Source of the DNA: Amycolatopsis antarctica
Lineage (GTDB): Bacteria > Actinomycetota > Actinomycetes > Mycobacteriales > Pseudonocardiaceae
NCBI RefSeq assembly: GCF_002262875.1
Contig: NZ_NKYE01000012.1
Span: 62,001 to 126,000, forward strand
Direction of reading: 5' to 3'
DNA length: 64,000 nucleotides
A program made the translations under genes and the position numbers. Shown here piece after piece: positions 1-64,000 of this stretch (positions are counted from its first letter, which is position 1; each line of letters begins with the position of its first letter). The notes below the pieces were generated by a model that was not told the DNA's origin, ran no database searches, and worked only from the letters and a program-made list of their open reading frames with translations.

Positions 1-192
1 AACGTCGCGGGCGTCCGCTGTGTCGGGGCGCCGGTCCTCGACTCGGACGGCAGGGCGCACGCCGCCGTCGTCATCCAGGTTCCCACCGTGCGAATGCCGC
101 GCGCGCGGGTGCGCGAACTGGGCGTGCGAGCGGTCACCGGGGCCAAGGAGATCGCGCAGTTCGTGCCGATCAACCGGGTCATGTCCCGCTGA
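1..192 (+). CDS. IclR-family regulator, C-terminal fragment (cut by window edge)
   Basis: The frame is open from base 1 and stops at 190-192. The 63 visible residues match the end of an IclR effector-binding domain: a GVRCVGAPV strand, then VLDSDGRAHAAVVIQVP, then a final helix. The winged helix-turn-helix lies outside the window, so the start and length are unknown. Its stop overlaps the convergent stop of the next gene by 14 nt. By position it could regulate the FAD/Fe-S dehydrogenase or the transhydrogenase to its right, but that is inference. Confidence 0.8.
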   Translation, partial: NVAGVRCVGAPVLDSDGRAHAAVVIQVPTVRMPRARVRELGVRAVTGAKEIAQFVPINRVMSR

Positions 193-3055
193 CTCCCAGT
201 TCCCGCGCGGTCAGCGTCGCCAGGTGCACGGGGTCGCGGTCGGTCAGTTGACGGATCTGCGTCCGGCAACTGAAACCGTCCGCGTGAATCGCGGTGTCGG
301 CGGACGCCGCCCGTACCGCGGGCAGCAGTTCGTGCTCGCCACACGCGACGGAGACCTCGTAGTGGTCGCGCTCGAAACCGAAGTTGCCCGCGAGCCCGCA
401 GCAGCCGCCTTCGAGTACGTCGACCTCGCCCGCGACGGAGCCGAGCACCGCGCGGTCGGCGTCGAACCCGAGATCGGCGTGCTGGTGGCAGTGCACCTGC
501 GTCAGCACCCGGCCCCCGCCGGGCCGTCGCCCACGGAGTGCCGCGTGGTCACCGACCAGCTCGGCGAACGTGCGGGTGCACGCGGCCAGTGCGGGGACGC
601 GGGGATCGTCGGGCAGCAGTTCTGCCGCGTCGGCGCGCAACATCGCGGTACAACTCGGTTCCAGCCCGACCACCGGCACTCCGCGTTCGAGCCACGGCTC
701 CAGCACATCGAGTGTGCGTGACAGCTTCTCGCGGGCGGTGCCGAGCTGTCCGGTGCTGTACCACGTCAGTCCACAGCAGACCGATCTGCTCGGAAGGTGC
801 ACCTCGTATCCGAGTTCTTCCAGTACCGCGACGGCATCCCGTCCGGGGCCGGGGTCGAAGTAGTTGGTGAAGGTATCCGGCCACAGCACCACCGGGTCGC
901 CACCGGGACGGGCTCCGCCACGCCGGGTCCACCACGAGCGGAAGGTCCGCTCGGCCAGTTTCGGGATGTCACGCTCGGCAGCGACACCGCCGATCCGTTT
1001 GAGCAGCGGGGCCAGCCGCGAGGACGTGACCGCGTTGACCACGCGGGGTGCGAGGGCGCCGAACCGTAGCCAGCGAGGCAGGGCTCCCATGCCGTAGTGC
1101 GACATCGGGCGGCGGCGATTCCGGTAGTGCTTGCTGAGGAACTCGGCTTTGTAGGCGGCCATGTCCACCCCGACCGGGCAGTCGGTCTTGCAGCCCTTGC
1201 AGCCGAGGCAGAGATCGAGCGCGTCCTTGACCTCCGTGGACCGCCAGCCGTCGGTGATCACATCTCCGGCGAGCATCTCGAACAGCAACCGGGCCCGGCC
1301 TCGCGTCGAGTGCTTCTCCTCGCGCGTCGCGCGGTAGCTCGGGCACATCACCCCGCCGGAAGGGGCCAGGCATTTGCCCACGCCGACACAGCGACGCGTT
1401 GCCGCGGCGAAATCTCCGCCGTCGGCGTGCAGGGCGAGCTGGGCACGTGTGGGCAGCACGGGCGGGGCGACCACCGGGCGCAGATCGGCGTCCAGCGGGG
1501 CTGGGTCGACCACACGGTGCGGGTTCATCCTGCCCTCCGGATCGAAGGCGGACTTGAACTCGCCGAACGCGCTGATGATGTGCGGTGGGAACATCTTCGG
1601 CAGCAGTTCCGCCCGCGCCTGCCCGTCCCCGTGCTCGCCCGAGAGCGATCCGCCGTGCTCGACGACCAGATCCGCGGCCTCTTCGAGGAACCTGCGGTAC
1701 CGGTGGCGGGCGTCCGTGGCTGTGAACGGGAAATCGATCCGCACGTGCAGGCATCCGTCACCGAAGTGTCCGTAGACCGCACCGCGCCTGCCGTGGTCCT
1801 CCATCAGCTTCTCGAAGTCCCGCAGGTACCCGCCGAGGCGATCCGGTGGCACGGCCGCGTCCTCCCAACCCGACCACGCCTCGGAACCGTCGGCCAGGCG
1901 GGTCGCCAGGCCGGCACCTTCCTCGCGGATCCGCCACAGGGCGCGACGGTGGGACGGGTCGCCGACGACCGTCGCGGTGGCGCCGACATCGGGTGCCACC
2001 GCAGCGACCCGCCGCGCCAGCTCCTGCGCCTGCTCGACCGTGTCTGCCCCGGTCTCGAGGTAGAGCCACGCTCCTCCCGGCGGGAGGTCGGCGTCCACGG
2101 CCGCCGCTCCGCGGCGTGCGCGCAGGGCCGCCACCAGCTTGCCGTCGATGCCCTCCACGGTGAGCACCGGCAGGCCGAGCAGTGCCGGAACGGCCTCGGC
2201 GGCACTCACGTTGTCCGGGAATCCGAGCACGGCCATCGATCTCGCGGCCGGTGACGCGACCAGGCCGACGGTCGCGCTGAGCACGGTCGCGCAGGTGCCC
2301 TCGCTACCGACCAGGGCCCGCGCCAGGTTCCACCCGTTCTCCGGCAGCAACGCGTCGAGGTTGTATCCGGACACTCGCCGGGGAAGGGACGGGAAGGCGG
2401 CACGGATCCGGTCGGCGTCACGCTCGACGAGTGCGGCGAGGCCGCGATACAGCGTGCCGGTCCGGTCACCACGCGCGCACAGGCGTTCCAGTTCGTCCAC
2501 CGGCGTGGGGCCGACCTCCAGCACCGTGCCGTCCGCGAGCGCGATCTCCAGTGAACGGACGTTGTCCGCCGTCTTCCCCCACGCGACCGAGTGCGATCCG
2601 CACGCGTTGTTGCCGATCATCCCCCCGAGCGTGCACCGGTTGTGCGTCGACGGGTCGGGGCCGAAGGTCAGCCCGTGCGGGGCGGCCGCGGCGCGCAGGC
2701 GGTCGAGGACCAGTCCCGGCTGTACCCGGGCGGTGGCGTGTTCCGGATCGAGGTCGAGTACCCGGTCGAGATGCCGGGTGAAGTCGATGATGACGGCGGT
2801 GTTCGCCGCCTGTCCGCCGATGCTGGTACCCGCTCCCCTCGGCAGCACCGGCAGGCCACGTTGCGCGCACACTTCCAGCGTCGCCAGCACGTCGGCGTTC
2901 GACCGCGGGGTGACGACCGCGATCGGAACGTGCCGGTAGTTGGACGCATCCGTGGAGTACATGGCGCGGGTCGCGTCGTCCACCCGCACCTCTCCCTCGA
3001 TCGTCGCCGACAGTGCTCGCGCCAGTGCGCCGGTCTCCTCAGATGCGACAGTCAA
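179..3055 (-). CDS. FAD-linked oxidase / Fe-S fusion dehydrogenase (D-2-hydroxyglutarate or D-lactate dehydrogenase-like, YdiJ type)
   Basis: A 958-aa fusion. An FAD-binding_4 domain (about 40-240, PRGAGTSIGG and a GNNACGSHS loop) and an FAD-oxidase C-terminal domain (about 270-530) lead into two ferredoxin-type Cys clusters (CVGVGKC near 556, CLGCKGCKTDCPVG near 617). Two CCG motifs follow (CCGLTWYS, CCGLAGNFG). This order is that of YdiJ-type membrane-associated D-2-hydroxyacid dehydrogenases, which pass electrons to the respiratory chain. The start is TTG with GGAG five bases upstream. It faces a hydroxyacid-oxoacid transhydrogenase whose by-product is D-2-hydroxyglutarate, which favours that substrate; D-lactate or glycolate remain possible. 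Confidence 0.85.
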   Translation of the reverse strand: MTVASEETGALARALSATIEGEVRVDDATRAMYSTDASNYRHVPIAVVTPRSNADVLATLEVCAQRGLPVLPRGAGTSIGGQAANTAVIIDFTRHLDRVLDLDPEHATARVQPGLVLDRLRAAAAPHGLTFGPDPSTHNRCTLGGMIGNNACGSHSVAWGKTADNVRSLEIALADGTVLEVGPTPVDELERLCARGDRTGTLYRGLAALVERDADRIRAAFPSLPRRVSGYNLDALLPENGWNLARALVGSEGTCATVLSATVGLVASPAARSMAVLGFPDNVSAAEAVPALLGLPVLTVEGIDGKLVAALRARRGAAAVDADLPPGGAWLYLETGADTVEQAQELARRVAAVAPDVGATATVVGDPSHRRALWRIREEGAGLATRLADGSEAWSGWEDAAVPPDRLGGYLRDFEKLMEDHGRRGAVYGHFGDGCLHVRIDFPFTATDARHRYRRFLEEAADLVVEHGGSLSGEHGDGQARAELLPKMFPPHIISAFGEFKSAFDPEGRMNPHRVVDPAPLDADLRPVVAPPVLPTRAQLALHADGGDFAAATRRCVGVGKCLAPSGGVMCPSYRATREEKHSTRGRARLLFEMLAGDVITDGWRSTEVKDALDLCLGCKGCKTDCPVGVDMAAYKAEFLSKHYRNRRRPMSHYGMGALPRWLRFGALAPRVVNAVTSSRLAPLLKRIGGVAAERDIPKLAERTFRSWWTRRGGARPGGDPVVLWPDTFTNYFDPGPGRDAVAVLEELGYEVHLPSRSVCCGLTWYSTGQLGTAREKLSRTLDVLEPWLERGVPVVGLEPSCTAMLRADAAELLPDDPRVPALAACTRTFAELVGDHAALRGRRPGGGRVLTQVHCHQHADLGFDADRAVLGSVAGEVDVLEGGCCGLAGNFGFERDHYEVSVACGEHELLPAVRAASADTAIHADGFSCRTQIRQLTDRDPVHLATLTARELGVSGT

Positions 3056-3137
3056 TGCGGCTCCGTCCCTTGCGACTTCTGCTGGTGGCCCGCGATCCGG
3101 TCTTTACGAACGGGGCTCCGGCACCTACCGTGACTGG

Positions 3138-3167
3138 CCACATAGTGGTTGCCTATCCCACATAGTG
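3138..3167. promoter_or_regulatory. Tandem CCACATAGTG boxes in a divergent promoter
   Basis: The decamer CCACATAGTG occurs at 3138-3147 and again at 3158-3167, exactly 20 bp apart (about two helical turns). Each copy has CAC-ATA-GTG dyad symmetry, and a partial third CCACATA lies at 3184. On the minus strand TTGACA (3166-3171) abuts the right copy and the left copy lies where the -10 would be. A bound regulator would therefore cover the promoter of the FAD/Fe-S gene. The regulator is not identified; the partial IclR gene is a candidate. Confidence 0.55.
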
Positions 3168-3215
3168 TCAATGGGAGGGTGCGCCACATACGCAACCGAT
3201 GATCGGAGCCCGCCG

Positions 3216-4490
3216 ATGAAGCCGGACATCCAACCCAACGAAAGCGTCTTCACCTGGGCCGCACCGCCACTGAAGTTCGGTGTGGGTGCGATCGACGAGA
3301 TCGGCGCGGAGGCCGCGGCCACCGGCGCCTCGTCCTGCCTGGTGATCACCGACCGCGGAGTCCGCGAGACGGGAATTCCGGACCGGGTGCAGCGCAGCCT
3401 CACCTCTGCCGGACTCAAGGCGGAGGTGTTCGACCGGGTCGGGGTGGAGCCGACCGACGAGAGCATCGCCGAGGCGGTCACGTTCGCACGGGAACAGGAC
3501 TGGGACTGTTTCGTCGCCATCGGCGGAGGATCCGCGATGGACACCGCCAAGGCGGTCAACCTGCTCACCACCCACCCGGGGGAACTGCTCGACTACGTGA
3601 CACCTCCCATCGGCGAGGGCACGGCACCCTGGCTGCCACTCAAGCCACTGATCGCGGTACCCACGACGGCGGGGACCGGTTCCGAGTCCACGACCATCTG
3701 TGTGATCGACTTCCTCGGTCTGCACCTCAAGGCAGGCGTGAGCCACCCGCGCCTGCGCCCCTCGCTGGCCGTGGTGGACCCGCGCACACTGCTGACGCTG
3801 CCGCCGGAGGTGACCGCGGCCAGCGGAATGGACGTGCTCTCGCACGCACTGGAGAGCTACACCGCGATCCGCTACGACGCCAAGTCGGCACCCGAGGATC
3901 CGATGCGGCGGCCCGCGTTCTGCGGCTCGAACCCGATCAGTGACGTCTGGTGCGAGATGGCGCTGGGCCTGGTCGGCAAACACCTGCGTGCGGCGGTGTG
4001 CAACGGCCGCGACCTGCACGCGCGAACCCAGATGGCGCTCGCGTCCACCTACGCGGGCACCGGTTTCGGCAACGCGGGCACCCACCTGCCGCACGCCAAC
4101 GCCTACCCGGTGGCGGGTGCGGTGAAGGACTACCAGGCGGCGGGTTACCCACCGATGCCGATGGTCCCCCACGGCCAGGCCGTCTCGGTCACCGCGGCCG
4201 CCGTGTTCCGCTGGACCTACCCGGCCGACCCCGAGCGTCACCTGCGGGCGGCGGAGCTGTTGTCCGGACGTACTTTCACCCGTACCGACGGCGCCGAAGC
4301 CCTGCCCGGCGTGCTGACCGAACTGATGGCCGACATCGGTATGCCACCCGGACTGCGTAGCTTCGGTTACGAGGAGAAGAACATCGGCGAACTCGTCGAC
4401 GGGACCATGAAGCAGACCCGCCAGATGGCGGTCGTGCCCCGGCCACTCGACCGGGCGGCGGCGGAACGCATCTTCCTGCAGTCCCTGTGA
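3216..4490 (+). CDS. Hydroxyacid-oxoacid transhydrogenase (iron-containing alcohol dehydrogenase family, ADHFE1-like)
   Basis: 424 aa. The family member HOT transfers hydride from 4-hydroxybutyrate to 2-oxoglutarate, giving succinate semialdehyde and D-2-hydroxyglutarate, with tightly bound NAD. The conserved HOT pattern is present: VEPTDESI near 78, the GGGSAMDTAKA nucleotide loop near 103, PLKPLIAVPTTAGTGSE, the metal-binding DVLSHALESY, GSNPISD, GFGNAGTHLPHA and VPHG. I start at 3216 because the homology begins just after this ATG; the open frame upstream runs through the operator region. The MHS transporter follows after 25 nt and the FAD/Fe-S dehydrogenase is divergent. A sulfoacetaldehyde reductase role is conceivable given the region but fits the motifs less well. 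Confidence 0.85.
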   Translation: MKPDIQPNESVFTWAAPPLKFGVGAIDEIGAEAAATGASSCLVITDRGVRETGIPDRVQRSLTSAGLKAEVFDRVGVEPTDESIAEAVTFAREQDWDCFVAIGGGSAMDTAKAVNLLTTHPGELLDYVTPPIGEGTAPWLPLKPLIAVPTTAGTGSESTTICVIDFLGLHLKAGVSHPRLRPSLAVVDPRTLLTLPPEVTAASGMDVLSHALESYTAIRYDAKSAPEDPMRRPAFCGSNPISDVWCEMALGLVGKHLRAAVCNGRDLHARTQMALASTYAGTGFGNAGTHLPHANAYPVAGAVKDYQAAGYPPMPMVPHGQAVSVTAAAVFRWTYPADPERHLRAAELLSGRTFTRTDGAEALPGVLTELMADIGMPPGLRSFGYEEKNIGELVDGTMKQTRQMAVVPRPLDRAAAERIFLQSL

Positions 4491-4515
4491 CCGCTCGAAC
4501 CGAGGAGCACAGAAC

Positions 4516-5895
4516 ATGACAGGAACAACGAAAGACGAACACGTCGACCGCCGGGAACTGCGCACCGTCGTCGCGTCGAGCGTCATCGGCACGACCGTCG
4601 AGTGGTACGACTTCTTCCTGTACGGCACCGCCGCCGGCATCGTCTTCAACAAGCTCTACTTCCCCAGCGAGGACCCGCTGGTCGGCACCCTGCTGTCGTT
4701 CGCGACGTTCGCGCTCGGCTTCGTGGCCCGGCCGATCGGCGGGCTGATCTTCGGGCACATCGGCGACCGCGTCGGCCGCAAGAAGACCCTGGTGGCGACG
4801 ATGCTCATCATGGGTGTCGCCACCTGCGCGATCGGCCTGGTGCCCACCTACGGTTCCATCGGCGTGGCGGCTCCGATCATTCTCGTCCTGCTGCGGCTGG
4901 CCCAGGGCGTGGCCATCGGAGGCGAATGGGGTGGCGCGGTGCTGATGGCCGTCGAGTACGCCCCACGCGGCAGGCGTGGTTTCTACGGCAGCTTCCCGCA
5001 GATCGGACTGGCACTCGGACTGATGCTCGGCACGGGTGTCTTCGCCGGGCTGGACGCCGTGATGAGCAGCGAGGCGTTCCTTTCCTGGGGCTGGCGAATC
5101 GCGTTCGGACTATCCGCGATCCTCGTGCTGGTAGGGATGTTCATCCGGCTCAGGGTGATCGAGACCCCGGCGTTCAGGAAAATGGAGCAGAGCAAGGCCA
5201 AGGCGACGGTGCCGGCGGTCGAGCTGGCCAGGAACCCGTTGTCGCGCAGGCATGTGCTGCTCGGAATGGGAAGCAGACTGACCGAGGGGATCGCGTTCAA
5301 CACCTGGGCGGTGTTCGCGATCTCCTACGGGACCGAAACCATCGGAATGGAACGGCAGCCGCTGCTGCTGGGCGTGATGGCGGCGGCCGCGGTCATGCTG
5401 GTGTTCATCCCGTTGTTCGGCCGCGCGTCCGACCGTTACGGTCGCAGACGAGTGTTCGCGTTGGGGGCCGTGCTCACCGGAGCCGTGAGCTTTCCCGCAC
5501 TCGCCGTTCTCGAAACGGCGCAACCTCTGGTCATCGGGATCGGGATCGTGGTCGTTCTGGGAATCTGCTATCCGATGATGTACGGGCCGCAGGCCGCGCT
5601 GTACTCCGAGATGTTCCCCACGGCGGTGCGTTGTACCGGAATCTCGTTCGTGTACCAGTTCTCCGGGATATTCGCCTCCGGGATGACTCCGCTGATCCTG
5701 TCCTTTCTGGTCGGACAGGCAGGTGGCGGTTACGGCCTGGTACTCACCTACCTGCTCGCGGCGACCGTGCTGAGCACGGTGTGCACACTCGCGATCCGGC
5801 GCGGCGACCTGTTCTCCGACGACGACGGGCCGGCCCCGGCCGGTGACGGACGGGAATCAGGGGGGCATCGGCAGGCCGTCGGCGGGCCGGGATAA
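4516..5895 (+). CDS. MFS transporter, metabolite:H+ symporter (MHS) family
   Basis: 459 aa with about 12 predicted membrane segments. It carries MHS hallmarks: an N-terminal SVIGTTVEWYDFFLYG, FVARPIGGLIFGHIGDRVGRKKTL between helices 2 and 3, and the QGVAIGGEWGGA stretch. The family takes up small carboxylates, betaines or shikimate with protons. A GAGGAGC ribosome site lies before the ATG and only 25 nt separate it from the transhydrogenase, so the two are probably co-transcribed. The carried substrate is likely an organic acid used by that enzyme, such as a 4-hydroxy acid, but nothing in the sequence fixes it. The C-terminus is hydrophilic and Gly-rich. Confidence 0.85.
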   Translation: MTGTTKDEHVDRRELRTVVASSVIGTTVEWYDFFLYGTAAGIVFNKLYFPSEDPLVGTLLSFATFALGFVARPIGGLIFGHIGDRVGRKKTLVATMLIMGVATCAIGLVPTYGSIGVAAPIILVLLRLAQGVAIGGEWGGAVLMAVEYAPRGRRGFYGSFPQIGLALGLMLGTGVFAGLDAVMSSEAFLSWGWRIAFGLSAILVLVGMFIRLRVIETPAFRKMEQSKAKATVPAVELARNPLSRRHVLLGMGSRLTEGIAFNTWAVFAISYGTETIGMERQPLLLGVMAAAAVMLVFIPLFGRASDRYGRRRVFALGAVLTGAVSFPALAVLETAQPLVIGIGIVVVLGICYPMMYGPQAALYSEMFPTAVRCTGISFVYQFSGIFASGMTPLILSFLVGQAGGGYGLVLTYLLAATVLSTVCTLAIRRGDLFSDDDGPAPAGDGRESGGHRQAVGGPG

Positions 5896-5932
5896 CTCAC
5901 CGGGCGTCCGCGGTGCCGGCCGCGGCCGGCCG

Positions 5933-6967
5933 TCAGGCGCTGGGTCGCGTTCCTTCGCGGCCCAGCGCCTGCACGGCACTGACGACGGCCATGACCTCGA
6001 TGTCGTGAGCCGAACACCCGCGCGAAAGGTCGTTCAGCGGGAGCCGCAAGCCCTGGAGCACCGGCCCGAGTGCGGTCGCACCACCGAGCCGTTCGGCGAT
6101 CTTGTAGCCGATGTTCCCGGCGTCGAGATTCGGAAACACCATGACGTTGGCGTGACCGGCCACCAGGGAACCGGGAGCCTTCTTCGCTCCCACCGTCGCC
6201 ACGACCGCGGCATCGAGCTGCAGCTCACCGTCCACCGCGAGCCCCGGCGCTCGCTGACGCACCAGTTCCGTCGCGGTTCGCACCTTGTCGACGCTGGCAT
6301 GGCTGGCGCTGCCCTGCGTGGAGAACGAGAGCATCGCGACCTTCGGGTCCTCTTCGGTGAGCGTGCCGAACGTCTCCGCGGTGGCGACCGCGATGTCCGC
6401 GAGTTGGGTGGCGTCCGGGTCGGGAAGCACCGCGCAGTCGGCGAACGCCACCACTGGGCCATCGGCGAGCAGCATCAGGAAGAGGCTGCTGACACTGCCG
6501 GCGCCCTCTCGCAGGCCGACCACCCGCAATCCAGCGCGCAGTACGTCGGCGGTGGGCCGGGTCGCGCCGGCCACACAGGCGTCGAACACGCCGGTGCGGA
6601 GCCCGGCCGCGGCGAGGTAGAGCGGGTCCCGTTCGGCGGCGGACAGGTCGGCGGCCCTGCGGCCACTGAAACCCTCACGCAGGGCCCCGGTCACATCCTC
6701 CCGCTCCGCGAGCCGTCCGGAATCGAGGACGATCTCGCCCGGCAGGTCGAGGCCGAGCCGCGCGGCCACCGCACGGATCTTCACGGGCTCACCGACGAGC
6801 TTCGGCCGAACGAGGCTCACCTCGTGCAGTCGCAGCGCGGCCGTGATCGTCCGCTCGTCCGTGGCGTCGGGCAACGCCACGGACAGCCCGCGGCCGATGA
6901 TTCGGCGCCGCCAACCGGCCAGCAGTCCGGCCGCCGGGCTCGCCTCGGGATCCGCCAGTGCTCGCAT
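5933..6967 (-). CDS. pta: Phosphate acetyltransferase
   Basis: 344 aa from the ATG at 6967. An in-frame ATG at 7018 would add 17 residues but lies inside the operator at 7013-7027, so I prefer the shorter form. It is a single-domain Pta/PTA_PTB protein, with [60 protein letters not shown] and a final [13 protein letters not shown]. It converts acetyl phosphate plus CoA to acetyl-CoA. In sulfonate degradation this step follows Xsc, encoded 12.8 kb downstream. It is divergent from an IclR gene and shares its operator-containing promoter region. Confidence 0.92.
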
Positions 6968-7012
6968 CGCCCTGCTTCCGGTCGATCCTCGCGACCAGAT
7001 CCTCCGATCGCA

Positions 7013-7027
7013 TTCCATAAAATGGAA
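7013..7027. promoter_or_regulatory. Perfect inverted repeat TTCCAT-AAA-ATGGAA, candidate IclR operator
   Basis: A 15-bp perfect dyad in the pta/iclR divergent intergenic region. With its flank it reads ATTCCA-N5-TGGAA, the same core as the site at 9420-9436. Two copies of an AT-rich dyad in GC-rich DNA, both next to genes of one pathway, make chance unlikely. The IclR protein encoded at 7121 is the natural ligand; binding is inferred. Confidence 0.65.
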
Positions 7028-7120
7028 ACTTATTCCACCGATGAAACCTAAGTCAGCGCCGGATGTGCTGTCAACGCGCGGGGTACGCTGCTTCCAACAT
7101 GTGACAGGAGGGAGTCATTC

Positions 7121-7909
7121 ATGAGCGTGACCGCCGAGGGCGGCCGGGTGGCCGGTGCCCAGACCGTGGCCAGAGCGTTCGCCGTGCTGCGGCTCTTCCG
7201 AGACCACCGCGGCGATCTGGGAGTCGGCGCCGTGTCCAGGGAACTGGGGCTCAACCTGAGCACCACGCACCGGATAGTGCGCGCACTGGTCGCCGAGGGT
7301 TACCTGGCGCAGAACGAGGACAACGAGCGGTACTACCTGGGCACGGCCGCATTGCTGCTCGGCCAGGCGGCGCACCACAACTTCGGTCTCGATGTCGTCT
7401 ACCCGGTGTTGCAGGAACTCGGGCGGGCCACCGGCGAATCGGTGAACCTCGGGGTTCTCGCCGGTGACGTCGCCGTGGTGGTGGAACGAATCGAATCCGC
7501 GCAACCCCTGCGATTCACCCAGCCGCCGGGCACCCGCGTGCCGCTGCACGCGTCGTCGATGGGCAAGGCACTGCTGGCGTTCAATCCCGAGGTGGAGGCC
7601 CGGACCCTGAAGGGTGTCAACCGGCTCACGCGAGTCACCGTCAAGACCCACGCCACGGCACGGAGCCTGCGCTCCGATCTCGACGCCATCCGCGCTCGCG
7701 GCTGGAGCACCGACGATGAGGAGTCCACTATCGGGGTCCGTTGTGTGGGAGCCGCTATCGGCGACAACCTCGGCGTGGCCAGGGCGGCACTTGCCGTGCA
7801 GGCCCCCGCCGTGCGGGTCCCGGACGAACGTTTCGACGAACTCGGCCCGCAGGTCGCCTCGGCGGCGAAGGAGATCTCGGCGCTGCTGCCCACCGGCCAC
7901 AGCTTCTGA
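7121..7909 (+). CDS. IclR-family transcriptional regulator
   Basis: 262 aa. An N-terminal winged helix-turn-helix (about 12-75; VSRELGLNLSTTHRIVRALV recognition region) precedes an IclR effector domain (about 90-255; RIESAQPLRFTQPPGTRVPLHASSMGKALLAF, WSTDDEESTIGVRCVGAAI). GGAGGGAG lies 6 nt before the ATG. It sits between pta and the MFS transporter, and matching dyads lie beside both its own promoter and that transporter. It is therefore likely the local repressor or activator of the sulfoacetate branch. The effector is unknown; sulfoacetate or a CoA thioester would fit. Confidence 0.9.
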   Translation: MSVTAEGGRVAGAQTVARAFAVLRLFRDHRGDLGVGAVSRELGLNLSTTHRIVRALVAEGYLAQNEDNERYYLGTAALLLGQAAHHNFGLDVVYPVLQELGRATGESVNLGVLAGDVAVVVERIESAQPLRFTQPPGTRVPLHASSMGKALLAFNPEVEARTLKGVNRLTRVTVKTHATARSLRSDLDAIRARGWSTDDEESTIGVRCVGAAIGDNLGVARAALAVQAPAVRVPDERFDELGPQVASAAKEISALLPTGHSF

Positions 7910-7913
7910 CGCG

Positions 7914-7949
7914 CGGCCGGACGGCAGGAGACCCCCCGCCGTCCGGCCG
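7914..7949. terminator. Bidirectional hairpin terminator
   Basis: A perfect 12-bp stem (7914-7925 with 7938-7949) and 12-nt loop lies between the convergent iclR and MFS genes, 5 nt after one stop and 7 nt after the other. No U tract is present on either strand. Confidence 0.6.
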
Positions 7950-7956
7950 TCCGCGA

Positions 7957-9366
7957 CTACGTGGCTGTCGGCGCCGCATCGGCCCCGGGCGGGTCCGGTT
8001 CGGTAGCGCCGCCCGGCCCCACCTCGCCTTCGGGGGAGCCGAGGGAGGTGACCGCGGGTGGCAGCGCGTTGGTCGGGTCGATTCGCAACGAGGTGAGGCC
8101 GCCCACCAGCAACAGGACCGCGGACACCAGGAACGGGACCACCCAGCCGCCGGTCTGGTCGACCAGCAGTCCGAAGATCGCGGGCGACAGGATCCCCGCG
8201 ATACCGAAGCCGGTGTTCATCACCCCGCCTGCGGTGCCGGCATGGTCGGGCGCGAGGTCCATGGGAATGGACCAGAGCACCGGGTTGGTCAGTTCAAGGA
8301 AGAAGAACGCCAGCGCCAGGCACGCGGTGACCAGCACGAGGTCGTGAATGAACAGGGTCGGCACCACGAACACGAACGAACCGAGCAGGCCGCACACGAG
8401 CACCGAACGTCGTGCCAGCTTCAGGTTCCCGGTCCGGCGCAGGAGGCCGTCGGACACCACGCCGCCGACGATGTCCCCGACCACGCCCGCGACCAGCACA
8501 AGGGTGCTGAACAGGGCGAACTTCTCGAGTTCGAGGCCATAACTGCCCGCGAAGAACGACGGTATCCAGGTCAGGTAGACCCAGAGCATCCACCCGTAGC
8601 AGAAGTCGACGAACGTCAGCGGCAGCACTCGTCGCAGGAGTCCACGCCATGGCACCGGTGGCCGGATGTCCGCCCGCTGGTGCGCGGAGAGTTCGGCGAG
8701 TTCGACCTCGGTCATCTTCGGGTGGTCGGCCGGGCGGTCCCGGTAGTTCAGCGCCCAGGCGATCGCCCAGCACAGGCTGACGGCACCGAGGATCCAGAAG
8801 GAGGCACGCCAGTTGAACACCGCGATGATACCGGCGACCACGAGCGGTGCGACGGCATTTCCCAGGCGGGCGAAGGCGTGCGTGATGCCCTGGCCGAATC
8901 CGCGCTGGTCGGCGGGAAGCCAGCGGGCCATCGCCTGGGTGGCGCCCGGGAATGACGCGCCCTCACCGAATCCGAGCGCGAGCCGGGCGGCGAACAAGGT
9001 AGCCATGCCGGACGCGAATCCGGTGAAGGCCGTCGCGAGTGCCCAGACGACGCCGACCACCAGCAGCAGTCTCCGCGGGCCGAACTTGTCCGCGAGTACC
9101 CCGCCGAAGATCTGGAAGAAGGCGTACGGAATCGCGAAGGCGGACAGCACCAGTCCGAGCTGGGTGTTCGACAGGCCGAGGTCCTCGCGGATGAACGGTG
9201 CCGCCGTCGAGATGTTGACCCGGTCGACATAGGTGATGAAGTACATCCCGCACAACAGAAGGAGAACGCGACCACGGACCCGGCCCCGATAGGCCCCGAG
9301 CACACCGCCCGGTCTGCGTCCCCCCGACCCGGACCGATTTCCCTGCACGTTCGCTTGCTGGACCAT
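7957..9366 (-). CDS. MFS transporter, anion:cation symporter family (sulfoacetate-uptake candidate, SauU-like)
   Basis: 469 aa from the ATG at 9366; an upstream in-frame ATG at 9426 lies inside the 9420-9436 operator and is disfavoured. About 12 membrane segments. ACS-family features are YFITYVDRVNISTAAPFIREDLGLS in helix 1, GVLADKFGPRRLL, and GFGEGASFPGATQAMARW in helix 4. Such carriers move organic anions with protons; SauU, the sulfoacetate carrier of Cupriavidus, belongs here. It is divergent from the sulfoacetaldehyde dehydrogenase/CoA-ligase operon, which supports sulfoacetate as substrate. Other organic anions are possible. Confidence 0.75.
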   Translation of the reverse strand: MVQQANVQGNRSGSGGRRPGGVLGAYRGRVRGRVLLLLCGMYFITYVDRVNISTAAPFIREDLGLSNTQLGLVLSAFAIPYAFFQIFGGVLADKFGPRRLLLVVGVVWALATAFTGFASGMATLFAARLALGFGEGASFPGATQAMARWLPADQRGFGQGITHAFARLGNAVAPLVVAGIIAVFNWRASFWILGAVSLCWAIAWALNYRDRPADHPKMTEVELAELSAHQRADIRPPVPWRGLLRRVLPLTFVDFCYGWMLWVYLTWIPSFFAGSYGLELEKFALFSTLVLVAGVVGDIVGGVVSDGLLRRTGNLKLARRSVLVCGLLGSFVFVVPTLFIHDLVLVTACLALAFFFLELTNPVLWSIPMDLAPDHAGTAGGVMNTGFGIAGILSPAIFGLLVDQTGGWVVPFLVSAVLLLVGGLTSLRIDPTNALPPAVTSLGSPEGEVGPGGATEPDPPGADAAPTAT

Positions 9367-9419
9367 CGAACTCACCACCCTGTGAGGCGCCCGGCAAGGA
9401 CGCGAAGGCTCCTGCAGTA

Positions 9420-9436
9420 ATTCCAATAAATGGAAT
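9420..9436. promoter_or_regulatory. Perfect inverted repeat ATTCCA-ATAAA-TGGAAT, candidate IclR operator
   Basis: A 17-bp perfect dyad 54 bp upstream of the MFS start and about 180 bp upstream of the dehydrogenase operon. It has the same ATTCCA-N5-TGGAA core as 7013-7027. A minus-strand TTATGT sits just upstream (9446-9451), so a bound protein would lie at the transporter promoter. It probably serves both divergent transcripts. Confidence 0.65.
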
Positions 9437-9619
9437 GAGATGCCACATAACGCTAGGGAGGCGCGGCCGACGTGTCAACAGTCACAACGCCCTCGCGCCG
9501 TTGACACCATGCACGGCCCAGTTCTAATTTGAGTTGAGATTGAATACCACGATGTGAAATCGCATTGTGCGTCGCAGCGTCGCGACGGCGCGCGGCCACG
9601 TCAGGAGAGGACGCGGTCC

Positions 9620-11044
9620 ATGTCCGGCAATCCAGCAACGGCGGTATCGGAAGCAGCGCGAGCGACGGTGGCGGCAACGGTCGCCAGAGCGCGCGCCGCA
9701 CAGAACATCGTCGGATCCTATGACCAGCAACGAATCGACGACGTGGTCGCCGGTATCGCGTGGGCCATCTACCGCCCTGACCGAGCCCGCGCCCTCGCCG
9801 AACTGGCGGTCAACGACACCGGGCTCGGCAACGTCGAGGACAAGGTCTCGAAGAACCGGCGCAAGACGATGGGCACGTTGCGGGATCTCGCGGCCGGCCG
9901 GTCGGTGGGCGTCATCGAGGAACGCCCCGAGGACGGGATCGTCTGCTACGCCAAGCCTGTCGGCGTCGTCGCGGCCGTGTGTCCCTCGACCAACCCCGCG
10001 GCCACTCCGGCGAACAAGACGATGATGGCGCTGAAGGGACGCAATGCCGTCATCATCTCCCCGTCGCCGAAGGGAGCCTCGACCTGCGAGCTGCTCGTCG
10101 AGTACATGCGCGCCGAACTCGACAAGGTGGGAGCGCCGTCGGATCTCGTGCAGTACCTGGACGAACCGAGCAAGGAACTGACGAACGAGCTCATGCGCCA
10201 GGCCGACCTGGTGGTCGTCACCGGTTCCCAGCGCAACGTCCGCCAGGCCTACAGCAGCGGCACGCCCGCCATCGGGGTCGGAGCGGGGAACGCTCCGGTG
10301 ATCGTCGACGAGAGCGCCGACATCACCGACGCGGCCGAGAAGATTCGGCGCAGCAAGACCTTCGACAACGCGACGAGTTGTTCCTCGGAGAACTCGGTGC
10401 ACATCCACGACACCTGCTACGAGGCGGCGATCGAAGCGTTACGCGCCCAGGGCGGCTACCTGCTCGACAGCCAGGAGAAGCAGCGCCTACGGGAAGTCAT
10501 GTGGCCCGAAGGAAAACTCAGTCCGGCGATCACCGCGCAGGCACCGGAGAAGATCGCCGCACTGGCCGGGCTCGACACGTCCGAAGCCCGCGCGGCACGG
10601 TTCTTCATGGTCACCGAGGACGGCGTCGGGCCCGATTACCCCTTCAGCGGGGAAAAACTGTCGGTCGTTCTCACCGTGTACCGCTTCACCGAACTCGGCC
10701 AGTGCCTCGACCGAGTCCAGGAACTCCTCGACTTCCAGGGCGCCGGGCATTCCTGCGGTATCCACACCAGCGTGCCCGCACACGCCGAGCGGGTCGCCGA
10801 ACGGCTCCGTGTCGCCCGCGTGCTCGTCAACCAGGCCCACTGTTTCGGTACCGGGGGCGGATTCGACAACGGGCTGGGCTTCACGCTCACCATGGGCGCG
10901 GGGACGTGGGCGGGCAACAGCATCAGCGACAACCTCTCGTACCGCGACTTCCTGAACATCACCCGTCTCGCAACGGTTATCCCATCGCGCGAGCCGAGTG
11001 AGGAACAGCTCTGGGGACGCTACATCGAGCGCTACGGACGGTGA
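9620..11044 (+). CDS. sauS: CoA-acylating aldehyde dehydrogenase, probable sulfoacetaldehyde dehydrogenase
   Basis: 474 aa. An acylating aldehyde dehydrogenase of the AdhE/SauS type: KPVGVVAAVCPSTNPAATPANK near the N-terminus, VVVTGSQRNVRQAYSSGTPAIGVGAGNAPV in the nucleotide region, the catalytic-Cys region FDNATSCSSENSV and a C-terminal HCFGTGGGFDNGLGF. In the degradative direction it reduces sulfoacetyl-CoA to sulfoacetaldehyde. AGGAGAGG precedes the ATG. A two-subunit acyl-CoA ligase follows after 4 nt, a sulfoacetate-type carrier is divergent, and xsc and pta lie nearby, which together select sulfoacetaldehyde over acetaldehyde or succinate semialdehyde. Confidence 0.78.
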   Translation: MSGNPATAVSEAARATVAATVARARAAQNIVGSYDQQRIDDVVAGIAWAIYRPDRARALAELAVNDTGLGNVEDKVSKNRRKTMGTLRDLAAGRSVGVIEERPEDGIVCYAKPVGVVAAVCPSTNPAATPANKTMMALKGRNAVIISPSPKGASTCELLVEYMRAELDKVGAPSDLVQYLDEPSKELTNELMRQADLVVVTGSQRNVRQAYSSGTPAIGVGAGNAPVIVDESADITDAAEKIRRSKTFDNATSCSSENSVHIHDTCYEAAIEALRAQGGYLLDSQEKQRLREVMWPEGKLSPAITAQAPEKIAALAGLDTSEARAARFFMVTEDGVGPDYPFSGEKLSVVLTVYRFTELGQCLDRVQELLDFQGAGHSCGIHTSVPAHAERVAERLRVARVLVNQAHCFGTGGGFDNGLGFTLTMGAGTWAGNSISDNLSYRDFLNITRLATVIPSREPSEEQLWGRYIERYGR

Positions 11045-11048
11045 CACC

Positions 11049-12206
11049 ATGAAACTGCTCGAACATCAGGGAAAGCAATTGCTCGCAGGCACCGGAATAG
11101 CGATTCCGAAAGGACGAGTGGCGACCACCGCCGATGACGCCGCCGCCGCGGCCGTGGCCATCGGCGGGCGGGTCGTGCTGAAGAGTCAGATCGCCTCCGG
11201 TAAGCGCGGCAAGTCCGGTGGCATCCTGTTCGCCGACGATCCGGAAACGGCCCGTACGGCGGCGGCCGGACTGCTCGGCAGCGAGATCGGCGGGCACCGG
11301 GTCGGCGAAGTGCTCGTCGAGCAGGGTGTCGGCATCGAGACCGAGCTCTATGCCGCGGTGCTCAACGATCCCGGCAGCAAGGGCCCACTCGTTCTGTTCA
11401 GCACGTCCGGCGGAATGGACATCGAGGAGACGGGCGCGCGGGAACCCGGGCTGATCCGTTCGCTTCCGGTGGACATCCGCAAGGGCCTCACCGCCGAATC
11501 GGTGCGCACACTCATCGGCGAGACCGGATGGCCCGATCGGGTCGACGACGAACTCGTGTCCACACTGCTGGCGCTCTACCGGCTCTACCGCTCACTCGAG
11601 GCCGACCTGGTGGAAGTCAATCCGCTGGTCGTCACCGGCGCCGGGGACGTGCTCGCCCTCGATGCCAAGATCTCGCTGGATCCCGGGGCGCTGGTCCGTC
11701 ACGCCGAGCTCTCGGCCGAGTTCACCACCTCGGCGACCGACCGGGGGACCGAGCTGGAGGAGCGCGGCAAGGAACTCGGTCTGCAGTTCATCGAACTCGA
11801 CGGATCGGTGGGGATTCTGGCCAACGGCGCGGGGCTCACCATGACCACCCTGGACGCCGTGCACCACTTCGGTGGCCGCCCCGCCAACTTCCTGGAGATC
11901 GGCGGGGACGCGTACACGAAGGCCACGCCGGCACTGCGTCTGGTACTGGACAACCCGCGGGTGCGCAGCCTCCTGGTGAACTTCTGCGGCGCCTTCGCGC
12001 GTACCGACGTGATGACCGAGGGCGTCGTGAACGCGTTGGAGGAGCTGCGCCCCGACCTGCCCGTGTTCTTCTCGATCCACGGCACGGGTGAGGCCGAGGC
12101 GATCCAGCTCGTCTCCGACCGGCTCGGCGACAAGCCCTACGACCGGATGGACGACGCGGTACGGGCCGCGGTACAGGCGGCACAGGGAAAGGCGGCGGGC
12201 GAATGA
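11049..12206 (+). CDS. NDP-forming acyl-CoA ligase, beta (ATP-grasp) subunit; probable sulfoacetate-CoA ligase
   Basis: 385 aa, SucC-like. An ATP-grasp domain (about 1-230; MKLLEHQGKQLLAGTGI, then VVLKSQIASGKRGKSGGI, VEVNPLVV and DAKISLD) is followed by a ligase-CoA domain (GSVGILANGAGLTMTTLDAV, GDAYTKATPALRLVL, FSIHGTGEAEA). This is the succinyl-CoA synthetase architecture, but a sauS neighbour and no TCA-cycle genes suggest activation of sulfoacetate. It starts 4 nt after sauS and overlaps the alpha subunit by 4 nt (ATGA). Two-subunit ADP-forming sulfoacetate-CoA ligases are known from sulfoquinovose fermenters (from memory); Cupriavidus uses an AMP-forming SauT, which is absent here. Confidence 0.75.
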   Translation: MKLLEHQGKQLLAGTGIAIPKGRVATTADDAAAAAVAIGGRVVLKSQIASGKRGKSGGILFADDPETARTAAAGLLGSEIGGHRVGEVLVEQGVGIETELYAAVLNDPGSKGPLVLFSTSGGMDIEETGAREPGLIRSLPVDIRKGLTAESVRTLIGETGWPDRVDDELVSTLLALYRLYRSLEADLVEVNPLVVTGAGDVLALDAKISLDPGALVRHAELSAEFTTSATDRGTELEERGKELGLQFIELDGSVGILANGAGLTMTTLDAVHHFGGRPANFLEIGGDAYTKATPALRLVLDNPRVRSLLVNFCGAFARTDVMTEGVVNALEELRPDLPVFFSIHGTGEAEAIQLVSDRLGDKPYDRMDDAVRAAVQAAQGKAAGE

Positions 12207-13084
12207 TCGTCACCGGTCGGGACACGGTCGTCGTGCAGGGCCTCACCGGACGGCAGGGATCGTTCTGGGCCGAACGGATGGTGGAATGCGGCACGAGCAT
12301 CGTGGCCGGCGCCAGCCCTGGCAAGGGTGGGCGGGTGGTCGCCGGCATCCCGGTGTACGACTCGGTGGCCGACGCGGCGCTCGAACACGAACTCGACGTC
12401 AGCGTGTTGTTCGTCCCGCCGCTGGCGGCGAAGGCCGCCGCGCTCGACGCCATCCGCGCCGGAGTCGGCAAGCTCGTTCTCCTCACCGAGCACGTCCCGT
12501 ACCAGGACGTGATGTACGTGCTGGCCGAGGCGGCCGAACGCGGAACCCGCGTGCTCGGGCCGAACACCGCCGGCCTCGTCGTGCCCGGGGAGTCCTCGGT
12601 GGGCATCATGCCCGGCTTCGCGGCCAACATCTTCCGGCCCGGCCGTGTCGGCGTGCTGTCCCGCAGCGGCAGTCTCGGCACGCTGGTGGCGCTCAACCTG
12701 GTCGGCGGCGGCTACGGCCAGTCAGCGTTCATCGGCATCGGCGGGGACCCGATCCTCGGCACCACGACCCTGGACGCGGTGCGCGCGCTCGACGCGGACG
12801 ACCGTACGGACGCCGTGGTCCTGGTCGGCGAGATCGGTGGCGGCATGGAGGAGGAGGCAGCCGAGTACGTCGCCACCATGACCAAACCCGTGGTCGCGTT
12901 CGTCGCCGGGCGCAGCGCGCCACCCGACCGCCGCATGGGCCACGCGGGTGCCATCGTCAGCGGCAGCCGTGGCACCGGAAAGTCCAAAGTAGACGCGCTC
13001 ACAGGAGCGGGTGCCACCGTGGTCGACGTTCCGAGTCAGATCCCGGAAGCGCTGTGCGCCAAGGGAATCAGCCCAGCTGCCTGA
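12203..13084 (+). CDS. NDP-forming acyl-CoA ligase, alpha (CoA-binding, phosphohistidine) subunit
   Basis: 293 aa, SucD-like. An N-terminal CoA-binding Rossmann domain (VVVQGLTGRQGSFWAERMV, AGASPGKGG) leads to GPNTAGLVVPGE and SRSGSLGTLVALNL. The catalytic histidine motif GHAGAIVSG near 250 accepts the phosphate, and GGDPILGTTTLD is the usual succinyl-CoA-synthetase loop. Its start overlaps the beta-subunit stop (ATGA), so a stoichiometric heteromer is likely. Together they would make sulfoacetyl-CoA for SauS. A genuine succinate-CoA ligase is the main alternative. Confidence 0.75.
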   Translation: MIVTGRDTVVVQGLTGRQGSFWAERMVECGTSIVAGASPGKGGRVVAGIPVYDSVADAALEHELDVSVLFVPPLAAKAAALDAIRAGVGKLVLLTEHVPYQDVMYVLAEAAERGTRVLGPNTAGLVVPGESSVGIMPGFAANIFRPGRVGVLSRSGSLGTLVALNLVGGGYGQSAFIGIGGDPILGTTTLDAVRALDADDRTDAVVLVGEIGGGMEEEAAEYVATMTKPVVAFVAGRSAPPDRRMGHAGAIVSGSRGTGKSKVDALTGAGATVVDVPSQIPEALCAKGISPAA

Positions 13085-13149
13085 TGCTTCGACAGCTACC
13101 TTCGAATCCGGCGGTGTAACCGGCGGACAGCGTCGTCCTGGTCGGTGAC

Positions 13150-13193
13150 CGTGTTCGAGCCCGGCGGCATACTCGTCGCCGGGCTCGAACACG
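13150..13193 (+). terminator. Hairpin terminator after the sulfoacetate operon
   Basis: A perfect 17-bp stem (13150-13166 with 13177-13193) and 10-nt loop, 65 nt after the ligase stop. No U tract follows. It separates the sauS/ligase operon from alanine dehydrogenase. Confidence 0.6.
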
Positions 13194-13307
13194 TCGACGC
13201 CCGGGTCGTCGACTGGACCCATCGACCACGTGTTCACTGGCACTTCTTGCCGGGCCAGCCCTGCCCCATGCTCGATCCGACATCACGAACGGCCGGAAGG
13301 AGCGGGC

Positions 13308-14396
13308 ATGAGGATCGGCGTACCCCGGGAGATCAAGAACCACGAGTATCGGGTGGCCGCCACACCGGCGGGTGTCCACGAGTTCACCGCGGCCGGACAC
13401 GAGGTCGTCATCGAGGCGGGCGCCGGAGCGGGTTCCTCGATTCACGACGACGACTACCTGGCCGCCGGGGCGAAGGTGCTCCCCCACGCCGACGACGTGT
13501 GGGAATCCGCGGACCTGGTGCTGAAGGTGAAGGAGCCGGTCGCCGAGGAGTACCACCGGCTCCGCGCCGGCCAGTTGCTCTTCACCTACCTGCACCTCGC
13601 CGCGAGCGAGCCCTGCACGCGGGCCCTGCTGGACGCGGGCACCACTTCGGTCGCGTACGAGACGGTCCAGTCGCCCGACGGTTCGCTGCCCTTGCTGTAT
13701 CCGATGAGCGAGGTCGCGGGCCGGCTCGCTCCCCAGGTCGGCGCCCAGACGCTGATGCGCGCCAACGGCGGGCGCGGTGTGCTCATCGGCGGCGTGTCGG
13801 GTGTGCCGCCGGCGAGGGTCGTGGTGATCGGCGCGGGCGTCGCCGGGATGAACGCCGTCGCGGTGGCCGCGGGAAACTGGGCCGAGGTGGTGCTGTTCGA
13901 CAAGAACGTGGACAAGTTGCGGGCGGCCGACCGGATGTACCAGGGCCGCATCCGGACAGCCGCGGCGCTGGAGGCCGACCTGGTGATCGGGGCCGTCCTG
14001 GTGCCGGGCGCGAAGGCGCCCAGCCTCGTGTCCAACGAGCTGGTCTCCCGGATGAAGCCGGGCAGCGTGCTGGTGGACATCTCGATCGACCAGGGTGGTT
14101 GCTTCGCCGATTCCCGGCCGACGACGCACGCCGATCCGACGTTCCGGGTGCACGACTCGGTCTTCTACTGCGTCGCCAACATGCCGGGAGCCGTGCCGCA
14201 CACCTCGACGCACGCACTGACCAACGTCACGCTCCCCTACGCGCTGGAAATCGCGAACAGGGGACTCCGCGACGCGATCCGGCACGCGCCGGAGCTGCGC
14301 GGCGGCGTCAACACCGTGAACGGCGCACTCACCCACGCGCCGGTGGCCTTGGCCCACGGTCTCTCCCCGAGCGTCGTCGAGGACGCTCTGGGCTGA
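13308..14396 (+). CDS. ald: Alanine dehydrogenase
   Basis: 362 aa, the usual length. [20 protein letters not shown] opens the AlaDh/PNT N-terminal domain and [10 protein letters not shown] holds the substrate lysine. The C-terminal NAD domain has [35 protein letters not shown] and [14 protein letters not shown]. It oxidatively deaminates alanine to pyruvate and ammonium. In taurine degradation this regenerates the pyruvate consumed by taurine:pyruvate aminotransferase (21754-23118). GGAAGGAG precedes the ATG. It is followed after 85 nt by a MocR regulator, as ald often accompanies tauR in taurine users. Confidence 0.93.
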
Positions 14397-14481
14397 CGGC
14401 CAGGGTGCGCGCCGACCGGGTATCCGGTTACGTTCGGGCACCCGGCCGCGCGGGCTATGCGGGTAGGCCATTGGAGAAGCA

Positions 14482-15972
14482 GTGCCACGAACGCTGATCG
14501 AGATCGACAGGTCGTCCGGTGAACCGCTCTACCGGCAGGTGCGGCAGGCGATCGAGCACGGCATCGCGGTCGGCACCTTCGACCCGGTCCACCGGCTGCC
14601 CAGCTCCCGCGAACTCGCCGCGGACCTCGGTGTCTCCCGCAACACGATCAACCTGGCCTATCAGGAACTGGTCGCCGAGGGGTTCGTGGAGAGCAGGGAG
14701 CGCAGCGGGCTGTTCGTCAACTCGGAGATGCGGCCGCACAGTGCGGCACTGGAGTGGGCGACCCACCCGCGGATAGATTGGTCCTCGCGGGTCCGCCGGT
14801 ATCCCGACGCCGACGTGCCGCACATCGAGAAGCGGGTGGACTGGCACGCCTACCCGTACCCGTTCCTCGCCGGGCAGGTCGACGTGACCGCCTTTCCCGC
14901 GCAGTCCTGGACGCGCTGCCTGCGCGATGCGCTGTACCAGCCACACGTGTTCCACAGCCTCCAGGACAGCATGGGCACCGACGACCCGATGCTGGTCGAC
15001 ATGATCCGCAGGCACCTGCTGACCTCGCGGGGTATCGAGGCGAGCGCCTCGGAGGTGCTGATCACCGTCGGTTCCCAGCAGGGACTCGATCTGCTGGGCC
15101 GGGTCCTGCTGGGACACGACCAGGTGGTCGCGATGGAGAATCCGGGGTATCTGGACGCGCGGCACATCTTCCTGCGGACCGGGGCCTCGATGGTCGGTAT
15201 CGACGTGGACACCAGCGGTATGCGCCCGCCCGAATCGCTGGACGGGGTCGACCTGCTGTATCTCACTCCCAGCCACCACCATCCGACGAACGCCACGCTG
15301 AGCATCGGCAGGCGCAGGCAGTTGCTGTCGCTGGCCGCCTCGGCGGGCACCGTGGTCGTCGAGGACGACTACGACAGCGAATTCCGGTACCAGGGCAGGC
15401 CGACGCCGGCGTTGAAGGCGCTGGACGGCACCGGTGACGCCGTGTACCTCGGCACGTTCTCGAAGTTCCTCTCCCCCGGATTACGGCTGGGGTACCTCGT
15501 CGGGCCGAGTGAACTGGTACGTGAACTGCGGGAGGTTCGGCGGTACGTGCTGCGCCACCCTCCCGGGCACCTGCAGCGGGCGCTGGCACTGCTCATCGAC
15601 AGCGGCGAGTACCACCGTTCGCTGCGGCGCTACCGGATGAAGCTGATGCGCAAATGGGAGGCGACGTGCAGTGCCGTCAACGAACATCTGCCGTGGCGGC
15701 AGGGCGCCTACCCGCCCGGCGGGGTGAGCCTGTGGATGACCGGTCCGTCCGGACTGGACTGCCGCGCACTGGTCGAACGCGCCGAGCGTGACGGCGTTCT
15801 GATCGAACCCGGCGACATCTTCTTCGCCGGCGATGACCCGCCCCGCAACCATTTCCGGATCGGGTTCGCCGCGGCACCGCAGCGGGCCATCGAGCCGGGA
15901 ATCAGGCTGCTCGGTGCCGCGTGTGTGGAACTGCTCGGTTCCGAAGGCGATCCGTCCGCCACCCGGCCGTAG
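14482..15972 (+). CDS. MocR/PdxR-type GntR regulator with aminotransferase domain (TauR-like)
   Basis: 496 aa. A GntR winged helix (about 8-75; [39 protein letters not shown]) is joined by a linker to a fold-type I aminotransferase-like domain (about 130-490). The PLP lysine is visible in [15 protein letters not shown], and [12 protein letters not shown] is the usual PLP-ring motif. GTG start with TTGGAGAA upstream. Taurine catabolic regulators (TauR) belong to this class, and the location between ald and xsc supports the same role. Vitamin B6 (PdxR) or GABA (GabR) control are alternatives; no pdx or gab genes are present. Confidence 0.85.
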
Positions 15973-16029
15973 CGCGCCGTGGCGGTTGTTCGGCGGGCGC
16001 GTCTCGCGCCGAGGGTCGGGCGCCTGGGC

Positions 16030-17751
16030 TCAGCGGCGGGAACGCCGCGCCAGCAGGCCGACGATCTCGCCGAACATCGCGTACCCCCGCCCGATCGACG
16101 TGTCGAGAATGCGGGAGCTCCCGAAGTACTCGCTGAGATCGAGACCGACCCCGATCCCGTGGATCTCCTGCCCCGACCGCTCCAGCCCGGCGACCACCTC
16201 GGCGAGGTGGTGCTCGAGGTACCGCGGGTCGTTGGCGAGATTCGTGGCGCTGTCCATCGGGCTTCCGTCGGACACCACGATGAGCACGGAGCGATCACTT
16301 TCTCGCCGACGCGCGCGGGCGGCCGCCCACGCCACCGCCTCACCGTCCACGCCCTCGCGGAAGAGGTCGGCCTTGAGCAACCCCGCGATCCCCGAACGGG
16401 CCCGGCGCCACGGGGTGCCGGCGTCCTTGAACACGATGTGGCACTGCTCGTTGAGCCGCCCGGGATGGCGCGGCCGTCCGGCGCGCGACCAGTCCCGCCG
16501 GGCGCGGCCACCGTTCCACGCACCGGTGGTGAACCCGAGGATCTCGCAGCGCCCGCCCGCCTGTTCGACGGCACGGGCGAAGACGTCGACCAGCACGGCG
16601 ACCGCTTCGCGATGGTGCTTCATCGACCCGGAGCAGTCGATCAGGAAGGTGACGAGCACGTCGGCGACGGGCTCGATCCGCTCGGTGCGGAACAGCCGCC
16701 GTTCGGTCGGCGAGCTGATGAGCTGAGCCAGCGCGCGAGCGTCGACCAGGCCCTCCTCCTGCCCGCCGTCCCAGCCGGCGGGAGTGGGTTCGGCCAGCAC
16801 CGCCGTGAGTTCGCGGGCGAGCCGACCGGCGTTCACGCCCTGCGCGGCGACCCGTCTGTCCAGTTGCTCCCGGTAGTCACGCAGCAGGGCCGGCCGCACC
16901 AGGCCGACGGCCGCCCGCTGCCGGTCGTATGCGGTGGTGAAGGCGCGGTAGCCCGCCCTCGATCCGGCGAGCACGGCGCTTCGCCCGAGACCGGCTCTGG
17001 GGGCCTGCTCGCCGTCCCCGGCACCCTCCTCGTCGAAGTCCACCAGCAGGGTGGGCCGGGCGACGTCACGGTCCTCGTCTGCGGTCTCGGCACCGGAGAC
17101 GCCACCGCCGTCGCGGATCAGCCCGCCGACCGCCGAGGCGATCGACAGCGCGTGGACGGCGAACCGCTCCTGGTCATGCCGGTGGCGGCGCAACCCGGCC
17201 AGATCGTGCCCGATCATCGGGGCCAGCGACGCCCGGGTGACCTCGAGCAGGTCGTCGGTCTCCGCCAGAACGGGCACCCGGGTGAGCCGGGAGCGGCACA
17301 CCTGCGCGACGGTGTAGAACAGCAGACCCCATTCGGTCTCGGTCAGTCCGGCCCGGTGGAAGTCGGTCGACCACTGTTCGAACCGGCGCCGCACGTTCGC
17401 GCGCACACCCGGCAGCGAGTCGGGTGCGAGCGACTCCACGCGGAACTGTTCGAGTAGCTCGAAGATCACGCGCTCGACCGGATCGGCGGGCCGGAGCCGC
17501 CGGTGCAGCACCGCGTCGGAACCCAGCAGCCGCAACGCCACGCCGTCCGCCACACCGCGGAGCGACGCGAGATCGCCGTCATCGTCCGCGAGCCGGAGGT
17601 GCGGGGCGCAGGAGGGCACCGGTTGCCGCCCGCGGTACGGGCGGTGCCCACGGAAGCACAACTCCCGTTCGCCACTCAGTGCCCGCATGGTGGCCGCGCT
17701 CAGTTCCTCGACCCGCTGACGGCGCCGCGCCAGGGCCTGCTCGGTGTTCAC
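16030..17751 (-). CDS. VWA-domain protein, CobT-like
   Basis: 573 aa from the GTG at 17751, whose bases overlap the stop of the AAA+ gene (GTGA, 4 nt), implying translational coupling. The C-terminal von Willebrand A domain (about 340-570) has the metal-adhesion motif DCSGSM and SDGSPMDS. The N-terminal half resembles the helical region of cobaltochelatase CobT. A longer open frame upstream is antisense-type read-through and was not used. With its CobS-like partner it should form an AAA+/VWA chelatase-like or protein-remodelling machine, but no CobN-like large subunit is present, so cobalt insertion is not supported. Confidence 0.78.
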   Translation of the reverse strand: MNTEQALARRRQRVEELSAATMRALSGERELCFRGHRPYRGRQPVPSCAPHLRLADDDGDLASLRGVADGVALRLLGSDAVLHRRLRPADPVERVIFELLEQFRVESLAPDSLPGVRANVRRRFEQWSTDFHRAGLTETEWGLLFYTVAQVCRSRLTRVPVLAETDDLLEVTRASLAPMIGHDLAGLRRHRHDQERFAVHALSIASAVGGLIRDGGGVSGAETADEDRDVARPTLLVDFDEEGAGDGEQAPRAGLGRSAVLAGSRAGYRAFTTAYDRQRAAVGLVRPALLRDYREQLDRRVAAQGVNAGRLARELTAVLAEPTPAGWDGGQEEGLVDARALAQLISSPTERRLFRTERIEPVADVLVTFLIDCSGSMKHHREAVAVLVDVFARAVEQAGGRCEILGFTTGAWNGGRARRDWSRAGRPRHPGRLNEQCHIVFKDAGTPWRRARSGIAGLLKADLFREGVDGEAVAWAAARARRRESDRSVLIVVSDGSPMDSATNLANDPRYLEHHLAEVVAGLERSGQEIHGIGVGLDLSEYFGSSRILDTSIGRGYAMFGEIVGLLARRSRR

Positions 17752-18728
17752 GCCGTGGCGGCGAGCGCGCGGGACCCGTCGAGCTCGCGGCCGAAGCAGC
17801 GTTGGAAGTACTCCGCCACGAGGGGACGCTCCGCGTCGTCGCACTTGTTCAGGAACGACAGCCGGAAGGCGAGCGCGGTGTCGCCGAAGATGTCGACGTT
17901 CTCCGCCCAGGTGATCACCGTGCGCGGTGACATCAGCGTCGAGAGGTCGCCGGCCTCGAACCCTTTCCGGGTGAGCTGCGCGAGCGCGACCATCGCGGCC
18001 ACCTGTTCCCGCCCCGCGTCGTCCGCGAAGGAGGTGACGCGGGACCGCACGATCTCGATCTCCTCGGGCGCGGGCAGGTGGTTGAGCGACGCGACGATGT
18101 CCCAGCGGTCGATCTGCGCGTGGTTGAGGCGCTGCGCGCCGTGGTACATCCCGTTGAGGTTCCCGAGGCCGACGGTGTTGGCCGTGGCGAACAGCCGGAA
18201 CGAGGGATGCGGCCGTAGCACCCGGTTCTGGTCCATCAGCGTGAACTTGCCGTCCCGCTCGAGCAGCCGCTGGATGACGAACATGACGTCGGGGCGCCCG
18301 GCGTCGTACTCGTCCAGGACGAGTGCGACCGGCCGCCGCAGCGCCCACGGCACGATTCCTTCCTGGAACTCGGTGACCTGCCTGCCCTCGCGCAACACGA
18401 CGGCGTCCCGGCCGACCAGGTCGAGTCTGCTCAGCTGCCCGTCGAGGTTGACCCGGACACACGGCCAGTTGAGCCTCGCGGCGACCTGTTCGATGTGCGT
18501 GGACTTGCCGGTCCCGTGCAGGCCCTGCACCAGCACGCGACGGTTGTGCGTGAACCCGGCGAGCAGCGCCGAGGTGACATCGGGATTGAACCGGTACGCC
18601 TCGTCGATCTCGGGCACGTGCTCCGCGGGCTCGGCGAAACCGGAGACCACGAGGTTCGAGTCGATGCCGAAGACCTCACGTGCCTCGAGCCGAACGTCCG
18701 GGCGGGTGAGCGGGACGTCGTTCGTCAT
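17748..18728 (-). CDS. AAA+ ATPase, CobS/MoxR-like
   Basis: 326 aa. Walker A GLHGTGKST near 70, Walker B ALVLDEYD near 125, sensor-1 ATAN near 180 and a C-terminal lid. The N-terminal RLEAREVFGIDSNLVVSGF is typical of CobS. It starts 25 nt after the IclR gene and overlaps the VWA gene by 4 nt, forming a three-gene operon divergent from xsc. Members power metal insertion or cofactor maturation with a VWA partner. The client protein is unknown; nearby candidates are the sulfonate enzymes or the molybdenum hydroxylase at 44.7-48.3 kb. Confidence 0.82.
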   Translation of the reverse strand: MTNDVPLTRPDVRLEAREVFGIDSNLVVSGFAEPAEHVPEIDEAYRFNPDVTSALLAGFTHNRRVLVQGLHGTGKSTHIEQVAARLNWPCVRVNLDGQLSRLDLVGRDAVVLREGRQVTEFQEGIVPWALRRPVALVLDEYDAGRPDVMFVIQRLLERDGKFTLMDQNRVLRPHPSFRLFATANTVGLGNLNGMYHGAQRLNHAQIDRWDIVASLNHLPAPEEIEIVRSRVTSFADDAGREQVAAMVALAQLTRKGFEAGDLSTLMSPRTVITWAENVDIFGDTALAFRLSFLNKCDDAERPLVAEYFQRCFGRELDGSRALAATA

Positions 18729-18753
18729 GTTCTGCGTGCTCCTCGCGGCGGGG

Positions 18754-19572
18754 TCAGGAAGGGATCGTGTCGGCCGATTCCGGGGCGCCTTCGGCTTCCA
18801 CCCTGCGGATCGACTCGGCGGCGCGCTGCAGGGCGGGCAGCAACTGCAGCGCCTTGTCGGGAGTGAGACGCATGACGGGTGCCTGCGCCGCGACGCAGAG
18901 GTTCGAGCGACCCGCGTCGTTCGGCACGAGCACGGCGACGCAGACCAGACCGGGAAGGAACTCTTCGTCGTCCACGGCGAAACCATCCCGGCGGATGCGG
19001 GCGAACTCGTCCTCCAGCGCGTCCAGGTCGGTCACGGTCTTCGGCGTGTACCGCTTCAACGGCGAGTGCGCGAGAAGTTTGCGCCGCTGCGCCGGGCTCA
19101 TCTGCGACAGGATCATCTTCCCGCTCGCCGAGCAGTGCACCGGCACCCGGGACCCGGGACGCAGGTAGAAGCGCAATGGCTCGGGGGTCTCCACACGGTC
19201 GAGGTAGACGATCTCGTTGCTGGAGAGAGCGGTGATGTTGCAGCTCTCCCCCAGCTCGTCGACCAGGTGTCGCAGCACGCCGTGGCGCGCACCGTGATGT
19301 ACGGCGTTGAGCAGCAGGTTCTCGGCCAGCCGACGCAGCCGCGTGCCGGTCCCGTAGTGCCTGCCGTCCGCCTGGCGGATGAGCAGGCCCGCGCCTTCGA
19401 GCTGCTGGAGCATGCGATGCAGCGTCGGCTTGGGGATGCCGGTCTCCTCGGCGAGCCCCTGCAGCGATACGAGCTGGTCCCTCGCGGCGATCAACTCCAG
19501 CAGGGAGAACAGCCGCATCGTGGGCGTGTCACCGTTCACCCCGGTGGGGTCGGTTTCCCGAATCAGTTCCAC
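18754..19572 (-). CDS. IclR-family transcriptional regulator
   Basis: 272 aa with a GTG start preceded by AGGAGGTGCC. The winged helix (about 15-80; VSLQGLAEETGIPKPTLHRMLQQLE) and IclR effector domain (about 95-255; VETPEPLRFYLRPGSRVPVHCSASGKMIL, FAVDDEEFLPGLVCVAVLV) are clear. It is divergent from xsc across 172 bp and leads the operon with the CobS/CobT-like genes. It is the obvious candidate to bind the dyad at 19639-19654 inside the xsc promoter. Confidence 0.9.
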   Translation of the reverse strand: MELIRETDPTGVNGDTPTMRLFSLLELIAARDQLVSLQGLAEETGIPKPTLHRMLQQLEGAGLLIRQADGRHYGTGTRLRRLAENLLLNAVHHGARHGVLRHLVDELGESCNITALSSNEIVYLDRVETPEPLRFYLRPGSRVPVHCSASGKMILSQMSPAQRRKLLAHSPLKRYTPKTVTDLDALEDEFARIRRDGFAVDDEEFLPGLVCVAVLVPNDAGRSNLCVAAQAPVMRLTPDKALQLLPALQRAAESIRRVEAEGAPESADTIPS

Positions 19573-19633
19573 GGCACCTCCTGGGTTGTTCCGAAAATTA
19601 GCACATCTGGTCTCGTTTTTTCAATGAAGGCCG

Positions 19634-19661
19634 TTGACGGCACCCAAGGGTGCCCCTATCG
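19634..19661 (+). promoter_or_regulatory. Probable xsc promoter with operator in the spacer
   Basis: TTGACG (19634-19639), a 16-bp spacer and TATCGT (19656-19661) resemble a sigma-70-type promoter 84 bp upstream of the xsc start. Between them lies the perfect dyad GGCACCC-AA-GGGTGCC (19639-19654). A protein bound there would block polymerase, which suits control by the divergent IclR protein. A smaller dyad TTCAATGAA lies at 19620-19628. Confidence 0.5.
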
Positions 19662-19744
19662 TCGGGACTATCCCACTTTCAGGAACGTCTTGTATCGATT
19701 TTTGAACGTGGCTACTGGATTTGAGCCGTCGAAGGAGCGCAAGC

Positions 19745-21553
19745 ATGAGTCAGAACCAGGCGGACGTCAGCCGCACCGTGGCCGAGGGTCCCCAGAAGAT
19801 GACGCCCTCCGAGGCGTTCGTCGAGACGATGGTCGCCAACGGCGTCACCGACATCTTCGGCATCATGGGCTCCGCCTTCATGGACGCGATGGACATCTTC
19901 GCCCCAGCCGGCATCCGCCTGGTACCCGTCGTCCACGAGCAGGGCGCCGGCCACATGGCCGACGGCTACGCCCGCGTGAGCGGCAGGCACGGCGTCGTGA
20001 TCGGGCAGAACGGCCCCGGCATCAGCAACTGCGTCACCGCCGTGGCCGCGGCGTTCTGGGCCCACAGCCCCGTCGTCGTCGTGACTCCCGAGACGGGCAC
20101 CATGGGGATGGGACTCGGCGGCTTCCAGGAGGCCAACCAGCTGCCGATGTTCCAGGAGTTCACCAAGTACCAGGCGCACGTGAACAATCCGAAGCGGATG
20201 GCCGAGCTGACCGGGCGCGCGTTCGACCGGGCGATGTCGGAGATCGGGCCCACCCAGCTCAACATCCCGCGCGACTACTTCTACGGCGAGATCGAGGCCG
20301 AGATCCCGCTCCCGCAGCGTCTCGACCGCGGCGCGGGCGGCGCACGCAGCCTCGACGAGGCGGCCGAACTGCTGGCACAGGCCGAATTCCCCGTCATCAT
20401 CTCCGGCGGCGGCGTCGTGATGGCCGACGGCGTCGGAGAATGCGCGGCGCTCGCCGAGCGGCTCGGCGCCCCCGTCGTCAACAGCTACCTGCACAACGAC
20501 TCGTTCCCGGCCAGCCACCCGCAGTGGTGCGGCCCGCTCGGCTACCAGGGCTCCAAGGCGGCGATGAAGCTGATCGCCAAGGCGGACGTCGTGGTCGCGC
20601 TGGGGTCCAGGCTCGGACCGTTCGGCACCCTGCCGCAGCACGGCATGGACTACTGGCCGAAGGACGCGAAGATCATCCAGATCGACGCCGACCACAGGAT
20701 GCTCGGACTGGTCAAGAAGATCAGCGTTGGCATCTGCGGTGACGCCAAGGACGCGGCGCTGGCGCTCACCGAGCGGCTGACCGGGAGAACCCTCGCCTGC
20801 GACACCACCCGCGACACCCGCGCCGCCGACATCAGGGCGGAGAAGGACGCATGGGAGGCCGAGCTCGACGAGTGGACCAACGAGGTCGACTCCTACAGTC
20901 TCGACGTCATCGCGGAGGCCGAGCAGGAGGAGGGCAACTGGCTGCACCCGCGCGAGGTACTGCGCGAACTGGAGAAGGCGATGCCGGAGCACGTCATGGT
21001 CTCCACCGACATCGGCAACATCAACTCCGTCGCCAACAGTTACCTGCGTTTCGAGGAACCGCGCAGCTTCTTCGCCCCGATGAGTTTCGGCAACTGCGGT
21101 TACGCGCTGCCCACCATCATCGGCGCCAAGGCCGCCGCACCGGACCGTCCCGCCATCTCGTACGCGGGCGACGGCGCCTGGGGCATGAGCATGGGCGAGA
21201 TCATGACCGCCGTACGGCACGACATCCCCGTCACCGCCGTGGTCTTCCACAACCGGCAGTGGGGTGCCGAGAAGAAGAACCAGGTCGACTTCTACAACCG
21301 CAGGTTCGTCGCCGGTGAGCTGGAGAGCGAGAGCTTCGCCGGGATCGCGCAGGCGATGGGCGCAGACGGCGTCGTCGTGGAGAAACTGGAGGACGTCGGC
21401 CCGGCACTGCGGAAGGCCGTGGACGCCCAGATGAACGAGGGCCGGACGACGGTCGTCGAGATCATGTGCACCCGGGAGCTGGGTGACCCGTTCCGCCGTG
21501 ACGCGCTGTCCAAGCCCGTCCGCTTCCTGGAGAAGTACAAGGACTACGTGTAA
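19745..21553 (+). CDS. xsc: Sulfoacetaldehyde acetyltransferase
   Basis: 602 aa, the usual Xsc length. A thiamine-diphosphate enzyme that cleaves sulfoacetaldehyde with phosphate into acetyl phosphate and sulfite. The PYR domain carries the activating glutamate in VPVVHEQGAGHMADGYARVSG. NGPGISN, TPETGTMGMGLGGFQEANQLPMF and QLNIPRDYFYGEI are Xsc-specific stretches. The PP domain has GDGAWGMSMGEIMTAV and HNRQWGAEKKNQVDFYN. The ATG at 19745 follows GAAGGAGCG; an in-frame start 24 nt earlier lacks a ribosome site. It heads an xsc-aminotransferase pair separated by a strong hairpin. Confidence 0.95.
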   Translation: MSQNQADVSRTVAEGPQKMTPSEAFVETMVANGVTDIFGIMGSAFMDAMDIFAPAGIRLVPVVHEQGAGHMADGYARVSGRHGVVIGQNGPGISNCVTAVAAAFWAHSPVVVVTPETGTMGMGLGGFQEANQLPMFQEFTKYQAHVNNPKRMAELTGRAFDRAMSEIGPTQLNIPRDYFYGEIEAEIPLPQRLDRGAGGARSLDEAAELLAQAEFPVIISGGGVVMADGVGECAALAERLGAPVVNSYLHNDSFPASHPQWCGPLGYQGSKAAMKLIAKADVVVALGSRLGPFGTLPQHGMDYWPKDAKIIQIDADHRMLGLVKKISVGICGDAKDAALALTERLTGRTLACDTTRDTRAADIRAEKDAWEAELDEWTNEVDSYSLDVIAEAEQEEGNWLHPREVLRELEKAMPEHVMVSTDIGNINSVANSYLRFEEPRSFFAPMSFGNCGYALPTIIGAKAAAPDRPAISYAGDGAWGMSMGEIMTAVRHDIPVTAVVFHNRQWGAEKKNQVDFYNRRFVAGELESESFAGIAQAMGADGVVVEKLEDVGPALRKAVDAQMNEGRTTVVEIMCTRELGDPFRRDALSKPVRFLEKYKDYV

Positions 21554-21591
21554 GGCAGGGACTACGTATAAACCCCTGCGTAGCAACATAT

Positions 21592-21624
21592 CGGCCCGGG
21601 TCGCGGTCTCCGCGACCCGGGCCG
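21592..21624 (+). terminator. 15-bp GC hairpin between xsc and the aminotransferase
   Basis: A perfect 15-bp stem (21592-21606 with 21610-21624) and TCT loop, 39 nt after the xsc stop. There is no U tract. It may terminate xsc, attenuate read-through to the aminotransferase, or protect the xsc 3' end after processing. Confidence 0.55.
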
Positions 21625-21753
21625 GCCTGTTCCCGCTCATCGGTCTGGCCCTGTTGACAGGCGCCTTTCTGGCTCTGGGCCGGGACCAGTACGGCTGCCA
21701 TGGTCCACGTACCGGATATCGAGGGATATCGAGCAGCCGACAGGAGGTTTCAG

Positions 21754-23118
21754 GTGAACATCACGGAGTTGCGGGCGAACGCCCGCCGTCACCTTGGTCC
21801 GCACTTCACTCGCAAGGACGCCTGGGCACGTGACTTTCCCGTGTTCGTGAGAGGCGAGGGCTGCTACCTGATCGACACCGAGGGGCGCCGCCACCTCGAC
21901 GGGCTGTCCGGACTGTTCTGCGTCAACATGGGCCACGGTCGCACCGACGTGGCCCGCGCGGCGGCCGAGCAGATTGGCAACCTCGGATACGCCAGCAACT
22001 GGGGCTCCGCCCACGTGCCCGCCATCGAGGCGGCGACGCTGATCGCCGAACTCGCGCCCGGCGATCTGGGTACCACGTACTTCGTGAACTCTGGGTCCGA
22101 GGCCGTGGAAGCGGCGCTGAAATTCGCGCGGCAGTACCACCGCAGCCAGGGCGCCCCGCAACGCACCAAGATCATCAGCCGGGAGATGGCGTACCACGGC
22201 ACGACCATGGGTGCCCTTTCCGTCACGGCGCTGCCGAAGATCAAGGACCCGTTCGGCCCGCTGCTGCCCGGAATGCGGCATGTGCCGAACACGCTGGGCC
22301 ACGTCGGAGACCGCGGCCCGGCAGACGAACTCGACTGCGTCACGGCGATCGAGGCCGCCATCTTCGACGAGGGCCCGGAGACGATCGCCGCGGTCTTCGC
22401 CGAGCCGGTGCAGAACGGCCGCGGTGCGCTGGTCCCGCCGGACGGCTACTGGCCGGCACTGCGGGCGCTCTGCGACAAGTACGGCATCCTGCTCGTCTCC
22501 GACGAGGTGATCTGCTCGTTCGGCCGCCTCGGCCACTGGTTCGGGCACGGCCTGACCGGTGTCGTACCGGACATGATCACCTTCGCCAAGGGTTCGACCT
22601 CCGGCTATGCGCCGCTGGGCGGCCTCATCGTCCGCGAGCGGCTGGTCACCGAGCTCAACGACTCGCCGCTGGGCGGAACGTTCAGCCACGGCGCGACCTG
22701 GGGCGGACATCCGGTCTCCACGGCGGTGGCGGTCGCCAACATCTCGGCGATGCGTGACGAGAACGTGCTGGGCAACGTGAGGGCCCGGGGGCCGGAACTG
22801 CACGCGGCCCTGCGTTCCCTGCAGGACTCACACCGCTGCGTCAAGGACGTCAGGGGCACCGGCTTCTTCTACGCCGTCGAGTTGATGGCCGACAGTGCCA
22901 CCGCGCGCGAGCTCACCGAGGAGGAGGCGGGCAAGGTGTTGCGGGACGTTCTGCCGGAAGCGTTCCGCCGAACCGGCGTCATCCTCCGCGGAGACGACCG
23001 TGGCGCGACGATGCTGATGATCTCGCCGCCGCTGGTCGCCGATGCGGAAGTGCTCGACGAGCTGCTGTACGGCGTCGACGCCATGCTCACCGATGTGGAG
23101 AAGGCCGTGCAACCGTAG
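21754..23118 (+). CDS. tpa: Class III aminotransferase, probable taurine:pyruvate aminotransferase
   Basis: 454 aa from the GTG at 21754, chosen because CAGGAGGTTT lies 4 nt upstream; an ATG 54 nt earlier has no such site. Fold-type I omega-aminotransferase: GLSGLFCVNMGHGR, VNSGSEAVEAALKFARQYH for PLP phosphate, VSDEVICSFGRLG with the ring aspartate, and the PLP lysine in ITFAKGSTSGYAPLGG. Taurine plus pyruvate would give sulfoacetaldehyde and alanine, with ald closing the cycle. The position directly after xsc is the strongest argument for taurine; 2-oxoglutarate as acceptor (Toa) or a polyamine/beta-alanine substrate are alternatives. Confidence 0.78.
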   Translation: MNITELRANARRHLGPHFTRKDAWARDFPVFVRGEGCYLIDTEGRRHLDGLSGLFCVNMGHGRTDVARAAAEQIGNLGYASNWGSAHVPAIEAATLIAELAPGDLGTTYFVNSGSEAVEAALKFARQYHRSQGAPQRTKIISREMAYHGTTMGALSVTALPKIKDPFGPLLPGMRHVPNTLGHVGDRGPADELDCVTAIEAAIFDEGPETIAAVFAEPVQNGRGALVPPDGYWPALRALCDKYGILLVSDEVICSFGRLGHWFGHGLTGVVPDMITFAKGSTSGYAPLGGLIVRERLVTELNDSPLGGTFSHGATWGGHPVSTAVAVANISAMRDENVLGNVRARGPELHAALRSLQDSHRCVKDVRGTGFFYAVELMADSATARELTEEEAGKVLRDVLPEAFRRTGVILRGDDRGATMLMISPPLVADAEVLDELLYGVDAMLTDVEKAVQP

Positions 23119-23140
23119 AGTCCGCGTACCCGAATCGGAT

Positions 23141-23182
23141 CCGAAGGGGCCGCCGGTGGAATGGAACCGGCGGCCCCTTCGG
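23141..23182 (+). terminator. Hairpin terminator after tpa
   Basis: A perfect 17-bp stem (23141-23157 with 23166-23182) and 8-nt loop, 22 nt after the aminotransferase stop. It lies between convergent genes (the YeiH gene ends at 23315) and could act on both. Confidence 0.65.
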
Positions 23183-23314
23183 CTTCTCGCGTGCCCGGCG
23201 CGGTGTGTCCACCGGGGACGGTTCGGATCACCCCGGGAGCCGTACCGAACGGACACCTCGCACGGGCGCGCGTCGGGCCCAGGACGCCCGGGACCCGGCG
23301 CGCGGAACCGGATG

Positions 23315-24310
23315 TCAGCCGAGCAGCGCCAAGGTACCGAAGGCGACGCCACCTACCAGCAGTGTGGAGAGCAGTCCCAACAGGAGCGCCCGTCCGCCCG
23401 TCCGGACCAGTTTGCCGATCCGGACGGCGCAGCCCAGACCGAACAACGCACCGGCAAGCAGCAGGGTGCACAGGAGCTTGGCCCCATCGAGAACGGCCGA
23501 AGGCAGGATTCCGGTGCTGCGCAACGCGACCATGGCGAGGAAGCCGAGCACGAACAGCGGAACCAGTGGTGCGCGCTTGCCTTGCGCGGCGGGCCTGCGC
23601 CTGCGCTCGTAGACGCTCACGGCCGCGACCATCGGGGCCAGCAGGACCACACGGCTGAGCTTCACCACGACGGCCACGGCGAGGGCCGCGGCACCGGCGG
23701 GCGTGGCCGCCGCGACGACCTGCGCGACCTCGTGCACGCTCATTCCGGCCCAGCTACCGAGGTCCTCTCCGGTGAGACCCACCCAGTCGCCGATCAGCGG
23801 GACGGCGGCAATGGCAAGGCCGCCATAGAACGTCACCAGCGCGATGGCGGTGGCCACGTCCGAGTCCTCACGTTCGACCACGCCTTCCATCGCGGCGATC
23901 GCCGACGCCCCACAGATCGAGAAGCCGGTCGCGACCAGCATCGCCAGCCCCCGGGGCACCCCTACCAGCCTGCCCAGCCCGATCGTTCCGAGGAAGCTGA
24001 TGGCGACCGTGAGCAGCACCGCGATCAAGGTGCCCGGCCCCAGGTCGAGTACCGCGGGCAACGCGAGCTGCAGGCCCAGGAGCACGACCCCGGCTCGCAG
24101 CAACCGCTTGGTGACTTTTCCGATCGACTGCCGGGTGGCTTCCGGCAACGCGGGGACCGAACCGGTGATCACGCCGAGCACGACAGCCGCGGTGAGTGCG
24201 CTGATCACCGGGAAGATCGAACTCGCCACATAGGCGAGAACGAGCCCGAAGCCGGTGATCGCCAGCGCCGCGAGGAGCGGTCGAGCACGCCTGATCTGTG
24301 CGATCGTCAT
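23315..24310 (-). CDS. YeiH/UPF0324-family membrane protein, putative sulfite/sulfate exporter
   Basis: 331 aa, about 9-10 membrane segments throughout. Family signatures are GVVLLGLQLAL, GFSICGASAIAAMEGVV (the conserved SICGASA motif) and GMSVHEVAQVVAAATPAG. COG2855 proteins recur beside sulfonate-degradation genes and are thought to export the sulfite released by Xsc. It is convergent with tpa and shares its terminator region. No sulfite dehydrogenase is seen in the window, so export is the likely fate of sulfite. Transport by the family has little direct proof. Confidence 0.8.
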   Translation of the reverse strand: MTIAQIRRARPLLAALAITGFGLVLAYVASSIFPVISALTAAVVLGVITGSVPALPEATRQSIGKVTKRLLRAGVVLLGLQLALPAVLDLGPGTLIAVLLTVAISFLGTIGLGRLVGVPRGLAMLVATGFSICGASAIAAMEGVVEREDSDVATAIALVTFYGGLAIAAVPLIGDWVGLTGEDLGSWAGMSVHEVAQVVAAATPAGAAALAVAVVVKLSRVVLLAPMVAAVSVYERRRRPAAQGKRAPLVPLFVLGFLAMVALRSTGILPSAVLDGAKLLCTLLLAGALFGLGCAVRIGKLVRTGGRALLLGLLSTLLVGGVAFGTLALLG

Positions 24311-24366
24311 GTGCCCGAGTGTGTTCCCGGCCGTCGCCGGTCGCTAGCGGCAAACCATCCCCCAGG

Positions 24367-24385
24367 TCATAGCCTTTGGGTATGA
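24367..24385. promoter_or_regulatory. Near-perfect dyad in the yeiH-type / permease divergent region
   Basis: TCATAGCC-TTT-GGGTATGA, 7 of 8 arm positions matching, lies 57 bp upstream of the exporter start. The 343-bp gap 24311-24653 otherwise holds only non-coding GC-rich sequence and the permease ribosome site (AGGAGAAG). LysR proteins often control yeiH homologues through such AT-rich dyads, but no LysR gene is adjacent, so the ligand is unknown. Confidence 0.35.
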
Positions 24386-24653
24386 GTGTTCTTGGTTCTG
24401 TCGTCACGAACGCTCGTCGACCGGCCCGGCGGCATTCCTTGTGTCGGTCACCGGGCCCGGCCACCGGCGCACGCGGGTGTCGTGGCCACCCGCGCGGGTA
24501 GCCACGGTGACAGACCGGCACGACTGGACCCATCACTTGCGCCGCATCTGGCCCTCGTGCCGAGCCCAGTCCCTTCCTACGGTGACCGGAACCACATCGC
24601 AGCGCACTCCGTAACGGGTCGCCGCGTCCCTGTCGGCCTCGCAAGGAGAAGTC

Positions 24654-26141
24654 ATGAGTTCCACCCCTGAGCCGGCTCCGCCGGGCGAGCCGCAGACGTC
24701 CGGCCTCAAGCAGGGCCTCAAGCAGCGGCACATGAACCTGATAGCGCTGGGCGGGGTGATCGGCGCCGGTCTGTTCGTCGGCAGTGGGGTCGTCATCCAG
24801 TCGGCCGGACCGGCCGCCGTCGTGTCGTTTCTCATCGCCGGTGTGATCACCATTCTGATCATGCGCATGCTGGCCGAGATGACCGTCGCCAGGCCCGCCC
24901 TCGGCTCGTTCTACATCTACGCGCGGGAAGCGCTCGGCAAGCGGGCGGGCTTCGCCGTGGGCTGGATGTACTGGTACTTCTTCGTGATCGTCGTGGCGGT
25001 CGAGGCGGTCGCCGGTGGCCGCATCCTGCAACTGTGGCTTCCGGACATTCCACTGTGGATACTCAGTCTCGGCCTGTTGTTGATCCTGACGGCGACGAAC
25101 ATGGCGTCGGCGCGCTCGTACGGCGAATTCGAGTACTGGTTCTCCTCGATCAAGGTCGTCGCGATCGTCGTCTTCCTGTTCCTCGGCGCGCTCTACCTAT
25201 TCGGGATCTGGCCGGGTTCGGACGGCGGCGTCGGAAACCTGGTCTCCCACGGTGGTTTCGCCCCGATGGGCACCGGAGCGGTGCTGGCCGCGGTCGTACC
25301 GTGTGTCGGTTTCTACACCGGGGCGGAGATCGTCACGATCGCCGCCGCGGAATCCGCCGAACCGAAGAAGGCGATCGCCAAGGCGATGCGGTCCATCATC
25401 TTCCGCGTGGTCCTGTTCTACGTGGGGTCGGTTTTCGTCGTCGTGGCCGTGAAATCGTGGGACTCACCGGAAACCGGGGTCAGTCCGTACGCGGCGGTGC
25501 TCGACGTGCTCGGCATCCCGGCCGTGGCGACGATCATGAACGGGATCGTGCTGACCGCCGTGCTCTCATGCCTCAACTCCGCGCTGTACACCTCGTCGAG
25601 GATGTTGTTCGCGTTGACCTCCAACGGCGACGCGCCCCAGGCGTTCACTCGGCTGTCCCGCAGCGGGGTCCCGCGGCGCGCGATCGTCGCGGGAACGCTC
25701 GTGGGGTACGCGTCCGTCGTCGCCGCCTACACCTCGCCGGACCTGATCTTCCAGTTCCTGGTCAACTCCTACGGCGCCGTCGCGTTGTTCGTGTACCTGG
25801 CCATCGCGCTCGCACAGGTACGCCTGCGCAAACGGATCGAACGGGAGAACCCCGGGGGCCTGGAGATGAGGATGTGGCTCTTCCCCTGGCTGAGCTACGC
25901 CACCATCGCGTTGATGGGCACCGTGATCCTCGCGATGGCGTTCCTGCCGGCGAGCCGATCCCAGTTCTGGCTCAGCGCGTTGACGCTCGCGCTGATTCTG
26001 ATCTGCTACCAGGTCCGCAAGCGCCGCGGCGAGCGTCCGTCCGTTCCACCGGCCGGTCCGGCCGAGGACCCCACCGGCGGGAATCGCGAGCACAGGGACG
26101 AGGCGCCGGCGTCGGCCACCGAGCCACCCCGGCCGAGTTGA
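24654..26141 (+). CDS. Amino-acid permease (APC superfamily, GabP/AnsP type)
   Basis: 495 aa, about 12 membrane segments. LKQRHMNLIALGGVIGAGLFVGSG is the family N-terminal signature; MLAEMTVARPALGSFYIYA and FYTGAEIVTIAAAES follow. The C-terminus is a charged, Pro-rich tail. AAGGAGAAG precedes the ATG. Proton symport of an amino acid is expected. Because it lies between two sulfite-exporter genes and beside xsc-tpa, taurine (a beta-amino sulfonate) is a reasonable cargo, but GABA or other amino acids fit the family equally well. Confidence 0.8.
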   Translation: MSSTPEPAPPGEPQTSGLKQGLKQRHMNLIALGGVIGAGLFVGSGVVIQSAGPAAVVSFLIAGVITILIMRMLAEMTVARPALGSFYIYAREALGKRAGFAVGWMYWYFFVIVVAVEAVAGGRILQLWLPDIPLWILSLGLLLILTATNMASARSYGEFEYWFSSIKVVAIVVFLFLGALYLFGIWPGSDGGVGNLVSHGGFAPMGTGAVLAAVVPCVGFYTGAEIVTIAAAESAEPKKAIAKAMRSIIFRVVLFYVGSVFVVVAVKSWDSPETGVSPYAAVLDVLGIPAVATIMNGIVLTAVLSCLNSALYTSSRMLFALTSNGDAPQAFTRLSRSGVPRRAIVAGTLVGYASVVAAYTSPDLIFQFLVNSYGAVALFVYLAIALAQVRLRKRIERENPGGLEMRMWLFPWLSYATIALMGTVILAMAFLPASRSQFWLSALTLALILICYQVRKRRGERPSVPPAGPAEDPTGGNREHRDEAPASATEPPRPS

Positions 26142-26359
26142 TTCCATCCTGGGTTCGTGGTCGCGCGCACCTGACCCGGTCAGGGACCCGGCTACCTCGA
26201 CCGGCATGTCCATCTCGGGCATTCGTGGCGGCCACGGCGGTGACGAGACCGGTGAGGTCGCTACGCTCGGGCCGATCATCGGCAGGCGGCCGGACTCCTC
26301 ACAGCCTGCCCGCACATCACCGCGAACCCCCGCCCGGCCCGGCCGGAGGAGAAACGACC

Positions 26360-26536
26360 ATGGTCACCGAGAATCGAGCCCGCGGCCGCCGAGCCAACAG
26401 GCCCAGGCGCCGCCACGAACGCAACCGCGGCGACGACCTGGTCGGCACCAGTCCAGTTGTCCGGCAGACGGGCGTTACCGGATGGCAGGTGTTCGGCCCC
26501 GGGGACGACGATGACCTCACCCTCTCGCCGCGGTGA
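26360..26536 (+). CDS. 58-aa unknown protein, translationally coupled to the TauE-like exporter
   Basis: A short frame from ATG at 26360 with a strong GGAGGAGAAA ribosome site 6 nt upstream. Its stop TGA shares bases with the GTG start of the exporter (GTGA, 4-nt overlap). The N-terminal half is rich in Arg/His (RARGRRANRPRRRHERNR) and the C-terminal part ends in an acidic GPGDDDDLTLSPR. No membrane segment or known domain. It may be a coupling leader that delivers ribosomes to the exporter, or a small charged partner. No homologue is recognised. Confidence 0.5.
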   Translation: MVTENRARGRRANRPRRRHERNRGDDLVGTSPVVRQTGVTGWQVFGPGDDDDLTLSPR

Positions 26537-27264
26537 CCCTCACCCTGCTCGTTCCACTGGCCTGCCTCTTGCTCCTGGCCGGCGCCCTGCAACGACTGAG
26601 CGGCATCGGTTACGCGCTCGTTGCCAGCCCCGGGCTGCTTGCCGCGGTGGGCCCCGACGAAGCTGTCCGCCTTGTCGCGGTCACCAGCATTGCTTCCTGT
26701 GCGGTAGGAATCGCGACCACGTGGCGCGAGTCCCGGCCGTTCGAGGCGTGTGCGCTGGTGCCCTTCGCGTTGCTGGCGATCGTTCCGGCGGGTTACTTCG
26801 CCGCTGCGGTCGGGGACGGAGTAGCGACCTTGCTGTGCGGGCTCATCGTGCTACCCGCGCTCGCGATGGCGTTGCGACCGCCGCGCCGGATGGAGCGGGT
26901 GCCGCGGTGGTTGGGTGCCGTGGTGGCGGGCAGCTTCTCCGGTGCGATGAACGCCGTGGCAGGACTCGGCGGCCCGATGGCGGCGAGCTACGGCATGAGC
27001 CGCCGCTGGGGCGCGGCACTCGTTCCCAACATGCAGCTCTTCCTGCTACTCAGCGCCTTCGGGGTGGTGGTGGTGCGTGGATGGCCTGACCAAGTCGGCA
27101 ACGGTGACCTTCTGGTGCTGTCGCTGTCCGCTGCGGTCGGCGTGGCCGCGGGCGGCGGTCTCTCGGCGCGGGTGACCTCCAGGACGGCGGGCGCGGTGAC
27201 CGTCGCCGTCGCGATCACCGGCGCCGGCGTCGCGATCGTTCGCGGTGTCGCCGCCATCGTCTGA
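26533..27264 (+). CDS. TSUP (TauE/SafE) family membrane protein, putative sulfite exporter
   Basis: 243 aa with about 7-8 membrane segments. The TauE/SafE duplication is visible as an N-terminal GIGYALVASPGLLAAVGPDEAVRLVAVTS and a C-terminal VAGSFSGAMNAVAGLGGPMAASYGMSR. TauE of Cupriavidus exports sulfite during taurine degradation. Here it is the second candidate sulfite exporter within 3 kb of the first and is translated by coupling from the 58-aa frame; it has no independent ribosome site. Other cargos of the family (sulfoacetate, thiosulfate, organic anions) cannot be excluded. Confidence 0.78.
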   Translation: MTLTLLVPLACLLLLAGALQRLSGIGYALVASPGLLAAVGPDEAVRLVAVTSIASCAVGIATTWRESRPFEACALVPFALLAIVPAGYFAAAVGDGVATLLCGLIVLPALAMALRPPRRMERVPRWLGAVVAGSFSGAMNAVAGLGGPMAASYGMSRRWGAALVPNMQLFLLLSAFGVVVVRGWPDQVGNGDLLVLSLSAAVGVAAGGGLSARVTSRTAGAVTVAVAITGAGVAIVRGVAAIV

Positions 27265-27457
27265 GGACGCCGTCCGTCCGTCTCGTCCTCGACGGCAGCC
27301 GCGTCCGCCGCGAAGGCGCGCTGCGTCAACGCGTCCTGGTGATATCGGGAACCTCGCCCGACCGCGGCGGTGTTCTCGTTGTGCTCGGCGGACCAATGGC
27401 GCGGGCGCACGGGGCGGGCACCAGGCTGGATCCAGGACCTGACCGGACAGCAGCGGT

Positions 27458-28123
27458 TCAGGGCCGGTACGCGCGCACGAACACCCGTACACCGTCGGCG
27501 ATCCAGGCCTGGCGTTCGCGCGCGATGACGACCGATGCCGGTGGGCCCGGCGTGGCCGAGACGAGCCGGGAGAAGTGGATCACGGCGCGTTCGGGATCGG
27601 GGATGCGCAGCAGTCCGGCCTCGGCCCAGGTGGTCAGGACGAGGGCGAGCTCCGTGCGGACACGCATCGCGCCTGCCCGCCACCATTCGGAGATGACCTC
27701 GCTGCCCAGGTGGGCGGCCTCGGCCTGAACCTGGCCGATCAGCGCCCGGTGAGCAGCAGAATGCGGCATGCCGGCCAGCCAGTCACCAGCGTCGTCCAGC
27801 CAGTCGGTCGCGAACACCAGCAGCGCCGGTTCGACCTCCTCGACGGTCACGACCGATCGGAGGTGACGTTCGATGAGCGCGGTCTCGGCCTCGGCGATCT
27901 GCCGGGCGGAGTCGACGACGGCGGCGGCGAAGAGCGTGGGCTTGTCGACGAAGTGCTTGTAGATGGTCCGGGTGGAGACGCCTGAGGCGGTGGCGATGGC
28001 GTCGATGCTCGCTCGGGCATAACCGTCGCGGGCGAAGACCTCACGGCCGCCGACCATGATCGCCTCGTGCTTGTCCGGTCGCAGTCGGCTGGGCGGCCGC
28101 CCGGCAGCTTCTTCTCGGCTCAC
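27458..28123 (-). CDS. TetR-family regulator
   Basis: 221 aa, GTG start. The N-terminal TetR helix-turn-helix is clear (AREVFARDGYARASIDAIATASGVSTRTIYKHFVDKPTLFAA, about 27-70), followed by an all-helical TetR_C domain. It is divergent from the FMN reductase gene, and a perfect 12-bp inverted repeat lies between them, so it probably represses that gene and itself. The ligand is unknown, perhaps a quinone or redox-active toxicant. The 193 bp downstream (27265-27457) hold no recognisable gene. Confidence 0.88.
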   Translation of the reverse strand: MSREEAAGRPPSRLRPDKHEAIMVGGREVFARDGYARASIDAIATASGVSTRTIYKHFVDKPTLFAAAVVDSARQIAEAETALIERHLRSVVTVEEVEPALLVFATDWLDDAGDWLAGMPHSAAHRALIGQVQAEAAHLGSEVISEWWRAGAMRVRTELALVLTTWAEAGLLRIPDPERAVIHFSRLVSATPGPPASVVIARERQAWIADGVRVFVRAYRP

Positions 28124-28165
28124 GATGACTCGCTCTCTTCTCCGGTGCCTTGCACGCTGAAACCC

Positions 28166-28198
28166 AGTATGTAAAGTGCTCGTTGTACTTTACATACT
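28166..28198. promoter_or_regulatory. Perfect inverted repeat, TetR operator candidate
   Basis: AGTATGTAAAGT (28166-28177) and its exact reverse complement (28187-28198) flank a 9-bp spacer between the divergent tetR and FMN reductase starts. The AT-rich arms stand out from the surrounding GC-rich DNA. The site lies 15 bp upstream of the reductase ATG, suiting repression. Confidence 0.75.
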
Positions 28199-28212
28199 CG
28201 AGGAGACACGTC

Positions 28213-28830
28213 ATGACGCGCATCGCCATCATCGCCGGCAGTACCCGCACTCACCGCCGCGGCAAGGCCGTGGCCGACTGGACGTTCACCACCGCCCGGC
28301 GGGTCGCTCCCGAAGGGGTGGACGTCGAACTGGTCGATCTGGCCGGCTTCGACCTGCCGGTGCTCGACGAACCCGCCTCCGGCGCCTGGGGCATCTACGC
28401 ACACGAGCACACCAGGCGGTGGTCCGAAGCGATCGCCGCCGTCGACGGCTACGTACTCGTCACCCCGGAGTACAACCACGGGGTGCCTGGACCGCTGAAG
28501 AACGCCATCGACTACCTGTACTACGAGTGGAACCACAAGGCAGTCGGGTTCGTCGGCTACGGCGTCAACGGCGGCGTGCGCGCCGTGGAACAGCTCCGCC
28601 AGATCGCCGCCGAACTCAAGCTCGCCGACGTCGCCGCCCAGGTCGCCCTGAACACCTTCACCGACTTCGACTACACCGGCGTCGACATCACCGAGCCCAC
28701 CGTCACCGGCGTCTTCACCCCCGACGATCGCCACGCCGGAGACCTGGCGAAACTGCTGGACGAGGTCACCGTCTGGAGCCGCGCACTGGCGCCGGTCCGC
28801 GCCCAGACGCCCGAGAGTGACGAACGCTGA
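28213..28830 (+). CDS. NADPH-dependent FMN reductase / quinone reductase
   Basis: 205 aa from the ATG at 28213 (GAGGAG 7 nt upstream); the upstream in-frame ATG lies before the operator. Flavodoxin-like FMN_red fold: the phosphate-binding loop IIAGSTRTHRRGKAVADW at the N-terminus and TPEYNHGVPGPLKNAIDYL around 90-108, the classical FMN-reductase signature. It may reduce free FMN or detoxify quinones. It could also feed FMNH2 to the flavin monooxygenases at 42-44.5 kb, but the TetR-controlled locus argues for a stress role. Confidence 0.88.
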   Translation: MTRIAIIAGSTRTHRRGKAVADWTFTTARRVAPEGVDVELVDLAGFDLPVLDEPASGAWGIYAHEHTRRWSEAIAAVDGYVLVTPEYNHGVPGPLKNAIDYLYYEWNHKAVGFVGYGVNGGVRAVEQLRQIAAELKLADVAAQVALNTFTDFDYTGVDITEPTVTGVFTPDDRHAGDLAKLLDEVTVWSRALAPVRAQTPESDER

Positions 28831-28977
28831 CACCGGAGCCGGGCGGACGTCCGGTGACGGATTCGTTGTCACCGCGCACATCCACCGGTGTTCGGCCGCC
28901 GTGGCACCGCCGCGATTGGTGGCCGAGTTCGGTCGTTCGCGCCACGGCCCGGCCCCGGATCGTTAAGGTCGACGATC

Positions 28978-29652
28978 ATGCGATCACGAGCTGGTCTGAC
29001 CGTCGGTGCCGCACTGGCAATCTGCGCGCTTGCCGCCTGCGGGAGCAACCCGGGCACAAGCGCCGGGACCGTGCCGTTCCCTGGCCAGATCGGGGTGCCC
29101 TCGGGGTCGCACGGGGGTAGTAGCGAATCAGCGGGTGAACTACCGGCGGCTTCCGGACCGGTGATCGAGACGGACGATGGGTACCCACTCGAACTGCAAG
29201 GGGTGGGCGTGGCCACCGCGACGGAACTCGGCGGCAAGGGTGCCCGGACGGGCGAGCGTTACGTCGTGCTGCTGATCGAGGTGCGCAACGCGACGGGTGA
29301 CCGCAGCCTCGACGTCTACGACACGAACTGGGAGGGGGCACTCGACATTCATCCCGGCAACACCGACGAGTTCGGATGTGAACCGGTGTGCCAGAAGAGC
29401 TTCCAGAACGGCGCGCTGCTCACCGGCGACGAGGTCACCACTCGGCCCGGGGTGCTCATCGGCGGGCGAGCCAAGGAGGGCGAAAGGACGCTACGGGTCG
29501 GCGAGAGGTACTACGGCGCCCTGTACGTGTCGCTGGAGGAGAACATCCAACCCGGCCGGCTCGCGGCTTGTGCGCGGGAGATTCGCGAACTCTCCTGCAT
29601 CAGCCTGGCCGATCTGCCCGAACTTCCGGAGTCGGTGCGGAACATTCTCTGA
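28978..29652 (+). CDS. Secreted lipoprotein of unknown function
   Basis: 224 aa from the ATG at 28978. A lipoprotein signal peptide (Arg-rich n-region, GLTVGAALAICALAAC; lipobox LAAC, Cys about 21) gives a mature protein anchored to the outer face of the membrane. A Gly/Ser-rich linker is followed by a beta-rich domain resembling DUF4352-type Ig folds (RYVVLLIEVRNATGDRSLDVYD). Four further Cys residues (CEPVC, ACAREIRELSC) could form two disulfides. No operon partners. The function cannot be assigned. Confidence 0.78.
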   Translation: MRSRAGLTVGAALAICALAACGSNPGTSAGTVPFPGQIGVPSGSHGGSSESAGELPAASGPVIETDDGYPLELQGVGVATATELGGKGARTGERYVVLLIEVRNATGDRSLDVYDTNWEGALDIHPGNTDEFGCEPVCQKSFQNGALLTGDEVTTRPGVLIGGRAKEGERTLRVGERYYGALYVSLEENIQPGRLAACAREIRELSCISLADLPELPESVRNIL

Positions 29653-29805
29653 CGCCGGGGCCTGCACCGGCGAGACGACGAGGCCCAGCCCTCGCCCCAC
29701 GCGGAGACAGTGCGAACCCGGTCGGGCTCCGAGACTTCCGTCCGGATCAGTCACCGCGCGAGAGTCCTCCACCGGCTGACGACGGCGTCACCGGATGGCC
29801 TGCGC

Positions 29806-29837
29806 CACCGCCCGATGCGGCAACGGATCGGGCGGTG
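29806..29837. terminator. Bidirectional hairpin terminator
   Basis: An 11-bp perfect stem (29806-29816 with 29827-29837) and 10-nt loop lies between the convergent lipoprotein and tetR genes. The rest of the 247-bp gap holds nothing recognisable. Confidence 0.5.
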
Positions 29838-29899
29838 ACGCGTCGAAGGTGGCCGCCGGCCCCACGACTCGTCCTAGTTGTGTCCACTCGGGACAGTGG

Positions 29900-30553
29900 T
29901 CAGGGCGCGGTCGATCGGTACTGGCGGCACTCGCCGGTGAAGGTGTCGCCGACACAGGCGTGCAGGATCTTCTTCCCCGCCACGGGCAGGCGCCGACGGC
30001 CGACCCGGCGGCCGGGGTCCTCGTAGAGCTGATCGGCCAGCCCGTCGAGCAACGCGGAGAAGCGAGTCGCCGCCAGATCGGCGTCCGCGTCGGGTTCGAC
30101 CTCGCCGCATTCCTTGCCGTTGCGGACCGCGGTGGCAAACTGGGTCCGCAGGTCGGCCGCGGTGGCGCGGGCGACCGCGGCAAGGGCCGGGTTGTCCAGC
30201 GACCGGCCACGAAATACGCGGGCGACGCGGTACTCGGCGCGCCGGTCATCGTCCAGCGGCAGCAGTTCCAGCATCCCGTCGAACAGGATCGCCGAGATGG
30301 GCCGCTCCCGGGTCTCTCCCCTGTCGATCCGCACGGCCAGCCGAGCGCCGACATCGGCCATCACCTGGCGGTAGGTGAACAGCAGCAGGTCGTCCTTGCT
30401 CGGAAAGTAGTGCTGTACCAGGCCGACCGAGAAACCGGCCTCTCGCGCCACCGACGCCATCGTGGCGGCGTCAAGGCCCGCTTCGGCTATCAGGGCGCGC
30501 ACGGCGGAAGCGATCTGGCGGCGGCGCTGGTCGTGATCGGCTGTTCGTGGCAC
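29900..30553 (-). CDS. TetR-family regulator
   Basis: 217 aa. TetR HTH at about 10-55 (SAVRALIAEAGLDAATMASVAREAGFSVGLVQHYFPSKDDLL), close to the BetI/TetR_C_6 group in the C-terminal domain (GRSLDNPALAAVARATAADLR). The only good start is a GTG at 30553 that has no clear ribosome site and directly abuts the operator arm, so a leaderless mRNA is possible. It is divergent from the serine hydrolase gene, its probable target. Confidence 0.88.
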   Translation of the reverse strand: MPRTADHDQRRRQIASAVRALIAEAGLDAATMASVAREAGFSVGLVQHYFPSKDDLLLFTYRQVMADVGARLAVRIDRGETRERPISAILFDGMLELLPLDDDRRAEYRVARVFRGRSLDNPALAAVARATAADLRTQFATAVRNGKECGEVEPDADADLAATRFSALLDGLADQLYEDPGRRVGRRRLPVAGKKILHACVGDTFTGECRQYRSTAP

Positions 30554-30554
30554 T

Positions 30555-30610
30555 CCATAACCATATCAGTGTACGGTTACCTCGAAAACAGTATGGCGAT
30601 ATGGTTATGG
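30555..30610. promoter_or_regulatory. Long-spaced perfect inverted repeat, TetR operator region
   Basis: CCATAACCATATC (30555-30567) recurs as its exact reverse complement at 30598-30610. Inside, AACCATATCA-GTGTACGGTT forms an imperfect 20-bp dyad of its own. The region covers the whole space between the divergent tetR and hydrolase starts and is AT-rich. Two operator copies bound by TetR dimers is the simplest reading. Confidence 0.65.
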
Positions 30611-30618
30611 GAGCTGTC

Positions 30619-32139
30619 ATGGTTTCGGGTCGGACAGGCGTGGTCGCGCTGACGATGTTGCTGGTCTGCGTCACCGGCACGGAAACAGCGGGCGCGGCCA
30701 CCGCACCGGATGTGGACGGCTACCTGCACGACCGACTGGCGGCCACCGATACGCCCGGAGCGGCCTGGGCGATCGTCACCGGCGACTCGATCGAGCGGGT
30801 CGGCACTTGGGGCCGGGACGGTGACGGCGCACCGGTCACCGAACGGACGCCGTTCCTCTGGGGCTCGGTGTCCAAGCCGGTCACGGCGACCGCGATGCTG
30901 ACGATGGTCGAAGCGGGCACGGTCGACCTCGACGAGCCGGTGCGTACCTACCTGCCGGCCTTCGCCCTTGCCGACCACGGGCGGGCCTCGCGGATCACCG
31001 TGCGGCACCTGCTGGAGCACACGAGCGGCATTCCCGGGGACGCGGCGGGCGTCACCGACCGCTTCGAACCGCGAGCAGACCCGTACCGGGAGGCGGTGGC
31101 GGCGCTGGCGGAAATCACGCCACTTTCGGCACCCGGGGACACCCACCGGTACGCCAGCGCGAACTACCTGGTGCTGGGGGCGATCGTGGAGGCGGTCAGC
31201 GGGCGGCCCTTCGCCGACTACCTGCGTGAGCACGTGCTCGACCCGCTGGACATGGACGGCGCCATCACCAGCCCGGAGCAGGCGGGTGGCCTCCCAGACG
31301 GTCACGGCTACGTGTTCGGACAGCCGGCCGGACTCGCGCCACGCTACGACCGGACCGGCCCGAGCTACGGATACCTCGGCGGCACGGTCACCGATCTCGC
31401 CCAGTTCGCGATGGCCCAGCTCGACGAGGGCCGCCACCAGTCCACGCAGGTGCTGGCCCCCGCCTCGGTGAAATCGATGCAGCGCGGCGACGCACGGGTC
31501 ACCGACACCCAGCGGTACGGCCTGGGATGGCGCGAGGATTCCCGCGTCGCGGGCGACGGGACACGCGCCGTCTGGCACGCCGGAGCCTCGCCCGGTTACC
31601 AGACGATGCTCGTACTGCTTCCCGAGCTGGACCGCGGAATCGTCGTGCTGCAGAACGTCTACGGGTTCTTCCAGGACGAGCAGCTCGCCGGCACCGGACT
31701 GGGCGCCGCCACGCTGCTCGCCGGAGGGCGACCCGGCGGCACGTCCGGCGGCCCCACGTATCCGGTGTTCGTGGCGGCCCTGTTCGCCGTGCTCGTCACG
31801 ATCGCGGGCGCGGCCGGCTGGGCGGTGTACCGGATGCCGCGTCCCGGGGCAGTCCGGAGGCGCCGGACCGTGCTGGGCATGGCGGGCTGGGCACTGACCG
31901 GTCTCGCCGCCGCCCATGGAGCGGCGGTCGCCCTTCCCGCCGCCTTCGGCGTCGACCTGTCGCTCATGCGGTTGTGGGCGCCGGACATCGGCTGGCTGCT
32001 CACCGCGATCGCCGTCGCCGGACTCGCGCTGAGCGCCGTCCGCCTGACCACCGGCTGCCTCCGGCTTCGCCAGGCGGGCGGGCCACCCGCCGACGGCACC
32101 GGTGACGGCCTGACGTCACCGGGGCGATCGGATCCGTGA
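30619..32139 (+). CDS. Secreted/membrane-anchored serine hydrolase (beta-lactamase/AmpC-DD-peptidase family)
   Basis: 506 aa from the ATG at 30619, chosen for GGGAG five bases upstream. A signal peptide (VVALTMLLVCVTGTETAGAATA) precedes a class C beta-lactamase-like domain (about 35-360). The SxxK nucleophile is in WGSVSKP and the HxG motif in WHAGASPGY. The usual YxN is replaced by Tyr-Ala-Ser in RYASANYLVLG. Four hydrophobic helices (about 370-490) anchor the C-terminus. Such proteins are esterases or peptidases rather than true lactamases. TetR control from the divergent gene is likely. Confidence 0.85.
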   Translation: MVSGRTGVVALTMLLVCVTGTETAGAATAPDVDGYLHDRLAATDTPGAAWAIVTGDSIERVGTWGRDGDGAPVTERTPFLWGSVSKPVTATAMLTMVEAGTVDLDEPVRTYLPAFALADHGRASRITVRHLLEHTSGIPGDAAGVTDRFEPRADPYREAVAALAEITPLSAPGDTHRYASANYLVLGAIVEAVSGRPFADYLREHVLDPLDMDGAITSPEQAGGLPDGHGYVFGQPAGLAPRYDRTGPSYGYLGGTVTDLAQFAMAQLDEGRHQSTQVLAPASVKSMQRGDARVTDTQRYGLGWREDSRVAGDGTRAVWHAGASPGYQTMLVLLPELDRGIVVLQNVYGFFQDEQLAGTGLGAATLLAGGRPGGTSGGPTYPVFVAALFAVLVTIAGAAGWAVYRMPRPGAVRRRRTVLGMAGWALTGLAAAHGAAVALPAAFGVDLSLMRLWAPDIGWLLTAIAVAGLALSAVRLTTGCLRLRQAGGPPADGTGDGLTSPGRSDP

Positions 32140-32334
32140 CCTCGAACCGGTCGCGACCCGGGGCGCACCGGCGCCGGGTACCCGCCGGGAACCGTTGTCC
32201 CGCGGCGCGTGCGGACCACCGGCCTACCGGGTCCGCCTCCACCGATCGGTGGAGGCGCAGGGCCCACCGGTTCCGCGGCGGTCATGACCGCGCGGTCGGT
32301 TGGGCACGGCCGCGTCCCACCCCAAGCTCTTGGT

Positions 32335-32783
32335 ATGACGATTATCGAGGTCGACAACCTCGTCAAACACTACGAGGGCTTCACCGCGCTGCACGGGTCA
32401 GCTTCGCCGTCGAGCAGGGCGAGATCTTCGGGATACTGGGCCCCAACGGTGCCGGCAAGGAGGCGGCGCGGGACGAACTGTTCCGGGCGGTGGAGACGGC
32501 CGCACGAGGACAGGCGGCGCTCTCGCCCGCCGTCGCGACCCGGCTCATGGGAACGATGCGCCAGCCGGCCGTCGAACCGCTGTCGAGACGTGAACTGCAG
32601 GTGCTGGAACTGGTCGCCGGTGGCTCGACCAACCGCGAGGCGGCGAAGCAGCTGTTCATCGGCGAATCGACCGTCAAGACGTACCTGTCGCAGGTCTACG
32701 CCAAGCTCGGTGTCAACGACCGGGCATCGGCCGTGGCCACCGCTTTCGCGCGCGGCGACCTGCCCCTGCCCCGGGACGAGTGA
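32335..32783 (+). pseudogene. Chimeric remnant: ABC-transporter ATPase N-terminus joined to LuxR/NarL response-regulator C-terminus
   Basis: ATG at 32335 begins an ABC ATPase (MTIIEVDNLVKHYEGFTALHG). A one-base loss near 32395-32401 shifts the frame, after which VSFAVEQGEIFGILGPNGAGK continues through Walker A to 32459. There the ATPase stops, and the sequence joins in frame to a response-regulator tail: an alpha5-type stretch, then a LuxR helix-turn-helix (PLSRRELQVLELVAGGSTNREAAKQLF, ESTVKTYLSQVYAKLGVNDRA). The receiver domain and the rest of the ATPase are missing. This looks like a deletion that fused two neighbouring genes; it is unlikely to make a functional protein. Confidence 0.8.
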
Positions 32784-32805
32784 ACCCGCCCGGGAGCAGC
32801 GACGT

Positions 32806-33324
32806 TCAGCTCGACACGGGACCTGCGCCGGAGGTCCGCCTGCGGGCACGGATCCACTTCACGGCCAGCCACAGCACCGCCAACGCGGCACCCGCCACCG
32901 CACCCTGCGCGAGTCCGCTGCCGAACCCGTCCGCCGGGGCCACCCGCACCAGACCCGCGACCACGAGAATCAGCAGCGCGAGGAACGGCACCATGCGCAG
33001 CCGCAGCATCCGCGTCGACTCGTCGACGTCGACCCCCAGCCGCGCGGCGTACACGGCGCTGATGATCGAGGCGATCCCGAGAACGGCCAGCAGTGTCACG
33101 GCGTACGGCATGGACGGTTCGCCACCGATCCAGAGCATTCCGGCGGCCGCCGCCAGCCCCAGGAACAGGATCACCTGGTAGCCGATCGCCGCGGCCTCGT
33201 TCCACACGTCCCGCTGGCGTTCCTCGCGGTAGAAGGGATTGTCCAGATCGCCGGCCACGGCGGCCGCGGTCACGAACCAGCCGTCCCCGCCTCGCTCCGG
33301 TTGCTCGTTCTGCTCCACGGTCAC
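32806..33324 (-). CDS. Four-helix membrane protein of unknown function paired with an XRE regulator
   Basis: 172 aa, GTG start overlapping the stop of the XRE gene by 4 nt (GTGA). A cytosolic N-terminus (about 1-45, NPFYREERQRDVWNEAAAIG) precedes four hydrophobic segments (about 47-68, 75-95, 112-130, 140-158), then a basic tail. The two-gene arrangement of a short Cro/C1-type regulator and a small multi-spanning protein is common in actinomycetes and Firmicutes but has no defined function. I recognise no catalytic motif. Confidence 0.7.
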   Translation of the reverse strand: MTVEQNEQPERGGDGWFVTAAAVAGDLDNPFYREERQRDVWNEAAAIGYQVILFLGLAAAAGMLWIGGEPSMPYAVTLLAVLGIASIISAVYAARLGVDVDESTRMLRLRMVPFLALLILVVAGLVRVAPADGFGSGLAQGAVAGAALAVLWLAVKWIRARRRTSGAGPVSS

Positions 33325-33581
33325 TCCTTCGTCGCTGTCTTGCCGGATGCCGCACTCGCGACCTCGGCCCGCTCACCGAACAGTTCCTCGACGGACCCGC
33401 CGAGCACGCCGACGATCGCCAGCGCCAGATAGACCGAGGGCGCGTAGTCCCCCGCCTCCACCGCCACCACCGTCTGCCGTGCGACGCCCAGTTGCCCGGC
33501 CAGTTCCGCCTGGGTCATGCCGGCGGCGGTCCGCGCCGCCCGCACGGCGTTGCGCCGCCCTTTGGCCGATGTCCTGCCCAT
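33321..33581 (-). CDS. XRE-family helix-turn-helix regulator (YozG-like)
   Basis: 86 aa. A single Cro/C1 HTH (about 12-66; RTAAGMTQAELAGQLGVARQTVVAVEAGDYAPSVYLALAI) with a short tail, typical of the small regulators paired with membrane proteins. I start at 33581: a TTGACT (-35-like) and GACACT (-10-like) element ends about 7 nt before this ATG and no ribosome site is visible, suggesting a leaderless transcript. The upstream AT-richer segment carries GTGTC...GACAC repeats that could be its own operator. Confidence 0.8.
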   Translation of the reverse strand: MGRTSAKGRRNAVRAARTAAGMTQAELAGQLGVARQTVVAVEAGDYAPSVYLALAIVGVLGGSVEELFGERAEVASAASGKTATKE

Positions 33582-33756
33582 GACGCCCAGTGTCAAGAAA
33601 ACTAGACACGAAGTCAAGTAGAGTAGACATTTCTCCTCGGTCCGCGGCCGGGAACCCCCGCGGTGCCGGACGAGACGACCCTCGCGCGCCGGGGCCGGCA
33701 TCGGCCGGCGTTTGCTAACGTCGGTGCCATGGAGTGCTTCGCGGCGGACCGGACCC

Positions 33757-33846
33757 GCGCCTGAGAGACGCCCCTCCGGGGGCACGATCACCGTTGCCCG
33801 GCGCGGGCAGCGGTGCTTTTCCCGCTCTCAGCAGAAAGGCACTCCC
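33757..33846 (+). ncRNA. Structured 5' leader (three-way junction), possible cis-regulatory RNA
   Basis: Directly upstream of the GNAT start, CTGAGAG (33761-33767) pairs with CTCTCAG (33825-33831) to close a junction. Inside are two hairpins: GCCCC/GGGGC (33770-33774 with 33779-33783), and CACCG-tt-GCCC with GGGC-ag-CGGTG (33789-33815). The GAGAG and CTCTCAGCAGAAAGGC segments recall the ends of glycine aptamers, but the conserved glycine-binding core is not recognisable. The class is therefore unknown. Confidence 0.4.
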
Positions 33847-34329
33847 ATGGACATTCGTCCACTGCACCCCGGCGATCTTCCCGCCGTTCTCGAACTGACG
33901 ATCACGGCTTTCCGGCCGTTCTACGAGGATTCGTTCCGTCCGCTCGCCGGTGAGCTCGTCTTCGCCAACCGCCATGGCGCGTGGCGGGAGGACTACCGGC
34001 GCCACCTGGCCGCAGTCGCGGACCCGGAGCACGGCAGGTACGCCGCCGTGGCACACATCGACGGGCAGATCATCGGCTTCGCCGGCTGGATCGTCCAGCA
34101 GGCCGAACGTCACGGCGAGATCGACATCCTCGCCGTCTCCGGACCGCAGCGGCGCCACGGCACCGGACGCGCACTGGCCGAACACGCCGTGGCGGAGATG
34201 AGGAACGCGGGGGCGGAGATGGTCTCGGTCGGTACCGGCGGGGACCGGTTCCACGCCCCCGCCCGTGCCCTGTACGAGTCGCTCGGCTTCACCCCCCTGC
34301 CGACCGTCAGCTACACGAAGGCGGTGTGA
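33847..34329 (+). CDS. GNAT-family N-acetyltransferase
   Basis: 160 aa. The Acetyltransf_1 fold is clear: MDIRPLHPGDLPAVLELT, a central IIGFAGWIVQQAE strand, the acetyl-CoA-binding loop GPQRRHGTGRALAEHAVAEM near 100-120, and a final ARALYESLGFTPL. The ATG at 33847 ends a structured leader and has only AGAAAGG upstream. The acceptor substrate is not predictable. The gene stands alone, ending in a bidirectional terminator shared with the met-type operon. Confidence 0.85.
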   Translation: MDIRPLHPGDLPAVLELTITAFRPFYEDSFRPLAGELVFANRHGAWREDYRRHLAAVADPEHGRYAAVAHIDGQIIGFAGWIVQQAERHGEIDILAVSGPQRRHGTGRALAEHAVAEMRNAGAEMVSVGTGGDRFHAPARALYESLGFTPLPTVSYTKAV

Positions 34330-34334
34330 ACGAA

Positions 34335-34366
34335 GGGGTGGGGCGGACTGCGGGCCGCCCCACCCC
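34335..34366. terminator. Bidirectional hairpin terminator
   Basis: A perfect 12-bp GC stem (34335-34346 with 34355-34366), 8-nt loop, between the convergent GNAT and MetI-type permease genes. It starts 6 nt after one stop and ends 9 nt before the other. Confidence 0.65.
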
Positions 34367-34374
34367 GTACCGCC

Positions 34375-35037
34375 TCAGCGGCGCAAAGCCTTGGCCGCCA
34401 GGCGATTGCCGACGAACTGGGCGGCCTGCACCAGAACGATGATGATGGCGACCGCGATCGCGGTGACCGCCCAGTCGAATCGCTGGTAGCCGTACGCGAT
34501 GGCGAAGTCACCGAGCCCGCCACCACCGACCGCACCCGCCACCGCCGTCATGTCGACGACGGCGACGAACACGAAGGTGTAGCCGAGAATCAACGGCCCC
34601 AGCGCTTCCGGGACGAGGAGCGTGACGATGATGCGGGCCGGGGACGCCCCCATCGCGCGTGCCGCCTCGATGATGCCGGGATCGATGGTGACCAGGTTCT
34701 GCTCGACGATCCGGGAGATCGCGAAGGTGGCCGCCACGATCAGTGCGAACGTGGCGGCCGGGGTTCCGAGCTGGGTGCCGACGACGCTGATCGTCAGTGG
34801 CCCGATCGCCGTGATGAAGATGATGAACGGCACCGGCCGGATGACGTTCACCAGGACGTTCAGCACGGCGAACACGACCCGGTTGGCCAGCAGGCCCCCT
34901 GGCCGGCTGGTGTAGAGCAGCACCCCGAGCACCAGCCCGAGAAACCCGCCCACGACCAGGGTGGCCGAGACCATCCAGACCGTCTGCCCGATCGCGGTGA
35001 GCAGCACCGGGCCGATGATGTCCCAGTTGGTGTTCAC
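34375..35037 (-). CDS. metI: ABC importer permease, MetI type
   Basis: 220 aa from a GTG at 35037 that overlaps the ATPase stop (GTGA). Five membrane helices and the permease EAA-type loop EAARAMGASPARIIVTLLVPEALG. NVIRPVPFIIFITAIGP is typical of MetI. Together with the ATPase and binding protein it forms a methionine-type importer. The placement beside flavin-dependent monooxygenases and a second YeiH transporter suggests the cargo could be an organosulfur compound other than methionine. Confidence 0.88.
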   Translation of the reverse strand: MNTNWDIIGPVLLTAIGQTVWMVSATLVVGGFLGLVLGVLLYTSRPGGLLANRVVFAVLNVLVNVIRPVPFIIFITAIGPLTISVVGTQLGTPAATFALIVAATFAISRIVEQNLVTIDPGIIEAARAMGASPARIIVTLLVPEALGPLILGYTFVFVAVVDMTAVAGAVGGGGLGDFAIAYGYQRFDWAVTAIAVAIIIVLVQAAQFVGNRLAAKALRR

Positions 35038-36065
35038 GCCGGTACCTCCTCGACCTCGGTGTGCTGCCGCAGTTCGGCGATGAGCGCGTCGACGTCGGGG
35101 TCGGTACCGATCAGCTCCAGGGTGAGCCTGCCGATCGACCGCCCACCCAGGTCCTTGATGCCGCCGTGCACGATCTCGAACCGGACGTCGTGCCGGCCGA
35201 CCGCGCCGGAGAGCACGGTGCCGATCCTGCGGTCGTCGCGCAGCGCCGCGGTGACCAGGCGCCCGGGGTGCCGCTCCCGGATGCCGCGCAGTTCCTCGCC
35301 GCCGGGCCGGTCGTGCAGAACGCTCTGCACGAAACCCCGCGTGGCCACGGCCTCCGGCGCGGTGAACACGTCGAGCACGCTGCCCTGTTCCACGACGCGG
35401 CCCGAGTCGAGAACCGCCACCGTGTCCGCGATCCGGCGGACCACATCCATCTCGTGTGTGATGACCACGATCGTCACGCCGAGTTCGGTGTTCACCCGCT
35501 GCAGCAGCCGCAGTACGTCGCCGGTCGTCTCCGGGTCCAGCGCGCTGGTGGATTCGTCCGCGAGCAGGATCCGAGGACTGGTCGCGAGTGCCCTCGCGAT
35601 GCCGACACGCTGTTTCTGCCCACCGGAGAGCTGGTCCGGGTAGTGCCATGCCTTGTCCGTGATGCCCACGAACCGCAGCAGTTCGGTCACCCGTTCCTCG
35701 CGCCGCGCCTTGTCCCACCCCGCGACGCGCAGCGGGTAGGCCACGTTGCCGAAAACGGTACGGGAACGCAGCAGGTTGAACTGCTGGAAGATCATCCCGA
35801 TGTCCCGGCGCACCGCGCGCAGGTCCCGTTCGCGCACAGTGGTCAGGTCGGTGCCGTCGACGCGCACGCTTCCCGAGGTGGCCGGCTCCAGCGCGTTGAC
35901 CAAACGCACCAGCGTGCTCTTTCCGGCGCCGGAGTAGCCGATGACGGCGAACACCTCGCCCTCGTCGATGGACAGGTCGATTCCGTCCAGCGCCACGACG
36001 GTCCGGTCGCCGGTGGCGAACTCCTTGCGGACGCCACGGAATTCGATGATCGGTGTCACTGACAT
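35034..36065 (-). CDS. metN: ABC importer ATPase, MetN type with NIL domain
   Basis: 343 aa. Walker A GYSGAGKST, signature LSGGQKQRVGIARALA, Walker B ILLADEST and the H-loop VVITHEMDVV are intact. The C-terminal 85 residues (GRLVTAALRDDRRIGTVLSGAVGRHDV onward) form a NIL domain, which in MetN binds cargo and shuts down transport when it accumulates. ATG start 8 nt after the binding-protein gene and overlap with the permease, so metQ-N-I are one operon. Confidence 0.92.
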   Translation of the reverse strand: MSVTPIIEFRGVRKEFATGDRTVVALDGIDLSIDEGEVFAVIGYSGAGKSTLVRLVNALEPATSGSVRVDGTDLTTVRERDLRAVRRDIGMIFQQFNLLRSRTVFGNVAYPLRVAGWDKARREERVTELLRFVGITDKAWHYPDQLSGGQKQRVGIARALATSPRILLADESTSALDPETTGDVLRLLQRVNTELGVTIVVITHEMDVVRRIADTVAVLDSGRVVEQGSVLDVFTAPEAVATRGFVQSVLHDRPGGEELRGIRERHPGRLVTAALRDDRRIGTVLSGAVGRHDVRFEIVHGGIKDLGGRSIGRLTLELIGTDPDVDALIAELRQHTEVEEVPA

Positions 36066-36073
36066 CCTCGTGA

Positions 36074-37021
36074 TCAGTTCGCCGTCGCCCGGACGGTCTC
36101 GGTAAGCCGGCCGAGAATCGCCTCCAGGTCCGCCTGTGGCCGGTCGACGAGAACGGAGGTGCCGCGGGACTCGGCCTGCACCTGGTCGGCTACCCGCTTG
36201 TCCTTGTACAGCCGGGCGACCGTGAGATACGCGGGATTGTTCTTGTCCTCGGCACGGGAAACGATGGCGTTGATGTAGGGCTCCGCCGCCGGGCTCGCCG
36301 GATCGTCGTTGAACAGCGCCTTCGAGGGGTCCAGATCGGCGTCGAGTGCGTAGTTGTTGTTCACCACGGACGCGTCGACCGAATCCAGTGAGGCGGCCGT
36401 CTGCGCCGCCTCCACCGGCGTGACACCGACCTTCGAGGCCGCGGTGTCGATCTCCGCCGGAGTGGACAGCACGTTGCCCCCGCCGCGCAGCGACACCAGT
36501 CCGGCGGCCTGCAGCACCAGCAGCGCGCGGGCCTGGTTGCTCGGATCGTTCGGAATGGCGACGGTGCCGCCCTGCGGAATCTCGGCGAGCGCCCCGTGCG
36601 AACCGGAGTACAGGCCGAGCGGGACCACGTAGGTCGAGCCGATCGGCGTCAGTGAGTCGCCGCTGGATGCGTTGTAGTTCGCCAGGAACAGTACGTGCTG
36701 GAACAGGTTGAGATCGATCTGTCCTTGGGAGAGCGCGGGATTGGCCTGGTTGTAGTCGCTGAAGTTCACCGTCTCGATGTCGATTCCCTCGGCGGCGGCG
36801 AGATCCTTGAACGTCGTCCAGTACTCCGAGGAGGCATCGGTCACACCGATGCGGACGGCGGTCCGGCCGTCCGCCCGGGGCGAGTCGTCCTGACCGGTGA
36901 CGACGAAGGTGACGACCGCGGCCACCAGCAGGACGGCGACGGCCCCCGCTCCGAGAATGAATCCCTTGCCACGGCGGGGTTTCTCGGGAAGTACGTTCGG
37001 ATCGGTGTCGTTCTCGGGCAT
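36074..37021 (-). CDS. metQ: ABC importer substrate-binding protein, MetQ/NlpA type, with membrane anchor
   Basis: 315 aa from the ATG at 37021. The NLPA domain (about 52-310) shows VRIGVTDASSEYW, FSDYNQANPALSQGQIDLNLFQH, VPLGLYSG and the hallmark IPNDPSNQARALLVLQAAGL. Unlike classical MetQ it has no lipobox Cys. Instead a single hydrophobic helix (FILGAGAVAVLLVAAVVTFVV, about 22-42) follows a charged start, so it is probably tethered as a signal anchor. It leads the operon. Ligand: methionine or another sulfur compound. Confidence 0.87.
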   Translation of the reverse strand: MPENDTDPNVLPEKPRRGKGFILGAGAVAVLLVAAVVTFVVTGQDDSPRADGRTAVRIGVTDASSEYWTTFKDLAAAEGIDIETVNFSDYNQANPALSQGQIDLNLFQHVLFLANYNASSGDSLTPIGSTYVVPLGLYSGSHGALAEIPQGGTVAIPNDPSNQARALLVLQAAGLVSLRGGGNVLSTPAEIDTAASKVGVTPVEAAQTAASLDSVDASVVNNNYALDADLDPSKALFNDDPASPAAEPYINAIVSRAEDKNNPAYLTVARLYKDKRVADQVQAESRGTSVLVDRPQADLEAILGRLTETVRATAN

Positions 37022-37195
37022 GGCAACCTCACGTTGTTCCGGGACGGCGCGGCGGGAGATCGCCGCTCTGCGTTCACGGTGCCCGCGGCGGAGGTCCGGG
37101 GTGTAGTCATTCCAGCATCCGAGCGTGGAACCGAGGTTTTTGCTCCCGCCGGGACGCACGTGCTATCGGGATTCCGTAGCGGAACGAGGCCGGAC

Positions 37196-37235
37196 ACGAC
37201 TGCGGGACGGCACCCGCGTGCCGTCCCGCAGTCGT
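37196..37235 (-). terminator. 18-bp perfect hairpin
   Basis: An 18-bp uninterrupted stem (37196-37213 with 37218-37235) and CCGC loop, 16 nt beyond the YeiH stop on the minus strand. It should end that transcript before the metQ operon. The 174 bp between it and metQ contain no gene and no riboswitch I could recognise. Confidence 0.7.
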
Positions 37236-37250
37236 TGCCCCGCAACGAGG

Positions 37251-38408
37251 TCAGGTGGTGGTGACGTTGGCGAAGAGCCAGCTCGCCAGGCCGAGGCCGA
37301 CCACGAGATTGAATACCGTGGCGGAGGCGAAGACACCGATCGGCCGCCAGCCGGCTTCTTTGAGCGGTGCGATACGGAACTCGAGGCCGATACTGACGAA
37401 GGCCAGGATCAGAAACCACGTGCGCAGGTCGTTGACCACCTCGATGACCGGTTTCCCCTCCGCGGAGCCGACAGCGTTGAGATAGACGGTGGCGATGACC
37501 GAGGCCGCGATGAAACCGAGGACGAACTTCGGGAACCGCGCCCACAGTTCCCGCAGCGCGATTCCCTTCGCGGTGGGCTTCCGCTCGACGCGCAGGGCGA
37601 AGTACGCGGTCAGCGCCACGGCGACGACGCCCATCAGCGCGTTCTGCGTGGTCTTCACGATCGCCGCCGTCTGCAGTGCTTCCTCGCCCGCCAGGGATCC
37701 CGCTGCTGTGACCGCGGCCGTGGTGTCGATGTTGCCGCCGATCCAGGCACCGGCAACCTGTGGCGAGAGGCCGAAGCCCTCGGCGAGCAGTGGCAGCAGG
37801 AAGATGGACGGCAGGGCGAAGATGATGACCAGACTCGCCGTGTACGCGAGCTGTTCCTTCTTCGCCTGTACCGCCCCGGCGGCGGCGATCGCGGCGCTGA
37901 CCCCGCAGATCGAGACCGCGGACGCCAGCAGCGCACGGAGCTTGTCACCGAGCCCGAGCTTGCCGCCGAGCCACCAGGTGAAGCCGAACACCAGGGTGAT
38001 CAGCAGGAACGCCTGCGCGATCGCCGGGCCGGCGGAGCTGACGATGACCGCGAGGTTGATCGAGGCGCCGAGCAGCACCAGTCCCGTCTTGATGAAGAAC
38101 TCGGTCCGGAAGGCGCCCGCCATCCGGTCCCGGATCCCCGCACGGGAGAGCACCGCGTTGCCCAGCAGGCCCAGCACGATCGCGTAGACGGGAAACTCGA
38201 TGCCCGCCGCGAAGTCGCCGAACGCGGTGCCCTCGGACCACTCCGGAACGTTCTGTTCCAGGAACCTGGTCAGTGATGCCAGCGCGAGAACCGCGATCAG
38301 GCCACCGAGCAGCCAGGCCGCGGACCGCCCGCGGCCGGGGTACTCAGCCGGTACGGCAACCTCGACATCCGCTCCCGCCGGCTCGCCCGCCGAACGTTCC
38401 GCCATCAC
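37251..38408 (-). CDS. YeiH/UPF0324-family transporter, second copy
   Basis: 385 aa with 10-11 membrane segments; longer than the copy at 23.3 kb because of an N-terminal extension and extra loops. SAVSICGVSAAIAAAG is the family motif and GNIDTTAAVTAAGS follows. The proposed cargo is sulfite or a related sulfur oxyanion. The GTG at 38408 (or ATG at 38405) overlaps the stop of the 62-aa membrane peptide. The flavin monooxygenase operon nearby would release sulfite, giving this exporter a purpose independent of Xsc. Confidence 0.8.
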   Translation of the reverse strand: MMAERSAGEPAGADVEVAVPAEYPGRGRSAAWLLGGLIAVLALASLTRFLEQNVPEWSEGTAFGDFAAGIEFPVYAIVLGLLGNAVLSRAGIRDRMAGAFRTEFFIKTGLVLLGASINLAVIVSSAGPAIAQAFLLITLVFGFTWWLGGKLGLGDKLRALLASAVSICGVSAAIAAAGAVQAKKEQLAYTASLVIIFALPSIFLLPLLAEGFGLSPQVAGAWIGGNIDTTAAVTAAGSLAGEEALQTAAIVKTTQNALMGVVAVALTAYFALRVERKPTAKGIALRELWARFPKFVLGFIAASVIATVYLNAVGSAEGKPVIEVVNDLRTWFLILAFVSIGLEFRIAPLKEAGWRPIGVFASATVFNLVVGLGLASWLFANVTTT

Positions 38409-38593
38409 GGCACCAGGCCTTGCGGAACGGCGCCGATCAGCACGAGCGTCAGCAGCAGCAGGCCGACGATGGTAGCGGCCCAGTCCTCGTTGAAGTGCAG
38501 GGTTCTCGTCCGCTCGACCTCACCGTCCGCGGACGGTGGTGGATCGGCGCGGTTTCCGGGTTCGGTGGAGGACACACTGACGCCTTTCGTCAT
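38405..38593 (-). CDS. 62-aa single-helix membrane peptide coupled to the YeiH-type transporter
   Basis: A short protein with a polar N-terminus (about 1-38, ending HFNEDWAATIVG) and one C-terminal hydrophobic helix (about 37-58, IVGLLLLTLVLIGAVP). Its stop overlaps the start of the transporter (GTGA). The tight coupling and the invariant-looking Trp-Ala before the helix suggest an accessory subunit, by analogy with KdpF or CydX. No family name can be given. The 359 bp upstream (38594-38952), up to the divergent FAD gene, hold no gene I can support. Confidence 0.65.
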   Translation of the reverse strand: MTKGVSVSSTEPGNRADPPPSADGEVERTRTLHFNEDWAATIVGLLLLTLVLIGAVPQGLVP

Positions 38594-38952
38594 GCGGTAA
38601 CGAGCGTGCGTGAAGCCGGGGCGGCCGGGAACGGCCGCGGGGGTGTACCGGCCTCAGCGGCGAGGCGAGCGGGCCGGCGGATCGCACCGAGTCGGCGTAC
38701 CGCGGGCGGACGAGCGGGTACCGGTCACCGGAAAACCATACGCAGCAACGGTCGCGTGGCGCGAGGATCGGTTTCGCCGTTCCACTCAGCGGGATCGTCG
38801 ACGCCGATATGCCGTGTCCGCGCACCGCTACCGCACGGGGCGCCGCGGGACCCCGCACGTCCACAGTGCGGACATCGTTGCCATGTGGGGACATTCGATG
38901 CCTACTGGATGCCGAGGCCCACTGGGTGCGCGGACGCGGGCGGAGGTGGCGT

Positions 38953-40899
38953 ATGCGAGACCGCGAGCAGGCCGATGCCCCGGAACCGTTCGAGGTGGCC
39001 GTCATCGGCGCCGGGCCGCGTGGTGTCGGCGTCCTGGAACGGCTGGCGGCGAACCTCGGCGAGACGCTCGGTGAGGACGGTACCCGGGAGCCACGGCGCG
39101 GAATACGAGTGCACCTGGTGGACCCGCACCCGCCCGGAGGCGGGCGGATCTGGCGCTACCGCCAGTCGCCGCTGCTGCGGATGAACTCCATGCCCGAGGA
39201 CGTCACCATGTACACCGACGAGACGGTCGTCATGGACGGCCCGGTGCGCCCTGGCCCCTCGCTGCACGAATGGGCCGCGGCGGCGCGTGCGGACCCCCGG
39301 CACTTCGGCGTACCCGGCGAGCTGGACGCCGAACTGGCTGCGCTGGGAGCTGACGGGTTCCCCACCAGGCGGTTGCAGAGCGCCTACCTCGACTGGGTGT
39401 ACCGGCGGGTGGCAGACACGCTGCCGTCCGGTATGGAGGTGCGGATCCACACCACTCGCGCCGTGGACATCGTCGACCGGGCCGACGGCACCCAGCTCGT
39501 CGTGCTCGACCACGGCGCAGCGGTGGTGGCGGATGCGGTGCTGCTGACCATCGGGCACATCGACGCCGAGCCGGGCGCGGAATTCGGTGAGGTGGCCGGG
39601 TTCGCCCGGCGGCACGGGCTCATCCACCACCCGCCCGGCTACACCGCCGACGTCGACTACTCGGACGTCCCGGGCGGAGAACCCGCCATCGTCCGCGGGC
39701 TCGGGCTGGCGTTCGTCGACCTGATGCTGCTGCTCACCGAGGGCCGTGGCGGCCGGTTCACCGAGCAACCCTGCGGTGGCCTCCGTTACCTGCCCAGCGG
39801 CCGGGAACCACTGCTGTACGTGGGTTCCGGCCGCGGCGTTCCGTACCACGCGAAGACCGGCTACCGGTTTCCCGGAGAGCCGCCGGAGTTGCCGCGGTTC
39901 TTCCGCGGCGAGACCGTCGACGAACTCGTTCGTTCCGGTGTGCCGCTGGACTTCCACCGTGACCTGTGGCCGCACATCGCGAAGGAACTCGCGTGGGGCC
40001 ACTACGCCGAACTGTTCGGCGCGCACCCGGACCGGGTACGGCTTCCGTTCGAGTCGTTCGCCCGCGCGTTCGCCGAGACGGAATGGGACACGCCGCGGAT
40101 GCGCGCGCTCGTCGAGCGCGCCGTGCCCGCCGAGTCGGACCGGCTGGACCTCCGCTCGCTCGACCGTCCGCTGGCGGGGCTGCGTTTCTCCGGTATCGAG
40201 GAACTCGGCAAGCACGTCCGCGACTACATCGAATCGGATCTGTCCCGCCGCGCCGACCCGCACTTCAGTGCGGATCTGGGGATGTTCGCCGCCCTGCTGT
40301 CGGTGATGGGAACGTTGCTGCCGCTGGTGTCCACCGGGGCCGTCGACGGGCGGTCCATGCTCACCGACGTCGACCGGTGGTGGTTCGGCTTCTTCAGCTA
40401 CATCGCCAGCGGCCCTCCTCCGCGCAGGCTCGCGGAACTGCTCGCCTTGCAGGAGGCGGGAATAGTCACGTTCCTCGGCGCGGACACCCGGGTGGACCTC
40501 GTCGAGGAGAGCGGCACGTTCCGCGCCGGCAGTGACAGCGTTCCGGACACGGTCGACGCCGCCACGCTGATCGAGGCGCGACTGCCCGAACCGAGCCTCC
40601 GGCGTTCGGTGGACCCGCTGCTGCGGCACTTGCTCGCGGGGGGCGGCCTCACCGAGGAAACTTTGCGGTACAACGGTTCCGGTTCGACAGTGCCGTCCGG
40701 CCGGATACGTACCCGGGTCGCCGACGGCAGAGTGGTCCGACCGGACGGCCAGGTGCATCCGCGGCGGTTCGCGCTCGGTCCGCACACGACGGCAAGGTCA
40801 CCAGGGGCGTTCACCAGGCCGCGCACCAACGCCGCGTCGTTCCGGCACAACGACCGGGTCGCAAGGGAAATCCTCGCCCTTCTCCTGGAGGAGCCGTGA
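38953..40899 (+). CDS. FAD/NAD(P)-binding protein (NAD_binding_9 family)
   Basis: 648 aa from the ATG at 38953, chosen for CGGAGG upstream and because a Rossmann motif (VAVIGAGPRGVGVLERLA) starts 13 residues later. The architecture of FAD-NAD(P)-binding monooxygenase-like proteins is present: a second Rossmann segment (ADAVLLTIGHID), RGLGLAFVDLMLLLTEGRGG, then a long C-terminal region ending FRHNDRVAREILALL. Relatives occur beside sulfur and siderophore loci, but no reaction is established. Its stop overlaps a 36-aa frame. It may act on a product of the adjacent monooxygenase operon. Confidence 0.72.
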   Translation: MRDREQADAPEPFEVAVIGAGPRGVGVLERLAANLGETLGEDGTREPRRGIRVHLVDPHPPGGGRIWRYRQSPLLRMNSMPEDVTMYTDETVVMDGPVRPGPSLHEWAAAARADPRHFGVPGELDAELAALGADGFPTRRLQSAYLDWVYRRVADTLPSGMEVRIHTTRAVDIVDRADGTQLVVLDHGAAVVADAVLLTIGHIDAEPGAEFGEVAGFARRHGLIHHPPGYTADVDYSDVPGGEPAIVRGLGLAFVDLMLLLTEGRGGRFTEQPCGGLRYLPSGREPLLYVGSGRGVPYHAKTGYRFPGEPPELPRFFRGETVDELVRSGVPLDFHRDLWPHIAKELAWGHYAELFGAHPDRVRLPFESFARAFAETEWDTPRMRALVERAVPAESDRLDLRSLDRPLAGLRFSGIEELGKHVRDYIESDLSRRADPHFSADLGMFAALLSVMGTLLPLVSTGAVDGRSMLTDVDRWWFGFFSYIASGPPPRRLAELLALQEAGIVTFLGADTRVDLVEESGTFRAGSDSVPDTVDAATLIEARLPEPSLRRSVDPLLRHLLAGGGLTEETLRYNGSGSTVPSGRIRTRVADGRVVRPDGQVHPRRFALGPHTTARSPGAFTRPRTNAASFRHNDRVAREILALLLEEP

Positions 40900-41006
40900 T
40901 CGTGGCACGCTGGTGGCGCGCGCTGGCCACCCGGTGGGCGGTGCGCGACCAGCGACCCGCCCGGCTCCTGCTGGATCTGTGGTCACACGCGACGAGCGGA
41001 AGCTGA
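40896..41006 (+). CDS. 36-aa ORF coupled to the FAD/NAD(P) protein
   Basis: GTG at 40896 overlaps the preceding stop (GTGA) and has an excellent GGAGGA site 3 nt upstream. The peptide is Arg/Trp-rich (VARWWRALATRWAVRDQRP, then ARLLLDLWSHATSGS) and could form an amphipathic helix. Too short for domain assignment. The ribosome site argues for translation, but chance cannot be excluded. Confidence 0.4.
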   Translation: MIVARWWRALATRWAVRDQRPARLLLDLWSHATSGS

Positions 41007-41027
41007 GGTCCTGCCGCCCGGTTCGGG

Positions 41028-42002
41028 TCAGCCCGGCGCGCCGCTCCACCAGCGGCGGGCCACCTCCGGGTGCGACCGCAGCCAGCCCGCCAGCGCGTGC
41101 TCGCCGTAGCGCGTGCTCCCCGGACCGCCCTGGCCGTCGAGCGGCTCGACGATCGCGTCCAGGCGCGGCGCCATGAACAGCGCGACCGAGAGCCGGTCGG
41201 CATCCGGGCGCACGACCCCGTGGCTGGTCGCCACGATCCGGCCACCGGCGGCGAGTTCCAGCATCTCCCCGATGTTCACCACGAAACTGCCCGCTCTCGG
41301 CGGCACGTCGATCCACTCGCCGTCCGGGCCGCGGACCTGCAGTCCACCGACCTCGTGCTGCTGCAGCAGCGTCAGGTAGCCGTAGTCCTTGTGTTCGCCG
41401 ACCCCCTGCGACCCGGCTCCCCGCGATCCGGCACCGTCCTTGGCCGCCGGATAGTGCAGGATCTTCATGTGTGTCGCGGCTTCCTCGTCGAACCAGGTCC
41501 CGAAGTAGGTCTCCTCGCGACCCAGCATCACCGCCAGCGCACCGAGAAGTTCCCGGCCCGCGCGCACGACCTCGTGCTGCCAGTCGAGTGCGGCGGCCCG
41601 CAGTTCCGGTAGCGCGTCCGGCCACTGGTTCGGCCCCCGCAGGCCCCACCACGACGGATCGCCCGGCCGCGGAACCACGGCCGGACGTTCCGGGCCGATG
41701 TCCAACTGCTCACGCCGGTCTCGCACACCGCCGGTGAACTCGTTGCCATCGCGGGTGTATCCCCGGAAATGCGGGGAGTGGACGTTCTCGATCGCCAGCC
41801 GCTGTTCCAGCGGCAGGCGGAAGAACTCGGCGGCGAGGTCGGCGATCCGGCGCGTCACCCGCTCCGGAACGCCGTGCCCCCGCAGATAGAAGAAGCCGAC
41901 CCCGCCCGCGGCGGCGCGCAGCTCGCGGACGAAGGCGGCACGTTCGGCGCCTCCCGCCCGGAACCGCCCGAGATCGAGCACCGGAAGCGATCGTGTGCTC
42001 AT
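41028..42002 (-). CDS. 2-oxoglutarate/Fe(II)-dependent oxygenase (isopenicillin N synthase-like family)
   Basis: 324 aa. DIOX_N domain (about 6-120; GVGFFYLRGHGVPERV, FFRLPLEQRLAIEN, RGYTRDGNEF) and 2OG-FeII_Oxy domain (about 160-290). The iron ligands are the HxD of GEHKDYGYLTLL and the distal His of ATSHGVVRPDADRLSVALFM, whose Arg-x-Ser binds 2-oxoglutarate. Its ATG overlaps the stop of the flavin monooxygenase gene (ATGA), so it is the last gene of a three-gene operon. Hydroxylation or desulfonation of a small organosulfur molecule is plausible; the substrate is unknown. Confidence 0.85.
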   Translation of the reverse strand: MSTRSLPVLDLGRFRAGGAERAAFVRELRAAAGGVGFFYLRGHGVPERVTRRIADLAAEFFRLPLEQRLAIENVHSPHFRGYTRDGNEFTGGVRDRREQLDIGPERPAVVPRPGDPSWWGLRGPNQWPDALPELRAAALDWQHEVVRAGRELLGALAVMLGREETYFGTWFDEEAATHMKILHYPAAKDGAGSRGAGSQGVGEHKDYGYLTLLQQHEVGGLQVRGPDGEWIDVPPRAGSFVVNIGEMLELAAGGRIVATSHGVVRPDADRLSVALFMAPRLDAIVEPLDGQGGPGSTRYGEHALAGWLRSHPEVARRWWSGAPG

Positions 42003-43372
42003 CCCGCGCCCCGTTCCCGGTGACGGCCGGAGTCCGTGCGAAGGCCGAGATGGTGGCGCAGAGTCGGACCCTCGTAGTCGGCGCGGAAAGCGCCACGTTC
42101 CTGTAGCAGCGGCACGACGGTGTCGGCGAACTCGTCGAGGCCGCCCGGCGTCACGTGCGGCACCAGGATGAATCCGTCGGCCGCGTCCCGCTGGACCAGG
42201 TCGTCGATCGTGTCGGCGACGGTGCGGGCGGAACCGACGAAGGTCTGCCGCCCGCTGACCTCGATCACCAGCTCGCGCAGCGACAACCCCTTGGCCTCGG
42301 CCAGTTCCCGCCACCGGTGCGCGGTGGCGACCGGGTCACGGTGCATCCGGGTACTGGCACGTCCCCTGGCAACGGTGTTCTCACCAGGGATCGGGTCGAC
42401 CTCGGGCAGTGGACCATCCGGGTCGTACGCCGACAGGTCGCGGTTCCAGAGCTGTTCGGCCGTCAGGATCGCGGTCCGCCCGCTCACCTGCTGCCGTCGC
42501 ACGAGCGCCGCCTTCTCCTCCGCGTCCGCGTCGGTGTCGCCGAGGACGAACGTCGCCGCGGGGAGCACCACCAGGTCCTCCGGGCGCCGTCCGTGGGCGG
42601 CCAGGCGTCCTTTCACGTCGGCGTAGAACTCCCTGCCCGCGTCGAGGGTGGCGTGCCGGGTGAAGATCGCGTCCGCGGACGCGGCAGCGAACTCCCTGCC
42701 CTCCTCCGAATCGCCCGCTTGGAGGACGACCGGTCTGCCCTGCGGTGAACGGGGCACGTCGAAACGGCCGGAGATGTCGAAATGCCGGTCGCGGTAGGCG
42801 AAATCGCCCGCCCCGGCACGGGACAGGAACCGGCCCGCGTCCACGTCCACGGCGACGTCGCCGGTGCGCCACGAGTCGAACAACAGCGAGGCAGCGCTCA
42901 GGAAGGATCTCGCGCGCTCGTACCTGTCCTGTTCGGGAAGGAAACCGCCGCGGCGGAAGTTCTCGCCGGTGAACGCGTCCCAGGAGGTCACCACGTTCCA
43001 TCCGGCCCGGCCGTCCGACAGGTGGTCCAGACTGGCGAACTGGCGTGCGACCTCGTAGGGCTCGTTGAAGGTGGAGTTGATCGTCCCGGTGAGACCGAGC
43101 CTTCCGGTGACGGCGGCGAGCGCGCTGAGCACGGCGAAAGTGTCGGGTCTGCCGACGACGTCGAGGTCGTGGATCAGGCCGCCCTGCTCCCGCAGGCGCA
43201 GCCCCTCGGCGAGGAAGAACAGGTCGAACTTCGCGCGCTCGGCGGTTCTGGCCATGTGCACGAAGGACTCGAACTCGATGTGGCTGCCCGCCGCCGGGTC
43301 GCTCCAGACGGTGGTGTTGTTGACCCCGGGGAAATGGGCGGCCAGGTGGATCTGCTTGCGCGGGGCGCTCAT
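41999..43372 (-). CDS. FMNH2-dependent monooxygenase (NtaA/SnaA/DszA subfamily of the luciferase family)
   Basis: 457 aa. Bacterial luciferase-like TIM barrel of the large NtaA type: QIHLAAHFPGVNNTTVWSDP at the N-terminus, TFNEPYEVARQFASLDHLSDGRAGWNVVTS, GFLPEQDRYERA, RPVVLQAGDSEEGREFAA. This subfamily breaks C-S or C-N bonds in sulfones, sulfonates and aminopolycarboxylates using FMNH2 and oxygen. Overlaps both neighbours by 4 nt. FMNH2 must come from a separate reductase; none is in the operon, though 28213-28830 is one candidate. Confidence 0.87.
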   Translation of the reverse strand: MSAPRKQIHLAAHFPGVNNTTVWSDPAAGSHIEFESFVHMARTAERAKFDLFFLAEGLRLREQGGLIHDLDVVGRPDTFAVLSALAAVTGRLGLTGTINSTFNEPYEVARQFASLDHLSDGRAGWNVVTSWDAFTGENFRRGGFLPEQDRYERARSFLSAASLLFDSWRTGDVAVDVDAGRFLSRAGAGDFAYRDRHFDISGRFDVPRSPQGRPVVLQAGDSEEGREFAAASADAIFTRHATLDAGREFYADVKGRLAAHGRRPEDLVVLPAATFVLGDTDADAEEKAALVRRQQVSGRTAILTAEQLWNRDLSAYDPDGPLPEVDPIPGENTVARGRASTRMHRDPVATAHRWRELAEAKGLSLRELVIEVSGRQTFVGSARTVADTIDDLVQRDAADGFILVPHVTPGGLDEFADTVVPLLQERGAFRADYEGPTLRHHLGLRTDSGRHRERGAG

Positions 43373-44571
43373 GCGGTCACCTCCGGGTAGCGGTTGGCCG
43401 GCCGGGACAGGCCGAGGTGCCCCCGCAGGGTCGAGGACGTGTATTCCTCCCGGAAGAGTCCGCGGGCGCGCAGTTCGGGCACCAGCGTGCGGGTGATCGC
43501 CTCCAGGTCGTGCGGCACCGCGGCCGGCCGCAACCGGAACCCGGCCAGATCGCCGGCCTCGGCGAGGACGGTGAGTTCGTCGGCGAGTGCGGCGGCGGTG
43601 CCGGCGAACACCCGCGCGTCCGAGGTGTACTCGGTGCCGTCCGCCTGGTCCAGGCGTGCCTTCCGGTCCGCTGCCACCCCGGCGCCCTCGTCCAGGAACA
43701 CCACCAGATCCGCGAAGACCTTCGGTGTGCCCGGCGGAAGCCCGTGTTCCTCCCTGATCGCCCGGAGGTCACCGGCGATCGCCCCCGCGTCCTCGGCGTC
43801 GGCCGGGGTGACGAAGACGAGGTCGGCCGCGCGGACCGCCAGCCGGTACGCCTCGGCCCCGTGTGCCAGAACCGCCACCGGGGGTTGCCCCTGCGGTGGG
43901 CGCGGCGTGATGGACGGCCCCCTGACCGCGAACCACGCGCCCTCGAAGTCGATGTAGTGCAGCTTCTCCCGGTCGATGAACCGGCCGGTCGCCACGTCGC
44001 GGATCTCGGCGTCGTCCTCCCACGAGTCCCACAGCCTGCGCTGTACCTCGACGTGGTCCGCGGCCTCGTCGAACAGTTCCCCGGCCAGGCCCGGGAACTG
44101 CGGGGAGGACGGGTCGAACACCGGAAGCGACCTTCTGCCGAAGTGGGCCGCGTCCGACCGGCGGGCCGACACCCTCGCCCGCACCCCGGCCCGGCCGTGG
44201 CTCACGAAGTCCAGCGTGGCAACGGATTTGGAGATGTGGAACGGTTCGGTGTGCGTGGTGACCACATCCGGCACCAGGCCGATCCGGTGCGTCAGCGGCG
44301 CCACCGTGGACGCGATCAGCGTGGCGTCGAGATGCCCGCGCACCTGGTCGGTCCGGTCGTCGTCACCGTCGTCCAGTGTGGACTGCAGACCGAGCCGGTC
44401 CTCGAAGGTCGCGAAGTCGAGCGCGCCGCGCTCGGCCTCCGCGACGAGCTCCGTCCAGTATCCGGCGGTGAACAGTTCGGCGGGCCGGGCTCCGGCCGCC
44501 CGCCAGGCCGCCGGATGCCACCCCGCACCGTTCAGGGCCACCGCCAGGTGCAGTGCACGTCCGTCCGCCAT
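43369..44571 (-). CDS. LLM-class flavin-dependent oxidoreductase
   Basis: 400 aa from the ATG at 44571 with GGAGG 8 nt upstream. Luciferase-like barrel: LHLAVALNGAGWHP, RGALDFATFEDRLGLQ, VVTTHTEPFHISKSVATLDFVSHGRAGV, QPPVAVLAHGAEAYRLAVRAADLVF. It resembles NtaA-type proteins but is shorter and more divergent than its neighbour. It leads the operon, and the two monooxygenases may act on different substrates or sequentially. Fed by the nearby MetNIQ-type importer, they probably liberate sulfite from organosulfur compounds. Confidence 0.83.
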   Translation of the reverse strand: MADGRALHLAVALNGAGWHPAAWRAAGARPAELFTAGYWTELVAEAERGALDFATFEDRLGLQSTLDDGDDDRTDQVRGHLDATLIASTVAPLTHRIGLVPDVVTTHTEPFHISKSVATLDFVSHGRAGVRARVSARRSDAAHFGRRSLPVFDPSSPQFPGLAGELFDEAADHVEVQRRLWDSWEDDAEIRDVATGRFIDREKLHYIDFEGAWFAVRGPSITPRPPQGQPPVAVLAHGAEAYRLAVRAADLVFVTPADAEDAGAIAGDLRAIREEHGLPPGTPKVFADLVVFLDEGAGVAADRKARLDQADGTEYTSDARVFAGTAAALADELTVLAEAGDLAGFRLRPAAVPHDLEAITRTLVPELRARGLFREEYTSSTLRGHLGLSRPANRYPEVTA

Positions 44572-44675
44572 CGAATCGCCTCCGCGTGAGTGAGCAGCAG
44601 GTTCACCCCGTGCAGCGGAGACCGGCGGGCACGCATTCCGGCATCCAGATACTGGGACGGCACGCGGCCGTGCGG

Positions 44676-44717
44676 CGGTTCCGGCCCGCACACCGTGTCG
44701 GATGCGGGCCGGAACCG
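44676..44717 (-). terminator. Hairpin terminator after the molybdenum hydroxylase operon
   Basis: A perfect 15-bp stem (44676-44690 with 44703-44717) and 12-nt loop begins one base beyond the large-subunit stop on the minus strand. It separates that operon from the monooxygenase operon downstream. Confidence 0.65.
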
Positions 44718-44718
44718 T

Positions 44719-46800
44719 TCAGCGCAGCACCTTGTCCAGCGTGATCGGCAACTCCCGCACCCGGACTCCGGTGGCGTGATGCACCGCGTTGGACACCGCC
44801 GCGGCGGTGCCGACGATGCCGATCTCCCCGATGCCCTTCGAGCCGACCGCGTTGACGTGCGGATCGTGCTCGTCGAGCCAGGTGATGTCCATCCGGCCCA
44901 CGTCGGCGTTGGCGGTGATGTGGTAATCGGCCAGGTCGTGGTTGACGACGTGGCCGAACCGCGGGTCCATGACCGACGACTCGTGCAGCGCCATCGACAG
45001 CCCCATCGTCATGCCGCCGAGGAACTGCGACCGCGCCAGCCGCGGGTTGACGATCTTCCCGGCGGCGAAGACGCCGAGCATCCGCGGCACCCGGATCTCG
45101 CCGGTGTCGGCGTTCACTCGCGCCTCGACGAACTGCGCGCCGAACGCGTACATCGCGTAGGTCTCGGCGGCCGGGTTGGCCTGGACCGAGGCCTCGATCT
45201 CGTCGCCGTCGTCCGGGTCGGCACCGAACTTCGCGCGAAACTCCCGCGCGGCCTCGACCACCGCCGAGCCCCACGTCGTCATGCCCGACGACCCGCCGGC
45301 GACCGAGGCGACGGGATACCTCGTGTCCCCTATCCGCACCTCGACATCGGCGATGTCCGTGCCGAGCGCGTCGGCGGCGATCTGCGCGAGCGTGGTCCAG
45401 GTACCGGTGCCCAGGTCCGCCGACCCGATCTCGGCGACGTAGCGGCCGCTCTCGAACCGGACCGTCGCGGTCGATTCCGGCATCCGGTACACCGGGTAGA
45501 CCGAGGACGCGACACCGGATCCCACCAGCCACCGCCCCTCCTGCCGGGAACGCGGCGCCGGGTCGCGGTCCGCCCAGCCGAAGCGTTCCGCCCCCTCGCG
45601 CAGGCAGGCCACGAGGTTGCGGCTGGAGAAAGGTTTCCCCGAATCCGGGTCGCTCGCCGGGTCGTTGATCACGCGCAGCTCGATCGGGTCGATTCCGAGC
45701 TGCTGGGCGAGTTCGTCGAGTGCGACCTCGGTGCCGAACATGCCCGGCGCCTCCCCCGGCGCCCGCATCCACGAGGGCACGGCGACGTCCAACGCCGCCA
45801 GCCGGTGGGACGTGCGACGGTTCGGCGCGGCGTACATGGAGCGCGTCGACACCGCGGTCTGCTCGGCGAACTCCTTGATCTTGGCGGTCTGCTCGACGAC
45901 GTCGTGCGCGATCCCGGTCAACGTCCCGTCCCGGTTCGCGGCCAGTGCGACGTGCTGGATGGTAGGCGTGCGGTAGCCCGCGACGTCGAACATCTGCTGG
46001 CGGGTCAGCGCCAGGCGTACCGCCCGGCCGGGCACCGCGCGGGCCGCCATCGCCGCCAGTACGGTGCCGGCCTTGGGCGCGCCCTTGGAACCGAATCCTC
46101 CGCCCAGGTAAGGGCAGATGACGTGCACGGTCTCCGGCTCCATGCCCAGCACCGCCGCCACGGTGCGGCGCACCGGGTGCACGCCCTGCGTGGAGTCCCA
46201 CAGCGTCAGCGACCCGTCCGCGGACAGGGCGGTGGTGGTGTGCGGTTCGAGCGGATTCTGGTGGTACATCGCCGTGGTGTAGGTCTGCCGGATCGTGTAC
46301 TCGGCCTCGGCGAGCGCCTTCTCCACGTCGCCGTCGTCCGAGTCCGTGGGGAACGCCGGATTGACGACCTCGGGCTTGTACAGATCGTCCCGCCGGTCGG
46401 AGAGGACCACATCGTGCGGCGCCTGGTCGTAGGTGACGGCCACCAGTTCGGCGCCATGACGGGCGATCTCGCTGCTCTCGGCCACGACCGCGCCGATGAT
46501 CTGCCCGCGGAACGCCACCTCGTGGTCCTGCAACAGGGCCAGTTCGGCGTCCTCGGTGTCCGCGAGCCGTTCCGCGTTACCTGGGTTCAGCACCGCGAGC
46601 ACCCCGTCGAGGGCGAGCGCGGCGGCGTCGTCGAATCCGGTGATCCGCCCGCGCGACACCGTGGCCTGCACCGGGTGGCAGAACGCCGGGTTCTCCACCG
46701 GGTGCTCGTAGGCGTAGGGGGCGGTGCCGGTGACCTTCTTGACGCCGTCGCGGCGGGCCAGGCCCTGCCCGACGGCCGCGTGGTCGAGTGTCTCGCTCAT
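44719..46800 (-). CDS. Molybdenum hydroxylase large subunit (xanthine dehydrogenase family, PaoC-like)
   Basis: 693 aa from the ATG at 46800, which overlaps the FAD-subunit stop (ATGA). Ald_Xan_dh_C domain (about 20-130) then the Mo-pterin domain. PYLGGGFGSKGAPK and RAPGEAPGMFGTEVALDELA are cofactor-contact motifs, and SKGIGEIGIVG near the C-terminus carries the catalytic glutamate. Subunit order 2Fe-2S, FAD, Mo matches PaoABC periplasmic aldehyde oxidoreductase. Substrate: probably aldehydes. An XdhC/PaoD chaperone is not seen in the window; the CobS/CobT-like pair is distant. Confidence 0.88.
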   Translation of the reverse strand: MSETLDHAAVGQGLARRDGVKKVTGTAPYAYEHPVENPAFCHPVQATVSRGRITGFDDAAALALDGVLAVLNPGNAERLADTEDAELALLQDHEVAFRGQIIGAVVAESSEIARHGAELVAVTYDQAPHDVVLSDRRDDLYKPEVVNPAFPTDSDDGDVEKALAEAEYTIRQTYTTAMYHQNPLEPHTTTALSADGSLTLWDSTQGVHPVRRTVAAVLGMEPETVHVICPYLGGGFGSKGAPKAGTVLAAMAARAVPGRAVRLALTRQQMFDVAGYRTPTIQHVALAANRDGTLTGIAHDVVEQTAKIKEFAEQTAVSTRSMYAAPNRRTSHRLAALDVAVPSWMRAPGEAPGMFGTEVALDELAQQLGIDPIELRVINDPASDPDSGKPFSSRNLVACLREGAERFGWADRDPAPRSRQEGRWLVGSGVASSVYPVYRMPESTATVRFESGRYVAEIGSADLGTGTWTTLAQIAADALGTDIADVEVRIGDTRYPVASVAGGSSGMTTWGSAVVEAAREFRAKFGADPDDGDEIEASVQANPAAETYAMYAFGAQFVEARVNADTGEIRVPRMLGVFAAGKIVNPRLARSQFLGGMTMGLSMALHESSVMDPRFGHVVNHDLADYHITANADVGRMDITWLDEHDPHVNAVGSKGIGEIGIVGTAAAVSNAVHHATGVRVRELPITLDKVLR

Positions 46801-47816
46801 GCTGCTTCCTCTCCGGCCAGGTCGCGCAGCATGGCGGTGACAGTGGCCGCGGCGAGCGGGATCTTGAACGCGTTGCCGCCGTCGAGGCCGTCGAGGCCCC
46901 GGGCGGCGGTGAGTTCGGCGTCGATGGCCGCCCGGAAGTTCGGGACGCTCGGTGCGGCGCCGCGCAGCCGCTCTTCGGCACGGGAGGCCCGCCACGGCTT
47001 GTGCGCCACACCGCCGAGCGCGATCCGCACGTCGCGGACGGCACCGTCGGCTATGTCGAGCACAGCACCCACGCTGATCAGCGCGAACGCGTACGAGGCC
47101 CGGTCGCGGACCTTGCGGTAGGCCGAGCGGCCGGTGAGTGCGGGCAGGTCGATGCCGGTGATCAGCTCGCCGTGTTCCAGCACGGTGTCGCGCTCGGGCT
47201 CGTCCCCGGGCAGCCGGTGCAGCTCGGCCAGCGGGATCGTGCGCTCACCGCCAGGGCCCAGCACGCGGACCCGCGCGTCGAGCACCGCCATCCCCACCGC
47301 CATGTCCGAGGGGTGGGTGGCGACGCAGTGCTCGGAGGCGCCCAGGATCGCGTGGTTACGCGTCCAGCCAGGACCCTCCTGCCCGGCCACGGCGAGCGCG
47401 GAACAGCCGGTTCCGGGCTCGCGCTTGTTGCAGGGCGTCGACACGTTCTGGAAGTAGCTGCACCGGGTGCGCTGCAGGAGATTGCCGCCGGTGGTCGCCA
47501 TGTTGCGCAACTGACCGGAGGCACCGGCCAGCAGCGCCTGCGACAGCACCGGGAAGCCGGTGCGGACGCGCTGGTCGGCGGCGAGCTCGGAGTTGCGCAC
47601 GGCGGCGCCGATGCTCACCCCTCCCCCGTCGAGGCCGATGATCTCGGCCGAGGTCAGCGAGGTGACGTCGACCAGGAGATCGGGCGAGACGAGGCCCAGC
47701 TTGAGGTGGTCGACGAGGTTGGTGCCCCCGCCGAGGAACATCGCGTTCGGATCGTCGGCGACGGATCGCACGGCGTCCGCGGCGTCGTCCGGTGCCCGGT
47801 AGGCGAAGGGTTTCAT
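46797..47816 (-). CDS. Molybdenum hydroxylase FAD subunit with extra Fe-S cluster (PaoB-like)
   Basis: 339 aa. FAD_binding_5 domain (about 1-220; FLGGGTNLVDHLKLG, GNLLQRTRC) and CO_deh_flav_C. The insertion TRCSYFQNVSTPCNKREPGTGC carries three clustered Cys residues as in PaoB, where a 4Fe-4S cluster is bound; ordinary xanthine dehydrogenase FAD subunits lack it. ATGA overlaps with both neighbours support a stoichiometric complex. Confidence 0.87.
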   Translation of the reverse strand: MKPFAYRAPDDAADAVRSVADDPNAMFLGGGTNLVDHLKLGLVSPDLLVDVTSLTSAEIIGLDGGGVSIGAAVRNSELAADQRVRTGFPVLSQALLAGASGQLRNMATTGGNLLQRTRCSYFQNVSTPCNKREPGTGCSALAVAGQEGPGWTRNHAILGASEHCVATHPSDMAVGMAVLDARVRVLGPGGERTIPLAELHRLPGDEPERDTVLEHGELITGIDLPALTGRSAYRKVRDRASYAFALISVGAVLDIADGAVRDVRIALGGVAHKPWRASRAEERLRGAAPSVPNFRAAIDAELTAARGLDGLDGGNAFKIPLAAATVTAMLRDLAGEEAA

Positions 47817-48313
47817 CGGCCGGCCTCCTGGATCGCCGGGACGATGTGCGCGTAGGCGCCGCAGCGGCACAGGTTGCCGCTCATCCGCTCGGCCACCTCG
47901 TCGTGGGTGAGCCCGGCGGCCTCTCCCGGAGCGGTGACGGCCGAGGGCCAGCCGCGCTCGTGTTCGTCGAGCATTCCGACGGCGGAGCAGATCTGGCCCG
48001 GCGTGCAGTACCCGCACTGGAAGGCGTCGTTGTCGATGAACGACTGCTGGACGGGATGCAGTTCCCCCTCCGCACCCAGCCCCTCGGCGGTGGTGACCTC
48101 GGCGCCTTCCTGGGTCACGGCGAGCGTGAGGCAGGACAGGGTGCGGCGGCCGTCGACCAGGACCGTGCAGGCACCGCACTGGCCGTGGTCACAGCCCTTC
48201 TTGGCGCTGTTGTTCCCGATCCGCTCGCGCAGCGCGTCGAGCAGAGTGGTGCGGTTGTCGATCGTGAGGTGGTGGGATCGTCCGTCGACGCGGACCGTCA
48301 GTGTCGTCTCCAT
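47813..48313 (-). CDS. Molybdenum hydroxylase 2Fe-2S subunit (PaoA-like)
   Basis: 166 aa. A plant-type ferredoxin domain (CDHGQCGACTVLVDG) and a CO-dehydrogenase-type helical domain (CGYCTPGQIC, MSGNLCRCGAY) supply Cys ligands for two 2Fe-2S clusters. It starts the operon with METTLTVRVDG and has no Tat signal. Unlike E. coli PaoA, the enzyme is therefore probably cytoplasmic, unless a more distal start is used. Confidence 0.92.
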   Translation of the reverse strand: METTLTVRVDGRSHHLTIDNRTTLLDALRERIGNNSAKKGCDHGQCGACTVLVDGRRTLSCLTLAVTQEGAEVTTAEGLGAEGELHPVQQSFIDNDAFQCGYCTPGQICSAVGMLDEHERGWPSAVTAPGEAAGLTHDEVAERMSGNLCRCGAYAHIVPAIQEAGR

Positions 48314-48377
48314 GCGGCCCGGTTACCCCGCCGCCGCCTCGCCCATGCGCGATACCACGGCCGTACCGCCCGACCGG

Positions 48378-48791
48378 TCAGCGGTCCGCCCAGCTCGCCT
48401 TGCCGAGCGCGTCGGCGGCCTGGTGCGTCTCGCTGCCGGGGAAGGCGGCCACGTAGCCGTCCACCTGCACGCCGGTCAGCACCACCTCGGAGGTGATCGG
48501 AATGGAACACCCGGCGACCCCCGCACCGTCGGTCACCGCCTCGCACAGCGGCCGCCCGTCCAGCACCAGGGTGAACCCGACCGGCTGGTTCGCCAGGCCG
48601 GCACCGCCGTCGTCGCGAAGCGTCGCCTCGAACGCGATCGTCCCCGGCGTCCCATGGCTGACCGTGCCCTCGGTGGCGACGGAAGTGGGAACGGCGGCGC
48701 CCTGCGCGGTGGCCGCGGGCGCGCCCACCACCGAGAGCGCGGCGCCGAGGGCGAGGAGGACGGACAACGTTCCGGAGGCGACGCGAGACAC
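48378..48791 (-). CDS. Small secreted Ig-like protein
   Basis: 137 aa from a GTG at 48791. A Sec signal peptide (LSVLLALGAALSVVGAPAATA, cleavage near 30) precedes a single beta-sandwich-like domain. The stretch GLANQPVGFTLVLDGRPLCEAVTDGAGVAGCSI resembles one bacterial Ig repeat and could hold a disulfide. Function unknown; probably extracellular. The larger open frame upstream belongs to the LysR remnant and is not part of this protein. Confidence 0.65.
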   Translation of the reverse strand: MSRVASGTLSVLLALGAALSVVGAPAATAQGAAVPTSVATEGTVSHGTPGTIAFEATLRDDGGAGLANQPVGFTLVLDGRPLCEAVTDGAGVAGCSIPITSEVVLTGVQVDGYVAAFPGSETHQAADALGKASWADR

Positions 48792-49076
48792 GGTCCGGTG
48801 GTCCTTTCGTCGGTGCGTCACGGCCGCGAAGTACCGGGCCGTCGAAACGGACGAGTGCACCGTATCAATCCGAGCGGACGGACCGGTCGTACAGCCGTTC
48901 TGTCGTACCGGCCTCGCCTGCTGCGCGATTTCGTCGCTGAATCGCAGCTCGGAAGGGTGTTGGACCGCGCGGTCCCCACGCCGGACACTCGCCGCGTGGA
49001 CAGTGCTCGGAGCGAGAACGCGACCGCATCCGATGCCGTCCGGCTGTGCCGTGTGTTCGCCGTGCGGATCATCGTC

Positions 49077-49346
49077 CTCGCCGCGATGCCGGTGAATCGC
49101 GGGCGAGAGCCTGGCCGCGATGGCGCTCGTGACGGCCGCCCGGCGAGATAGATCGCCTCTGCTGAAGTCGACCTGCTCGATCCTGGCATTCCGCAGGCCC
49201 GCGCGTTCGGCGATCGCCTGCGGAATGATCGTCACGCCGGGCCCCGCCGCCACGAGTTCCACCAGCAGCGGAAAGTGGGCGGCCTCGCAGACCGGGTGGT
49301 GCCGCACCCCGGCGCCGATCAGCCTGCGGCGGAACGTCGTCTGCAT
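49077..49346 (-). pseudogene. Truncated LysR-family substrate-binding domain
   Basis: About 90 residues match the last third of a LysR effector domain (ARIEQVDFSRGDLSR, and LVELVAAGPGVTIIPQAIAERAG). There is no helix-turn-helix, and the frame upstream of 49346 lacks one too. The frame then runs on into non-homologous sequence. It is a decayed regulator, possibly once controlling the divergent ferritin-like gene or the molybdenum hydroxylase. Confidence 0.6.
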
Positions 49347-49565
49347 ACCGCTTCCGGTCGCGGAACGGCACCGATGACCCCCTCGGACGGGATGCCGTGG
49401 CTACCGGATTCGATCACTCTCCGTGATTTTCCGGTGAGTGACCAATCCGGCAACACGTTCGTGTACGTACGACTCGCGCACACCAATGTGCCCTGGGCCA
49501 CACCTGGGATGGAGCGGACGTCCGGGCGACGGGACTCGTGGCCGACCCAAGCGTGAGGAGTATTC

Positions 49566-50540
49566 GTGTTCGGCAAGGATTTCGTAGGCAAGATGATCAA
49601 CCGCAGCGCCGAGAACGAGCCGGACAGGCGCACGTTCCTGCGTGCCGCCGGGGTGGGCAGCCTCGGCGTGGTCGGCGCGGGAGCGTTGAGCACGCTGGGC
49701 GGCCCCAGTGCCTCGGCGGCCCCGGCAGCGGCGCCGAGTGACGGCGCCGTACTGAACTTCGCGCTCAACCTGGAGTACCTGGAAGCCCAGTTCTACTCGT
49801 TCGCGGTCAGCGGGAAGGGGCTTCCCGAAGCGCTGACGACCGGCACCGGCAACCAGGGCCCGGTCACCGGGGGCCGCGCCGTCCGCTTCGCGAGCAAGCG
49901 GGTCCGCCAGTACGCCGAGGAGATCGCCTCCGACGAGCGCCAGCATGTCGAGTTCCTGCGCAGGGAACTCGGCGCGGCGGCGGTCAGCCAGCCTGCCATC
50001 GACCTGCAGAGCAGCTTCACCGCCGCCGCGCAGGCCGCCGGGCTGGTCCGCGCCGGGCACAGTTTCGACGCCTTCGCCTGCGAGGAGAACTTCCTCCTCG
50101 CCGCGTACCTCTTCGAGGACGTCGGCGTCACGGCGTACAAGGGTGCGGCGCCGCTGATCACGAACAAGACGTATCTCGAAGCCGCCGCGGGAATTCTCGC
50201 GGTCGAGGCGTACCACGCGGGCAACATCCGCAGCGCCATCCTCGAGAAGGAGACCGGACTGCTCGGGACCGGGCTGTTCGGCCGTGACCTCAAGGAGGCC
50301 TCGGTCAAGCTCTCCGACGCCCGGGACAGCCTCGACGGCAGCGCGGACCTCGATCAGGGCGTCATCGACGGCAACGGCCGCGCGAACATCGTTCCCACCG
50401 ACAACAACGGAATCGCCTACAGCCGCACCGCCGGACAGGTTCTCAATGTCGTCTACCTGACCAACACGCAGGCCACCTCGGGTGGCTTCTTCCCCAACGG
50501 CGTCAACGGCGAGATCAACAGCAGCGACAACAACGCCTGA
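49566..50540 (+). CDS. Tat-exported ferritin-like domain protein
   Basis: 324 aa, GTG start with GAGGAG upstream. A Tat-like signal (DRRTFLRAAGVGSLGVVGAGALSTLG, cleaved after ASA near 52) precedes a Ferritin_2-type four-helix bundle (about 60-230). Metal-ligand candidates lie in ALNLEYLEAQFYS, SDERQHVEFLRR and AVEAYHAGNIRSAIL. The C-terminal 90 residues are Gly/Asn-rich, ending GGFFPNGVNGEINS. Related proteins are secreted dessication- or stress-associated with unproven activity. Monocistronic, ending in a strong terminator. Confidence 0.83.
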   Translation: MFGKDFVGKMINRSAENEPDRRTFLRAAGVGSLGVVGAGALSTLGGPSASAAPAAAPSDGAVLNFALNLEYLEAQFYSFAVSGKGLPEALTTGTGNQGPVTGGRAVRFASKRVRQYAEEIASDERQHVEFLRRELGAAAVSQPAIDLQSSFTAAAQAAGLVRAGHSFDAFACEENFLLAAYLFEDVGVTAYKGAAPLITNKTYLEAAAGILAVEAYHAGNIRSAILEKETGLLGTGLFGRDLKEASVKLSDARDSLDGSADLDQGVIDGNGRANIVPTDNNGIAYSRTAGQVLNVVYLTNTQATSGGFFPNGVNGEINSSDNNA

Positions 50541-50600
50541 CCCGACCTCCGACGCCGCCCCGCGTCAGCGGATTCCCCGGCGGCGGACGGTGAAGAGAAA

Positions 50601-50639
50601 GCTGATGGCCCCGGGGCATCGAACCCCGGGGCCATCAGC
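50601..50639. terminator. 16-bp bidirectional hairpin terminator
   Basis: A perfect 16-bp stem (50601-50616 with 50624-50639) and 7-nt loop between the convergent ferritin-like and chaplin-like genes. Confidence 0.7.
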
Positions 50640-50687
50640 CCATCACACTGCCGGATCCCGTGGCAGCGGGTATACGGAACGCGCGTG

Positions 50688-50945
50688 TCAGTTCTCGTCG
50701 GCGCTGGCGGCGGAGCAGTCCGCGCCGACCTCGTTGAGAACCGGGACGGCGATGCCGTTGGCCTGGTTGCCACACACGTTGATGTTGTCCAGGACGTCGA
50801 GGTCGTTGAGGAAACCGATCGACTGACCGTGGTCGTCACCGTAGTGCGGGCCCTCGTGGACGGGCTCGCCCGCGGCGAACGCGGTCCCACCGATCATCAT
50901 CAGCGCGGCGGCACCTGTAACGACGATTCCAGCCTTCTTCAGCAC
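50688..50945 (-). CDS. Chaplin/rodlin-like small secreted protein
   Basis: 85 aa, GTG start with AGGAG 7 nt upstream. Signal peptide (GIVVTGAAALMMIGGTAFA) and a 61-residue mature part. The segment NVCGNQANGIAVPVLNEVGADC recalls the chaplin core (two Cys about 20 apart, Asn/Val-rich), but it is shorter and more acidic than true chaplins. It may be a surface-active or cell-wall protein made with aerial growth. Its upstream region is packed with palindromes (51050-51134). Confidence 0.65.
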   Translation of the reverse strand: MLKKAGIVVTGAAALMMIGGTAFAAGEPVHEGPHYGDDHGQSIGFLNDLDVLDNINVCGNQANGIAVPVLNEVGADCSAASADEN

Positions 50946-51049
50946 AACGAACTCCTAGCTGTCATTCGAACTTCGACTTGCGGTAGAACGCGATGTCCCG
51001 CCTGTGCCAAGAAAACGTACCCCGATATCCGGACATCAACACGTCGGCG

Positions 51050-51134
51050 ACACAATTGTGTGAATGAGCGGGAAATAACGCTCACTATCGAGGGACACCA
51101 CCAATCCGAAATCGAATCCGGGTATTCGATTTCG
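51050..51134. promoter_or_regulatory. Cluster of three palindromes upstream of the chaplin-like gene
   Basis: ACACAATTGTGT (51050-51061) is a perfect 12-bp palindrome. TGAGCG...CGCTCA spans 51065-51084. CGAAATCGAAT (51107-51117) repeats inverted at 51124-51134. They sit 105-190 bp upstream of the gene start in unusually AT-rich DNA. The rest of the 687-bp gap 50946-51632 contains no gene I can support. Confidence 0.5.
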
Positions 51135-51632
51135 ACGTGACGATCCGTCGGCGTCGCTGCCCCGGGAAGTGCCATGAGCTGACCGTCGGGTTCGGCAGCG
51201 ACATGCGGAGCCGGTCACAGACCAATCGGGTCGAGCTGCCGTGCGCTTCCTCCACGTCCACAAAGGACACGTCGCCGGGTACACGGTGGGCGGCCTGCCG
51301 AACTCGGTGCGCGCATCGGTACTACCCGGCTCGGTCCGTCGCCGCATCGGCGACCAGCGGTGGGGGCATCGATCGCCGGAGCGCACCCGCGGTGAGCGAG
51401 CCCCGCCACTCGCGAGACCCGCGCGAGGTCCAGGGCGTGGCGCTGACAGCGGAGACCCGCCGCCAGCGATGTGCCCTGAGTCACATTTGACTCGTCCGAG
51501 AACCTCGGAAGGCTGCGCGGCGACTTACCCGGCAGAACCTCCCCGGACGATCCGACGGCGCCGGTCCGCGGAGGTCACCACGCACACGATTCGCGGACCG
51601 TCCTCAATGGACACCGCGGTGAGGAGTTCGAC

Positions 51633-52034
51633 ATGCGAGGAAAGAACGTTCTGGGTGTCGCCGCCGGACTGACGGTGGCGGCCGGGGTGGCCGCGGTGAC
51701 CATGACCGGGGTCGCCGGTGCCGATGGCGCGGCCGAGGGCAGCGTTCCGCCGGACGGCGCGCGTGCCGTCGTCGAGATCAGCCCCAATCCGGCGCAGCGC
51801 GGCGAGGAGATCACCATCACCGGCCACTGTGGCGGCGGCTCCGGGCTCAAGGCGGTCCGCAGTGGCATCTCGGGCGGCCCTGAGTTTCTGGAGAACATCC
51901 GCATCGTCTCCGAGGGGCCGGAACGGTTCGAGGCCAGGGCAACGGTCTCGGGCAACATCGGCAACGGCGTCGGCACGGTGGCCGTCGACTGCGGCGGTCA
52001 GGCCGGCGTCACGCTGCTGGTCACTCGCGGCTAG
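51633..52034 (+). CDS. Small secreted Ig-fold protein
   Basis: 133 aa with GAGGAG before the ATG. Signal peptide (VLGVAAGLTVAAGVAAVTMTGVAGA), then a compact beta domain (VVEISPNPAQRGEEITITGHC, then VDCGGQAGVTLLVT). It resembles the single Ig-like extracellular domains common in actinomycete cell-surface proteins. Two Cys probably form a disulfide. No LPxTG sorting motif or membrane anchor. Function unknown. Confidence 0.7.
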   Translation: MRGKNVLGVAAGLTVAAGVAAVTMTGVAGADGAAEGSVPPDGARAVVEISPNPAQRGEEITITGHCGGGSGLKAVRSGISGGPEFLENIRIVSEGPERFEARATVSGNIGNGVGTVAVDCGGQAGVTLLVTRG

Positions 52035-52045
52035 CGAGCGGCAAG

Positions 52046-52077
52046 CGGGCCGGGGCACCGATCGGTGACCCGGCCCG
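52046..52077. terminator. Hairpin terminator
   Basis: CGGGCCGGG (52046-52054) pairs with CCCGGCCCG (52069-52077), and an inner CACCG/CGGTG extends the stem after one mismatch. It lies between the convergent Ig-fold and GNAT genes, 11 nt after the first stop. Confidence 0.6.
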
Positions 52078-52130
52078 TTCGCTGTGACCATTCCCGCACG
52101 CGACCGTCTACAGTGGACTCCTTGGGTCCT

Positions 52131-52616
52131 TCACAGCCTGCGGTGCATGATGTGCAGGCCGACGTACCCGTCTGCCGGATGCAGGAAGCCCTCCGGGAGG
52201 GTGCCGATGATCTCGAAACCCAGGGACTCCCACAGAGCGACGGCCCGGGTGTTGTTCTCCACCACCGCGTTGAACTGCATCGCGCGGTACCCCTCCGCCG
52301 CGGCCCAGCGCAGCGCGTGCTCACCCAGCGCACGGCCGACGCCGTGCCCCGCGTAGGCGGGGTCGACCAGGAAGCTTGCGGTCGCGATGTGCGCCCCTGG
52401 CCCGGCGTGGTTGGGGCCCATCTTCGCGGTGCCGGTGATCGCGCCGTCCTCGGCCACGGCCACGACGGCCCGGTTCGGTGGTCCCGTCAGCCACATCGCC
52501 CTGGCGCGCTCCTCGGTGACGTCGGTGTCCCAGGTGTAGGTCTCCCCCGCCGCCATGATCGGTCGCAGGAACCCCCAGATGGCTGGCCAGTCGTCCTCGG
52601 TCGCAGTCCTGATCAC
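52131..52616 (-). CDS. GNAT-family N-acetyltransferase
   Basis: 161 aa, GTG start. MIRTATEDDWPAIWGFLRPIMAAGETY, the acetyl-CoA loop VDPAYAGHGVGRALGEHALRWA (about 90-108), NAVVENNTRAVALWESLGF. It is close to the phosphinothricin/L-amino-acid acetyltransferase-like group, but the substrate is not predictable. Separate from the lipid operon, whose terminators lie between them. Confidence 0.87.
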   Translation of the reverse strand: MIRTATEDDWPAIWGFLRPIMAAGETYTWDTDVTEERARAMWLTGPPNRAVVAVAEDGAITGTAKMGPNHAGPGAHIATASFLVDPAYAGHGVGRALGEHALRWAAAEGYRAMQFNAVVENNTRAVALWESLGFEIIGTLPEGFLHPADGYVGLHIMHRRL

Positions 52617-52727
52617 CGGTCACCTCGCATGCGCGTCCTCCGTGCGGTCACGGCCAGTCTCCGGATACCGGCGCCACGGGGCAAGCAGGTTCCACCGGGC
52701 CCACACTGGGCGGGCAACGGCCGGGTA

Positions 52728-52813
52728 GCCGCCGTACGCCGGGCGGGCGCGGGGCGGGGGCGCGCCGCACCCCGGCGTACGGCGGCGCCGAGACCGGGCT
52801 TCGGGGGAAGCCC
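52728..52813 (-). terminator. Double hairpin ending the PKS/glycosyltransferase operon
   Basis: On the minus strand, GGGCTTC...GAAGCCC (52796-52813) begins one base beyond the exporter stop. A second perfect 16-bp stem (52728-52743 with 52771-52786) follows. Neither has a U tract. Confidence 0.6.
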
Positions 52814-52814
52814 G

Positions 52815-55022
52815 CTACTCGGCGGCCAGGAGCTGTGTCGCGGCGAGCTCACGGTAGAGCTCGTCGTCGTCGACCAGGGTCCCGTGCGTACCCACCGCAC
52901 GGACCCTGCCGTGTTCGAGCACGACGATCTGGTCCGCCTCGATCACCGTGGAGAGCCGGTGTGCGATGAGGATGACCGTGCAGTAGCGAGCGGTCCGGGC
53001 GACCACCTCGCTCAGCGCCTGCTCGTTGCGCGCGTCGAGCTGGGCCGTCGCCTCGTCCAGCAACAGCACCCGGGGCTTGCGCAACAATGCCCGCGCGATG
53101 GCCAGCCGCTGCCGCTCCCCACCGGACAGCGTCACCCCGCGCGCCCCGACCGGCGTGTCCAGGCCCTTCTCCAGGCGGGTCAGCAGGCTGTCCAGCCGGG
53201 TGACCCGCAGGACCTCGACGATGTCGCGTTCGGACGCCTCCGGCGCCGAGTAGAGCAGGTTGTCCCGGATCGTCCCGGCCATCGCGGGCGCGTCCTGTTC
53301 GACGTAGGCGATCCGGCGGCGCACCTCCGCCCTCGGCATGGTCGCGATGTCCTGCCCGCCGATCCGGATGACGCCGGACGAGGGGTCGTAGAACCTTTGC
53401 AGCAACGAGAAGAGCGTCGTCTTGCCGGCTCCGGACAGGCCGACCAGCGCGGTCTGCGTCCCACCCGGGATGCGGAACGACATGCCGCTCAGGGCCGGGG
53501 CCCTGCCGGGGTAGGAGAACTCGACCCGGTCGAGTTCGATGGCGGGTGCCGGGCCGCCAACGGCGCCGGGGACGGCGACCTCGATGTCCTCCTCGATCGG
53601 CATCTGCGACACCTCGTCGATGCGGCCGACCGCGCCGAGACCCTGCTGCAGCATGCTCGCGCCGGTGACCAGCGAGGCGATCGGGCTCGCCAGGAAGAAG
53701 ACGTACAACAGGAACGCGATCAGCGCGGCCACCGGCATCGAGCCGTTGGCGACGAACACGCCGCCGACACCGAGCACCACCAGGAACGCGGTCTGGATGG
53801 ACGCGCCGCCGACCATGCTGACGATGGCGCCGTAGCGGGCACCGACGAGTCCCGCGCCGTACGCGTCCTCCACCGCGCCCTGGGCCAGATCGGTCTCGCG
53901 GCCCTCGGCGCCGTTGGCCTTGACGGTGCGCGTCGCCCCGAGGGTCCGGTCGAGCATGGCACCGACGACGCCGACGGACTCCTGCGCCCGTGCCACGGCG
54001 AGCTTGATCCGCGGCAGCACGATGGTCATCACCACGGCGACCAGGACGAGAACGATCATCGTCACGCCGAGCAGTCCCCAGTGCAGGGTGCCCATCATGA
54101 CGATCGCGCCGATGAAGGTCAGCACCCCGTTGACGCACATGATCAGGCCCTCGGTGGCGGCGCTCTTGAGCAGCGTGCTGTCCGAGGTGACACGGGCGAT
54201 CAGGTCACCTGGTGCGCGGCGATCCAGTTCGGGCACGCGCAACCGGATCAGCCGGAACACGAGGTCGCGGCGCACCTGCCGGACGACCCGTTCCGAGGTG
54301 CGCTGTTGCAGCCAGGCGTTGAACCCGGTCAGCAGGGCGCCGGCGACGAGCAGCACCGACAGCACCAGGATCGGCTGGCCCACACTCTGACCGGTGCCGA
54401 GCCTGCCGAGGATCTCCTGCGCGAACTTGGGCTGGACCAGACCGGAGGCGCTGGCCAGCAGGGTGATCACCAGGGACATGGCGAGCACGCGCTTGTGCGG
54501 CCTGGCGTAGGCGATCAGTGCCGCCAGGGAACCCTTCTGCTCGGCGGGCTGCGGGTCCGGTTCGGCCGCTGGTGGCTTCCCCTCGGTTTCCTTCCGTGGC
54601 CGCCGTGCCGGCGCGGACTGCTGTCGCGTCCGCTCCGGGCGGTCCTCGGGAACCCGCCGCGGCGGCGCGGCCCGCGGCACGGCCTGCGATGGCCGTTGCG
54701 GACGGCGCTCCGGGTGTCGCTCCGCAGGCCGCCGAGGTGGCTGCCGCGGCGGTGACTGACGGGGTGCCGACGGTGGTTCCCGCTGCGGCCACTCCGGAGG
54801 CGGCCTGCGTGGCGGACCGGGTTGTGGTGGCTGCTGATGGCCGGGCCACTGCGGGGGTGGCCCCGGCGGGCGGCCCTGCGGTCGCGGTCCCGGCGGGGCT
54901 CCCGGTGGTGGCGGTCCGGGTGCCTGCGGTCCCGGTCGCGTCCCGGGTGGCGGACCCTGGCGGTACGGCGGGGGGTGAGGTGCGCGCCCGGGCCCGGGGC
55001 CGGGCGCCTGGTGCGTCGTCAT
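52815..55022 (-). CDS. ABC exporter (fused membrane and ATPase domains) with proline-rich N-terminal extension
   Basis: 735 aa. The first about 165 residues are almost only Pro, Gly, Arg and Gln (for example PPPEWPQREPPSAPR) and probably disordered. A type I ABC exporter follows: six helices (about 175-450) and an ATPase with Walker A GLSGAGKTT, signature LSGGERQR, Walker B VLLLDEAT and IAHRLST. MsbA-like half-transporters of this kind move lipids or glycolipids. It is the last gene of the PKS operon and overlaps the glycosyltransferase by 4 nt, so it is the likely exporter of the glycosylated product. Confidence 0.88.
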   Translation of the reverse strand: MTTHQAPGPGPGRAPHPPPYRQGPPPGTRPGPQAPGPPPPGAPPGPRPQGRPPGPPPQWPGHQQPPQPGPPRRPPPEWPQREPPSAPRQSPPRQPPRRPAERHPERRPQRPSQAVPRAAPPRRVPEDRPERTRQQSAPARRPRKETEGKPPAAEPDPQPAEQKGSLAALIAYARPHKRVLAMSLVITLLASASGLVQPKFAQEILGRLGTGQSVGQPILVLSVLLVAGALLTGFNAWLQQRTSERVVRQVRRDLVFRLIRLRVPELDRRAPGDLIARVTSDSTLLKSAATEGLIMCVNGVLTFIGAIVMMGTLHWGLLGVTMIVLVLVAVVMTIVLPRIKLAVARAQESVGVVGAMLDRTLGATRTVKANGAEGRETDLAQGAVEDAYGAGLVGARYGAIVSMVGGASIQTAFLVVLGVGGVFVANGSMPVAALIAFLLYVFFLASPIASLVTGASMLQQGLGAVGRIDEVSQMPIEEDIEVAVPGAVGGPAPAIELDRVEFSYPGRAPALSGMSFRIPGGTQTALVGLSGAGKTTLFSLLQRFYDPSSGVIRIGGQDIATMPRAEVRRRIAYVEQDAPAMAGTIRDNLLYSAPEASERDIVEVLRVTRLDSLLTRLEKGLDTPVGARGVTLSGGERQRLAIARALLRKPRVLLLDEATAQLDARNEQALSEVVARTARYCTVILIAHRLSTVIEADQIVVLEHGRVRAVGTHGTLVDDDELYRELAATQLLAAE

Positions 55023-56206
55023 CCGCGTGCCGCCCCGGCGTCGGCGGGCTGCCGTTCCAGCAGGCCTTCGAGATGACCGGCGGCCGCGGTGCCGCCGCCC
55101 GCGGCGCGGAACGACTCACCGATCCGGCAGGCGGCCTCCCGGTGGCCGCCGGCCGGGTCGAGCACGGCGTCGATCGCCGCGGCGATCCGCGCGGGGCCGG
55201 ATCGGCCGAACCGCAGCCGCACACCGGCACCCGCGTCCACGACCTGCCCGGCGACGATGGGCTGGTCGTCGCGGATCGGCGCCACGACGAGCGGAACGCC
55301 GTGCCAGAGGGATTCGCAGACGGTGTTGTGGCCCGAGTGGCAGACGACCGCGTCGAGACGTTCGAGCAGCAGGAGTTGCGGTGCGTGAGCACGGACGAGG
55401 ACGTTGTCGCCGACCTCGCCCAGCACTCCGGCGGGATCGAGGATCACGGCGCGCACTCGTCCGTCCATCGTGGACAGCGCTTCGGCCGCGGCGTTGAGAA
55501 AGGCCGCGCCGGCGTCGAGGTTGGTGGTGCCGAGCGTGACGAGCACGGTCGGCAGCGGGGAGTCCAGCCACTCCCACGGGAAGTCCGATGTGGACGGACG
55601 ATCGGTGATGGAGGGGCCGACCAGCCAGGTCCGCTCACCCAGTTCCACCTGGCCGAGCAGTTCCCGGGTGGTGAAGCCGAGCACACCGTGCGGCGACATG
55701 CGCGGGTCGGCGGTGCCCGCGCCGTCCGCGATCCGGCCGCGCAGGTCCTCGATCAGCCCGTCCAGCCAGGCGGCGACCTTGGGCAGCCCGTCCAGCGGAT
55801 CGATCAGCTCGGCGGGGGTGGTGGCCGAGGTCACCCAGGTCAGGCCCAGGGATTCGGCGATCAGCCCGCCCGCGACCGCCTGCTGGTCCGCGACCACGAC
55901 GTCCGGTGCGAACGTCTCGATGGCCGAACGGACGCCGGGGGCCATGGCGTCGGCGAGCGGGATCAGGAACTCCTCCCAGAGGAACTGCAGGGCAGCCGGC
56001 CCCTTGAGGTCCGCCGTGCGGGCTAGTCCACCCTCCGGGACGACGCAGTCGAAGACTTTCGCGTCCGCGCCCGCGAGGTGGCGCACGAGTTCCTCGTGCC
56101 CGGCCCAGGCGACCTCGTGTCCGCGCGCCGCCAGCGCCCCGGCCGTGCCCACGGCGGGGTTGACGTGGCCGACGAGCGGCGGCACGACGAACAGGAAGCG
56201 ACCCAC
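55019..56206 (-). CDS. GT1-family glycosyltransferase (macrolide/UGT type)
   Basis: 395 aa from the GTG at 56206, 2 nt after the hydrolase stop, with GGAG upstream. GT-B fold: an N-terminal acceptor domain (FLFVVPPLVGHVNPAVGTAGALAARGHEV) and a C-terminal donor domain with the nucleotide-sugar motif HAPQLLLLERLDAVVCHSGHNTVCESLWHGVPLV. Such enzymes glycosylate polyketides, sterols or lipids with NDP-sugars. The sugar is unknown, and no sugar-modifying genes are seen, so a common donor such as UDP-glucose is likely. Confidence 0.85.
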   Translation of the reverse strand: MGRFLFVVPPLVGHVNPAVGTAGALAARGHEVAWAGHEELVRHLAGADAKVFDCVVPEGGLARTADLKGPAALQFLWEEFLIPLADAMAPGVRSAIETFAPDVVVADQQAVAGGLIAESLGLTWVTSATTPAELIDPLDGLPKVAAWLDGLIEDLRGRIADGAGTADPRMSPHGVLGFTTRELLGQVELGERTWLVGPSITDRPSTSDFPWEWLDSPLPTVLVTLGTTNLDAGAAFLNAAAEALSTMDGRVRAVILDPAGVLGEVGDNVLVRAHAPQLLLLERLDAVVCHSGHNTVCESLWHGVPLVVAPIRDDQPIVAGQVVDAGAGVRLRFGRSGPARIAAAIDAVLDPAGGHREAACRIGESFRAAGGGTAAAGHLEGLLERQPADAGAARG

Positions 56207-56208
56207 CC

Positions 56209-57021
56209 CTACTCCGCCTCCACCAGTGCGTCGGAGGTGTCCCGGACCCACTGCCGGATCAGCCGCGAGGTGTCCTCGGTGCGTTCCACCAGCACGGAGT
56301 GCCCCTGTTCCGGCAACACCACGGTGCGGCAGCGGGCCAGCTTCGACTCCAGTTCGTCGACCTGTCCCGCGAGTCCCGACTCGTCGCCGAAGAGCGCGAA
56401 CACCGGGCAGTGGACCTCGTGCAGGTCGTCCTCGATGGTCCGGCTGAGCGGGATGTCCTCGGCGATCGTGGTGGCCTGCATGATCTTCAGCGCCGATTTG
56501 GACAGCCGCGCGGTGTGCGCGCCGAAGTTGTCCGAGATCCAGTCGATGGCCTCGGCAAGGGCGAGCTGGGTCTTGGCGTCGTGCAGACCGTCGGCCATGT
56601 GACCGATCCAGGCGCGGACGGGCGGCTCGGCCTCGATCGCGGTGACGCTGGCGACGCGGTCCGGGCGCTCGGCGGCCAGGCCGTACGCGATCGACCCGCC
56701 GAAGGAGTTGCCGACCAGGTGCACGGGGCGGTTCACGTCCAGTGCGCTCAGCAGCGCGTCCAGGTCGGCGACGAAGTTCTCCAGCCGGTAACCGGTGGCC
56801 GGTTTGCTCGTACGGCCGTGCCCGCGCAGGTCGTACATGATCACGTCCATGCCGTGCTGCGCGAACTCCGGCCCGAGCGTGAAGTAGTAGCTGGCGAGAC
56901 TGTCGGTGAGCAGGCCGTGGATGAACACCACGACGGGGGCTTCCTCACCGTCACGCGGTGGGACCACCGGGGTGAGCCGCTGGACGTGCACATCCAGTTC
57001 GCCGGCACGGATCTTCGCCAT
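56209..57021 (-). CDS. Alpha/beta hydrolase
   Basis: 270 aa. Oxyanion HG motif (VVVFIHGLLTDSLASYYF), nucleophile elbow VGNSFGGS near 100, and a terminal LPEQGHSVLVERT with the catalytic His; the acid is probably the Asp in FGDESG. It starts 3 nt after the ACP. In this context it may release or hydrolyse the acyl chain from ACP (thioesterase-like) or transfer it, since no thioesterase domain is seen in the PKS. Confidence 0.85.
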   Translation of the reverse strand: MAKIRAGELDVHVQRLTPVVPPRDGEEAPVVVFIHGLLTDSLASYYFTLGPEFAQHGMDVIMYDLRGHGRTSKPATGYRLENFVADLDALLSALDVNRPVHLVGNSFGGSIAYGLAAERPDRVASVTAIEAEPPVRAWIGHMADGLHDAKTQLALAEAIDWISDNFGAHTARLSKSALKIMQATTIAEDIPLSRTIEDDLHEVHCPVFALFGDESGLAGQVDELESKLARCRTVVLPEQGHSVLVERTEDTSRLIRQWVRDTSDALVEAE

Positions 57022-57024
57022 CTG

Positions 57025-57339
57025 TCAGTTCTCCTCGGCTGCGCGCAGGGACGTCACGACATGACGGACGAGCTCGCCGACGGTGAGCGCGATGATCTCG
57101 TCCAGTTCGCGTTCGGCGATGAACGCCGCGAAATTGACCTTCTCGCCGTACAGCTCACGGAGCTGTCCGGACAGTCCGACGAGGTCGATGCTCTCGAGTT
57201 CGAGATCGTCGTGGAACGTGGTGTCCATAGTGATCTCGGCGTCGTCGAGCCCGTACTCCTCGAGCACCACCTGCAGCATCGCGGTGATCTCGGCAAGGAC
57301 CACGGTCTCGTCGGCGACCGCTGTCGTCTCGGTGTTCAT
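57025..57339 (-). CDS. Discrete acyl carrier protein
   Basis: 104 aa. PP-binding domain with the phosphopantetheine serine in HDDLELESIDLVGLSGQL, near 51. The ATG follows the PKS stop directly (TAA-ATG), with GGGAG upstream. It may accept the finished chain, load a starter, or serve the glycosyltransferase/hydrolase steps, separate from the tandem ACPs in the upstream PKS gene. Confidence 0.88.
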   Translation of the reverse strand: MNTETTAVADETVVLAEITAMLQVVLEEYGLDDAEITMDTTFHDDLELESIDLVGLSGQLRELYGEKVNFAAFIAERELDEIIALTVGELVRHVVTSLRAAEEN

Positions 57340-60300
57340 TTATCGCTCCCTTGACTGTTCGGAGTCCGTCCACGCAACGACGTACTGCTTCGCGGGCCCG
57401 CCCGGCTGGTTCGCCACGGTCCGGCACCGCACCGGGTACTCCCGGCCGTCGACGCGCACGATCGACGTCTCCCGGTCGGCTTCGACGACCTCGAACTTCC
57501 TCGGCTCGCCCTGCAATCCGGTGCCCAGCAACTTCGACACGGCCTCCTTGGCGGTCCAGAACCGGGCGAACCACAGTTGTTCCGGCTCACCCTCGGCGGC
57601 ACGGGCGGTCAGCAACTCCCGTTCGCCCTCGCCCAGCGCGGCCGCGACGGTCGTCTCCGGCCGCGGCACGACCTCCTCGACGTCGATGCCGCACGGACCG
57701 TCCCGCACGATCGACACACCGACCTCGCCGCTGTGCGCGATCGACACGGTCAGCTCCGGCACCGTCCGGCCGTAGGCGCCGCTGACGTAGGGCCTGCCCG
57801 CGGGATCGTTGCCCACCCGCAGTTCGGCGGGAAAGATCCCGCCCTCCCCCTCGTCCCAGAGGTGCTGACGGACGGCGTCCTTCGCGGCGATCCGGCCGAG
57901 CAGCCACTGCCGCTTTCCCCGCGGCGGGTGCGCCGTGTACTGCTCGCGTTCGGCACCGGCCAGGAGGTTGCGCATGATCAGGTCCCTGGTGGCGAGGTCG
58001 GGCCACTGCTCGTGCACCAGCGCCCAGCCGTCCGGGTCCATCGTGGACAGGGTGTTGTGCTCCGGGAACCGGTCCATCGCCCGGATCGTGGGGTTGCTGT
58101 CGAAACGGCGGTCACGCCAGCCGCGGAAGTCGGCCCACACCCGTCCATTGTGGACGAGCTGCATGTCGGCCTCGAGCGTCGAGTCGGTGACGCCGGTGAT
58201 CCGCACCAGGCATTCGAGCTTCTCGCCGGGGGCGGGATGGTCGCCGTAGAAGCGGATCCGTTCCATCCCGACCGGGAACACCGTGGTCCGCGAGGTCAGC
58301 TCCGACATGATCCAGTAACCGAGCACCTGGCCCACGTTGTCCAGCAGGGCACCGGGTGCGGCCGGGGTGGTGATCTCGCCGCGGACGTGCGCGTCACCGA
58401 TCGCGATCAGCTCGGTGACCCCCTGGAACCGGGGGCCGTGGAACATCCAGCGCTCGGTGTAGAGGGCCTCGGCGGACAGCGACGGAACCCGTTCCGTCGC
58501 CGGGTCGAAAGTCCACGGCGCGGGCGGGTCGGTGGCGGCCGAGCCCGCGAGTTCGAGTTCGGCCCGCGAGTACCCGCCGAGCGAGGCGGCGACGCGGCCG
58601 GGCCCGCGCGGAGCGATGTGCACCTCCACGTCGACCGGCGGGGTGGCGGTGACCCACTGGTTGAACCGCAGGTCGTGCACGGCCACCACCCGGCTGCCCG
58701 GCGCGGCCTGCTCGGCGAAGTCGATCAGGTGGCCGATCACCGTCGTGGCCGGCACCACCGGCCAGGAGTCGGCGGGCTCCGCGTCCGGCGGCTGCTTGAA
58801 GAAGCAGTGGTCGAGCAGGTAGGGCATCTCGTCGACGGAAACGTGCAGCGTGGCGTGCAACTCGCCGGTGCCCTGCGGCGACTGCGGCTGCGGCACCGGC
58901 TGGGGCGCCGGGGGCAGCGGCGGGGCGGGGCGTGGCGGACGGGCGGGCGGGCGGGAGCCGCTCGCGCTGATCACGTCTGCGGTGAGCGCGGCCGTGTCCT
59001 TCAGGAACGCGGAGAACTCGGCCGCCAGCGGGTACCGCTCACCGAGGGTGTCCAATGTGGACGCCTCGGTGGTGCCCGCCGGGGCGGTCGCCCTGACCGG
59101 CGCGGGACGCATCCCGGCTCCGATCCGGTCGCGGGTCTCCCGGTCCAGCGACACCAGCGCGCCGCCGAGGTCGAGCCGCACCGGAGCCCGCGGTACCCGG
59201 CGCGCGGGTGCGCGGCGCGGCGCGGCGCCGAGCAGCGGGGTGAGGTCCGGTTCCGCGCCGTGCGCCCATAGCCCGGTGGCGAGGCGGTGGAGCTGCGCGA
59301 GCCCGGACCGGTTGGCCGAGTGCGCGGACACCACCAGGTGCTCCCGTCCGTGCAGGGTGTCCGAGACGAGCGAACCGAGCTGGCCCGCGCCGAGCTGGAC
59401 GAACGCGCGGAAGCCCGCATCGTGCATCGCCTCGATGGTCGGACGGAACCGCACCGGCTCCAGCAGGTGCCGGACGAACAGCGCACGCACCGCATTCGGG
59501 TCGGACGGGTAGTGCGAGCTGGTGGTGGCCGACCACACGGGCAGCGTCGCCGGGTTGATGGAATAGCGCTCGGCCGCCTCCCGGATCGGGTCCAGGTACG
59601 GCCGCAGCATCGGTGTGTGGAAGCCGGAGCGGAACGGCAGCACCTGGGCGATCACGGCCTCGGCGCGGAACCGGGCGACCAGTTCCCCGACGGCCGCGGC
59701 GGGGCCGCAGACCATCGACTGGTTCGGTGCGTTGTCGTGCGAAAGCACGACCTCGTCCTGGCTGTCGAGCGCCTCGGCCACGCGGTCCGCGCCGGCACCG
59801 ATGACGGCGAAGGCCAGCCCCGGCACCTGCAGCGAGTCCGGATCGAACCCGGCGAGGAAGGCGTCCACCTCGCGCTCGTCGTGGATACCGCCCGCGGCCA
59901 TGGCCGTCCACTCGCCGAGGCTGTGCCCGGCCAGCGCGTCCGGGACGATGCCCATCCGGCGCAGGGCGGTGTCGAGCAGCCTGCCGAGTTCGAAGACGCC
60001 GGTGCCCTGCCTGCCGACGTCGCCGACGGTCGTGTCGGCTCCGGCAAGCGACCAGCGGAGCCCGAACCGGGCGGCGATGTCCTCCGCGTTCGGCTCGAAC
60101 TCCGACTCCAGACCGGGGAATACGAACGCGAGCTTGCCGATTCCCTTGCCCAGCAAGGGTTCCGGCGAGAACCACACGTCGTTACGGCCGCGCCAGCCGG
60201 TGCCCTTGGCCACGGCCCGGCGGGCCAGGGCCAGCCGCTTGGCCGTCGGGTCGACGATGCCGATCCGGCTGGGGCCCGCGGCCGGGTCGCGTTCGTCGAG

Positions 60301-61821
60301 CCCGGCGGCGAGAACCGCCTCGTCCTCGGCGTCGAGCAGGGCGGCGAGATCCGCCGGTGACGCGGCGGCCAGTCGCAGCACCCGCTCCGGTTCGGCGACC
60401 CGCACGACCGGTGCGGCGACGTCCTGTTCGAGCACGACGTGCGCGTTGATCCCGCCGAAACCGAAGGCGTTGACGGCGGCGCGGCGGACCGGCTGCTGCT
60501 CGGAGGTCGCCCATGGGCGGGCGGTGTCGACGGTGGCGAAGCGGGTGCGCGCCAGCGCGGGATGCGGGTCGTCGCAGTGCAGGGTGGGCGGCAGCACGCC
60601 GTGGTGCACGGCAAGGGCGGCCTTGACCAGTCCGGCGACCCCGGCCGCGGGCATGGTGTGCCCGATCATGGACTTCACCGAGCCGATCACAGCCCTCGGC
60701 GCCTCGCCCGCGGGCCCGAAGACCTCGGCGAGGGTCTCCAGTTCGGCCGAGTCGCCCGCGGGAGTGGCGGTGCCGTGGGCTTCCAGCAGACCGATGGAAC
60801 GATCTTCGGCGGGGTCGAGTCCGGCCGCCTCCCAGGCCTGCCGGACCGCACGGACCTGGCCGCCGCTGTCCGGATTGAACAGGCTGGAGGTCTTGCCGTC
60901 GCTGGCGACCCCGGTGCCGGTGATGACGGCGTAGACACGGTCACCGTCCCGCCGGGCGTCGTCGAGACGCTTGAGCACGACCACCCCGGTACCCTCGCCG
61001 ATCAGCACACCGTCGGCGTCGCGGTGGAACGGCCGGATGCGTTCGCTGGTGGAGAGCGCACCGAGCTGGTTGAACACGCTCCAGAACGTGATGTCGTGAC
61101 AGTGGTGGACGCCGCCGGCGAGCACGGTGTCGCAGCGGCCGCTCTCCAGTTCCCTTGCGGCGTGGTCGACCGCGATCAACGAGGACGCGCAGGCCGCGTC
61201 GACGGTGTACGCGGGACCCCGCAGGTCGAGCCGGTTCGCCAGCCGGGAGGCGGCGAGGTTGGGCACCAGGCCGATCGCCGACTCGGGCGATTCCGGGCCG
61301 AGCTGGTCGGTGAACGCCGCGCGGACCTCCTCCAGCCGCTCGGCGCCGAGTTCGGGCATCAGCTCGCCGAGGGTGCGCACCAGCTGGCTGGCGGTCCGCA
61401 CCCGCTGGTCGAGCCGCACCAGTCCGGGCGTCAGGTAGCCACCCCGGCCGAGTACGACGCCGACCCGCTGGCGGTCGGCGGGCAGCCGGTCCGCGCCGCC
61501 CGCGTCGGCGATCGCCTGGGCGGCCACCCGCATCGCGATGAGCTGGTCCGGTTCGGTGCCGGGCACGGAATTGGGCATCACGCCGAACTCCGTCACGTCC
61601 ACGTCCGCGAAGTCGTCCACGAAACCGCCGCGCTTGCAGTACACCCGGTCGGCCCGGCGCTGCTCGTCCGGCGCGTAGAAGTCACCGTCCCAGCGGCCGG
61701 CCGGGACGTCGGTGATGGCGTCGACGCCCTCGACGAGGTTCCGCCAGTAGGCGTCGAGGTCCGGCGCACCGGGGAACAGTACGGACATTCCCACGATGGC
61801 GATCGGACAGGACTTCGACAT
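57340..61821 (-). CDS. Iterative polyketide/fatty-acid synthase: KS-AT-linker-DH-phosphopantetheinyl transferase
   Basis: 1493 aa. KS (about 5-460): active Cys 211 in VDAACASS, EAHGTATPAGDS, and KSMIGHTMPAAG. AT (about 545-870): GHSLGEW near 630. A Pro-rich linker (about 960-985) leads to a double-hotdog dehydratase with His in LLDHCFF (about 1002) and Asp in LLDNVGQ (about 1160). The C-terminus is a Sfp-type phosphopantetheinyl transferase with GIDVEEV (about 1377) and WTAKEAVSK (about 1422). No ACP, KR or ER within this protein. The set resembles PUFA and heterocyst-glycolipid synthases. It starts 9 nt after the upstream PKS gene. Confidence 0.88.
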   Translation of the reverse strand: MSKSCPIAIVGMSVLFPGAPDLDAYWRNLVEGVDAITDVPAGRWDGDFYAPDEQRRADRVYCKRGGFVDDFADVDVTEFGVMPNSVPGTEPDQLIAMRVAAQAIADAGGADRLPADRQRVGVVLGRGGYLTPGLVRLDQRVRTASQLVRTLGELMPELGAERLEEVRAAFTDQLGPESPESAIGLVPNLAASRLANRLDLRGPAYTVDAACASSLIAVDHAARELESGRCDTVLAGGVHHCHDITFWSVFNQLGALSTSERIRPFHRDADGVLIGEGTGVVVLKRLDDARRDGDRVYAVITGTGVASDGKTSSLFNPDSGGQVRAVRQAWEAAGLDPAEDRSIGLLEAHGTATPAGDSAELETLAEVFGPAGEAPRAVIGSVKSMIGHTMPAAGVAGLVKAALAVHHGVLPPTLHCDDPHPALARTRFATVDTARPWATSEQQPVRRAAVNAFGFGGINAHVVLEQDVAAPVVRVAEPERVLRLAAASPADLAALLDAEDEAVLAAGLDERDPAAGPSRIGIVDPTAKRLALARRAVAKGTGWRGRNDVWFSPEPLLGKGIGKLAFVFPGLESEFEPNAEDIAARFGLRWSLAGADTTVGDVGRQGTGVFELGRLLDTALRRMGIVPDALAGHSLGEWTAMAAGGIHDEREVDAFLAGFDPDSLQVPGLAFAVIGAGADRVAEALDSQDEVVLSHDNAPNQSMVCGPAAAVGELVARFRAEAVIAQVLPFRSGFHTPMLRPYLDPIREAAERYSINPATLPVWSATTSSHYPSDPNAVRALFVRHLLEPVRFRPTIEAMHDAGFRAFVQLGAGQLGSLVSDTLHGREHLVVSAHSANRSGLAQLHRLATGLWAHGAEPDLTPLLGAAPRRAPARRVPRAPVRLDLGGALVSLDRETRDRIGAGMRPAPVRATAPAGTTEASTLDTLGERYPLAAEFSAFLKDTAALTADVISASGSRPPARPPRPAPPLPPAPQPVPQPQSPQGTGELHATLHVSVDEMPYLLDHCFFKQPPDAEPADSWPVVPATTVIGHLIDFAEQAAPGSRVVAVHDLRFNQWVTATPPVDVEVHIAPRGPGRVAASLGGYSRAELELAGSAATDPPAPWTFDPATERVPSLSAEALYTERWMFHGPRFQGVTELIAIGDAHVRGEITTPAAPGALLDNVGQVLGYWIMSELTSRTTVFPVGMERIRFYGDHPAPGEKLECLVRITGVTDSTLEADMQLVHNGRVWADFRGWRDRRFDSNPTIRAMDRFPEHNTLSTMDPDGWALVHEQWPDLATRDLIMRNLLAGAEREQYTAHPPRGKRQWLLGRIAAKDAVRQHLWDEGEGGIFPAELRVGNDPAGRPYVSGAYGRTVPELTVSIAHSGEVGVSIVRDGPCGIDVEEVVPRPETTVAAALGEGERELLTARAAEGEPEQLWFARFWTAKEAVSKLLGTGLQGEPRKFEVVEADRETSIVRVDGREYPVRCRTVANQPGGPAKQYVVAWTDSEQSRER

Positions 61822-61830
61822 GGGCAGCGA

Positions 61831-64000
61831 TCACCAGCCCGATGCCGTGTAGACGACGGAGGTGGTGTCCTCGGAGCCCCAGGCCAGCTCCCGGAGCAGG
61901 CTCATGGTGCCCTCTTCCGGGTCGATGAGCTGGATCCCGCGCTTGGCGTAGTTGCGCATCAGCTCGGGGGTGACCATGCCGTTGTTGGTCCCGGTCGGCG
62001 CCCACGGTCCCCAGTGGACGGTCAGCCCGCGCATTCCGTCCACTTCGGACCAGCGGCGGCCGAGGGTCTCCAGTGCGTCGTTCGCCGCGGCGTAGTCGGA
62101 CTGCCCCCGATTGCCGAGGGTGGCGGCGATACTGCCGAACAGCACCGCGAACCGGGGCCCGCCGGGCAGTTCACCGACCGCGTCGAGCAGCGCCTGTGCC
62201 CCGTCGACCTTGGTGCTGAACACCCGGTTGAACGACTCCGGCGACTTCTCCGCCACCAGCTTGTCCTCGATGACGCCCGCCGCGTAGACGATGCCGTCGA
62301 TCCGGCCGTGTTCGGCGTGGATCTCCTTCACCGCACCGTGCACGGCTTCCGCGTTGAGCATGTCCAGCGAGTGGTACCGCACCTCGCTGCCGAGTTCGGT
62401 CAGCCGCCGGATGGTGTCGCGGACCTCGCGCTCGGCCTGAATGCGCCCGACCGCCCGCTCGATCTCGGCGGGTGAGCGGAGTCCGGTGGCGATCAGCGCG
62501 GACCGCAGCTCGGCTGCCGTACCCGCGGCGGCGACGGCGGGATCCTGCTCGTCGGTGGACAACGCCGTCCGGCCGAACAGTTCCAGCCGGCAGCGACTCG
62601 CCGCGGCGAGCGTGGTGGCGAACCGGGCGGTGATGCCCTTGGCTCCGCCGACCAGGACGACGACGGAGTCGCGGACCAGGCCCATCGCCTCGGCCTCCGC
62701 GGCACCCTCGCCCGCGGGTCCGGCTCCGGTGCTGCCGAGCAACCCGAGGCCCTGTTCCTCCATCCGCAGTCCGCGGCGTCCCCCGCCGGAGCGGAGTACG
62801 ACCGGTTCCCGGTCCACTCCGGACAGTTCGGCGACGAGTCCCTCGGCGATGCCGTCCGCGTCCGCGCCGGGCTCCTGCTCGACGACCCTGGCGATGGTGT
62901 CCGGGTACTCCCGCGACACGGAGCGGAAGAAGCCGCGCAGGCCGTCCGCCGGGCCCGCGGCGATCAGCCATCGCGGGTCGGTGCCCAGCAGTGCCTTGTA
63001 CGTGGGGAAGGTGTCCGGCAGCACCGGGTCCTCCGGCGAGCGGTTCTCCGCGGAGGCCAGGTGGATCACGCCGTCGAACGGCCCGTCCGGGGCCTGCGCG
63101 GCGACCGTCACCGTGGCCCCGAGTCCGGCCAGGCGGTCACGGGTGGCCTCGGCGAGGGGACCCGCACCGAGCACCAGGAAGGCCTTGCCCGCCACGGCAT
63201 CGGCGTTCACCGTCGCGCCCGCGAGTTCGAACTCGGTCATCACCAGGCGCTTCGGCGCCACGATGATCGGCGATCCGTCCACCTCGGACTCCACCGGCGC
63301 CGCGGGGGGTGCGGGTTCGTCCTGAGCACCGCCACCGCCGAGGAGGCCGGCGAGTTCGGCCGCGGTGCGCGCCTTCGACAACTCCTCCACATCACCGTCC
63401 GCGGCCGTCAACCCCAGCCGCGAAGCCAACTCACCCGCGATCTCCGCACGCTTGATCGAATCCACACTCAGATCCGCTTCCAGATCCAGGTCCGGCTCGA
63501 TCATGTCCACCGGATACCCGGTTCGCTCACCGATCACCTCCAGCACCACCGTCAGCACCGAAACGCCGTCGGCCGGAGCGGGCGCAGCGGCCGGGACGGG
63601 CCCGGGAGCCGTGGCGCCGGGGGCGGGAGCGTTGCCGAGGAGGCCGGAGAGCTCGGCTGCGGTGCGCGCCTTCGACAACTCCTCCACATCACCGTCCGCG
63701 GCCGTCAACCCCAGCCGCGAAGCCAACTCACCCGCGATCTCCGCACGCTTGATCGAATCCACACTCAGATCCGCTTCCAGATCCAGGTCCGGCTCGATCA
63801 TGTCCACCGGATACCCGGTCCGCTCACCGATCACCTCCAGCACCACCGTCAGCACCGAAACGCCGTCGGCCGGAGCGGGCGCAGCGGCCGGGACGGGCCC
63901 GGCGGGGGCGACCGCTGCCTGCGCGGCGGGAGTGGCGGGCCGTGGGGCCGCGACCTGTCGCACCGCCGGCTGCGAGGCGTAACCGAGGGGTTCGGGCGCG
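61831..64000 (-). CDS. Iterative PKS/PUFA-like synthase, C-terminal part: ACP-ACP-KR (continues past the window edge)
   Basis: The frame is open through base 64000, so the N-terminus (presumably KS-AT) is missing; the GTG at 63963 is internal. Two ACPs each bear LSVDSIKRAEI, close to the PUFA-synthase consensus, separated by Ala/Pro linkers. A long KR region follows: a structural part from about 63280, then VVLVGGAKGITARFATTLA and the catalytic Ser/Tyr in LFGSIAATLGNRGQSDYAAAND. It supplies carrier and ketoreduction functions to the KS-AT-DH protein downstream. Confidence 0.87.
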   Translation of the reverse strand, partial: APEPLGYASQPAVRQVAAPRPATPAAQAAVAPAGPVPAAAPAPADGVSVLTVVLEVIGERTGYPVDMIEPDLDLEADLSVDSIKRAEIAGELASRLGLTAADGDVEELSKARTAAELSGLLGNAPAPGATAPGPVPAAAPAPADGVSVLTVVLEVIGERTGYPVDMIEPDLDLEADLSVDSIKRAEIAGELASRLGLTAADGDVEELSKARTAAELAGLLGGGGAQDEPAPPAAPVESEVDGSPIIVAPKRLVMTEFELAGATVNADAVAGKAFLVLGAGPLAEATRDRLAGLGATVTVAAQAPDGPFDGVIHLASAENRSPEDPVLPDTFPTYKALLGTDPRWLIAAGPADGLRGFFRSVSREYPDTIARVVEQEPGADADGIAEGLVAELSGVDREPVVLRSGGGRRGLRMEEQGLGLLGSTGAGPAGEGAAEAEAMGLVRDSVVVLVGGAKGITARFATTLAAASRCRLELFGRTALSTDEQDPAVAAAGTAAELRSALIATGLRSPAEIERAVGRIQAEREVRDTIRRLTELGSEVRYHSLDMLNAEAVHGAVKEIHAEHGRIDGIVYAAGVIEDKLVAEKSPESFNRVFSTKVDGAQALLDAVGELPGGPRFAVLFGSIAATLGNRGQSDYAAANDALETLGRRWSEVDGMRGLTVHWGPWAPTGTNNGMVTPELMRNYAKRGIQLIDPEEGTMSLLRELAWGSEDTTSVVYTASGW
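63337..63605. repeat. Near-identical ACP repeat, unit 2 (C-terminal ACP)
   Basis: 269 bp repeated at 63634-63902, offset exactly 297 bp (99 codons). By eye only four bases differ across the unit, including synonymous positions. Recent duplication or gene conversion is implied. Confidence 0.85.
63634..63902. repeat. Near-identical ACP repeat, unit 1 (N-terminal ACP)
   Basis: Partner of 63337-63605. The match starts in the linker before each ACP and ends in the Ala/Pro linker after it. Further copies may lie beyond the window edge. Confidence 0.85.

Follow-up and report, generated by a model that had tools for sequence, protein, structure and literature searches.

A PUFA-synthase-like actinobacterial operon with its own PPTase, glycosyltransferase and exporter as a probable glycolipid pathway

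An operon in which a PUFA-synthase-like enzyme pair is packed together with a hydrolase, a glycosyltransferase and an exporter raises the question of whether a lipid chain is built, glycosylated and exported by a single set of genes. The locus lies at one end of the 64,000-nucleotide stretch of DNA analysed here (the window), which corresponds to C6:62001-126000, part of contig C6 of a 6.34-Mb genome. A sequence-only reading had described seven tightly packed genes, with an upstream KS-AT gene presumed to lie beyond the window edge. All of the described genes were found where they had been placed, on the minus strand. Extending the sequence past the edge showed that the open reading frame ending at 61831 runs on to C6:130919 and carries an intact upstream KS-AT. 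The KS-AT is thus located outside the window as presumed, but not as a separate gene, because it shares one ORF with the ACP-ACP-KR part that had been counted on its own. The operon consists of six genes rather than seven, named A to F here, complete and on the minus strand. Their tight packing was borne out, with gaps of 9 nt between A and B, 0 nt between B and C, 3 nt between C and D and about 2 nt between D and E, followed by a 4-nt overlap of E and F, indicating that the genes form one transcription unit. The catalytic motifs were located as well (KS Cys and both His; AT Ser and His; DH His and Asp; PPTase D..E and WxxKE; ACP Ser; Walker A and signature of the ABC protein), in agreement with the earlier view that the KS, AT, DH and PPTase residues are intact.

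The operon is flanked upstream by a divergent ORF without Pfam hits and downstream by a GNAT gene. Scanning 52500-52900, behind F, for promoters and terminators found nothing, and tRNA and Rfam scans of the whole window gave no matches. Elsewhere in the window, two luciferase-type monooxygenase-like genes and a three-gene set of the xanthine-dehydrogenase type were recognised by eye on the minus strand (41999-48313).

Gene A encodes a protein of 2,362 aa with the order (extra barrel)-ER-KS-AT-ACP-ACP-KR. Its start is at L005:4919 (C6:130919), 4.9 kb outside the window; the 5' part occupies the adjoining L005:1-4919 (contig C6 up to 130919), while the ACP-ACP-KR end is encoded by 61831-64000 on the minus strand, with the KR domain (PF08659, aa 2086-2307) at 61999-62664. 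The first ACP repeat unit, 99 aa in length (63604-63900), and the second (63307-63603) are identical at 276/297 bases, and the pair (63307-63900) appears from its sequence to be the product of a recent duplication or gene conversion. With a strict motif, a single ACP was counted in 43 of 69 long homologues, two in 24 and three in 2. The predicted model of residues 1-650 (pLDDT 88.4) contains two barrels. The second of them (about 279-644) superimposes on FabK with a Z of 35.2 over 314 residues (rmsd 2.2) and on PfaD with a Z of 30.4 and 14% identity, and its EGxECGGH motif is invariant in 20/20 aligned homologues, the His of xEAGGH being the proposed catalytic residue (PMC13311796). Given that the fold and the His are present but FabK is nearer than PfaD, the model suggests that this ER belongs to the FabK/PfaD superfamily without being a true PfaD. 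By contrast, the catalytic His is replaced by Arg in the first barrel (in the N-terminus at L005:2970-4919), as it is in the majority consensus of the 20 aligned homologues, and this conserved region matches Pfam NMO weakly; we infer from the replacement that the first barrel is probably no reductase.

Gene B (57340-61821, minus strand) encodes KS-AT-DH-PPTase in 1,493 aa, with the DH at approximately 58087-58854 and the PPTase (PF01648 and motifs) at approximately 57367-58014. The last 505 residues were modelled with a pLDDT of 88.0. The DH region forms a double hotdog of the PKS type, matching Pfam PF14765 (PS-DH) with an E of 4e-11, and its model is nearest to PKS dehydratases, with MlnB at a Z of 25.5, a MAS-like DH as the top Foldseek match and the curacin DHs also near. 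Searching B with Pfam profiles revealed a single KS and a single DH, with neither a FabA-like DH nor a second KS/CLF. The presence of a PKS-type DH together with an ER argues for a chain that is saturated or hydroxylated rather than cis-polyunsaturated.

These features bear on the possibility that the operon is a canonical PUFA synthase for EPA/DHA-like membrane lipids, with the glycosyltransferase and ABC genes as incidental neighbours. A KS-AT-ACP2-KR arrangement like that of PfaA, accompanied by a PPTase, would be expected of such a synthase. However, whole protein A scored 930.1 bits against TIGR02813 (omega_3_PfaA), short of the cut-off of 1010.1, the only DH of B is of the PKS type and no CLF accompanies it, and we rejected a free-PUFA product on these grounds; the hydrolase and glycosyltransferase moreover accompany B in 101/102 and 16/16 loci of the two sets described below, and we regard a canonical PUFA synthase as very improbable. 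The PUFA-likeness claimed for the operon therefore holds insofar as PfaA is the best NCBIfam model for both A and B, but not in the sense of a score above the cut-off, a FabA-type DH or a CLF.

Enediyne PKSs also end in DH-PPTase, as single KS-AT-ACP-KR-DH-PPTase proteins, and the operon might then represent an enediyne-type iterative PKS split into two genes. The same genome does possess a gene on contig C4 (L137:11511-17958) that we take to be enediyne-type PKS-like, although NCBIfam gave it no such name; near it are what we presume to be small thioesterase-like, flavin-reductase-like and topoisomerase-like genes and an SGNH hydrolase. B aligned to this PKS with 32% identity over KS-AT only, with no significant match in DH-PPTase, which led us to reject the enediyne reading. 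The division of functions over two proteins and the absence of enediyne partner genes recognisable by eye beside the operon also speak against such a split PKS, to which we assign only the slightest probability.

Conservation of the motifs was examined in 88 loci, a set that leaves out L023-L036 (14 same-genus loci that are likely repeats, L023 being the same place as L043). The DH His and Asp are kept in 88/88 loci, and W, K and E of the PPTase WxxKE in 84/88; for the PPTase D..E, D is kept in 85/88 and E in 83/88, the second acid being altered in five. The KS and AT residues were counted in 80-82/88, lower mostly because loci end at contig ends. All four loci without WxxKE (L039, L040, L041 and L042 of the 88) are paralogous cassettes with a decayed PPTase in B, three of them having lost the D of D..E as well while the DH residues are kept, and the ACPs there must be charged by another PPTase. 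In addition, no KS domain match was found in B of L042, L140 and L143, and from these sequences the KS of B seems dispensable.

Genes C, D and E follow B on the minus strand. Gene C (57025-57339) is a stand-alone ACP of 104 aa (PF00550) whose Ser is kept in 88/88 loci. Gene D (56209-57021) encodes an alpha/beta hydrolase of 270 aa (PF00561/PF12697) with the Ser in 86/88 loci (Cys in two) and the His in 88/88. No conserved acid was seen at the position usual for the triad; judging from its sequence, D may act by hydrolysis, transfer or cyclisation. Gene E (55019-56206) encodes a GT1 glycosyltransferase (MGT/EryCIII-like), 395 aa in length when read from the GTG at 56206. This GTG, behind GGAGG and 2 nt past the stop of D, is most likely the start, rather than 56251. 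Relatives of E include macrolide glycosyltransferases and the UDP-glucosyltransferase YjiC, its best NCBIfam models being macrolide glycosyltransferases with a score below the MGT cut-off, whereas its two best PDB hits carry the name 'glycosyltransferase' alone. UDP-glucose is used by the macrolide-type relatives and by YjiC. No NDP-deoxysugar genes were recognised by eye among the ORFs around the operon, and combined with the naming of relatives like YjiC as UDP-glucosyltransferases, this suggests that the donor of E is probably glucose.

Gene F (52815-55022, minus strand) encodes an MsbA-like ABC exporter of 735 aa (PF00664 and PF00005), with MsbA_rel as its best NCBIfam model at a score under the cut-off. 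Its Pro-rich N-terminal extension (the first ~160 aa) is 37% proline and has no sequence common to the homologues, whose starts are not fixed. An F homologue of over 55% identity occurs together with E in 19/88 loci, and one at 41-53% directly follows E in L152 and L153. Cassettes that include the exporter occur, for instance, in A. xylanica (L043) and S. olivochromogenes (L046). F was not found with E in 69/88 loci, some of which end at contig ends, and export by F is thus not universal.

The kinship of E and the presence of F allow two further explanations. E and F could be self-resistance genes against another antibiotic, unrelated to the synthase, as E weakly matches macrolide-inactivating glycosyltransferases and F belongs to a general exporter family. 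However, D and E come after B and C in 101/102 loci and in all 16 further loci, and gaps of 0-9 nt with a 4-nt overlap place them in one transcription unit, making such a function highly improbable. Alternatively, the product could be an antibiotic-like glycoside, that is, a glycosylated polyene or shorter polyketide and not a lipid, with DH acting in most rounds and ER rarely. Such a product would suit a DH nearest to the MAS-like, MlnB and curacin DHs, a glycosyltransferase whose best NCBIfam models, under their cut-off, are macrolide glycosyltransferases, and the exporter. By contrast, PfaA is the model that whole protein A matches best (930 bits), the ACPs are in tandem, the ER is of the FabK type with EGxECGGH invariant in 20/20, and there is no tailoring oxygenase within the operon. 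We consider a polyketide glycoside unlikely, and a glycolipid the preferred reading of the operon.

All 102 fetched loci contain B, C and D, and all except L037 also contain E (101). A was detected in 95; the seven loci without it are short or cut stretches. B-C-D-E share one strand and one order in 101/102 loci, or 87/88 without the 14 likely repeats. Among 16 further loci chosen from the class-wide matches, representing six families with 34-79% identity, the A-E domains were colinear in 16/16, bearing in mind that L143 ends inside A at a contig end and that no B KS match was found in L140 and L143. The recurring A-E colinearity makes the hydrolase and glycosyltransferase look like core parts of the cassette. 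Taken together, the earlier description of a PUFA-synthase-like glycolipid or glyco-polyketide operon with its own PPTase, glycosyltransferase and exporter fits the tested features, namely PfaA as the best model for A and B, the PPTase motifs, the GT1 and MsbA-like proteins and the wide linkage to hydrolase and glycosyltransferase.

Outside the core, additions differ with lineage. In many Streptomyces loci, the gene after E encodes a methyltransferase. Mapping the labels 'ABC', 'MT' and 'no' onto a tree of D and E (85 rows; rows shorter than 550 residues were excluded) showed that exporter and methyltransferase cluster, with 12 changes compared with a shuffled mean of 37.2, and mark mostly different clades, the labels being approximate since loci cut by a contig end were scored 'no' and an antisense ORF cluster underlies some of the MT calls. 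Within an Amycolatopsis clade that lacks F, a gene recognised by eye as an MFS-type transporter lies downstream (gene cluster 3, with 11/13 of its members on the same strand), a position that could be explained by shared synteny of close relatives. Beside the exporter, a convergent and apparently secreted GDSL/SGNH hydrolase was observed in 15/19 exporter loci (L062, L066-L069, L072, L074, L076, L078, L087, L091, L095, L102, L118 and L120), its placement hinting that the exported compound is processed outside the cell. Neither gene was retained as part of the present operon: the GDSL/SGNH hydrolase is not beside it, with the nearest homologue (68%) on another contig, and the homologue of the Streptomyces-type methyltransferase (54%) is also on another contig.

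The distribution across actinobacteria was estimated from matches to the last 486 residues of B (DH-PPTase), many of the weaker ones ending before the end of the PPTase. Matches were present in 32/60 genomes of the search among relatives, and in 120/297 genomes of the family sample and 54/394 of the class sample, the genome's own match being counted each time. The best 80 of 463 related stretches (E <= 1e-3) come from Streptomyces, Amycolatopsis, Kribbella, Kitasatospora, Actinophytocola and others, and the operon's genes are carried by two Streptomyces linear plasmids too. A genus of the same order (g20) matched in 1/98 genomes. One actinobacterial family contributed 32 of the 54 class matches, with B matched in 32/35 of its genomes and nifH in 25/35 by a model that also scored above its cut-off in 3/14 control genomes. 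From this nifH content the family is most likely Frankiaceae, and the A-E block was found in five of its loci (L146, L149 and L151-L153). An exclusive tie to nitrogen fixation was not supported, however, because 7/8 genomes of genus g90 within this family match B without nifH, and the nifH-bearing G075 has no B match.

We propose that the operon is probably a complete secondary (specialised) glycolipid pathway in which a chain is built, glycosylated and exported. A and B would carry out iterative chain building with KR-DH-ER reduction, on ACPs charged by B's own PPTase, toward a long acyl chain that may be partly or fully reduced and is probably hydroxylated. C, the separate ACP, would then receive the chain, which D would either release or transfer. 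Its hydroxyl would be glycosylated by E, probably from UDP-glucose, and the resulting glycolipid would be exported by F. How substrates flow, how long and how saturated the chain is, which sugar is attached and whether the product is exported are inferred in this scheme from gene content, motifs, the predicted ER and DH folds and A-E conservation, all of which were observed. We therefore view the operon as a real and intact member of a widespread, chemically uncharacterised class, and firmly predict from its genes that this class makes glycolipids. Searching the full-text literature found no characterised product or cluster for this gene order, and an unseen report may exist. That the trio of ACP, hydrolase and glycosyltransferase is fixed across several actinobacterial families predicts a glycoside product and tells chemists which mass difference to seek. 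A lipid of nitrogen-fixing actinobacteria may also become testable by one deletion.

How this scheme relates to known systems was then considered. The heterocyst glycolipid (hgl) pathway also uses a glycosyltransferase and an ABC exporter, and its chain release is reductive, via a thioester reductase domain. Pfam detected no such domain in A or B, so chain release here probably yields an acid or ester, unlike the hgl alcohol. As described for the cyanobacterial hgl synthases (PMC13291983), a PUFA-like iterative synthase would likewise serve a glycolipid here, and the antiSMASH hglE-KS class probably covers this operon.

The macrodilactones glucolypsin, cycloviracin and fattiviracin contain long-chain hydroxy fatty acids with glucose and come from Streptomyces, Nocardia and Kibdelosporangium (PMC4365757). 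The non-cyclic sugars of cycloviracin are O-methylated according to the same article, which also tabulates a Frankia glycolipid of undetermined structure; the O-methyl sugars may be compared with the methyltransferase after E in many Streptomyces loci. No gene cluster for these three compounds was found in our literature search or in the portion of PMC4365757 consulted. We hypothesise a link between the cassette and these macrodilactones, drawn by analogy. Extended further, A-E would be the route by which actinobacteria in general make 3-O-glycosyl long-chain hydroxy fatty acids. In Streptomyces and Pseudonocardiaceae, two of these acids would be linked by D into macrodilactones of the glucolypsin/cycloviracin/fattiviracin type, and A-E would also make the Frankia glycolipid. 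This extension is a speculative one that we hold to be rather doubtful; if true, it would provide a biosynthetic basis for a class of glycolipids for which our search found none.

The Nocardia 'pfaA' cluster #11, predicted to be PUFA-like, is described as KS/AT/ACP/ACP/KR (PMC4035055) and, compared by this description, shares both its domain order and its two ACPs with A. By contrast, the word 'PPTase' is absent from the text of that article, and no mention of an ER fusion, a glycosyltransferase or an exporter was found in the portion consulted.

A counterpart is found in the 2011 work of Shulse and Allen (PMC3098273), in which PUFA-like secondary lipid synthases are listed under twenty types. 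Their Type M, from Frankia, Actinosynnema, Renibacterium and S. avermitilis, was listed with an uncharacterised product. Its occurrence in Frankia agrees with our assignment of the nifH-rich family to Frankiaceae. The fused pfaD-A architecture of Type M (ER and KS-AT-ACPn-KR) is that of gene A in one ORF, and its pfaBC protein with PPTase corresponds to gene B (KS-AT-DH-PPTase, with D..E and WxxKE). Judged by architecture, the operon matches this uncharacterised class. Fused pfaDA and pfaBC with PPTase are likewise reported in a 2026 paper to closely resemble the Renibacterium cluster, which is still called uncharacterised there (PMC13291983). The word 'glycosyltransferase' is absent from the text of PMC3098273, indicating that the C-D-E trio and the exporter are not described in it. 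The core A-E itself is widespread; what the present analysis adds to the Type M synthase architecture is its link to a conserved trio of ACP, hydrolase and glycosyltransferase.
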